From positions 1 through 32,496 of the IMG/VR virus record IMGVR_UViG_3300020471_000483: a stretch of DNA of 32,496 nt. The stretch is one strand, 5' to 3'. The position numbers and the translations under genes are program-made. The notes beneath the pieces were generated by a model, which did no database searches, was not told the DNA's origin, and saw only the letters and a program-made list of their open reading frames with translations. Below are positions 1 through 32,496 of the stretch, piece after piece; the first letter of the stretch is position 1, and the number at the start of each line of letters is the position of its first letter. This stretch comes from a virus.

Positions 1-3000
1 ACAACAACTTTACCCTGTGCTTCAAGATACTCTGCTATCCAGTAACGAGTCTTTTTAAATTGCTGAGGATGTGAGATACGGATTTGTGGAGGATTAGCAG
101 TATCATATCCATTACCAGAGTTTATAATATCAACAGTATTAACATTACCAGTGTTAAGTAAATTAATCTGTAACTGAGCATCTTGACCAGACGCAGTAAT
201 CAATTCAAATGTAGGAGGTATGTCAGCATTATATCCTGTACCTGATTGTGTAACTGATAATGACTCAATACCCGCAACAACTTTTACTTTAAATAGTTTA
301 TTAGTATTATCAATAACTGGTGTTGAGTTAACAATAATTTCATCTTCTACACGTAACTCATGACCGATATCAGTTGTAATAACACCATATGGACGGTCAC
401 CAATCATCTCCTTAGTATACTGCATGACAGTATTACCTTTAACAGATTCGATAATTGCAGATGCACCAAATCCACCAGTGTCAGTATCATCAAAGAATAC
501 AGTATCATTGACCTGATAAGACTCACCTGGGTTTTCAATAACAAATCCGTCTATCTGTGCATCTTCAAACTGTGTAGTTGTCTCAACTTCAATGTCAACT
601 CTAGATTCTGCAGATACTCTTGGGAAGTAATCATATATTTGTAGAGTTGCCTCTTCTGACATCTCAAGTATTTCTTGTTGCTCATTAGCGTCAATAATAC
701 CGTCATTATTACTATCCTGTATTTCAAAGATAATAGGATATCCTTCTATCTCAGTTGTAAGGACATCTGCCTCTTGGTTAGGTTGGCGGTCAACATCAAT
801 ATCAACATTTACATATGGGTCTCTATATCTTACAACACCGTCTGGAATATTCTCTTGTGTTGCAGTTTGAGCGAAATTCCAATTATCAGGAAGTGAGTTA
901 AACTGAGGTCCTAAGATATAAGGGAATTCTGGCACACCAGTGTCTGATGCGTCAATAGTAATGAAATATGCATATGTGCCATCAGGATACTCAGGTGTTT
1001 TACAAAAACGCCCATTATAGTTGTCTAAGTCACCAGACTGGAAGTCGTAGAAGTAATCAGCAACAAATGTACCTGCAGGGAAAGTAGAAAGTAGAGGTCC
1101 GTCAACTCTAGCAGGATTTGGGTTAGTTGCTTCATCATATACAACGTTTTCTTTTAATTTGTATGATGTGCGTAATCTTCTAATACCACTGTTTTGGTCA
1201 GTTGGGTCAATGTAACCATAAGGACCGTATATTGGGTTACCATCAAATGCCCAACCTATAATTGGAGAGTGTTGGAAATTAGATTCTAATTCTTGGAATT
1301 GTTGTGTAACAGGATTTAAGAATACGTTATCACCAACAACATATCTTAATTCTTTAGGGTCAGATAGGTGTGCATATTCACCACCAAACTGGTTGTTATA
1401 TCCAGTAAATACATATCCTTTTGCATTGTCATACCTAGATGCTAATTCATACTCTAAATTTTTATTCCACTTAAAGACTTCTGGGGTAAATTCTGCAAGT
1501 TGACCAACTGCTTCTAATCTAATAGTTGTGTTACCTTGTGAATAACCAATACCTCTGTTTGTAATGGTAATTCCCAATACACGCCCTTTATCTTCACCAA
1601 CTAAACCTATAGTTGCTTGTGCAATCGCACCAAATCCATCTCCGTTAATAATAACAGTAGGTGCAGTTGTGTAACCGCTACCTGAGTTAATAATAGCAAT
1701 AGATACGATTCTACCATTGATAACAATCGCTTGTGCTAGTGCACCTTCACCAGAGTTAACTCTTACAGTAGGAAGTGATGTGTAACCAGTACCAAAGTTA
1801 GTGATATTAACAGATTGTATAACACCTCTAACATTAGCATTTGCTTCTGCACCTGTACCTCCGCCACCTGTAATAGAAACACTAGGTTGTGCTGTATATC
1901 CGCTACCACCTTGCTCAACTAGAATTCTAGTAACTCTACCACCAGTAATAACTGCTTGTGCAGTTGCACCACTACCATTACCACCAACAATCGATACAAG
2001 AGGTGATTCTGTGTAACCACTACCTCCTGCAGTAACATCAAATGATGTAAGACTACCATTAACGATTACTTCTGCTGCAGCACCTGTACCTCCACCACCA
2101 GTAATTTCTACAGTTGGTTTTGACCCTGCATCGTATCCTTCACCCACATTATCAACAGTAATCTGAGTTAAAGGTCCGAATTGCACAAAATCGCCAGATT
2201 TGTAACCCCAGATAGATACACCGTTTATCCATGTACCTATAGGACTGTTAGCATTGATATCTTGACGCTCAGATATAGTTTGGACGACTCTAGGGAATCT
2301 TAGTAACTTTCTTTGGTTTCCTGGGATTAGGGCAGACCCAGTAAACGGTCCTATCTTGTAGTTGGGTAATCCTGACGCTGCAACATAAACATATGAGTCA
2401 TTGAAGAAGGCATTCTGTATATTAGTCGTGAATTCACTAACAACGTTGTTAATAGAGGTTACATCTGACTTACCTCTGTTTAAGTCAACAGATAATAGAA
2501 TATTTCCCTCAGGTATAATTTCAGTAGGGACATTTAACTGATAAGAGAATGAAAAGTCATCTAGACGTGCAGTTACTGTAAATGTGCCATTATACACAAC
2601 AGGGTTTGCACCATATATCGTAACTTGGTCAGAAACAAGTAAACCATGTGGATTACCGCAAACTACAGTTGCAGTCTGGTTATTAACACCACCTGGGGTG
2701 ATTTCTGTAACTTGAATAAGTTTTTTGACGTTATATAACCAAGAAGTCAATCTTTCGTCAATAGCAGTTGACCCAAGATTAGCAACCTTTAATTTATCAC
2801 CTTTTATGTAATATGACCCAGTATCGTTTAGTACTGTTGTACCTGCCTCAGCAATACCGAGAATTCTCATCTTACACTCGGTAGGTGTGCCAAAGTTAGT
2901 ATATACAAAGATATCAGACTGGACAATCGTACCTGGGTCCCAATCTTCGACTATTCCATTTTTACTGCGAGTACATTCGATAAACTGGTTAAGTGACTTC

Positions 3001-5567
3001 TCTTTATACTGGACTTGCTCTTCATCGTTAATTAATATAGTACCATTTCTCTCAGGCCACCCAATAGTTGAGTCAACCGTGATTATTTGACCATCTGTAG
3101 ATAAAGGCTCAACTAGAGTCGTTTTATAAGGTATTTTAAATTGACCAGCTAAGGTTTCTTCAGATATTGCTAATTCGTAGATTGTATCAGTACCTTCAAT
3201 AATAGTAATGACGTTTTCAATCAATGCATTCGCTTGTTTGATGTTTAAGTCAACAGCATCTGCATATTGGACTACTTGAGAGTCAATTAGGTTAGCAGGG
3301 TCACCAGATATCAACTCAGCACGTAAAACGGTGTCTACAACCCATGTAGCGTGGGATGGTGAGATAATTTCATCTCTTGGATAGAATAGTGATACATTCT
3401 CACCAAAAAGAATTTTAAACAGATATTGGGTTGCTAATTCTGTACCTTTTGAAACATAGAAGTCACCAATATTCTTAATGACTTGTACTGGGTTTACTTT
3501 AGAAAAATCAATGTCTAAAGTAGGTAAATATTGTCTTCTAAACTTATCAAATACTTCTCTTATGAAAAGACTATCTAAATTAACAACCGATGCTCCTGCA
3601 GGGTGATTAGACTGTCTTAATTGCTCTTCTCTAGCATATACTTCGTTATGATAATTGTCGTATGTAACAGCACCAGAAACGCCTCTAGAGCAGTTTAAAA
3701 AGGCAGAAGGTGAATACCCACTACCAGGCTCTATTACGTCATATCCAGTAACTTCATCAAATCCAACATCTAGAGATGCTCTTGCTGCTTTAGGTGCAGC
3801 GATGAAGATTCTAGGGGGAAACTCTGTAGAATATCCACTACCAAAGTTAGTGATGTTAATATCAGTAATTTCACCGTTGAATATAGTTGCTGCAGCAGTT
3901 GCACCAGTACCACCAATAGGTTCGCCAAATCCATCTTTTCTATCGTCAACAATATACACAGATGGTGCATCATTGTAACCACTACCACCTGTTAACATCT
4001 CAATGTTAGTAACTGACCCAGATGCAACAGTAACATCAAGCACCTGTGCACCAACAGGGTCTATAATAGCAACTCTAGGTACAGTTACATATCCTCTACC
4101 TCTATTGGTTATTTGTATCTCATATACTTGACCATCTTGGTTTATTCTTGCTTGTGCCTGTGCATTGATACCATCAGCAGGAGCAGGGTCAATATAAACA
4201 GTAGGAGGGTTAGAATAACCACTACCCATTGTTAATACAGTAATACTATCTACATTTACTCTACCTTCGCTATCGATTGTGCAAGGACTGATTGTAGCAC
4301 CTGATGGATTTTTAAATGTGATAGATGGGATAAAACCATACCCACTTCCACTATCATCTATAGTAATAGTGTCAACTTGACCAGTTGTATCGTCAACAGT
4401 CAATGAAACCTTTGCAGGAGTGCCATTAGGGTCTGTAGGTACTGCTACAACAGGAATAGGAGGGTTATATGAAGTATATCCTTGTCCACCGTCAATTAGG
4501 TTGATATTTTTGATACCACCAATCAAAGACCTAACAGTTGCACCACTTCCATTAGTAGAAGTGATAGTTACTTTAGGATTAAAGTCTAAACGATATTTAC
4601 TACCACCTGTTTTAGGAATAATCCTAGAAACTTCACCATTTGCGTTTACAGCAACAACAGCAGAAGCACCACTACCAAAAACAGGAGCAATATACTCAAC
4701 AGACCTAATATCAATCTCATCTGCAGCACCAATCGGGTTATTGAAGATTACAGTTGTCTCAAAAACAGTATAATCAGTATATGGCTCTTGTAACCTACCA
4801 TTCTTGTTAATTATTAGACCAATATCAGATGTTGGGTTATAAGGAGCAGTATTTACTCGTAATGGGTAATTTTTTGTGCCTTGCCACTCTGTATAAGGAA
4901 TAGCATCAACAGTAATTATATTTTGGTCTGCATATCCGACCAAATATGTAATTTGAGTAAATTCAGAGTCATCAGCACCACTTCTTGCTCTAGGAGGATT
5001 TGTAAAAATTATATTTGTGCCATTTACAGTATAATCGACCCCAGGAGTCAACATATCATTATATGTGATAACTATGAGGTGCTCTGCACTAGGAGGTGCT
5101 ACAGGAGTGCCTAAAAATGATAAAGGAAACTGAGTTTGGACTCCGTCAAACGAAGTAAATGGATTTTCTAGTTGTTGCTTCTTTTTATTGAATTGTGGAA
5201 ACGATACACCTGGGGTAATGATGGCATCAGGTCCTCGAGTCACAGACTCGTAGTAAATAACCTCATTATCAATCATTATCGAGCCATTCTTCTCGACAAA
5301 TCCATCAATACTCTCAATTTCTATCTTTGTATCAATCGTGCTAATATCACCAAGCAATAGTGTAGAGCTTGACAACGTTTTTGAAGTATAACTGTCAAGA
5401 TTGAGGTAATTTAGCAGATTATTCAGAATGTCATAAGGACGTCCTGTTTTCTCCTGAGATTTGTAATACTCAAAGAGAAAATTTACAAGTTGCCTATCTT
5501 CCTGCCTGATAAACTCAGGAAGTTGATTTTCAACTCTATCAGATACGTTAATATTCTTTGTTTGCAT
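1..5567 (-). CDS. Giant GSGY-repeat virion structural protein, C-terminus off the window
   Basis: An open frame runs from an ATG at 5567 (ribosome site AGGTG just upstream) to the window edge, 1855 codons without a stop; I checked the frame at several points. It starts MQTKNINVSDRVENQLPEF, 7 bases after the gp6 stop. The body is built of units of about 35-40 residues of the form G-S-G-Y-x3-P-x-V-x-I followed by a Gly/Ala-rich stretch. They lie in three clusters, near residues 320-615, 1140-1340 and 1680-1825, about 17 copies in all. Near residue 1430 is a YHYH-domain-like segment (HSPIIGWAFDGNPIYGPYGY). Residues 1618-1629 (DSNNDGIIDANE) match a calcium-binding EF-hand loop. Its place after gp25-gp6 is where T4 carries gene 7, so a baseplate-wedge or peripheral baseplate role is likely; this is inference. 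Cyanophages commonly have a giant structural gene here. Confidence 0.85.
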   Translation of the reverse strand, partial: MQTKNINVSDRVENQLPEFIRQEDRQLVNFLFEYYKSQEKTGRPYDILNNLLNYLNLDSYTSKTLSSSTLLLGDISTIDTKIEIESIDGFVEKNGSIMIDNEVIYYESVTRGPDAIITPGVSFPQFNKKKQQLENPFTSFDGVQTQFPLSFLGTPVAPPSAEHLIVITYNDMLTPGVDYTVNGTNIIFTNPPRARSGADDSEFTQITYLVGYADQNIITVDAIPYTEWQGTKNYPLRVNTAPYNPTSDIGLIINKNGRLQEPYTDYTVFETTVIFNNPIGAADEIDIRSVEYIAPVFGSGASAVVAVNANGEVSRIIPKTGGSKYRLDFNPKVTITSTNGSGATVRSLIGGIKNINLIDGGQGYTSYNPPIPVVAVPTDPNGTPAKVSLTVDDTTGQVDTITIDDSGSGYGFIPSITFKNPSGATISPCTIDSEGRVNVDSITVLTMGSGYSNPPTVYIDPAPADGINAQAQARINQDGQVYEIQITNRGRGYVTVPRVAIIDPVGAQVLDVTVASGSVTNIEMLTGGSGYNDAPSVYIVDDRKDGFGEPIGGTGATAAATIFNGEITDINITNFGSGYSTEFPPRIFIAAPKAARASLDVGFDEVTGYDVIEPGSGYSPSAFLNCSRGVSGAVTYDNYHNEVYAREEQLRQSNHPAGASVVNLDSLFIREVFDKFRRQYLPTLDIDFSKVNPVQVIKNIGDFYVSKGTELATQYLFKILFGENVSLFYPRDEIISPSHATWVVDTVLRAELISGDPANLIDSQVVQYADAVDLNIKQANALIENVITIIEGTDTIYELAISEETLAGQFKIPYKTTLVEPLSTDGQIITVDSTIGWPERNGTILINDEEQVQYKEKSLNQFIECTRSKNGIVEDWDPGTIVQSDIFVYTNFGTPTECKMRILGIAEAGTTVLNDTGSYYIKGDKLKVANLGSTAIDERLTSWLYNVKKLIQVTEITPGGVNNQTATVVCGNPHGLLVSDQVTIYGANPVVYNGTFTVTARLDDFSFSYQLNVPTEIIPEGNILLSVDLNRGKSDVTSINNVVSEFTTNIQNAFFNDSYVYVAASGLPNYKIGPFTGSALIPGNQRKLLRFPRVVQTISERQDINANSPIGTWINGVSIWGYKSGDFVQFGPLTQITVDNVGEGYDAGSKPTVEITGGGGTGAAAEVIVNGSLTSFDVTAGGSGYTESPLVSIVGGNGSGATAQAVITGGRVTRILVEQGGSGYTAQPSVSITGGGGTGAEANANVRGVIQSVNITNFGTGYTSLPTVRVNSGEGALAQAIVINGRIVSIAIINSGSGYTTAPTVIINGDGFGAIAQATIGLVGEDKGRVLGITITNRGIGYSQGNTTIRLEAVGQLAEFTPEVFKWNKNLEYELASRYDNAKGYVFTGYNNQFGGEYAHLSDPKELRYVVGDNVFLNPVTQQFQELESNFQHSPIIGWAFDGNPIYGPYGYIDPTDQNSGIRRLRTSYKLKENVVYDEATNPNPARVDGPLLSTFPAGTFVADYFYDFQSGDLDNYNGRFCKTPEYPDGTYAYFITIDASDTGVPEFPYILGPQFNSLPDNWNFAQTATQENIPDGVVRYRDPYVNVDIDVDRQPNQEADVLTTEIEGYPIIFEIQDSNNDGIIDANEQQEILEMSEEATLQIYDYFPRVSAESRVDIEVETTTQFEDAQIDGFVIENPGESYQVNDTVFFDDTDTGGFGASAIIESVKGNTVMQYTKEMIGDRPYGVITTDIGHELRVEDEIIVNSTPVIDNTNKLFKVKVVAGIESLSVTQSGTGYNADIPPTFELITASGQDAQLQINLLNTGNVNTVDIINSGNGYDTANPPQIRISHPQQFKKTRYWIAEYLEAQGKVV

Positions 5568-5574
5568 TCTTCAC

Positions 5575-7650
5575 CTAGAAACAAGAGGTATCTACAGGAT
5601 ACGTGAAGGTATCAGAGGGATAGTCAATGATATTTAGACCACTTGTGTCACCTAAGTTATAACCACTAAAGTTGTTAGGGTCAAATGATGGAATCGGCAC
5701 AGTATTAGTGGTAAAGTCGATAGGATTGACTGATGGGTTAAAGAAAGTTGGGTCTACACCTGGGGGAATCTCAATAGTAGGAGACATTGGCATAACAGAG
5801 ATTGGAAGTTGCTCTGTACCGTCAGGTGTTTGCTGAATAGCGATAGGACCTACGCAAACTTGTCCAGTTTGATAGTCTACAGTCCCTACAGCAGCGTTTA
5901 AGATGACTTCTGTCTCATCTCTAGTAGTAACCAACATAAGATTGCCCATTCCATCGTCTCTGATGTTTACAGGAACTAAAACTTGCGTTGTTTCGTTAGT
6001 AGAGAAGACTACATTAGAGGTTGATGCGTTAGATACCGTGCCAGTTGTTAAATTAACCAAGTCTTCGGTGTAATCTGTAGCATAAAATGTGCCAGACTTA
6101 ACAACAGAAAAATTAGGTTTACACATTACGCCATCTGAGTCTCCTGAGTAACTACTAGGGTCATATAATGGGTTTCCGAAGTTAAGACACTGTGTGAATA
6201 CTTGTCCAAAGGCAAATTTGTCTAAATTCTGACCAAGTGCAAGCTGTGTAACATTACCAGAGATTGCTGTATCAGAATTATCGACCATTGCACCAAATTT
6301 AGACCCTTCAATACGATTATTGAATCTATCAGTTTGTCCATTCCTGTTAAACTCATCGATTGACTGTAGAATCTTGGTAGCAAGTTGACTACCACTTAAT
6401 GAAGTAGCATTTCCATCATAATATGCATAAACTTTTGGTATAATGTAGAAACTGGTTGGGTCAATAACCTCAGGTTGGATAGATGCAACTGCAAATTTCC
6501 TTAAGTCCTTTTCAATCTTTACTTTTGTTGCTGCATTCAGTTTATTTCCTGTTTTTGGTCTAATTGCAACATAAACCTTACCATATACAGGAGGGTCTAG
6601 TTTCTCGCCACCGTAGGCGGTTACAGACGCTGCCTGTGGGTATATCTCAGTAACGATGTGCTCATAGTCAGATTCAGTTACAGCACGGTTTTGTGTAGAG
6701 TATGCTCTAGGTGCTCTAAACTTAATACTCAATGATGACTCAGCATCTTCACCTTGCTGAGCCTTCTCCATAGTCGTTGTCTTGATACTCTGTGGAGGTA
6801 TGACACGACCATCGGAGTCAGTTATCTGTCCAATGAAGGCAAATCTGTCAGCACCGTTAGCTTCTATACCATAAGTGGTAACATAATTCATAGTGATGTA
6901 TTCACCATCAATCAAACGACGTCCAATAACTCCATCACCAAAGATTGCCTTATATCTTTGGTCATCTGTTTCTTCAAGATAGTAAACACGAGAGTTTTCA
7001 TCAAGTGATGTAACGTTTCCTGCTAGGTTGTAAGTATCTTTCTCTTCTGACTGAGCATTAGGTGATATATCAATAGTCAATAACTCAGTATCTACATTTT
7101 CTGCAGGAACGATGTATTCTTGATTCTTAGTATAATCAACTGTGTAATTATATGATAATAAGTTACCCTGATAGATGATGACATTAGAGAAGTCTGCTAT
7201 ACCAGTGCCTGTATCTACTGGCACTTGAATATCTCTAGTCAATGTAAAGGTAAATGTGTCAAGAGCGTTGTCTGCTACAAATACGTCCCCTTTATGCAAT
7301 ACACAAAACTCAGGAAATGTAATTCCATTTAATCCTGTTGTAGTCTGTGCCTTAATATGGACACATGCCTTAGGTGCTTTGACTGAGCGAGGTGTATAGT
7401 TTAGTTGTTTAGCAATTCTTACAATGTTATCTCTAACAGTTGCAGATTCTAAAAACGCCTCATTCAATGACATGTTTGCATTGAATGCAGTGTAATATGT
7501 GTTATAGGCTAGAATATCAATAAGATATGAGGCAGCACTACCTTCAAAATCATAATCAGTAAACTCTTTCCTAGTCCTTAGGTAAGACCTGATTGATTCT
7601 TTTATCTCAAAGAAGTCTAGAGAAGTTAATTGTGACGGTATAGCAGGCAT
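5575..7650 (-). CDS. gp6: Baseplate wedge protein gp6 (Baseplate_J-like)
   Basis: 691 aa, close to T4 gp6 (660 aa). gp6 joins neighbouring wedges into the ring around the tail hub and rearranges during contraction. The N-terminus (LDFFEIKESIRSYLRTRKEF, then DYDFEGSAASYLIDILAYNT) is the typical gp6 opening. The J-type core is near residues 225-270, with IFGDGVIGRRL followed by the G-x-x-I-x-x-x-Y pattern (GEYITMNYVTTYG). The C-terminal 150 residues are Pro/Asn/Thr-rich and look like a phage-specific extension. The start lies one base after the gp25 stop, so the two are probably co-translated, as expected for subunits of one wedge. Confidence 0.93.
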   Translation of the reverse strand: MPAIPSQLTSLDFFEIKESIRSYLRTRKEFTDYDFEGSAASYLIDILAYNTYYTAFNANMSLNEAFLESATVRDNIVRIAKQLNYTPRSVKAPKACVHIKAQTTTGLNGITFPEFCVLHKGDVFVADNALDTFTFTLTRDIQVPVDTGTGIADFSNVIIYQGNLLSYNYTVDYTKNQEYIVPAENVDTELLTIDISPNAQSEEKDTYNLAGNVTSLDENSRVYYLEETDDQRYKAIFGDGVIGRRLIDGEYITMNYVTTYGIEANGADRFAFIGQITDSDGRVIPPQSIKTTTMEKAQQGEDAESSLSIKFRAPRAYSTQNRAVTESDYEHIVTEIYPQAASVTAYGGEKLDPPVYGKVYVAIRPKTGNKLNAATKVKIEKDLRKFAVASIQPEVIDPTSFYIIPKVYAYYDGNATSLSGSQLATKILQSIDEFNRNGQTDRFNNRIEGSKFGAMVDNSDTAISGNVTQLALGQNLDKFAFGQVFTQCLNFGNPLYDPSSYSGDSDGVMCKPNFSVVKSGTFYATDYTEDLVNLTTGTVSNASTSNVVFSTNETTQVLVPVNIRDDGMGNLMLVTTRDETEVILNAAVGTVDYQTGQVCVGPIAIQQTPDGTEQLPISVMPMSPTIEIPPGVDPTFFNPSVNPIDFTTNTVPIPSFDPNNFSGYNLGDTSGLNIIDYPSDTFTYPVDTSCF

Positions 7651-7651
7651 G

Positions 7652-8065
7652 TTACGTCTTCTCTAATAAGAATTCTACGTTTTGGACTAACTCTTGTCCA
7701 ACGATGATATAGTCCATTGATATTTCAATAGCATTATTATCTGATGCATCATCAACTTTAACCTCAGTCACTTCAATGCGAGGTTCAAGTCTTTCCATAA
7801 CATTAAAAATCTCTGTGCGAATAGAGTCCGCAGCAAAGACATCCCATTGTTCAAACAAAAGTCCTTTGACTCTAGACCCTATCTCGGGTTGGAAAGGTCT
7901 TTCGCCAAAAGTTGTCAATAAAAGATTCCTTACAGATTGAGAAATTGCTCTCTCATTCTTCACAGCACCAAAATCTTTAGTAGAAGGGTTAGCATTCATT
8001 GAGACTGCTAAGTCCTTGAAGCCTCTACTGACATATTTTTCTGCTCTGAATCTGTAACTCGGCAT
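7652..8065 (-). CDS. gp25: Baseplate wedge protein gp25 (lysozyme-like fold)
   Basis: 137 aa, the usual length for gp25 (T4: 132 aa). gp25 is a core wedge component that contacts the sheath and nucleates its assembly. It carries the gp25 signature around residues 40-75: AISQSVRNLLLTTFGERPFQ followed by PEIGSRVKGLLFE. The C-terminus shows the expected pattern of a Glu/Asp-rich beta strand region (RIEVTEVKVDD). The ATG has a good ribosome site (AAGGATG) 4 bases upstream and a late-promoter-like GATAAATA a little further back. It is immediately followed by gp6, the order seen in T4-like cyanophages. Confidence 0.93.
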   Translation of the reverse strand: MPSYRFRAEKYVSRGFKDLAVSMNANPSTKDFGAVKNERAISQSVRNLLLTTFGERPFQPEIGSRVKGLLFEQWDVFAADSIRTEIFNVMERLEPRIEVTEVKVDDASDNNAIEISMDYIIVGQELVQNVEFLLEKT

Positions 8066-8163
8066 TTACATCCTTTTTTGGAATATTTATCACTTGGGTA
8101 GTCGGTAATTAACGTTTTACCCTCAGCGATAAACCATTCTGCTTTGTCTACTCTAATCACCAT
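8008..8163 (-). CDS. Possible 51-aa protein overlapping the start of gp25
   Basis: ATG at 8163 preceded by AGGAAT, open for 51 codons (starts MVIRVDKAEWFIAEGKTLIT) and ending in TAG inside gp25, a 58-base overlap. It fills the only sizeable gap between gp25 and the 219-aa gene. Against it: the last third is simply gp25 read in another frame, and a late-promoter-like site lies inside it. I do not recognise the protein. It may be a leader peptide coupled to gp25 or chance. Confidence 0.3.
   Translation of the reverse strand: MVIRVDKAEWFIAEGKTLITDYPSDKYSKKGCKCRVTDSEQKNMSVEASRT
8084..8091 (-). promoter_or_regulatory. Late-promoter-like GATAAATA before gp25
   Basis: GATAAATA on the minus strand, about 20 bases before the gp25 ATG. 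T4 late promoters are TATAAATA and T4-like cyanophage late promoters are of NATAAATA type. It would start a transcript carrying gp25, gp6 and the giant gene. The match is only eight bases in AT-rich DNA. Confidence 0.35.
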
Positions 8164-8212
8164 GTTATTCCTGGGTATGAACAAGAACTTTTACAGGCGG
8201 TTACTATCGCTA

Positions 8213-8872
8213 TTATCTATTTAGCGGGTTTTCCGAATTTTTTTCATCATCAGTTTTATACATCCATTCGTCAGAATGCCCTACTGACCACTTATCAGAT
8301 GTTTCTACTCGATAGTTTTGACTACAAACATTAAAATCTGGCATTTTAGTATTCTCTGGTATCAAACTCATGTCTTTCCAGATGATTCTATTGTTAGGTT
8401 GAGCAGCAAATTGACCATTATCAAGTTGTATGATGTTAAATGACTTGTGCTCTGGGTCATATTCACTAAAATTAGTGTCTAGAGTCGAATTTTCACTATG
8501 ACATGAGTCAATAGTAAACAAATATTCACCCGCATGCATCTTTTTGTCCTTTCCGAAGAAGGAGCAGCGACCTAAAATGGGTTTTTCGATGACTGTGATG
8601 TTGTAATCGAAGCAATCCCACAGTTGAAGGGTGTCTAAAGGCAGTAAATCGCCATAATCGGTCTTCCAGACGAATGCACTTAGTGGTAATTTGTCAAAAA
8701 GTGCTCCATACTCAGTCAAAAGCGTCTCAAAATACAAAGCTTTCGCTTCTACGCTCTTAACTGATATCCAAATCCCAGGAGTTAGGTCTCCATGACCCTT
8801 TTTTAGGTCATAGAGATACTCCTTTCTCACAAAAACCTCTCTTGGAGGTAAATTATGGACTAGAAAACTCAC
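8213..8872 (-). CDS. Conserved-style phage protein of unknown function, 219 aa, GTG start
   Basis: I do not recognise a domain. The protein starts at a GTG whose last two bases are the first two of the upstream gene's TGA (GTGA overlap), so it is probably translationally coupled to the tiny basic protein. The sequence is globular and aromatic-rich with no signal peptide or membrane segment. The C-terminal part (HSDEWMYKTDDEKNSENPLN) is hydrophilic. Position between the PAAR-like protein and gp25 suggests a baseplate component or assembly factor; that is inferred from location only. Confidence 0.8.
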   Translation of the reverse strand: MSFLVHNLPPREVFVRKEYLYDLKKGHGDLTPGIWISVKSVEAKALYFETLLTEYGALFDKLPLSAFVWKTDYGDLLPLDTLQLWDCFDYNITVIEKPILGRCSFFGKDKKMHAGEYLFTIDSCHSENSTLDTNFSEYDPEHKSFNIIQLDNGQFAAQPNNRIIWKDMSLIPENTKMPDFNVCSQNYRVETSDKWSVGHSDEWMYKTDDEKNSENPLNR

Positions 8873-9015
8873 TTTCCTTGTCCGCGATATCTTTTCCTTG
8901 CTTTATTTCTACTTGTTGCTGAATATTTTGTATGTTGACCTCGTCCTTGACGAGTTTTCTTTGGTCTGACATCTGTATTGTATACAGAGCCCATCATTCC
9001 TGATTTAGTTGCCAT
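8869..9015 (-). CDS. Small highly basic protein, 48 aa
   Basis: ATG at 9015, TGA overlapping the GTG of the next gene. It begins MATKSGMMGSVYNTD and its second half is rich in Lys/Arg (RPKKTRQGRGQHTKY, then NKARKRYRGQGK), with no acidic residue after Asp15. It matches my recollection of a short protein common next to tail genes of T4-like cyanophages; its role is unknown. The charge suggests nucleic acid or acidic-protein binding. No strong ribosome site precedes it. Confidence 0.72.
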   Translation of the reverse strand: MATKSGMMGSVYNTDVRPKKTRQGRGQHTKYSATSRNKARKRYRGQGK

Positions 9016-9032
9016 AATTTAAGGTAAATTTA

Positions 9033-9566
9033 CTAAGATGCTAACACAGTTGGGTGTCCAAATGCAATAACTGAGTAACATGGATAAGACCAGCCAGGTA
9101 TTCCAACTCCTAGAGGGTCTAGTATCCGTGCTAATGGACGTTTGTGCGCAAAGACTGTAAGCGTTGTTGCATTACAGACTCTAATGTGCCCAATTCCACC
9201 ATTGTCTTCTATAGTTAGCAGACTACATGGGATAGGAGTTGGTATTGGACAGACTCCTTTACCGCATGGACACATATAGATGATTATATTTGTGCACACG
9301 GCTATGTGTGGGGTGAATGCATCACCGAATACCATAACAGGAATCCTGTTTACTAACACCATTGCGCGATCTGGCGTAATGGGGAAGATAGGTATCAGTG
9401 GTTGAGGTGGCCACCAACACGTCTTATTCTTAATTACTATAGAATAAGGTATAGGTGGACTACCACATGCCTGCACTGAGTGTACAGTAGAGGGTAGACA
9501 GAGACCATGACCACTATCGGGGAGTCCATTTAATGACGTAACAGGTTTTAGAAATCCAAATGCCAT
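9033..9566 (-). CDS. PAAR-like spike-tip protein
   Basis: 177 aa, rich in Pro, Cys, Ile and Gly. PAAR proteins form the sharp cone on the tip of contractile-tail spikes (T4 gp5.4 is an example) and often bind a metal ion through His/Cys. Two segments look like the PAAR 'V-x-I-N-G-x-P-x-x-x-x-G-D' strand pair: VLVNRIPVMVFGDAFTPH near residues 71-88, and TTLTVFAHKRPLARILD about 65 residues later. Nine or more Cys residues are spread through the protein (for example CPCGKGVCP). It is about twice the length of gp5.4. Its ATG overlaps the previous stop (TAATG), tying it to the large structural protein. The fold is inferred from pattern only. Confidence 0.6.
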   Translation of the reverse strand: MAFGFLKPVTSLNGLPDSGHGLCLPSTVHSVQACGSPPIPYSIVIKNKTCWWPPQPLIPIFPITPDRAMVLVNRIPVMVFGDAFTPHIAVCTNIIIYMCPCGKGVCPIPTPIPCSLLTIEDNGGIGHIRVCNATTLTVFAHKRPLARILDPLGVGIPGWSYPCYSVIAFGHPTVLAS

Positions 9567-12500
9567 TAATCAAACTCCTCGTGAATCTGAGTCCCCGCAG
9601 TATATGGTCGTCCTTGAGGTACGGTATCACTACACTCATCAAAGTAAGGATTACCGTTGTTATTCAACGCTCTTCCTAGTGCAACCGTACTACCAGACAA
9701 CCAATTCCTTACAGTCATATTACCATCATAAGGTCCTAAACGCATATTATTGTTTTCATCCACACGCTGAGGATTAACCGCAATAGATATATCATTCACA
9801 AATGTCAATCCAAGAGCACCGCAGGGAGGATTACAGAAAGGATTAGTTTGACCAAACGCAGTTATCTCCCACCACCTCTGTCCTGCGATTCCGTTTCCGC
9901 TTGCGTTATATCCAGAGTACACATCTAACGGTCCTGTAGTGTTACCACTTCCGCGTGTATATGTATCCCAACACTCTGCACCTGGGTATGAGCCGCAATT
10001 CACATTCAGTGCGTTGTAATTGATATTTCCAAAACCATAGTTGTAATTAGTATTGGATGTGCCATTAAGGTTACCACCCATCCATAGTTGTAATTGCTGC
10101 ACCTCACTAAATCCTCCTGCGGAGTTATAGTCATACGTATTCTCATCTCCTCCTATAGGGATAAAGATAATATCTGCAGAGTTAGCGGGGTTGCGGTAGC
10201 ATCTACCGTCTACAGTGCCATCATTACAATTCCATACCTTAGCGTTACCGCTTGCATTACTCTTAGGCACTGTCCTTCTAGGCATCAACACAGGTTTAGT
10301 TTGCTTCTTAAAGAAATTCATGAATGCTTCACCCTGCGCACCTATAGTCTTACCCTTAATTTCTAGTGATACTTTGAATGAAGCAGACTCTTGCTCCGAT
10401 GCGCAATACTTATATGGCATATAACCATACGCTTTCTCAGTATCCGCAGCTGTCCTACTACCTCCTCTCTTTACTTTTTCAATATTAGGTAGATTATTAG
10501 TTAAGTTTTTCTCACTACCTACATCTAGATATGCGCAAGGCATGTCAAACCACCTACTAATGTTGTATAGTTTAGGTTGACCAGTCCGTATACAGTTAGA
10601 TTTACCAAATGCACCATACACATGTGAGTTATCTGCGTTATATGTGTCTACCTGTTTAGCAGTTTGGTATACTTGAGACATAACTTGCTTCTCAAAAGTA
10701 GCAACACCTGGGTTTATTTGACTTACAATAGAGAATGCTTCCTCATCTGGCATTGCTTTACTAACTATTGCGTTTGCATCTATGTTAATACAGTCTTGTT
10801 TGATGTTAAAACAGTGACTGGTGGTGTCTTGGGACTCCTCAGCGACGCGAATGTAACTATCTGGGACTGTTATCTCCTTTCCTTGTGTTATTTCAGTTAA
10901 TGACCCTGCGATTCCTGTCCTATTATCACTATCTTCAGAGGCAATATCAGGCACATAGTCACCCACAGCGTTAAATGCGTCTGCCATTTCCCTTCCCATA
11001 TTCTCAATAGAGGTAGCACCCTCGTCTACAGGAGGAGATTTAAACTTCATTTGCTCTGGGTCATTGACAAATACCTCTGGTAGGTTAGCTTGGTTGTATC
11101 CTGCACCTCCATCTATGATACGAATAGACCTAATAGACCCTAATGAGTCGACTCTAGTGATTTCTACTTGTGCTTCTCTGAAAACAACCTTCTCTTTATT
11201 CTTACTTGTGCCCTTTGCTTTCCTATCTTTGATATCAAATATGCTATATGTGTTTTCTATGTGGTCTTGATTCTCATCTTTTGACGATGGAGCGGGAATT
11301 GCCTTATTCCAATCGGCATTCATCTTCGGTGAATGCTTCTTTACAAACTTAGAAGTGTCAGATGCGGAGAAATCATCCATGACACGCGGGTCTATTAACT
11401 TAAGTGAGGGGTTTTTATACCCAACTCCGCCATTTATTATCTTAATTTTTGTAATTTCCCCCTTGTTATTCACTACTGCCTTCAATTTTGCCTCATCTAG
11501 GGTGCGATGAGGTATCAAAGCGTTAGGGTCTAGCTCTATTTTGTAGTAAGATATGCGTTTTGGAAACTCATACACCCCACAAAAGGCAGCTTTATTAGGA
11601 ATTCCGCGCCCTGCCATCACTAATGCGGTTGCTCCTGTCTCAGAAGTGATTTGTGCACCGTAAGAAAAGTCATTTCCGTTGCCAGAAAACTCCATCATAC
11701 CACATTTGAGCTCATCTCCGAAGTAATATACAGCAGTTATGTCCCATCCATTCAGTTTTTGACCTCTTGCAAAGAAGTTTCCGTTGTTAGAAGTGTATCT
11801 AAACAGTAATCTTTTGGTTTTTGTGTCTATTTCAAAGAAGCAAGCGTTAGTATCCTCGTCTCCGTCGTTAATTTTGATACGTGTTTCGTTAGTTTGCCAT
11901 GAATCTTGACGTATTTCGTAAAAATGTGAGTGAAATGAGAGATTAGGGACGCATGGGTTGTCATCATCGTCACAACAAGCAGCATCATTGAGCACATATT
12001 GGCAAGAAAACACAGGACCATTCCAAGGATATGACGTGTCATACACATAATACATGAATTGTGTGTCATAAGAGTCTTCAAAACCTAAGTAACGAGGTAC
12101 CGCAGCCTTCGTTGCACCACTTAGACCATAAAACCACTCGAAGTTAGCGTTGGCATCTAGGATTTCTACTCCATCTGTGCCATTTCCCCATCCTCCTAAG
12201 CCAGGTGTACCTGGATTTGCTCCATTATATGCACTATACTGCACAGGGTCAAACATTCTATAGTTGTTATAACTGTATGCAGGGTTTCCTGAGTATCTAC
12301 CACTACCTGTATTGTTATCATCATATGCATACCAACCACTTCTATCAAATCCATTACCAGTAGGACCTATAATACTACCATCTACCACTGAATCTGATGT
12401 CCTGTTTGGGTCATCCTTAGTAAAACAATACCCTATGATGCCTTGGTATACCCATAAACCATCAAAAGGCACTGCAGGAGGAATGGGCCCACCTGATAGA

Positions 12501-13204
12501 TTGACTTCTCTAGAAGGGTCGATAGTATAGAAGTTGTCTATATCCTCTCCATAAGTCACTCCATTCGGATTCTGATACTTATAATGATAGATTGCTGCTA
12601 CATCTTCGTTAGGGTCTTTATATGTGTTAGCATCTGACTCGCTAGTAAACACATATCCTATTGTCCTTATCAGTTTATATTGGTCTCTACCTTCTCCTAC
12701 TGCTGACGGAGTGCTACTACCCACTGTAAGCATAGTATCATCAGGCCAGTAAGAGTAATATAACTTAAGTGGTTGACTATTACCCACCTGTTTCCTCATT
12801 ACCCAGAAGACAGGTTTACCATTACGAGGCTCAGCGTTATATCCCTGTGCTACTTGCTCCCAGTTTTCATTCTCATTACCAAAGTTTTCTCTTACTAAGC
12901 CTGGCTCATCACTGTAGTGGTGGTCTGCCTTAGTAGGACGCCAGAATCTGTATATACCCTGTCTACCTCCATCTCCACCAGAGACTGTCCTAGTCGCTCC
13001 TATGTAATGGACTATATCACTACCTAATGGATTACTACCCGCACCACTATTCTGAAAGGTTATCTGATAGTCTGTACCAGGTCCGCTATGGTTGCCATTA
13101 GAACGATACTTACCACTAGCAGGACGTTTAAACGTTTGCTTATATGTTGACCCTCCTATTGGATTAGGAAAACTTCTACCTGTCTCCTCTATGAATGCTG
13201 CCAT
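9566..13204 (-). CDS. Large virion structural protein with DUF5648-like and GxGY repeats, 1212 aa
   Basis: A 1212-aa protein poor in Lys and rich in Gly, Asn, Tyr and Asp, typical of tail-fibre or baseplate decoration proteins. The N-terminal 250 residues hold about three units resembling the DUF5648 'YRF-x-P-x-x-x-H-x-Y-T' repeat (IYRFWRPTKADHHYSDEPG; YKLIRTIGYVFTSES; YHYKYQNPNGVTY). Near residues 590 and 700 are two copies of the same GxGY unit that builds the giant protein (IINGGVGYKNPSLKLID and IIDGGAGYNQANLPEVFVND). The C-terminal 250 residues are Asn/Gly-rich and may be surface-exposed. It sits upstream of, and coupled to, the PAAR-like protein. A host-contact or spike-carrying role is plausible but unproven. 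Confidence 0.82.
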   Translation of the reverse strand: MAAFIEETGRSFPNPIGGSTYKQTFKRPASGKYRSNGNHSGPGTDYQITFQNSGAGSNPLGSDIVHYIGATRTVSGGDGGRQGIYRFWRPTKADHHYSDEPGLVRENFGNENENWEQVAQGYNAEPRNGKPVFWVMRKQVGNSQPLKLYYSYWPDDTMLTVGSSTPSAVGEGRDQYKLIRTIGYVFTSESDANTYKDPNEDVAAIYHYKYQNPNGVTYGEDIDNFYTIDPSREVNLSGGPIPPAVPFDGLWVYQGIIGYCFTKDDPNRTSDSVVDGSIIGPTGNGFDRSGWYAYDDNNTGSGRYSGNPAYSYNNYRMFDPVQYSAYNGANPGTPGLGGWGNGTDGVEILDANANFEWFYGLSGATKAAVPRYLGFEDSYDTQFMYYVYDTSYPWNGPVFSCQYVLNDAACCDDDDNPCVPNLSFHSHFYEIRQDSWQTNETRIKINDGDEDTNACFFEIDTKTKRLLFRYTSNNGNFFARGQKLNGWDITAVYYFGDELKCGMMEFSGNGNDFSYGAQITSETGATALVMAGRGIPNKAAFCGVYEFPKRISYYKIELDPNALIPHRTLDEAKLKAVVNNKGEITKIKIINGGVGYKNPSLKLIDPRVMDDFSASDTSKFVKKHSPKMNADWNKAIPAPSSKDENQDHIENTYSIFDIKDRKAKGTSKNKEKVVFREAQVEITRVDSLGSIRSIRIIDGGAGYNQANLPEVFVNDPEQMKFKSPPVDEGATSIENMGREMADAFNAVGDYVPDIASEDSDNRTGIAGSLTEITQGKEITVPDSYIRVAEESQDTTSHCFNIKQDCINIDANAIVSKAMPDEEAFSIVSQINPGVATFEKQVMSQVYQTAKQVDTYNADNSHVYGAFGKSNCIRTGQPKLYNISRWFDMPCAYLDVGSEKNLTNNLPNIEKVKRGGSRTAADTEKAYGYMPYKYCASEQESASFKVSLEIKGKTIGAQGEAFMNFFKKQTKPVLMPRRTVPKSNASGNAKVWNCNDGTVDGRCYRNPANSADIIFIPIGGDENTYDYNSAGGFSEVQQLQLWMGGNLNGTSNTNYNYGFGNINYNALNVNCGSYPGAECWDTYTRGSGNTTGPLDVYSGYNASGNGIAGQRWWEITAFGQTNPFCNPPCGALGLTFVNDISIAVNPQRVDENNNMRLGPYDGNMTVRNWLSGSTVALGRALNNNGNPYFDECSDTVPQGRPYTAGTQIHEEFD

Positions 13205-13460
13205 TTATTGCAGAGTCCTCTTCCAACTTATTTAGTCTCTCATATAGATTATCAAACAACTCCTTAAGATTACTATAGTCGTCATTCCCAGGTATCTTAT
13301 ACTTTACCATATCCGCCCCAGGTGGGGGTAACTTATTGAAAGCAGTCTCGAGCACCGCAATGCGAGACGCTAAATTTTTCACTGCTTCGCTCAGTTGTTT
13401 AAAAGACCAAGCAACAGCCTCCATCTCACTCTCAAACTCGGGGACGCCATTTTTTTCCAT
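13176..13460 (-). CDS. Small coiled-coil protein, 94 aa
   Basis: The middle (AVAWSFKQLSEAVKNLASRI then AVLETAFNKLPPPG) and the region LKELFDNLYERLNKLEED show heptad-like Leu/Ile spacing, so two helices able to form a coiled coil are likely, separated by a Pro-rich break. It overlaps the next gene's start by 29 bases. I see no ribosome site of note before the ATG. Small coiled-coil proteins in tail modules are often assembly chaperones or trimer linkers; this is inference. Confidence 0.7.
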   Translation of the reverse strand: MEKNGVPEFESEMEAVAWSFKQLSEAVKNLASRIAVLETAFNKLPPPGADMVKYKIPGNDDYSNLKELFDNLYERLNKLEEDSAINGSIHRGDR

Positions 13461-13470
13461 CGCGATTTTT

Positions 13471-13611
13471 TTAGAATACTGCAGTTACACCTAAAACAGT
13501 TGCATTAGGGTTTCTGGCTAGAGCTACTTCTCTTGCCTCGTCATAGTTACGAGCACGGACTTCTTCTACGAATACTTGTCCTGCTACAAATAGTCTTACT
13601 TCGTGTTTCAT
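13471..13611 (-). CDS. Small conserved phage protein, 46 aa
   Basis: ATG at 13611 overlaps the upstream TGA (ATGA). It reads MKHEVRLFVAGQVFVEEVRA, then a helix (NYDEAREVALARN) and a final strand (ATVLGVTAVF), a compact strand-helix-strand plan. It resembles a small protein I associate with T4-like cyanophage structural clusters; function unknown. Coupling to the AbrB-like gene suggests co-expression. Confidence 0.7.
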   Translation of the reverse strand: MKHEVRLFVAGQVFVEEVRARNYDEAREVALARNPNATVLGVTAVF

Positions 13612-13766
13612 GTTGAGCGTCTTAAGATAATGTTTCCATCTAGGTCTTCTTCATATTCTAGCACATCTCCTGCCATCCATCCAGTCTCCCTTAACAATTC
13701 ATCAGGAAGCTTGACATAGGCATTAAAGTCATCATCCTCAAGAATATCAAGGGTATATCGTTTCAT
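13608..13766 (-). CDS. AbrB/MazE-like small protein, 52 aa
   Basis: The stretch VKLPDELLRETGWMAGDVLE followed by YEEDLDGNIILRR matches the swapped-hairpin AbrB/MazE pattern (x-LP-x-E-L-x-x-x-x-G-W-x-x-G-D-x-L). Such domains dimerise and bind DNA. In bacteria they are transition-state regulators or antitoxins; no toxin partner is visible here. In a phage tail module it could be a regulator or an unrelated reuse of the fold. The start ATG at 13766 has only a weak ribosome site. Confidence 0.65.
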   Translation of the reverse strand: MKRYTLDILEDDDFNAYVKLPDELLRETGWMAGDVLEYEEDLDGNIILRRST

Positions 13767-13787
13767 ACTACTTAAAGTCATTACACC

Positions 13788-14279
13788 TTATGTAGTATTT
13801 CCACGAATTGCACCTACACAACTAATTTGATATGCTTGCACACCACTGTCATATAGGTCTTCTATCTCACTCAATCCATTATAAGGATGGTGAAGCATAA
13901 ACCCATCACCCAAGTATACACCACCATGATTAGGTGCTCTACCCTTAGGTGCACTATAACCACCACCTAGAGGGTTAGTGTATAGTCTAAACAATAGTAT
14001 ATCATTCTTTTCTAGTGTTGTAAAGTCTACTCCACCATCATCTAATCCCCAATCTTTACGATATACCCACTTACCATCTTCCTCATTAATAGCATCATCA
14101 GTGAAAGCATATACCTTACGTGCATTAAAATCTATTAACTCTCTGCCAAGAAACTCTCTATAATAATCTCTTATAATCTCATAACAACCAAACAATCGGT
14201 TACCTGTCCATCTTTTACCTAAGAGGTGTGCATATGTTTCTCTCAGGTCTAGATACTGTTTATCTCTATCACTTACCAT
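13788..14279 (-). CDS. NlpC/P60-family cysteine peptidase (tail-associated)
   Basis: 163 aa. The layout matches NlpC/P60 proteins such as phage lambda tail protein K: W24, then Cys32 in FGCYEIIRDYY (nucleophile position), then a GD-like turn (KNDILLFRLY, residues 91-100), then His118 in NHGGVYLGDGFMLHHPYNG, with His130/His131 after it. Such enzymes cleave D-Glu to diamino-acid peptide bonds in peptidoglycan. Here it may open the cell wall under the tail or act in assembly. The residue before Cys32 is Gly, not the usual Asp, so activity is not certain. It lies at the head of the structural module, overlapping the upstream microprotein by 7 bases. Confidence 0.75.
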   Translation of the reverse strand: MVSDRDKQYLDLRETYAHLLGKRWTGNRLFGCYEIIRDYYREFLGRELIDFNARKVYAFTDDAINEEDGKWVYRKDWGLDDGGVDFTTLEKNDILLFRLYTNPLGGGYSAPKGRAPNHGGVYLGDGFMLHHPYNGLSEIEDLYDSGVQAYQISCVGAIRGNTT

Positions 14280-14416
14280 TGCTTTGGATGATTGTTAATG
14301 TCTCCTTCTACATGATTATGGTCTATCTCTTGTATATGCTCTATGTTTAAATGCTCTAATGCTTGTGCAATACGCTCAAGGGCATTTGCTATACGGTTAG
14401 TGTCAATAGGATTCAT
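14273..14416 (-). CDS. Helical microprotein, 47 aa, first gene of the late module
   Basis: ATG at 14416, TAA overlapping the start of the NlpC/P60 gene by 7 bases. It opens MNPIDTNRIANALERIAQAL, a clear amphipathic helix, and ends in a His/Asn-rich tail. Proteins of this size and opening are frequent in marine T4-like phages; function unknown. A TATAAAAA box lies about 18 bases upstream. Confidence 0.65.
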   Translation of the reverse strand: MNPIDTNRIANALERIAQALEHLNIEHIQEIDHNHVEGDINNHPKQW

Positions 14417-14434
14417 GAAAAGGTCTGGGGACTG

Positions 14435-14442
14435 TTTTTATA
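14435..14442 (-). promoter_or_regulatory. Late-promoter-like TATAAAAA before the structural module
   Basis: TATAAAAA on the minus strand (one change from T4 late TATAAATA), about 18 bases before the first late-module ATG. The preceding run of A/T (ATTAAAAAAATTTTCC) could aid melting. Suggested start of the late structural transcript. Confidence 0.4.
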
Positions 14443-14741
14443 TTGGAAAATTTTTTTAATATGCATAGAATAAAAGTCTCGCTTTGGGATACTTTTGTAG
14501 GTTAGGGAAGTAAGCGTTTTTAATATTAGGGGCATAATATAACAATAATAGCACGAAATAACTGCAAATACTGCCCATACTGTGCCACTTGCATAACTGT
14601 CACATCAGTGGTTGCTCTCCCTACTGCTGTGTGCTATGGTGTCTTGCGTCCTGTAGTGCTAGAGTATAGGACTTAAATGCCCCATGTGTCTCCATGCCTG
14701 TGTAGTTAAATCTCCAAAAGAATTTCCTCCCTTTACTGTAT

Positions 14742-14770
14742 ATTATAACATCAACTGGGGGAAGTGTCAA
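14742..14770 (-). promoter_or_regulatory. Perfect sigma-70 consensus promoter
   Basis: Minus strand TTGACA (14770-14765), a 17-base spacer, TATAAT (14747-14742): both hexamers and the spacing are consensus. It is unlike the box-type promoters of the early operons and would be read by unmodified host RNA polymerase. Start of transcription is expected near 14735, followed by a strong purine-rich GGGAGGA but no good ORF, and over 300 bases of leader before the NlpC region. It may serve a small RNA or immediate-early read-through into the late module. Confidence 0.6.
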
Positions 14771-14955
14771 CAGTTTAATTTTGGTGTGCATAGTGCTGTA
14801 TAATAGGAATGCGGTAGTATATCCGTATTAGTGCGGAATTCTCTCCTATATTGCTTATACTGTGGTTAAAACTCCCTTACAGTTTTATTCCGTGTGTTGT
14901 ATGTCTTATTGCTGTGTTAACTGTGTTTACTGTCATAATGAAGCAAAGCAAGTAA

Positions 14956-15001
14956 GGGCAAATAAAAGGCAAATAGAGGGCAAAGCAAGGCATAGCAAGG
15001 G
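14956..15001 (+). repeat. Degenerate short tandem repeats (GGCAAA-type)
   Basis: Four consecutive units of 10-12 bases beginning GGC: GGGCAAATAAAA, GGCAAATAGA, GGGCAAAGCAA, GGCATAGCAA, with a further AGCAAAGCAAG just before. Short direct repeats in a non-coding boundary could be iterons, a protein-binding array or simply low-complexity drift. Confidence 0.55.
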
Positions 15002-15096
15002 TTGTGTGAGAATCCTGTCATATGCTTGACAAAAAAATGTCCCTGTGTTACGCTCTAAGACAACAACAACTGCGAGACTTATACGACTCACAACTA

Positions 15097-15120
15097 TATT
15101 TATTTTAACATTTATTTATC
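15097..15120 (-). promoter_or_regulatory. Two late-promoter-like boxes
   Basis: GATAAATA (15120-15113, overlapping the stop of the 64-aa gene) and AATAAATA (15104-15097), both of the cyanophage NATAAATA type, in tandem at the early/late junction. They point to the non-coding region and the late module. Confidence 0.4.
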
Positions 15121-15310
15121 CTACCTCGTAACACATTCCTTCCAGTATAAACCTATCGCATAGTTGTTGATACTGTGTAAATACCTCGCATAAATCGGTG
15201 TCTATTAGAAACTGACACATTTCAATTTCGAGGTCTGCGGGTAGTCTTCCGCTATCATACAAATCTAAAAGACTTGCGAGTTTTTGGGGAAGTTGGTTTG
15301 CTGTTTCCAT
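15116..15310 (-). CDS. Hypothetical protein, 64 aa
   Basis: Not recognised. Mostly helical by eye (LPQKLASLLDLYDSGRLPAD, then IDTDLCEVFTQYQQLCDRFI), acidic overall, with three Cys. It is the last gene of the early side, with its own upstream hairpin and -10 site; the stop overlaps a late-promoter-like box. Confidence 0.65.
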   Translation of the reverse strand: METANQLPQKLASLLDLYDSGRLPADLEIEMCQFLIDTDLCEVFTQYQQLCDRFILEGMCYEVG

Positions 15311-15374
15311 GCTGTTTAGAAAGTTAGAAAATGGGCGGTAGAGTGGTGGCGAGTTGCGTTATCTACCTTTAATA

Positions 15375-15406
15375 ATAATAGTGACCTAATTAACCCTTTT
15401 TAGGTC
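15375..15406 (-). promoter_or_regulatory. Hairpin plus -10 element upstream of the 64-aa gene (second cassette type)
   Basis: Minus strand: GACCTAA (15406-15400), 10-base loop, TTAGGTC (15389-15383), then AC and TATTAT (15380-15375). The 7-bp arms and 10-base loop match the geometry of the main cassettes, but the arm sequence differs and the AGCAT box is absent. The element before the helicase gene has the same plan. Confidence 0.45.
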
Positions 15407-15498
15407 TTATATACTCTATCCTAACCCCTTTGCGTGGTATAATTAAGAGTAATGCCTATATAAAAAATTTGGCGTCTCGTATGCGAGGATATGGGGAA

Positions 15499-15819
15499 TT
15501 AGTCTATCGCTAACTCCATACCGCTTACGAAATCTTCTGATACGTTTTTGTATCCTACAAACCACTCAAAATTCTTCTGAAAAACTCTCATGCCATATGA
15601 GAATTCATAAAGTAGAGCGTTTAAGCGTGATTTAGTTGTATTGGATTGCCAACCGCCATCTTTGATTATGATTGAATTGCTTTTAACTGTTGCAATGTGA
15701 TTTCCATGTAAATAAACATCTGCTTCGCCCTCGAAACCATGTCTAACTGCTGTGTTAGAGGAAGTGAAGTTAACTCCGTTTCTGATTGCTGAATTCATTT
15801 GTCTTTCGATTTTACGCAT
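15499..15819 (-). CDS. Hypothetical phage protein, 106 aa
   Basis: Begins MRKIERQMNSAIRNGVNF and contains VYLHGNHIATVKSNSIIIKD and GWQSNTTKSRLNALLYEF, a set of motifs I have seen in small uncharacterised proteins of marine phages, including podoviruses; no function is known to me. It shares a loose pattern (NT near residue 23, then strand 'V-x-L-x-G/N-x-x-IAT') with the 138-aa protein at 16636-17052, so they may be distant paralogs. A good ribosome site (AGGAG) precedes the ATG. It is a single-gene unit with its own cassette promoter. Confidence 0.78.
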   Translation of the reverse strand: MRKIERQMNSAIRNGVNFTSSNTAVRHGFEGEADVYLHGNHIATVKSNSIIIKDGGWQSNTTKSRLNALLYEFSYGMRVFQKNFEWFVGYKNVSEDFVSGMELAID

Positions 15820-15852
15820 TTTGGAAAACTCCTGTTTGTTGCTTATGTTTAT

Positions 15853-15912
15853 ATTATAGTAGGTTTTTAATGCTACTGGTGGGTGTGTGTGCCACTAATT
15901 CAACTGTCACAC
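15853..15912 (-). promoter_or_regulatory. Hairpin-box promoter cassette 1
   Basis: First of ten cassettes with one plan (minus strand, 5' to 3'): hairpin at the end of the upstream gene, box, exactly 11 bases, -10. Here the arms are 15912-15905 and 15894-15887 (one mismatch, 10-base loop), the box is CAGTAGCAT (AGCAT at 15874-15870) and the -10 is TATAAT (15858-15853). No TTGACA lies at -35. The upstream stop codon abuts the hairpin. Drives the 106-aa gene. Confidence 0.75.
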
Positions 15913-16133
15913 TATAGGTTTTTTTGCACATATCTGTAGATATGCTCTAGTGTAGCAACTTCCATTTTTGCCTGTGCTTCATCTTGGTCTATAGTTGCTA
16001 CATCAACACCAAAATACAAATCGCTCCATGCCTTTTCAATACAGTTGTTTATTACTCTTCCTTTTATCAAAGTGCTTGGTCTCCCCTTAACGAAAGTCAC
16101 GTTATAAGTTTTGTTTGGATTGACTTTTTTCAT
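15912..16133 (-). CDS. Hypothetical protein, 73 aa
   Basis: Not recognised. Reads MKKVNPNKTYNVTFVKGRPS with beta character, then a helical C-terminus (DQDEAQAKMEVATLEHIYRY). Single-gene transcription unit between two promoter cassettes; its TAG lies at the edge of cassette 1. Confidence 0.7.
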   Translation of the reverse strand: MKKVNPNKTYNVTFVKGRPSTLIKGRVINNCIEKAWSDLYFGVDVATIDQDEAQAKMEVATLEHIYRYVQKNL

Positions 16134-16154
16134 GTTGTTTGTTTAATTACTCTT

Positions 16155-16214
16155 ATTATAGTGTAGTTTTAATGCTACTGGGGAAAGTGTGTGACACTTT
16201 GGTAAGTGTCACGC
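16155..16214 (-). promoter_or_regulatory. Hairpin-box promoter cassette 2
   Basis: The best hairpin of the series: arms 16212-16204 and 16199-16191 give 9 perfect pairs with a 4-base loop. Box CAGTAGCAT (AGCAT at 16176-16172), 11 bases, TATAAT (16160-16155). The extended inner pairing, absent in sister copies, argues for a folded nucleic acid rather than only two protein half-sites. Drives the 73-aa gene. Confidence 0.78.
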
Positions 16215-16370
16215 TCCTTGATAAACTTGGTTTGCTATCTCTCTATATTGAGACCATGCTATTTGAGTTGCCCTAATATTGCATACGTCTAGAGCATTTT
16301 GATTAATTTCAAATCCTGCTTCCTTGAGTTGTGAAACTAGGTCTTCAAAAATGAATTCGTAATCTTGCAT
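16209..16370 (-). CDS. Hypothetical protein, 53 aa
   Basis: ATG at 16370, stop TGA inside the hairpin arm of cassette 2. Starts MQDYEFIFEDLVSQLKEAGF and continues helical (ATQIAWSQYREIANQVYQGA). It follows the 62-aa gene by 4 bases, so they form a two-gene operon. Function unknown. Confidence 0.62.
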   Translation of the reverse strand: MQDYEFIFEDLVSQLKEAGFEINQNALDVCNIRATQIAWSQYREIANQVYQGA

Positions 16371-16374
16371 TTTC

Positions 16375-16563
16375 TTATATTCCCCTTACTGTGTTTGAGA
16401 GATATGTCTCTTTAGCATTGCAAACATTATCAACAAGATTATCGAAAGTTTGCATATCCCAACCTTTTTGCTCGGGGACGTCTAACTCATATGCCATCAT
16501 TACGAGGTCATAGAGGAATTCGTATTGTCCTGATGTGACCTCAATGTTTAAACCTTTTTTCAT
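16375..16563 (-). CDS. Small helical protein, 62 aa
   Basis: Opens MKKGLNIEVTSGQYEFLYDL: a strand, then a helix with the 'QY-x-x-LYD' pattern also seen in the proteins at 17500-17670 and 19625-19756. Those three may be paralogs. Function unknown. First gene of a two-gene unit behind cassette 3. Confidence 0.68.
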   Translation of the reverse strand: MKKGLNIEVTSGQYEFLYDLVMMAYELDVPEQKGWDMQTFDNLVDNVCNAKETYLSNTVRGI

Positions 16564-16589
16564 GATAGTTTCTCTGTGTGATTACTCTT

Positions 16590-16650
16590 ATTATAGTCCA
16601 GTTTTCATGCTACTGGGGAAAGTATGTGCCAGTAATTAAACTGTCACATA
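16590..16650 (-). promoter_or_regulatory. Hairpin-box promoter cassette 3
   Basis: Arms 16650-16642 and 16631-16623 (TATGTGACA-type, one mismatch), 10-base loop that contains the upstream gene's stop codon. Box CAGTAGCAT (AGCAT at 16611-16607), 11 bases, TATAAT (16595-16590). Confidence 0.75.
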
Positions 16651-17052
16651 TCTTACGTTTTCTATCTTGACATTTTGCTCAACATAGTGCTTAGTTAGAA
16701 AATTGCGGTATCTTACTGCATTGCTTCCTAAAACTCTTGCTATTGCTGTCTCATTGAATGAAATTTCGTCTATCTCCCATGTATCGTTTTCTATCGCTCT
16801 AATATATGCATAATCGCCTTTGCCTGAGTGGTCAAAGTCATTATAAAGTAATGTGCCACCATGTGTATTTCTGCTTGGATCATCCCATGCATGAGTATAG
16901 AAAATTGTTGCTATCTCTACATCATTAACAAATAACTTGCTAGTGAAATCGTTGCCTGTATGATGTGAGTTATGCATCATAGTGTTGTTTCTTAAACTGC
17001 AACTTTCTCTGTGGTTAATTGCTTTGATGATTCTCTCTTGGTAACAATCCAT
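16636..17052 (-). CDS. Hypothetical protein, 138 aa
   Basis: Not recognised. His/Asn-rich N-terminal half (NNTMMHNSHHTGNDF), a strand pair (SKLFVNDVEIATIFY), then a helix with Arg/Asn (NETAIARVLGSNAVRYRNFL). The last codons (VTV) are encoded by the hairpin of cassette 3. Possible distant relative of the 106-aa protein at 15499-15819. Single-gene unit. Confidence 0.72.
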   Translation of the reverse strand: MDCYQERIIKAINHRESCSLRNNTMMHNSHHTGNDFTSKLFVNDVEIATIFYTHAWDDPSRNTHGGTLLYNDFDHSGKGDYAYIRAIENDTWEIDEISFNETAIARVLGSNAVRYRNFLTKHYVEQNVKIENVRYVTV

Positions 17053-17079
17053 GATGATTAATTAATTTCGTATATTATT

Positions 17080-17141
17080 ATAATACACCAGATTTCATGC
17101 TACTGGTCAAAGTGTGTGACACTATTATAACTGTCATACAC
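17080..17141 (-). promoter_or_regulatory. Hairpin-box promoter cassette 4
   Basis: Arms 17141-17132 and 17121-17112 (GTGTATGACA against TGTCACACAC, 9 of 10 pairs), loop of 10. Box CAGTAGCAT (AGCAT at 17101-17097), 11 bases, TATTAT (17085-17080). The upstream 64-aa gene reads through the whole hairpin and stops at the TAG inside CAGTAGCAT. Confidence 0.73.
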
Positions 17142-17294
17142 CCTAATGCTTAATTCTGCATCTTGTGTTAATGTAATTCCCTCATCATCAAGTGCTTCCC
17201 AAATTAGGTTAGCAAGTTTTGAATGTTTATCCTCTGGGATTACTTCCCATAGGTTAATGTATCCATCTAACTCTATATGCTGTTGCCACTTCAT
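17100..17294 (-). CDS. Hypothetical protein, 64 aa, C-terminus encoded by a promoter cassette
   Basis: Starts MKWQQHIELDGYINLWEVIP directly after the upstream stop (TAA then ATG). Helix LANLIWEALDDEGITLTQDA follows. The last 14 residues (from RVYDSYN to FDQ) lie inside cassette 4, and the stop is the TAG of the promoter box. Acidic; function unknown. Confidence 0.65.
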   Translation of the reverse strand: MKWQQHIELDGYINLWEVIPEDKHSKLANLIWEALDDEGITLTQDAELSIRVYDSYNSVTHFDQ

Positions 17295-17507
17295 TTAGTC
17301 AAGTCTCCTAAGTTGTTTGTAATTGTGACACGTTACTCTTTTGCCTGTCTCATCAATGAGAATCGTGCGATTGAATAGAGGTGTGTATCCTGTCTTATCT
17401 GTCTCGCCTGATATGTAGTTTATTATCACTTGCCAAAATGACTTTTTATATTCTACATTATCCCCTACACCAATTTGGTTAACTGTGTGGTATTGTCTGT
17501 TACACAT
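17295..17507 (-). CDS. Hypothetical protein, 70 aa
   Basis: I choose ATG 17507 because AGGAG sits 9 bases upstream; a longer frame from TTG 17552 lacks such support and overlaps the previous gene more. Reads MCNRQYHTVNQIGVGDNVEY, then strand-rich (FWQVIINYISG, FNRTILIDETGKRV), so a small beta-barrel is possible. Overlaps the upstream 56-aa gene by 8 bases. Function unknown. Confidence 0.65.
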   Translation of the reverse strand: MCNRQYHTVNQIGVGDNVEYKKSFWQVIINYISGETDKTGYTPLFNRTILIDETGKRVTCHNYKQLRRLD

Positions 17508-17670
17508 TTGTATTTTTCTCCTTATCGAAAGATGGATAAAAGACTTTATCAAGAATTTTCTCGCTTAAGACTTCTTGCTCGTCACTCATGTAAACTCTAT
17601 AATTTTTAAATGAGTCATATAAGAGTTGATACTCTTCTCTTGTGAATTCTTCAATAATTACGTTTTTCAT
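17500..17670 (-). CDS. Small helical protein, 56 aa
   Basis: ATG at 17670 overlaps the upstream TGA (ATGA). Starts MKNVIIEEFTREEYQLLYDS: strand then helix, with the 'EY-x-LLYD' pattern of a possible small-protein family in this window. Function unknown. Confidence 0.65.
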   Translation of the reverse strand: MKNVIIEEFTREEYQLLYDSFKNYRVYMSDEQEVLSEKILDKVFYPSFDKEKNTNV

Positions 17671-17972
17671 GCCCAGTTACCTTTGTTGAATGATGTTAAT
17701 ACGGAATAAGAATAATTAAACTTATCTGTCAAAATATCCCTTACTCTCTCTCTGTCTAATGAATCTCCGTCTCCCCATGTGCAATTTTCAAAATCTTCAG
17801 ATTGACACCTGTCGAGATATACTATTGAAGCGTGTCTAATATCTTCCTTAGTTAGTGGTTGACCCTCGTAGTATAGTGGATATAATGGGTCATTCTGACC
17901 ATAGAATGAATCAACATAGTTAACGAAGTCATCTAGTTGCCTATGTGCTGTTAGAATTGAAAGAGGTGTCAT
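17667..17972 (-). CDS. Hypothetical protein, 101 aa
   Basis: Starts MTPLSILTAHRQLDDFVNYV with ribosome site AAGGAA. Acidic, aromatic-rich, with the segment FYGQNDPLYPLYYEGQPLTK suggesting a compact globular fold. First gene of a four-gene operon behind cassette 5. Not recognised. Confidence 0.72.
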   Translation of the reverse strand: MTPLSILTAHRQLDDFVNYVDSFYGQNDPLYPLYYEGQPLTKEDIRHASIVYLDRCQSEDFENCTWGDGDSLDRERVRDILTDKFNYSYSVLTSFNKGNWA

Positions 17973-17995
17973 AATTCCTTAATGTCTATATTAAT

Positions 17996-18054
17996 AGTAT
18001 AGTGGTAAATTTATGCTATGTGTGAAAGTATGTGACACTAATATAACTGTCACA
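17996..18054 (-). promoter_or_regulatory. Hairpin-box promoter cassette 5
   Basis: Arms 18054-18048 and 18037-18031 (TGTGACA/TGTCACA, 7 perfect pairs), loop 10. Box variant CACATAGCAT (AGCAT at 18017-18013), 11 bases, TATACT (18001-17996). Confidence 0.73.
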
Positions 18055-18073
18055 AAAGCGGTTGCAATTTTAC

Positions 18074-18409
18074 TCATAGGTATTCAATTTCTCCATTTTC
18101 AACTGCTTCCATATATTCACACATATCAGAATGTGCTTTGTCTTTATCTTCTTGCCATTGCTTCCAACATAGTTGTCTGTTAATGTCAAATAACTCACTT
18201 AGGTTAACACCTTCTAAGTCTGTCCAGTTGCCAACATAGTCAAGTTGCGACTCATCATAACCACCAGATTTGAGACTAGGGGCGGATATAAATTCAAATG
18301 CAATATCGATAAAAAAGTGCCTACCGAATTCTTCGCTCTCTATTGTCTGAAGTGGTAAAAACTTGCCATTATCCATTGCAAGATAGTCTTTAAATATATA
18401 AGTCCTCAT
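18074..18409 (-). CDS. Hypothetical protein, 111 aa
   Basis: Starts MRTYIFKDYLAMDNGKFLPL and ends in an acidic helix (DKDKAHSDMCEYMEAVENGE). ATG overlaps the previous stop (ATGA). Beta-rich N-terminal half, helical C-terminal half. Not recognised. Last gene before cassette 5. Confidence 0.72.
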   Translation of the reverse strand: MRTYIFKDYLAMDNGKFLPLQTIESEEFGRHFFIDIAFEFISAPSLKSGGYDESQLDYVGNWTDLEGVNLSELFDINRQLCWKQWQEDKDKAHSDMCEYMEAVENGEIEYL

Positions 18410-18585
18410 AATACATAACCTCGTAAATCATAATCAAAGTCATTTACATCATATCCTTTTGATGCTATTGTTTCAAGTATTATTTCATTAATCGTTGCTC
18501 TATCTCTTCGAGATAGTAATTCATAGATGTCAAAAGAATTGTCCTTGACTTCTAAAATTTTAACTTTTGGGTCATTGTTAGGCAT
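18406..18585 (-). CDS. Hypothetical protein, 59 aa
   Basis: ATG 18585 is preferred: GGGAG lies upstream with good spacing, whereas the longer frame starts at a TTG deep in the previous gene. Reads MPNNDPKVKILEVKDNSFDI, then a helix (RDRATINEIILETIASKGYD). Acidic; function unknown. Overlaps the 57-aa gene's stop by 8 bases. Confidence 0.65.
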   Translation of the reverse strand: MPNNDPKVKILEVKDNSFDIYELLSRRDRATINEIILETIASKGYDVNDFDYDLRGYVL

Positions 18586-18751
18586 TTTGGACTTTCTCCC
18601 ATAGATTTGAAAAATTTGTAATCCACTCCCCTTGCTCAACTGTCATTGCTGATAAATCTTGCTCATCAGCACTTATTTTAGGAAGTGAGTTTTCTGTTAG
18701 ATAGACTTCGTAAATGTCACATAAGAAATCTAGTGAATCGCTGTAAATCAT
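18578..18751 (-). CDS. Hypothetical protein, 57 aa
   Basis: Starts MIYSDSLDFLCDIYEVYLTE, followed by an acidic helix and a Trp-containing end (WITNFSNLWEKVQNA). Its opening resembles the 51-aa protein at 19891-20046 (SDLLCDLYDI), suggesting paralogs. First gene behind cassette 6; function unknown. Confidence 0.65.
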   Translation of the reverse strand: MIYSDSLDFLCDIYEVYLTENSLPKISADEQDLSAMTVEQGEWITNFSNLWEKVQNA

Positions 18752-18775
18752 AATGTGTGAGTGATTTATATTATT

Positions 18776-18836
18776 ATAATAGCAATGATTTTACGCTATG
18801 TGTAGCATTATGTGGCACTATTTAAACTGTCACATA
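18776..18836 (-). promoter_or_regulatory. Hairpin-box promoter cassette 6
   Basis: Arms 18836-18828 and 18817-18809 (8 of 9 pairs), loop 10. Box variant CACATAGCGT (AGCGT at 18797-18793), 11 bases, TATTAT (18781-18776). The upstream 83-aa gene reads through the hairpin and stops between hairpin and box. Confidence 0.72.
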
Positions 18837-19059
18837 TCTCGTTGACTTCTTCCAGAATTGTGTCATAATCATCTTCCCAGTAGTCCTTACAATCATTGAT
18901 AAATGCTTCATCAGATTGACTCTCAACATACTGGGTCATATCATTATATACATATTCAACTAAGTCTTTAGTTGACATATTGTCAACATATCTATCAACA
19001 AATAATTCTCTTAATTCACTTAGTTGTTGACTTGTTAATGAATTCTGCTCTTGCTTCAT
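18808..19059 (-). CDS. Acidic hypothetical protein, 83 aa
   Basis: Very acidic (runs such as DCKDYWEDDYDTILEEVNEI), helical, with FVDRYVDNMSTKDLVEYVYN in the middle, a pattern I believe recurs in small proteins of marine phages. DNA mimicry is one possibility for so acidic a protein, but nothing proves it. The C-terminal ten residues are encoded by the hairpin of cassette 6. It overlaps the upstream gene by 44 bases, unusually long for this region, so the start could lie further in. Confidence 0.65.
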   Translation of the reverse strand: MKQEQNSLTSQQLSELRELFVDRYVDNMSTKDLVEYVYNDMTQYVESQSDEAFINDCKDYWEDDYDTILEEVNEICDSLNSAT

Positions 19060-19216
19060 GATAATCTTTGAGTTGTTTTGTTAGTTTGTGATAAGCGTTA
19101 ATTAAGTCTTTATTATTCTCTTGGACTTCTTTATCTGTGTCTTCTGCTATCCATTGAATTGAATCAGTAATTTCAATGATTTCATCAGTTGTTAACCATA
19201 CTGCTAGTTGCTCCAT
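19016..19216 (-). CDS. Hypothetical helical protein, 66 aa
   Basis: ATG 19216 with GGAG about 8 bases upstream is preferred over a GTG three codons earlier. Reads MEQLAVWLTTDEIIEITDSI, then a long charged helix (NKDLINAYHKLTKQLKDYHE). Looks like a helical hairpin. Function unknown; member of the eight-gene unit behind cassette 7. Confidence 0.65.
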   Translation of the reverse strand: MEQLAVWLTTDEIIEITDSIQWIAEDTDKEVQENNKDLINAYHKLTKQLKDYHEARAEFINKSTTK

Positions 19217-19218
19217 AG

Positions 19219-19431
19219 TTACCACTCCATAGTTGGTTGCTTACTTTGTGCCTTCTTTATCTTTTCTTCTTTTGCTACTTCTTTATCAATTAAATCGTGC
19301 AATATAGAGCATATGCGGGCATTTTTGGATAATTCTGCTCGTTGTAACTCTAAGTCTTCAATGTCTTTAATGTTGTAATAGTCTTGGTCAAGACAATCAA
19401 CAATATAGAATAATTCTTCTTTAGTAAACAT
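19219..19431 (-). CDS. Hypothetical helical protein, 70 aa
   Basis: ATG 19431 (GGAG upstream) is preferred to a TTG three codons earlier. Begins MFTKEELFYIVDCLDQDYYN, the common small-phage helical-hairpin plan (T-x-E-E-L-x-x-I-x-x-x-L, then a linker, then a second helix AELSKNARICSILHDLIDKE). Function unknown. Confidence 0.65.
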   Translation of the reverse strand: MFTKEELFYIVDCLDQDYYNIKDIEDLELQRAELSKNARICSILHDLIDKEVAKEEKIKKAQSKQPTMEW

Positions 19432-19433
19432 GA

Positions 19434-19619
19434 CTACCAATCTCCATTTGAGTCAGCATAGCAATCTTCATTCCAATGCTCGTATGGTTTTATGACACCA
19501 ACGTGTCTCATGATACCATCATAAATTTCCATGCCTGACCTAGACATACGTCCACATGAATAATCCCAACCTAATTCTGCAAGTTGGTCAACAATAAATT
19601 TGAGTGATACTTTTTTCAT
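19434..19619 (-). CDS. Hypothetical protein, 61 aa
   Basis: Reads MKKVSLKFIVDQLAELGWDY and a Trp/Tyr-rich tail (HWNEDCYADSNGDW). Not recognised. Ends three bases before the next ATG. Confidence 0.62.
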   Translation of the reverse strand: MKKVSLKFIVDQLAELGWDYSCGRMSRSGMEIYDGIMRHVGVIKPYEHWNEDCYADSNGDW

Positions 19620-19624
19620 AATAA

Positions 19625-19756
19625 TTAATCCATTAATTTGTCAAAGAATGTTTCGATTTCCTTAGGTAGGTCATCTATCATACCAGTATCTCTAAGTAAA
19701 TCATATAATTTAATGAGTTGATATTGCTCATCAAATGTTATTTCAAATTTATTCAT
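19625..19756 (-). CDS. Microprotein, 43 aa
   Basis: ATG 19756 overlaps the previous TGA (ATGA). MNKFEITFDEQYQLIKLYDL continues into a second helix (PKEIETFFDKLMD). Strand-helix-helix plan shared with the proteins at 16375 and 17500. Function unknown. Confidence 0.6.
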   Translation of the reverse strand: MNKFEITFDEQYQLIKLYDLLRDTGMIDDLPKEIETFFDKLMD

Positions 19757-19890
19757 ACTGCTAACTCCCTAGTAATTGATAATTCTTCTATAATAGAGTT
19801 AACTGCTTCAATATATTCTGAGTCAGCATACTTAACTGAATTGTCAAGTGCTAATAGAATAATATCAATTTGATTTCTTGATAACGTCAT
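19753..19890 (-). CDS. Microprotein, 45 aa
   Basis: Starts MTLSRNQIDIILLALDNSVK; two predicted helices. The TGA overlaps the next ATG. This kind of 'MTLT-x-x-x-I-x-x-I-x-x-AL' hairpin is common in phages, without known function. Confidence 0.6.
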   Translation of the reverse strand: MTLSRNQIDIILLALDNSVKYADSEYIEAVNSIIEELSITRELAV

Positions 19891-20046
19891 TTAGATAGAC
19901 TCCTCTAGTAATTGAATTGCATTTTCTAGGACTTCATCAATAGTAAATGATGTGCCTTCGTTATCTTTAGGTAACTTACCAAAACCGCATAGTTTACCCA
20001 TTTCTCTAATATCATAGAGGTCACATAATAAATCTGAAGTATTCAT
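19891..20046 (-). CDS. Microprotein, 51 aa
   Basis: ATG 20046 overlaps the upstream TGA (ATGA). Reads MNTSDLLCDLYDIREMGKLC, then GFGKLPKDNEGTSF and a C-terminal acidic helix. Resembles the start of the 57-aa protein at 18578-18751. Function unknown. Confidence 0.6.
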   Translation of the reverse strand: MNTSDLLCDLYDIREMGKLCGFGKLPKDNEGTSFTIDEVLENAIQLLEESI

Positions 20047-20225
20047 TGACATAACTCCTCAAATCTTCTTGTTGCTTCCTCTGCAATTACTGGTAAGTAA
20101 CCATACTGAGAGTTTTGCTCGAGTGCATATAACTGGTCATCAGTTAGATTATGCTCTTTACGATAATCTTCCCATGACTCATCATAACAAGTTTCGAGTA
20201 ATGTTTCGTGATGTAGTGATGACAT
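20043..20225 (-). CDS. Hypothetical protein, 60 aa
   Basis: Reads MSSLHHETLLETCYDESWED and a second helix (LPVIAEEATRRFEELCQ). AGGA ribosome site 5 bases upstream. First gene of an eight-gene operon of microproteins. Function unknown. Confidence 0.65.
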   Translation of the reverse strand: MSSLHHETLLETCYDESWEDYRKEHNLTDDQLYALEQNSQYGYLPVIAEEATRRFEELCQ

Positions 20226-20250
20226 AAAATCCTCGTTTGTTTATATTATT

Positions 20251-20310
20251 ATTATAGTGTAGTTTTGATGCTACTGGTAAAATGATGTGACACTAATTCA
20301 ACTGTCACAT
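20251..20310 (-). promoter_or_regulatory. Hairpin-box promoter cassette 7
   Basis: Arms 20310-20303 and 20292-20285 (ATGTGACA/TGTCACAT, 8 perfect pairs), loop 10, directly after the upstream stop. Box CAGTAGCAT (AGCAT at 20272-20268), 11 bases, TATAAT (20256-20251). The cleanest consensus copy. Confidence 0.8.
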
Positions 20311-20585
20311 TAAGACCACTTACCTCCATGCTCCGTTTTGATTCCTGCTCTAAATGGGTCTCCATCAACCCAATCGATTTTAGATTCTTTGTTTGCTATG
20401 TCAAAACAGATTTCGCACATACAATCAACTTTAGGAAATTTACGTCTCCAGTTGTAATCCTCTTCACAAAAATCTCCGTCCCAATAATAATATAATTCTG
20501 GTTGATAATCTGGTAATGCTTTAATAGATGGTTCGCCATCAGTATGCTCATCATCAAAATTACCACATACGTCACAATATGCCAT
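20310..20585 (-). CDS. Cys-rich (zinc-finger-like) protein, 91 aa
   Basis: Starts MAYCDVCGNFDDEH: a C-x2-C pair at residues 4-7, a second Cys group further on (CMCEICFD), and a lone Cys in between (DFCEEDYNW). Together these could form a two-Cys-pair zinc site. Rich in Asp, Glu, Trp and Tyr. Possible small DNA- or protein-binding factor; partner unknown. Second gene behind cassette 8. Confidence 0.72.
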   Translation of the reverse strand: MAYCDVCGNFDDEHTDGEPSIKALPDYQPELYYYWDGDFCEEDYNWRRKFPKVDCMCEICFDIANKESKIDWVDGDPFRAGIKTEHGGKWS

Positions 20586-20587
20586 GA

Positions 20588-20755
20588 TTAAAAGTCCTCT
20601 AGTGTTAAATTGTTAACTGCATCAAATACTTTATCTACCATTGAGTCAAAAGTATCTGTGTCAAATCTATCACTCCTATATTTGTCTGTTTTAGGGTGTG
20701 ATAATAATTGAGTGAGTGACATATGCTCCTCTATTGTTAGATTAATTCGTGGCAT
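20588..20755 (-). CDS. Hypothetical protein, 55 aa
   Basis: ATG 20755 with AGGAC upstream. Reads MPRINLTIEEHMSLTQLLSH and ends VFDAVNNLTLEDF. It is translated from an mRNA with an unusual hairpin leader (20777-20829) and ends 2 bases before the next ATG. Function unknown. Confidence 0.65.
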   Translation of the reverse strand: MPRINLTIEEHMSLTQLLSHPKTDKYRSDRFDTDTFDSMVDKVFDAVNNLTLEDF

Positions 20756-20776
20756 TGAATTGTCCTATAAAATGAT

Positions 20777-20829
20777 TATCAGGTTAAAGGTATCCCTTAG
20801 CACTTGTGAATGTAAGCATTAACCTGATA
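20777..20829 (-). promoter_or_regulatory. Leader hairpin at the 5' end of the 55-aa gene mRNA
   Basis: Minus strand TATCAGGTTA (20829-20820) pairs perfectly with TAACCTGATA (20786-20777) across 33 bases. A second small hairpin (AAGG-GATA-CCTT) lies inside. With the cassette 8 -10 at 20840-20835, transcription should begin at or next to the first base of the stem. Confidence 0.55.
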
Positions 20830-20834
20830 TATTT

Positions 20835-20893
20835 AATATACATCATTTTTGATGCAACGTGTAGAATAATGTGACACTAATACAAGTGTCACA
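20835..20893 (-). promoter_or_regulatory. Hairpin-box promoter cassette 8
   Basis: Arms 20893-20885 and 20878-20870 (9 perfect pairs, 6-base loop). Box variant CACGTTGCAT (TGCAT at 20856-20852), 11 bases, TATATT (20840-20835). The hairpin starts 3 bases after the helicase stop. Confidence 0.74.
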
Positions 20894-20896
20894 CAT

Positions 20897-22129
20897 TTAT
20901 CCCACATAAGCGGTTGCAGGGATACCTTGAATGAATATCTCATCTACAACTCTTTGTAATCTGGTTAGAGTCCTCTTGCCATGATTCTTATGAATAGGTA
21001 TAGTTACATAACCAGTTGGTTTACGATATAGTTGCAACTGTCCACGAGGTATAACACCATTAGCAATGTCAGTAGCATCATCAGGGTGTAATCTAATCAC
21101 TCTACCAACTGTTTGTGCCATTGATACTACACTCTGATTTCTCAATAGAATACAATGGGTTAATCCACTCACATTGATACCTTCAGATAATATACTATAA
21201 TGAAAGATAACAAATTTCTTGAGTGGGTCTTTACCCCATGATGTAAGAGTATCAAAGAATTTCTCTCTATTCACTTTAGTGTGATTGACATATGCTCCTA
21301 ACTTACTTGTTATGTGTAATATGTTATACCCACGCTCGGCAAGTTGGGGCAATATATCTGTCTCTACTAGCATATTTCTAAGTATATTGCTACTAGGAAC
21401 TGCAACTAATACTTTAGATGATGACTCAATGTCTAGGTCATCAAGAATATCAGTTACTGTATCGCTGTGGACTAGATGTCTATTCTTCTTGTCAACATCA
21501 TGTGATGTTGTGAATGGCACTATAGTAGGTGGTATGATGCTACCATTGTCAATAAGAGTAGGTGCAGGCACACTCTCAATTACATGACCGAAAACCTTAT
21601 GGTTATTCATACCTCTTTCATGCTTATATGATATTTTAGGTGTTGCTGTGAAAAAATACTTTCTCTCACATATCATAGTCATATCTTTTACTGCATCAAA
21701 GAATTGCTTACTGCAACTATTATGTGCTTCATCACAATACATTACACTAACCTCAATACTAGGACTAGATGTGATTTTATGCAATGAATGATATGTTGTG
21801 AAAATGATTTGATTCTTGACACTTCCTAAGTGCCACTCTTCAATCTCGTCAGTTTTAGTTGTGCTAGTATGATGTGTCTCTCCACTATGGACGTGTAAGA
21901 CATCAACATTATCAATATGCTCTAGAAAATCATTAGATAACTGATTTGCTAGTAGAATACGAGGGGCGACTACAACAACAGTTTTGAATTGTCCTTTTAA
22001 CAACTCTTTAGCGTGCTGTATCATTATGAAAGTTTTACCGCCACCTGTAGGCACAATAATCTGACCATGATGAGATAACTGCATTGACTTCAATGCGGTC
22101 TCTTGATGTGGTCTCAACCTAATTGGCAT
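20897..22129 (-). CDS. SF2 DEAH-type helicase (ResIII-like)
   Basis: 410 aa with all core SF2 motifs: Walker A PTGGGKT (residues 27-33), motif II DEAH (133-136), motif III TAT (161-163), and motif VI QTVGRVIR in the second RecA domain near residue 345. These enzymes translocate on or unwind nucleic acid using ATP. It lacks extra nuclease or binding domains. It is shorter than typical UvsW and may be a UvsW-like recombination/branch-migration helicase or an accessory early helicase. It is a single-gene unit with its own promoter-like element and a following hairpin. Confidence 0.88.
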   Translation of the reverse strand: MPIRLRPHQETALKSMQLSHHGQIIVPTGGGKTFIMIQHAKELLKGQFKTVVVVAPRILLANQLSNDFLEHIDNVDVLHVHSGETHHTSTTKTDEIEEWHLGSVKNQIIFTTYHSLHKITSSPSIEVSVMYCDEAHNSCSKQFFDAVKDMTMICERKYFFTATPKISYKHERGMNNHKVFGHVIESVPAPTLIDNGSIIPPTIVPFTTSHDVDKKNRHLVHSDTVTDILDDLDIESSSKVLVAVPSSNILRNMLVETDILPQLAERGYNILHITSKLGAYVNHTKVNREKFFDTLTSWGKDPLKKFVIFHYSILSEGINVSGLTHCILLRNQSVVSMAQTVGRVIRLHPDDATDIANGVIPRGQLQLYRKPTGYVTIPIHKNHGKRTLTRLQRVVDEIFIQGIPATAYVG

Positions 22130-22147
22130 TAATAAACTTTAACTAAT

Positions 22148-22196
22148 AATATAATAACCTCTAATACGTTGTTACGCACTAGAGGTTGTGACAGTT
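22148..22196 (-). promoter_or_regulatory. Hairpin plus -10 element upstream of the helicase (second cassette type)
   Basis: Minus strand: TGTCAC (one half of the usual arm), then AACCTCTA (22187-22180) and TAGAGGTT (22163-22156), 8 perfect pairs around a 16-base loop, followed at once by TATTAT (22156-22151) or TATATT (22153-22148). No AGCAT box at the usual spacing. Same plan as the element at 15375-15406. Confidence 0.45.
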
Positions 22197-22206
22197 TTCA
22201 AATTGG

Positions 22207-22350
22207 TTACTTGATACAATAGTCTGTGTCAATTTTACATAATTCATCAGATAATCTCTGATTTCTTTCATTCCTATCAATCTTAAGTGACCCACGAATG
22301 AGACTAAGAAAAACGAGACCTATAAAAATGTATAGTAAATAAGGTTTCAT
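22207..22350 (-). CDS. Small membrane-anchored protein, 47 aa
   Basis: Starts MKPYLLYIFIGLVFLSLIRG, a hydrophobic N-terminal segment able to span the membrane, then a charged tail (DRNERNQRLSDELCKIDTDY). ATG overlaps the upstream TGA (ATGA). Likely inner-membrane anchored; function unknown. Confidence 0.62.
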   Translation of the reverse strand: MKPYLLYIFIGLVFLSLIRGSLKIDRNERNQRLSDELCKIDTDYCIK

Positions 22351-22589
22351 AAATCGTATTGATAATCTTTAAATGTTAATTCGTGCATATCTAAATCTCT
22401 CTTTAAATCAGCAATGACATCTAATAATACTTGATTAGTGTAATTAGTTGCAAATTGCAGGGATTGACAACCAATATCATTTGGTGTTGCTTTCTCTCCC
22501 ATATCCATTGCTTTCTGTAACTGTGTAATTATATTTGAAACTCTCTCGACTCTCATACAAACTACATCAGGTGTGTTATGCTTTACCAT
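22347..22589 (-). CDS. Hypothetical protein, 80 aa
   Basis: Starts MVKHNTPDVVCMRVERVSNI; largely helical (TQLQKAMDMGEKATPND, then VLLDVIADLKRDLDMHELTF). Lies between two small membrane proteins with overlaps at both ends. Function unknown. Confidence 0.68.
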   Translation of the reverse strand: MVKHNTPDVVCMRVERVSNIITQLQKAMDMGEKATPNDIGCQSLQFATNYTNQVLLDVIADLKRDLDMHELTFKDYQYDL

Positions 22590-22728
22590 TAGGTCTATCC
22601 CTATTAAGTGGACTATTAAAATACGCTCTATTTGTGAAATATAATAATACTAGCGTAAAAAGAATACCACCAAAACCTATTAATAGTATTGGACTATGTG
22701 GAAAATCGTATTGTGGTATTGTTGTCAT
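22576..22728 (-). CDS. Small single-span membrane protein, 50 aa
   Basis: ATG 22728. Contains a strong hydrophobic helix, residues 13-31 (PILLIGFGGILFTLVLLYF), and a basic polar tail (NRAYFNSPLNRDRPNGKA). First coding gene after a roughly 150-nt structured leader. Overlaps the next start by 14 bases. Possible role in host envelope or photosystem membranes is speculation. Confidence 0.65.
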   Translation of the reverse strand: MTTIPQYDFPHSPILLIGFGGILFTLVLLYFTNRAYFNSPLNRDRPNGKA

Positions 22729-22753
22729 AATATTTAGTAAATTTGATTGACGA

Positions 22754-22902
22754 GAGGAAACAAAACCGACTCAACTGCTTAAGTTCTATTTAAAAGCGTA
22801 TGCAATACAGGTCAAGAGGTGCTTCACTTCTCAAAGGAAGTACTAACTCAGTAATGGTGTCCGCTACCTTGAAAGTCTTATGTCAAGTGGGTTTGTTTCC
22901 CC
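22754..22902 (-). ncRNA. Candidate structured RNA or long 5' leader, about 149 nt
   Basis: Non-coding. The minus-strand 5' end GGGGAAACAAACCC (22902-22889) pairs with GGTTTTGTTTCCTC (22767-22754): 13 of 14 positions pair, one as G-U. Inside are hairpins CUUGA/UCAAG, ACUUC/GAAGU, GUAU/AUAC and an AAGC/GCUU-type stem, suggesting a multi-branch RNA. The TATTAT at 22914-22909 places the start of transcription at the first G of the stem. It lies 26 bases before a small membrane protein gene, so it could be a cis-regulatory leader or a separate RNA. I match it to no known family. Confidence 0.45.
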
Positions 22903-22908
22903 ATTAAT

Positions 22909-22930
22909 ATAATAACACAAATAGCATCAT
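22909..22930 (-). promoter_or_regulatory. Degenerate box promoter for the structured RNA
   Basis: TATTAT (22914-22909) with CACATGAT 11 bases upstream, a poor match to the CACATAGCAT box. A TGTCACA half-site follows the upstream stop, but no hairpin forms. Confidence 0.4.
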
Positions 22931-22950
22931 GTGGCAAATCAATGTGACAG

Positions 22951-23496
22951 TTAGTTACCTGGTACATGAAACTCATCTAAACAACTAAACATCATACCTA
23001 GACTAACTCTATATCCTTCATCTGGTGCTTCCCCTCTATGCTCCTCGTATGAATCAAATATAACGAGTCTCCCTTCTTTAAATGGTATTCTATCATGTCC
23101 TACAACTGTGTCTCCACTACTACCATGAGCATGATATATTACTGATAGCATTTTCTCGTCTCTAGAATCACAATCTCTGTGTTGCACTCCATCTTGCCCC
23201 TTAACTTGTCCATTGACTAATACTCTATGCACATTTGTTGCTTTGTCTTTACATATATCATTTACTATGCTACCAGTAAGATAGGGAATAAACCATGATT
23301 GCAACTCTGGTGGAATTGTCCACTCATCATTTGTCATTAACATATTGCCAAAGAATCTACTCCCCTCGCCATATGTTAGTTTACTGCTGTTACTATATGA
23401 TACTGGGAAGTTTTCAAAATACTCTGACACCTGACTAACTATCCACTCAGGAAAATAGTCATCAACTATTCTGTAATCCATACCTCTAAGTTTCAT
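22951..23496 (-). CDS. 2OG-Fe(II) oxygenase
   Basis: 181 aa. Fe(II)/2-oxoglutarate dioxygenase signature: HRD in GVQHRDCDSRDEK near residues 105-107, the strand SSGDTVVGHD, then the distal His in SYEEHRGEAPDEGYRVSLG with the 2OG-binding Arg ten residues later. The double-stranded beta-helix order and length suit a small hydroxylase of the phage 'prolyl 4-hydroxylase-like' group. Substrate unknown. It closes the restriction-modification operon, overlapping the coiled-coil gene by 11 bases. Confidence 0.82.
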   Translation of the reverse strand: MKLRGMDYRIVDDYFPEWIVSQVSEYFENFPVSYSNSSKLTYGEGSRFFGNMLMTNDEWTIPPELQSWFIPYLTGSIVNDICKDKATNVHRVLVNGQVKGQDGVQHRDCDSRDEKMLSVIYHAHGSSGDTVVGHDRIPFKEGRLVIFDSYEEHRGEAPDEGYRVSLGMMFSCLDEFHVPGN

Positions 23497-23692
23497 TGTT
23501 TAGATAATCCTGTTTCGCTTTGAGTTGTTGCTCTCTTGCTTTGTCCAGTATATCTTTTAATTCTTTTGCTGAATTGACTCTATCAATAATAGACTCCTCT
23601 AGGTTATCACTCCCTAAGATACTATTATTATATTTGTGTAATTTGTCTAGCAATTCTTTTGCTTTCTTCTCTGCTTCGTCTCCTACTGACAT
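23486..23692 (-). CDS. Coiled-coil small protein, about 68 aa
   Basis: I favour ATG 23692, just inside the previous gene's end (AGAGG upstream); a longer frame begins at 23731. Sequence MSVGDEAEKKAKELLDKLHK then IIDRVNSAKELKDILDKARE is almost wholly charged helix. Function unknown; co-transcribed with the methyltransferase. Confidence 0.62.
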   Translation of the reverse strand: MSVGDEAEKKAKELLDKLHKYNNSILGSDNLEESIIDRVNSAKELKDILDKAREQQLKAKQDYLNNET

Positions 23693-23913
23693 TTGTGATA
23701 CACCTCTACAAATGTCGCACAATTCATACATGAAAAATTAGACACAATGTCATAATCGTCTTGCTCTAAATCGTGGTCTCCACCCCATACTAACTCACTA
23801 CCACAATGCCAACAAGTAAATCGTTGTTGCTGTTGTGATTTAATACTTCTATTCCTGTATTCTCTCTCATCAATCCATCTATCTAATGAATCTAAATCTG
23901 CTCCATTTCTCAT
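23683..23913 (-). CDS. Zinc-ribbon-like protein, 76 aa
   Basis: ATG 23913 is chosen: AGGAGA lies 8 bases upstream and the ATG overlaps the previous TGA (ATGA), while the longer frame starts at TTG. It holds two C-x2-C knuckles (CWHCGSELVW and FSCMNCATFV) 24 residues apart, the standard zinc-ribbon layout. The N-terminus is charged (RWIDEREYRNRSIKSQQQQR). Probably a nucleic-acid or protein-binding factor. Confidence 0.7.
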   Translation of the reverse strand: MRNGADLDSLDRWIDEREYRNRSIKSQQQQRFTCWHCGSELVWGGDHDLEQDDYDIVSNFSCMNCATFVEVYHKCQ

Positions 23914-24116
23914 GATGTAATCTCCTGATAATCCCAATTTTCATCTGTTGGCACATCTACCCAAAACCAATAGTCTGGGTTATGAATAGCACTTAAAAAC
24001 CACCTATGACTTCTTTTATGCTCTATGTGACAAATAGAATTGCTGTTTAAATATGTAGCATAGGTGTATTTTGCTTTGTCACTCTTGGGTATGACTCTAC
24101 ATTTTTGTCTTAACAT
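23910..24116 (-). CDS. Hypothetical protein, 68 aa
   Basis: Basic N-terminal part (MLRQKCRVIPKSDKAKYTYA) and a Trp-rich acidic end (NPDYWFWVDVPTDENWDYQE). Overlaps the end of the methyltransferase by 7 bases. Not recognised. Confidence 0.65.
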   Translation of the reverse strand: MLRQKCRVIPKSDKAKYTYATYLNSNSICHIEHKRSHRWFLSAIHNPDYWFWVDVPTDENWDYQEITS

Positions 24117-24943
24117 AATCGTGTCAATAGATTATCTTGTAGTGGTCTAACCCTATCCTCACACATTTTATGATAGGTAGGGTCAATCTCAAATCCTATA
24201 AAATCTCTCTTCTCTTCTATACTTATTTGTGCTGTTGTGCCACTACCCATAAATGGGTCAACAACTACGTCTCCCTCATTGCTCCATGTCTGTATGTGAC
24301 CTCGTGCCAACTCCTCAGGCATTGTTGCAGGGTGTTTATATGAATTCTTGTTAGTCTGTCCAAATCCTCCACAATTCTTAATTCTCCATATATTATTTCT
24401 TGCTCCGAATTCCTTGATAGGATTAGTTTTATTCTCTCTAATAATTAACTCTCCGTCTTTTCCTCTACTTCTTGCTTTACCCCATGATGTTGACCCTGCC
24501 CACTTGTTAGGTTTATCCATAATAATATTAACAGTTTTTGGTCTCCCCTTAGATAGTATAAAGCAATATTCAAATGCCTGACTATATCTAACAGACTTCG
24601 ACCCACTAGCGAATGCTATGCCTGTCTTTTCATATATCATAGTGTCATGTAATCTTAAACCACACTCATCTTTAAAATATAATGCCTGTCTAAAACTACT
24701 ACCGCTCTCGCTACCATCTATCGTAGCGTCTCCCACATTCCACATGATGACACCACCATCTTTTAATACTCTTGTCAATGCCTGTGCAACATCTTTGAAT
24801 ACATTAAAATCCCACTTACTACTATCGTTGTAAGTCCTCATATCATCATAGGGTGGACTTGTAATACATAAGTCAACAGAATTTGCATTGAGTTGATTTA
24901 ACCCCTCAATGCAATTCATATTATAGGTTTTATTCAATTCCAT
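24110..24943 (-). CDS. Class-beta DNA methyltransferase (N4-cytosine or N6-adenine)
   Basis: 277 aa from ATG 24943, which I prefer because a longer frame (to 25084) would run 110 bases into the nuclease gene; AGAGG lies upstream of 24943. Motif IV TSPPYDD is at residues 28-34 and the SAM-binding motif I DPFMGSGTT at 229-237. Catalytic motif first and SAM motif last is the class-beta order. TSPPY is compatible with N4-methylcytosine or N6-methyladenine. A target-recognition region lies between (FGARNNIWRIKNCGGFGQTN). With the upstream nuclease it forms a likely type II restriction-modification pair; alternatively it only protects phage DNA. Confidence 0.88.
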   Translation of the reverse strand: MELNKTYNMNCIEGLNQLNANSVDLCITSPPYDDMRTYNDSSKWDFNVFKDVAQALTRVLKDGGVIMWNVGDATIDGSESGSSFRQALYFKDECGLRLHDTMIYEKTGIAFASGSKSVRYSQAFEYCFILSKGRPKTVNIIMDKPNKWAGSTSWGKARSRGKDGELIIRENKTNPIKEFGARNNIWRIKNCGGFGQTNKNSYKHPATMPEELARGHIQTWSNEGDVVVDPFMGSGTTAQISIEEKRDFIGFEIDPTYHKMCEDRVRPLQDNLLTRLC

Positions 24944-24974
24944 AAACTGTTGTAACCTCTGAATTATACCACAA

Positions 24975-25607
24975 TTACTTGTAGTATGCAACCAGTATAT
25001 CAGTTGGTAGAGGTAAGAAGTGTAGTTTCTTAACTGCCTTCTTGATTTTACCATATTGAGATAATATGCAACCTTCCTCATCATTGAGTAACTCTAGAGT
25101 AGAGAATGAATCCTTCCTACCTGATGATGACTTCCATACGTTTGACTCTGTTAGGTCAGTATCGATAACAACCATACCGAAACTATCAATTTTATTGTTA
25201 TTGAAAGTATATTTGATTGACCATACTAAGTTAGTCTTTGCACCACCGAAGTGAGAAGTCTTGTTACCAGTAGCAAATGATGATTTGCTCTCTCCACCCA
25301 TGAGTTTAAACTCAACTGGTGTGTCATGAAACTTGTAGTCATAACCTGATACCTCTTCTCTAACACCATTGATACCTAGTTTCTCAATGCCTGCTTCAAT
25401 AACATCATTGACAATATACTGGAAAAACTTAGTGAAGTCTGCTGTATTCATAGTATCTTTGTAATCTTGTAGTGTCTTACCATAGATTTCAAATGTCTCA
25501 AGATACTTGTTTGTTTCGATAATAGTCCATGTTGTTAGTTTCTCTAAGTCTCTAACAATCTTTGCCTGTGTATCTGTATTTGTTTTTGCTATTGAATTAA
25601 TAGTCAT
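24975..25607 (-). CDS. Putative PD-(D/E)XK restriction endonuclease
   Basis: 210 aa. The catalytic pattern D90-x8-E99-x-K101 is seen in SGYDYKFHDTPVEFKLMG, followed by a strand/helix continuation (NLVWSIKYTF, DSFGMVVIDTD) as in PD-(D/E)XK nucleases. The N-terminal 80 residues are helical and may bind DNA. It lies directly upstream of the methyltransferase, separated by about 30 bases, in one operon behind cassette 9. The family is not identified more closely. It could instead be a nuclease attacking host or rival phage DNA, with the methyltransferase guarding the phage. Confidence 0.68.
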   Translation of the reverse strand: MTINSIAKTNTDTQAKIVRDLEKLTTWTIIETNKYLETFEIYGKTLQDYKDTMNTADFTKFFQYIVNDVIEAGIEKLGINGVREEVSGYDYKFHDTPVEFKLMGGESKSSFATGNKTSHFGGAKTNLVWSIKYTFNNNKIDSFGMVVIDTDLTESNVWKSSSGRKDSFSTLELLNDEEGCILSQYGKIKKAVKKLHFLPLPTDILVAYYK

Positions 25608-25629
25608 GTTTCTGTGTGATTATATTAAT

Positions 25630-25689
25630 ATTATACACAACTTTTTACGCTGTGTGTAAGGGTGTGTGACAGTTGATTAATCGTCATAC
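25630..25689 (-). promoter_or_regulatory. Hairpin-box promoter cassette 9
   Basis: Arms 25689-25683 and 25670-25664 (6 pairs plus one mismatch or wobble, 12-base loop containing the upstream stop). Box variant CACACAGCGT (AGCGT at 25651-25647), 11 bases, TATAAT (25635-25630). Drives the nuclease-methyltransferase operon. Confidence 0.72.
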
Positions 25690-26072
25690 TTGGGAAAGTC
25701 TTTTCTATTGAAGATGTGACCAAAAGTGCTTTCGCCATAACAATCAATCTCCTCATAATCTCCTTTTAATTTATTGACCCATATATCCTCATAGTCAATG
25801 GTTACCCAACTAGGGATATTTTTTGTCTCTTCGCATATTTCATTGACCCAATGCCATGCGAAATCTTGTCCTGTTTCAAACTGACCTTCATACATATCTT
25901 CAAATTTTAAAAGGTATGATGGGTCACAATCGAATTCATCAATAAACAAGTCAACTAACTCTGTGCTATATTTGTTGACAAGTTTAAGATATGTTGGATA
26001 AAACTCTACAAACTGCTCTTCTGAGTAGTTTTCAATAAATCTTTTTTGCTCTTCGTCAAATTTTAAATTCAT
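25677..26072 (-). CDS. ArdA-like antirestriction protein, 131 aa
   Basis: The central region resembles the ArdA C-terminal half: DMYEGQFETGQDFAWHWVNE, then IPSWVTIDYEDIWVNKLKGD and GHIFNR, matching the ArdA order 'Y-x-G-x-F-x-x-x-x-x-FA ... DY-x-x-x-x-x-x-L ... DY ... F'. ArdA proteins mimic the shape and charge of DNA and block type I restriction enzymes. The protein is very acidic (over 30 Asp/Glu of 131), as expected for a DNA mimic. It is shorter than plasmid ArdA (about 165 aa) and lacks most of its N-terminal domain. It is a single-gene unit next to the restriction-modification operon. Confidence 0.6.
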   Translation of the reverse strand: MNLKFDEEQKRFIENYSEEQFVEFYPTYLKLVNKYSTELVDLFIDEFDCDPSYLLKFEDMYEGQFETGQDFAWHWVNEICEETKNIPSWVTIDYEDIWVNKLKGDYEEIDCYGESTFGHIFNRKDFPKYDD

Positions 26073-26094
26073 GATAATAAATCTATCTGATATA

Positions 26095-26150
26095 AAGATA
26101 CATCATATTTCATGCTGTGTGTAGGGTTGTGTGACACTTTGTCAACTGTC
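26095..26150 (-). promoter_or_regulatory. Hairpin-box promoter cassette 10
   Basis: The weakest hairpin: GACA/TGTC outer arms (26150-26147, 26136-26133) or a tight TGACA/TGTCA hairpin (26144-26132). Box variant CACACAGCAT (AGCAT at 26116-26112), 11 bases, TATCTT (26100-26095). Drives the ArdA-like gene. Confidence 0.66.
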
Positions 26151-26477
26151 CTATCTCTTATTCATAGGTGGTAAATACTCATTTCCTGGGTGGTCATTGG
26201 TTTTTCCACGATAATTCTTTTTATTTTGGAAGTGTGTATCTTCTATTTCTAATTCGTCCCAATCTTGTTGACGACATATTATATTTACTTCTCTCTCTTT
26301 ATTTCTATATGTCTCGTCAGGTATTTTTCTAACACATATTGTTATGTAATCATTGCATATAAAACTAATTAACCCCTCGTCACTTCTAAACCTAACAGGC
26401 ATACCAATCTCTAGAGATTTTAAAATGTTTCTAATTTCCAACGGAATTGCCTCTGATAAGAAAATAGGTATGGTCAT
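26151..26477 (-). CDS. Hypothetical protein, 108 aa
   Basis: Starts MTIPIFLSEAIPLEIRNILK; the first half is beta-rich (MPVRFRSDEGLISFICNDYI, TICVRKIPDE) and the tail basic and polar (NKKNYRGKTNDHPGNEYLPP). Not recognised. ATG overlaps the previous TGA. Last gene of the halogenase-oxygenase operon. Confidence 0.7.
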   Translation of the reverse strand: MTIPIFLSEAIPLEIRNILKSLEIGMPVRFRSDEGLISFICNDYITICVRKIPDETYRNKEREVNIICRQQDWDELEIEDTHFQNKKNYRGKTNDHPGNEYLPPMNKR

Positions 26478-26689
26478 CTAAGATTTAATTTATCTGCAAT
26501 CTCTCCTATTATAACACGTTGTGCTTCAGATAATTTACCAATATGCTCGTATGTATCCTTTTGAAATAAGAATAATGCCTTCTTGATAAGGTCTTTCTCC
26601 TCTGATGAAAGAAGTTGAGATTTTAATGTAAACATAACTGACTCCGCATGAGATTCTATGAATGATTCATAGTCTTTACTATTTAACAT
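26474..26689 (-). CDS. Hypothetical helical protein, 71 aa
   Basis: ATG 26689 (GGGAG upstream) is preferred over ATG 26746, which lies deep in the oxygenase gene. Reads MLNSKDYESFIESHAESVMF and two further helices (SSEEKDLIKKALFLFQKD; SEAQRVIIGEIADKLNLR). Function unknown. Confidence 0.65.
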   Translation of the reverse strand: MLNSKDYESFIESHAESVMFTLKSQLLSSEEKDLIKKALFLFQKDTYEHIGKLSEAQRVIIGEIADKLNLR

Positions 26690-26690
26690 A

Positions 26691-27407
26691 TCACATTTTC
26701 TCCCATATTGTTTTAACTGTGTTGGGATTAAAACCTGCAATGCCATTATCCATAACTGGTGGCATATTATTCATTTCGTGGTCTGTGAATAATTTTTGTC
26801 TGGTCTCGGGTGTCATATACTTATATGCCAACACATACCTATTATATAGAAATTTAATAGTTGATGTCCTTCCTGTGTGTGGGATTCTACCATCAAAAAC
26901 TACAACTCTCCCTGCTCTTGGTTGTATTGCTTTCCTACAGTCTAAATCGTCATCAAAGAATATTGTTTCTCCACCCCATTGTGGATTCCATACTGGGTTA
27001 AGATATACTAATATTGTCCTATTCTCTTCTACAAAGTAAGGTGCATCTACATGAATTCCTGGGGAATTTCCATACTTTAAAACATTAACATAAGACGAGT
27101 ATAAATGCTCTCGTGGTGGTAGATTTGGTATCTTTGTTTCTAGATAAGTTAATACATCTAAGTATAATTTATTATCACTACCTTGTATCCCAGGATTTTG
27201 AAAATAATCAGGGTCATCAATGGGTGTAAAATTATAGAATTGATGTGTCCAATACATACCCTCTAACTCTAAGTTAGGATTTTCTCTTGTTGGCACATTA
27301 TCAGTCCTCGTAAACTGATAAGGTAACATAACAACCTCTTCAAATAACTCTTCACTAATTAAATTAGTATCATATACATTTAATTTGTTGTGTGTGTAAT
27401 AACTCAT
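26691..27407 (-). CDS. 2OG-Fe(II) oxygenase, prolyl-4-hydroxylase-like
   Basis: 238 aa. HVD motif in GIHVDAPYFVEENRTILVYL, the strand WGGETIFFDDD, the distal His in VVFDGRIPHTGRTS, and a downstream Arg in FLYNRYVLAYKY: the full Fe(II)/2-oxoglutarate set in the order of prolyl 4-hydroxylase-like enzymes. Overlaps the upstream gene (ATGA). Substrate unknown; could be a protein side chain or a small metabolite. Confidence 0.85.
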   Translation of the reverse strand: MSYYTHNKLNVYDTNLISEELFEEVVMLPYQFTRTDNVPTRENPNLELEGMYWTHQFYNFTPIDDPDYFQNPGIQGSDNKLYLDVLTYLETKIPNLPPREHLYSSYVNVLKYGNSPGIHVDAPYFVEENRTILVYLNPVWNPQWGGETIFFDDDLDCRKAIQPRAGRVVVFDGRIPHTGRTSTIKFLYNRYVLAYKYMTPETRQKLFTDHEMNNMPPVMDNGIAGFNPNTVKTIWEKM

Positions 27408-28003
27408 CTTGTATAAACTCCCATGATATTTAAAGAGACGACATACCTGTCCTCATCTACCTTGTTGACTCCTGTTTTGTGTGTTAACCACCCAGGAAAA
27501 AACAAAACGTCATTAGTATTTACTTCTATAGTTTTCCAGTCTCTTTCCATATCATAATAGTCATGTAATAAAGGTTCGCTATACTTATGGACTTCGAGTG
27601 GTGTCTTAATTAATAAGTTACCACTATTAGGTGGTGCATTTAGATAACAAGCAACTGCAACTGTGACATTTTGATGATGATGCGGGCAAGTATGGGCATT
27701 TTTTGGGTGTTTATTTACCCATGAATCTGATAGGTATTTCTCCATAGGTTTACAATCCCATATATCCCATATCTCATTGACTCTAGGGTACATCCACTCT
27801 AAGAATGGTTGCATTTCTTCCCATGAATGTGGTGGATACTTCTTACTGATAACCACAGTTGATATACCACCACCTCTTTCTGGTGTCTCCTCATCATACT
27901 GTGATGCTTCATCAATATACTCATCAACTTTAGATTTGAATGTATCAAATTTAAAATCAAATGTATCTTTAAAAATATATGGTGTGGGATTAATTGATTT
28001 CAT
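27404..28003 (-). CDS. Putative 2OG-Fe(II) oxygenase (2OG-FeII_Oxy_5-like)
   Basis: 199 aa with a perfect ribosome site (AGGAGGTGG) before the ATG. His cluster CPHHHQNVTVAVACYLNAPP and a C-terminal block NDVLFFPGWLTHKTGV followed by DEDRYVVSLNIMG, equivalent to the 'FPSW-x-x-H-x-V ... R-x-S-x-SFNI' end of PF13759-type oxygenases. The first iron-ligand motif is H-x-H, not H-x-D. It looks related to the 220-aa protein at 29240-29902. Substrate unknown. Confidence 0.75.
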   Translation of the reverse strand: MKSINPTPYIFKDTFDFKFDTFKSKVDEYIDEASQYDEETPERGGGISTVVISKKYPPHSWEEMQPFLEWMYPRVNEIWDIWDCKPMEKYLSDSWVNKHPKNAHTCPHHHQNVTVAVACYLNAPPNSGNLLIKTPLEVHKYSEPLLHDYYDMERDWKTIEVNTNDVLFFPGWLTHKTGVNKVDEDRYVVSLNIMGVYTR

Positions 28004-28664
28004 ACCACCTCCTGTCCTCTCCTATCAGTTGAGTGTCATACATGATAGATGCCATTGGTATGCTAACAGATAGTCTCTGCCCTTTTGGTTTTGCTCTGTG
28101 ATATGTCCTCGCAGGGATATACAAAACGTCTCCTGATTTCATAGTAACATCAATAGCAACATTTAATTTCTTCTCATCAATATTACCTTCATACTTAGGC
28201 ACTAGATATGATGCTCTATTATTATATACTGTCCAATCTGTCTCTCCTTCTACTTGAATGATAAAGTTATGTGCATAATCTTCATGTATATTAAATGACC
28301 CATGTCCACCTATACCACAATAAACGTGCATTGCTGCATCAACTGTAAACTGTCTCTCTATCCCACCTAACAACTCCTGTTTCTTTTTACTTATGAATTG
28401 AAAGTTATTAATTATCATACCACATTCATCTTGAAATAATTTATAACAATCTTCCTTATTGATGTGTGGTTGTGACCAGATACGAGGTGATACTGGCAAA
28501 TTTAACTTCTCACCATTCTTTATAAATTCTAATTCATAAAACTGTGGGTTGTTGATGCACTGCTCCACGTCTCTCCAACTACACCAATCATTTACTTCCT
28601 CAATAGCATTAGGGAAGTATTGTGGTGTGTCATCAATCTCCCAGTCTTTATCCAAAAATATCAT
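27990..28664 (-). CDS. JmjC/cupin-type Fe(II) oxygenase
   Basis: 224 aa. GGHGSFNIHEDYAHNFIIQV carries the H-x-D iron site (HED); EGETDWTVYN is the usual next strand; GDVLYIPARTYHRAKPKGQR holds the distal His. The pattern is that of JmjC-like or Cupin_4/Cupin_8 hydroxylases, which often modify ribosomal or other proteins. Overlaps both neighbours (17 and 14 bases). Different fold branch from its operon partners, so it may act on a different group or step. Confidence 0.8.
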   Translation of the reverse strand: MIFLDKDWEIDDTPQYFPNAIEEVNDWCSWRDVEQCINNPQFYELEFIKNGEKLNLPVSPRIWSQPHINKEDCYKLFQDECGMIINNFQFISKKKQELLGGIERQFTVDAAMHVYCGIGGHGSFNIHEDYAHNFIIQVEGETDWTVYNNRASYLVPKYEGNIDEKKLNVAIDVTMKSGDVLYIPARTYHRAKPKGQRLSVSIPMASIMYDTQLIGEDRRWYEIN

Positions 28665-29289
28665 CGTTAGCGTGGAAGTTTAGGTTGAGAATGATACGAA
28701 ATTCATTATCAGTTGGATTTGATGATGCATGAAACTGGTGACCATCAAATGCAAACAATGTATTTGCTTTTGGTGTCTGTCTCATACATTCAGTATATTT
28801 CTGTGTCTTTGCTTTATGCCATCTTTCATCAATAGTGCCATCGTTAGGGTCATCATACTCATTATAAAATACTGTGTCTCCTGATGAATCATGTAGATAA
28901 AATAATGCACTACAGTGGTCTTCTTCGTGATCCGTATGGGGCAAATTTGGGCATTTTTTACCATTATTTAATTGCAATGCTAACCTAGCTCGAAAGAATC
29001 TGACACCACCCAACTCATCACTAATATTATCTAAGAGTGCTTGGAATGTGGGTAGAAATGGCGACTCTACCATGTCCTGATCTAAGAGTAAATGAGTAAA
29101 TCCTACACTACGTTTATCATTATGCTGTCTCAAGTTTTTATCTGACATTGCATATTCAACTGCTTCTACTGGGTATGATATATCTTCAGACAGGAAAAAC
29201 CATGGAAAGGAATTCATACCTGACGTTAAATCGTATAGTCTAGAGAGATAAGTGGGTTGGATTATTCCTTCCCTTCGGATAAATTTCAT
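28648..29289 (-). CDS. 2OG-Fe(II) oxygenase
   Basis: 213 aa. LPHTDHEEDHCSALFYLHDS contains HTD; SSGDTVFYNEYDD is the following strand; DGHQFHASSNP and FRIILNLNF give the distal His and the 2OG-binding Arg. N-terminal part (LTSGMNSFPWFFLSEDISYP) has the 'FPW' strand common in phage oxygenases of this size. Similar in plan to the enzyme at 22951-23496 (both have SSGDTV). Overlaps the upstream gene by 50 bases, so the true start may be slightly inside. Confidence 0.8.
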   Translation of the reverse strand: MKFIRREGIIQPTYLSRLYDLTSGMNSFPWFFLSEDISYPVEAVEYAMSDKNLRQHNDKRSVGFTHLLLDQDMVESPFLPTFQALLDNISDELGGVRFFRARLALQLNNGKKCPNLPHTDHEEDHCSALFYLHDSSGDTVFYNEYDDPNDGTIDERWHKAKTQKYTECMRQTPKANTLFAFDGHQFHASSNPTDNEFRIILNLNFHANDDIFG

Positions 29290-29902
29290 GATAATAATTA
29301 CTGTATGCTATAATGTTAAATGAAATAGATATTCTTTCTCCGTCTCCTGTGTTAGCACTCACTCTGTGTGGTATCCACGAGGGGAATATAACTAACCTAT
29401 CCTCCTCAGGATAGATGTCATACTCATCCATTATATTCTCGTTAAACCTATCAAAGTTTTCACTACACCCCCATGATTCTCTTAAGTGTTGGTCAAGTGG
29501 ACTACGTTGTAAGGTAAAATTACCATAGCAACAATCGGGCAAACTTAAGTAATATACTCCTGAGAATATGCTACCTGGGTGTGTATGTGTGACGTTTGAG
29601 TCTCCTTTCTTGTTTATGTTAATCCATAAGTTTAACATATGTAGAGTATATTCTTTGAAACCAAACTCATCTGCACACGCATATGCTTGTTGCATAATTC
29701 TATCATGCAACTCACTTAGTGCATTATTTTTCATTACTGGTGGTATAAAATCATATGATTGCCAACCACCCATGTTAGATGCTTCTCGACCTCTAGGGTC
29801 TTCTGCCTTCACAACATTAACGAAATTAATAATCTTATCTCTATCAACACCACACTCATCTGTTATCCAGACAGGTGTAGTAAATAAATCAAGTCTCTTC
29901 AT
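29240..29902 (-). CDS. 2OG-Fe(II) oxygenase (2OG-FeII_Oxy_5-like)
   Basis: 220 aa from ATG 29902; a longer frame begins at TTG 29938 and is not favoured. LFTTPVWITDECG is the typical start of PF13759 proteins, then NLWININKKGDSNVTHTHPG and SIFSGVYYLSLP, and the end VIFPSWIPHRVSANTG with RISISFNI. These proteins are widespread in marine phages and bacteria; substrates are unknown. Overlaps the coiled-coil gene by 14 bases. Confidence 0.85.
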   Translation of the reverse strand: MKRLDLFTTPVWITDECGVDRDKIINFVNVVKAEDPRGREASNMGGWQSYDFIPPVMKNNALSELHDRIMQQAYACADEFGFKEYTLHMLNLWININKKGDSNVTHTHPGSIFSGVYYLSLPDCCYGNFTLQRSPLDQHLRESWGCSENFDRFNENIMDEYDIYPEEDRLVIFPSWIPHRVSANTGDGERISISFNIIAYSNYYHEIYPKGRNNPTHLSL

Positions 29903-30245
29903 CAAATGAGAATTCTCTTTCAGTACAATTAGGGTCAACGTGCTTCTTATACAACGCTAACGCTTCAATAGCTCCACTCAATTTGTTGAGTTGGTCTTTC
30001 TTTGCCTGCAATTCTTCTAGACTAATCTTAGTGATAGTAGATGTATAATGCATATTGTCAAGTGCTTCTTGCAACTTGTGATACTCTTCTAAGGTATCAT
30101 GATGTTGTTGTAAGAAATTCATAGTGAGTTGGTCAAATGTAATCAACCCTGTAATGGGTTGCACAGTGTCCCTCTTTTCTTCTTCAGTTTTGATATTGGC
30201 ACGTTCTGCCAAATTTACCTCAGTAACAGTTTGCTCTTTTGCCAT
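29889..30245 (-). CDS. Coiled-coil hypothetical protein, 118 aa
   Basis: Charged N-terminus (MAKEQTVTEVNLAERANIKT), then long helices with heptad spacing (TLEEYHKLQEALDNMHY; SLEELQAKKDQLNKLSGAIE). No enzyme motif. TAATG overlap with the upstream gene. Could be a scaffold or adaptor for the enzymes around it; that is inference from context. Confidence 0.72.
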   Translation of the reverse strand: MAKEQTVTEVNLAERANIKTEEEKRDTVQPITGLITFDQLTMNFLQQHHDTLEEYHKLQEALDNMHYTSTITKISLEELQAKKDQLNKLSGAIEALALYKKHVDPNCTEREFSFDEET

Positions 30246-31108
30246 TAATTAAACCTCTCGATGTTTTTATTTAGCTTGAGAAGATCGCTCTGTGTTTTAA
30301 TCCTCCCTGATAATGTAGTATTCTCTGTAAAATTCTTTCTACGATTATACTCCATAATATCATTGTTATCGATATCGTCAGCATTTGCTGTTTCTATCAC
30401 CACATCAACTCCTTTACTAGCAAGTACGTCTCTGTGGACTGGTAACCATTGCACCAGTGGTGTGCCTGCCTTGACGATATAATCGCCAGGTTCTGTCATA
30501 TGCCAGAATAATTGTAAATTAATCTCATATGAGTATAGTGGGTCAACAATACCATTTGGCACTGAGAATCTCTCCTCGTCCCAATATGCTATATTTTGTT
30601 GAATAAAGACAATATCCTTGTGTGCTTGCACACGCCAAGGTAATTCCATCTTTATAGTATAGTCTAGCACATCTTTCTGCTGATTGACAAGGTTTCTCAT
30701 ACCCTCTGTCTGGTCAGGTATATGTGCTGTCAAATATCTACCACCATAGAATAATGTCTCACTCCTCCACTCAAAATTACCACTACCATCTATATGAATG
30801 ATAAAATCAGCAGGGGCAGGGATAATATATCCAGTGTCCATAACTCCGTCTAATGCAGGGCAAGTTGCAGCATGAGACCAAAGACCATCAGGTGCACCAG
30901 TAGCATCCATATCTTGCATTCTTTCCCATAATGCTTTTGCTTTTAATGCAGGGCATTTCTTTTCTTCTTTTGCATGTTCTCGTTTGAGTGCTTCACTCCT
31001 CCATTTGCGTCTTAATTTCTTAGCAGGAAATATTGGATGCAAAGCTGCAACCCCAGTATCTAGTGAATAAAATCTAATCCACTTATTTTTCTTTTTAAAA
31101 TTAAACAT
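30245..31108 (-). CDS. Hypothetical protein beside halogenase, 287 aa (weakly DUF6065-like)
   Basis: Contains GYIIPAPADFIIHIDGSGNF, then LPWRVQAHKDIVFIQQNIAY, GIVDPLYSYEINLQLFWH and AGTPLVQWLPVHRD. The order 'P-x-D-(I/F)-x-(I) ... LPWRV ... G-I-x-D ... N-x-Q-L ... AG-x-PL-x-Q-x-x-P-x-x-R' loosely recalls the uncharacterised DUF6065 family, a weak match by eye. Very basic N-terminus (KKNKWIRFYS, then KKLRRKWRSEALKREHAKEE) with Cys53 and Cys84. Its ATG overlaps the halogenase stop by 8 bases, so a shared task with the halogenase (substrate carrier, reductase partner or substrate) is plausible but unproven. Confidence 0.75.
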   Translation of the reverse strand: MFNFKKKNKWIRFYSLDTGVAALHPIFPAKKLRRKWRSEALKREHAKEEKKCPALKAKALWERMQDMDATGAPDGLWSHAATCPALDGVMDTGYIIPAPADFIIHIDGSGNFEWRSETLFYGGRYLTAHIPDQTEGMRNLVNQQKDVLDYTIKMELPWRVQAHKDIVFIQQNIAYWDEERFSVPNGIVDPLYSYEINLQLFWHMTEPGDYIVKAGTPLVQWLPVHRDVLASKGVDVVIETANADDIDNNDIMEYNRRKNFTENTTLSGRIKTQSDLLKLNKNIERFN

Positions 31109-32496
31109 TGTAAATGTTATCCCTCAAGTATTCATAATGAGTTGGTTGTCTGTGACTCCAATCCTTCATTGCTTGTCTGTCTTTCTGATACTGCTCGTGT
31201 GCTTCCTTGACATCATATGGATTTGAATGTATCCCAACCTTTTCTTTATATGATGCTTTACCAAATGGAATATAGTCTTGACCCGCACAGATATAAATGC
31301 TACCTGATTGCTCATCATGTTCTTTGATAAATGTATTTTCTACACTATTCATTAACATCCATGTGTTTGCCATAGCATCTACTTCACTGTATAGATGCTT
31401 ACCCATATTAACATAATCTATGTTTTCTGTCACGTCTCTCCAATATTGATTATCTTCTCTTGATGACAATGCATAGTGTAGTGATACAAAATTAGACATT
31501 GCTTCAATCATATTGTTAACCTGTCCGTTGTAACTGTCTCTGTCAAATCTAGTTACAACACCTTCTCTTCTCTCTAAGTATTCTGATAGTAATAATATAT
31601 TCTCATGTGTAGTCATGAGTCCAGTTGATTCTAATGGCTCTACAAATCCATATGATAAACCAATACCTACAACATTCTTGACCCATCCCTGTGTATGTTT
31701 ACCATGTTTAATTTTAATAGGTTTAAATTCTGCTTCGTGGGCAATTTTGGGCGAATATCTAACTGCAAGATACTTTCTGAATTCTACCTCTGCCTCACAC
31801 TGATTGATATACTTACTACTATAACAATAACCTGTGCCTACTCTATGCCATAGTGGAATATTCCATATCCACCCTGCACTCATTCCAACACAATCAGTAT
31901 ATGTCTCCATCTGTTTCTCTCTGTCGACATATGGAATCTGTGTTGCAAGTGCTGCATCATTATATAATTTGTGATGAAAATCCTCGAAAGGCACATTCAT
32001 ATGTTGCTCAAGTAATAATGATTTAAAACCTGTGCAATCAATAAACATATCAGCACTAATGGCTGTGCCATCATCAGTAATAATAGATTGAATACTACCA
32101 TCAGGTCTCTTAACTACATTACCAACATCCCCAGTTAGATGATGCACACCGTTAGGAATGCAATGATGCTCTTTTAAATACTGTCCAAATAATTCTGCGT
32201 CTAAATGATATGCTCTATCTAATCTCTCATCCCATAGAGAACCTGGAATATCTTTATCAACCATACGACACTCTTCTGCCAACCATGTAGACCTGTTGGC
32301 AAATCGGGCAAATTCTTCTGGTGGATATAACTCTTTACCATACTTTGCTCTCAACTCATAGAAACGTACAGGATTATCACAATACCAATCTACAGTATCA
32401 AACTTACCAAATGGATATTGAAATCTCTCTCCCTTCCCCTCTCTAAAATTCTTAAATGCAATAGATGTTTTATAAGTTGCATTACAGTGTGGCATC
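31101..32496 (-). CDS. Flavin-dependent tryptophan halogenase, N-terminus off the window
   Basis: The visible 464 residues match the PrnA-type halogenase from just before the catalytic Lys onward. TYKTSIAF places that Lys (K79 of PrnA) at visible residue 9. The halogenase-specific WIWNIP (W-x-W-x-I-P) is at 209-214, and VEPLESTGL at 285-293 supplies the catalytic Glu (E346 of PrnA). The FAD-binding G-x-G-x-x-G is not visible because the gene continues past the right edge. These enzymes use FADH2, O2 and halide to halogenate indole rings, free or in peptides. All visible key residues are intact, so the enzyme is probably active; the real substrate is unknown. First visible gene of the oxygenase operon. 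Confidence 0.9.
   Translation of the reverse strand, partial: MPHCNATYKTSIAFKNFREGKGERFQYPFGKFDTVDWYCDNPVRFYELRAKYGKELYPPEEFARFANRSTWLAEECRMVDKDIPGSLWDERLDRAYHLDAELFGQYLKEHHCIPNGVHHLTGDVGNVVKRPDGSIQSIITDDGTAISADMFIDCTGFKSLLLEQHMNVPFEDFHHKLYNDAALATQIPYVDREKQMETYTDCVGMSAGWIWNIPLWHRVGTGYCYSSKYINQCEAEVEFRKYLAVRYSPKIAHEAEFKPIKIKHGKHTQGWVKNVVGIGLSYGFVEPLESTGLMTTHENILLLSEYLERREGVVTRFDRDSYNGQVNNMIEAMSNFVSLHYALSSREDNQYWRDVTENIDYVNMGKHLYSEVDAMANTWMLMNSVENTFIKEHDEQSGSIYICAGQDYIPFGKASYKEKVGIHSNPYDVKEAHEQYQKDRQAMKDWSHRQPTHYEYLRDNIYNV

Follow-up and report, generated by a model that had tools for sequence, protein, structure and literature searches.

Repeated dyad-containing promoter cassettes, similar in layout to PeSL elements, between small gene groups of an uncultured T4-like cyanomyovirus

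The DNA considered here is one entire IMG/VR record of 32,496 nt (IMGVR_UViG_3300020471_000483, hereafter the window) from an uncultured T4-like cyanomyovirus, whose genes include a baseplate wedge protein (phrog_219), a DNA methyltransferase, 2OG-Fe(II) oxygenase-like genes, a tryptophan halogenase and a 410-aa helicase with 58% identity to its counterpart in cyanophage P-TIM40. Adjoining genes at 26691-29938 (minus strand) match the 2OG-Fe(II) oxygenase/'endonuclease V' PHROGs phrog_81 and phrog_274; the halogenase lies near them at 31101, and another phrog_274 gene is found at 22951. Twelve cassettes of 58-60 bp are confined to 14.5-26.2 kb, between small variable genes, which is also where PeSL cassettes are located; the genes of this region are read from the minus strand, and each cassette closes one small gene group and opens the next (Table 1). 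The surroundings of the region in P-TIM40 are similar. A first-pass annotation had listed ten recurrent blocks at operon junctions. All ten are present, each listed position being that of the 3' end of a minus-strand -10 box, but two further junctions with a dyad and a -10, also on the minus strand, had been overlooked (the eleventh and twelfth sites). An independent repeat search of the window returned nine 71-nt copies. Trained in part on these window copies, a weight matrix for the 24-bp dyad gave 24 matches in the window, one on each strand at 12 sites (23-24 with the choice of cut-off), and none in shuffled sequence. The scan of the window showed no dyad cassette among the tail genes or in the 2OG-oxygenase/halogenase cluster. 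The twelfth site is separated from the ORF at 22576-22728 by a non-coding leader of ~170 nt (22740-22908, minus strand), and the related genome G001 has a leader in a similar place, partly diverged in sequence. Rfam covariance models gave no match in 13000-27500, this leader included, up to E=0.5, and a tRNA search found nothing.

Table 1. Dyad-promoter cassettes of the window and the gene lying between two of them.
Feature	Coordinates	Strand	Description
Cassette	15853..15911	-	Dyad 15888-15911; CCAGTAGCAT box; -10 15853-15858
Cassette	16155..16213	-	Dyad 16190-16213, containing the TGA stop of ORF 16209-16370; CCAGTAGCAT box; -10 16155-16160
Cassette	16590..16648	-	Dyad 16625-16648, containing the TAA stop of ORF 16636-17052; CCAGT/ACTGG inverted-repeat box; -10 16590-16595
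Cassette	17080..17138	-	Dyad 17115-17138; CCAG/CTGG inverted-repeat box; -10 TATTAT; upstream ORF crosses the dyad, with its stop codon in the box
Cassette	17996..18054	-	Dyad 18031-18054; CACATAGCATAAA box; -10 TATACT
Cassette	18776..18834	-	Dyad 18811-18834; CACATAGCGTAAA box with ATAGC/GCTAT; -10 TATTAT
Cassette	20251..20309	-	Dyad 20286-20309; CCAGTAGCAT box; -10 TATAAT
Cassette after helicase gene	20835..20893	-	Dyad 20870-20893; CACGTTGCAT box; -10 TATATT; ~80-nt leader
Cassette B	25630..25688	-	Dyad 25665-25688; CACACAGCGTAAA box (TACACA/TGTGTA); -10 TATAAT; before ORF 24975-25607
Cassette A	26095..26153	-	Dyad 26130-26153; CACACAGCATGAAA box; -10 TATCTT; before ORF 25677-26072
Eleventh site	14545..14604	-	Dyad 14581-14604; unrelated spacer; -10 TATTAT
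Twelfth site	22909..22966	-	Degenerate dyad 22943-22966; unrelated spacer; -10 TATTAT; then ~170-nt leader
Gene between cassettes A and B	25677..26072	-	Anti-restriction family phrog_36653

On the coding strand the cassette is formed by the stop codon of one gene, the dyad, a spacer of 28-30 nt with the 'box', a TATAAT-like -10 and the start codon of the next gene. The annotated order of hairpin, box, -10 and next gene thus holds, but two of its parts have to be redefined: the 'hairpin' GTGACAGTTnnnTTAGTGTCAC is a dyad, nearly palindromic but with mismatches that are conserved, and forms a 24-mer resembling TGTGACAGTTnnATTAGTGTCACA; the 'box' is the -35/-10 spacer, of which there are two forms related to each other, CCAGTAGCATnAAAA and CACAyAGCrTAAA. 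The dyad occupies positions -65 to -42 (centre -53.5), and the distance from the -10 to the start codon is usually ~22-34 nt and once ~80 nt. The -10 is clear in most window copies and the -35 is poor (0-4 of 6 matches); in relatives the -35 is somewhat enriched, with 36% against 9% having at least 4 of 6 matches. The upstream stop codon lies in the dyad or within ~20 nt of it in nine copies, and in the spacer in one. By mechanical gene calls over 14 sequences, 88 of 118 upstream stops lay inside the dyad or at most 25 nt from its start, and 60 of the 118 lay inside.

The nature of the repeat was settled with the weight matrix and with statistics on its two arms. If the cassettes were true PeSLs, the conserved inverted repeat would be an RNA stem-loop terminator followed by a sigma-70 early promoter, and the layout of stop codon, inverted repeat, promoter and next gene fits such a reading. 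The distance from the repeat to the -10 is nevertheless fixed, which a terminator does not need: at non-redundant sites oriented by dyad asymmetry alone, an exact TATAAT follows the 24-mer 71 times at offset 29, 27 times at offset 30 and 10 times at offset 28, with none or one at most others. A protein site would be expected to show such spacing, a terminator would not. As a control of the dyad length, patterns exceeding it by one or two bases matched 1 and 13 stretches in the viral_contigs set, against at least 120 for the correct length. The arms were compared in 444 non-redundant sites of relatives, some 2-10% of which may be chance because the -10 filter that selected them passes 9-49 at other offsets; at one position the combinations were A-T 111, A.G 129, C.T 69 and C-G 110 (p=0.13), that is, without covariation. 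A second position is anti-paired (135 paired vs 261 mismatched, OR 0.31, p=5e-7), and remains so at higher score cut-offs. The reading of the conserved repeat as an RNA hairpin, on which the first-pass annotation had relied, was ruled out by the absent covariation and the anti-paired position; judged on sequence, the repeat is a DNA dyad, and an RNA stem is not supported.

A dyad held at a fixed place beside a promoter could equally well be the operator of a repressor, by which a phage protein would silence the early operons at a later stage of infection. Centres outside the -35/-10 core are, on the other hand, more typical of activators, and the centre at -53.5 lies there. The poor -35 of the window promoters, with at most 4 of 6 matches, also speaks against repression and suggests a need of activation, so that an operator of this kind is unlikely.

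The spacer behaves differently from the dyad. Dyads are nearly as alike between genomes as within them (0.71 and 0.73), whereas spacer likeness is 0.43 within and 0.31 between genomes (window-G001 0.53, window-P-TIM40 0.28); by this comparison of sequences the spacer is lineage-specific, in contrast to the group-wide dyad. In the window lineage it holds a second, sequence-variable inverted repeat whose arms go together, as swapping spacer halves among cassettes weakens the fold (pooled p=2e-4, window ten p=0.017, held-out contig p=0.02; these values are optimistic, since the copies are related). The same swap test was unsupportive in P-TIM40 and P-RSM4 (p about 0.63); a universal spacer hairpin was dropped for this reason, and the claim is restricted to the window lineage and terminator-type copies. 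Across the family, spacers fold better than their own shuffles, with 172 of 444 in the lowest decile compared with 62 of 442 and 44 of 443 controls, and 44 of the 444 resemble terminators, having a U-tract near the -10; the corresponding numbers were 0.9 for shuffles and 1 and 0 for the flanking controls. In these 44 cassettes of relatives the intrinsic terminator runs into the -10. Such terminators and the weak hairpin in the box of the window lineage are what a true PeSL would have in its favour beyond the layout. An effective terminator was nevertheless not found in the window phage: the dyad lacks covariation and a U-tract, and the spacer hairpin is weak and has no U-tract either, which leaves the stem-loop terminator, one half of a PeSL, without support in this phage. 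Together with the fixed spacing and the anti-paired position, this makes a true PeSL quite improbable.

The cassette is widespread among related marine myoviruses: it occurs in P-TIM40, P-RSM4, P-SSM2, S-SSM7 and Syn9, and in the window it is the promoter-containing cassette that is conserved between unrelated small genes, as had been proposed. In whole-genome pattern searches the dyad was found in P-TIM40 and P-RSM4; MbCM1, S-SSM7 and P-SSM2 were dyad-rich, P-SSM4, S-PM2 and P-HM2 had a few each, and T4 and RB49 gave no match. Syn9 gave none by the strict pattern and about four sites by weight matrix; P-TIM40 has about 10, mostly at 45-55 kb of 189 kb, and nearly all sites in these two phages share the same spacing. 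In P-RSM6, a cultured relative, dyad sites are almost absent even though a comparable region is there, which indicates that the element can be lost or replaced. The exact dyad pattern had no match in Prochlorococcus or Synechococcus genomes in the genome_contigs scan, and a host regulator is not favoured for that reason, although a host protein with looser sites is still compatible. Two multi-copy 'bacterial' contigs in that scan are phage-like: NHFO01000063.1, from a Flavobacteriales MAG, and NZ_RMVE01000006.1, assigned to Nonlabens xiamenensis and 188,235 nt long (about one cyanomyovirus genome). They carry window-type and P-TIM40-type cassettes and look like cyanophage sequence inside bacterial assemblies.

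It had also been proposed that the cassettes explain how small genes shuffle in this region. When relatives were compared, 13 of 41 borders at which synteny resumes, not all independent because border pairs share genomes, were 12 nt or less from the 5' border of a cassette, where shifted positions gave 1.0 and random gene ends 5.9 (p=0.0005); the count of 13 is inflated to the extent that alignments end at a cassette simply because it is conserved. The most direct case is seen at cassettes A and B. The window has, in order, gene 26151-26477, cassette A, gene 25677-26072, cassette B and gene 24975-25607, whereas in NHFO01000063.1 (C54), the one contig that gives this evidence and which is located in a bacterial MAG, the middle gene and one cassette are missing and a single chimera of A and B stands in their place (C54:1310). 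Its left side is A-like (upstream flank 0.88 to A vs 0.27 to B; dyad 0.92 vs 0.71), its -10 region is B-like (0.82 to B vs 0.59 to A), and the downstream gene is also that of B. At this locus two cassettes appear to have recombined, with a whole gene swapped in or out. G001 has an extra stretch of ~250 nt immediately upstream of cassette A.

The cassettes could still be promoters only, with breakpoints coinciding because a conserved cassette stands between variable genes; such an account bears on the shuffling and leaves the promoter claim aside. It fits the 28 of 41 borders that lie away from cassettes and the two genes (19434-19619 and 19891-20052) that are absent from the relatives compared and sit within an operon. 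Gene 16375-16563, directly behind a different cassette in C54, can be read in the same way, and this small gene appears to have moved between operons. The chimera, with the intervening gene gone, and the enrichment even against random gene ends stand against it, and a role as promoters only is somewhat unlikely. Breakpoints are thus enriched at cassette borders but most lie elsewhere, and since other gains and losses occur inside operons, cassettes account for part of the gene turnover only.

Each block is likely a complete early-promoter module of the Kyanoviridae that combines a dyad bound by an activator, a spacer free to vary and a recombination joint. The module would probably be read by the host RNA polymerase with a putative dyad-binding activator. 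A DNA-binding protein, most likely an activator that is host-encoded or delivered with the virion, would dock on the 24-bp dyad and bring the polymerase to a -10 box accompanied by a poor -35. The sequence from dyad to -10 can vary and is private to a lineage, and in relatives it often contains a hairpin or full terminator by which the upstream transcript would be ended. As the dyad usually supplies or abuts the upstream stop codon, the module starts where one gene ends and would bring along all that the following operon requires. Because modules are repeated, homologous recombination could take place between them, and units of a gene with its promoter would be gained or lost in this way. A possible, more tentative extension is a three-layer promoter, with a group-wide dyad for one factor, a lineage-private spacer and a -10, that would act as regulator, terminator and recombination joint at once; the spacers may be kept alike within a phage through concerted evolution by cassette recombination, and could terminate the preceding operon.

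PeSL cassettes of T4-type phages were reportedly described by Arbiol and colleagues in 2010 and Comeau and colleagues in 2014, and the latter are said to have included the marine vibriophages nt-1 and KVP40. The claim that the window extends the idea to a marine phage was therefore overstated, and PeSLs had also been discussed, and doubted, for cyanophage S-PM2 (PMC4503421). The features shared with PeSLs are a short, repeated, promoter-containing cassette between small genes in a plastic region, a start near the upstream stop codon and a proposed role of recombination between copies in gene gain and loss; cyanophage relatives also share with PeSLs a terminator nested inside the cassette. No sequence relation was found, with 0 matches in T4 and RB49, and the window cassette differs in its 24-bp dyad at fixed distance, its poor -35 and its lack of a U-tract terminator. 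The annotated likeness of layout with a different sequence is sound, but its stem-loop half is not, as the dyad arms do not covary. The cassette is not filed as a PeSL, since its conserved repeat does not behave as a stem-loop; it is PeSL-like in layout and probably also in evolutionary effect. A novel early-gene regulatory element was reportedly described by Doron and colleagues in 2016 (ISME J) in the T4-like cyanophages Syn9 and P-TIM40. The dyad-promoter module was found in both phages and is widespread in the group, and the cyanophage early regulatory element has probably already been published for these two phages. The cassette resembles T4 middle promoters in that a non-canonical box (there the MotA box) precedes a sigma-70 -10 and takes the place of a good -35, but it has a separate distal dyad and a box that varies between lineages. 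T4-like middle promoters, and motA and/or asiA, are reportedly missing from marine T4-like cyanophages (PMC5780444).

T4-like cyanophages are among the commonest viruses of the ocean, and both the switching of their early genes and the exchange of their small genes are at issue here. Gene loss that is bounded by cassettes and leaves a chimera offers a testable route of gene turnover, of a kind judged unlikely for S-PM2 earlier (PMC4503421), and the dyad, with its fixed geometry, would provide a concrete bait for finding an early transcription factor.
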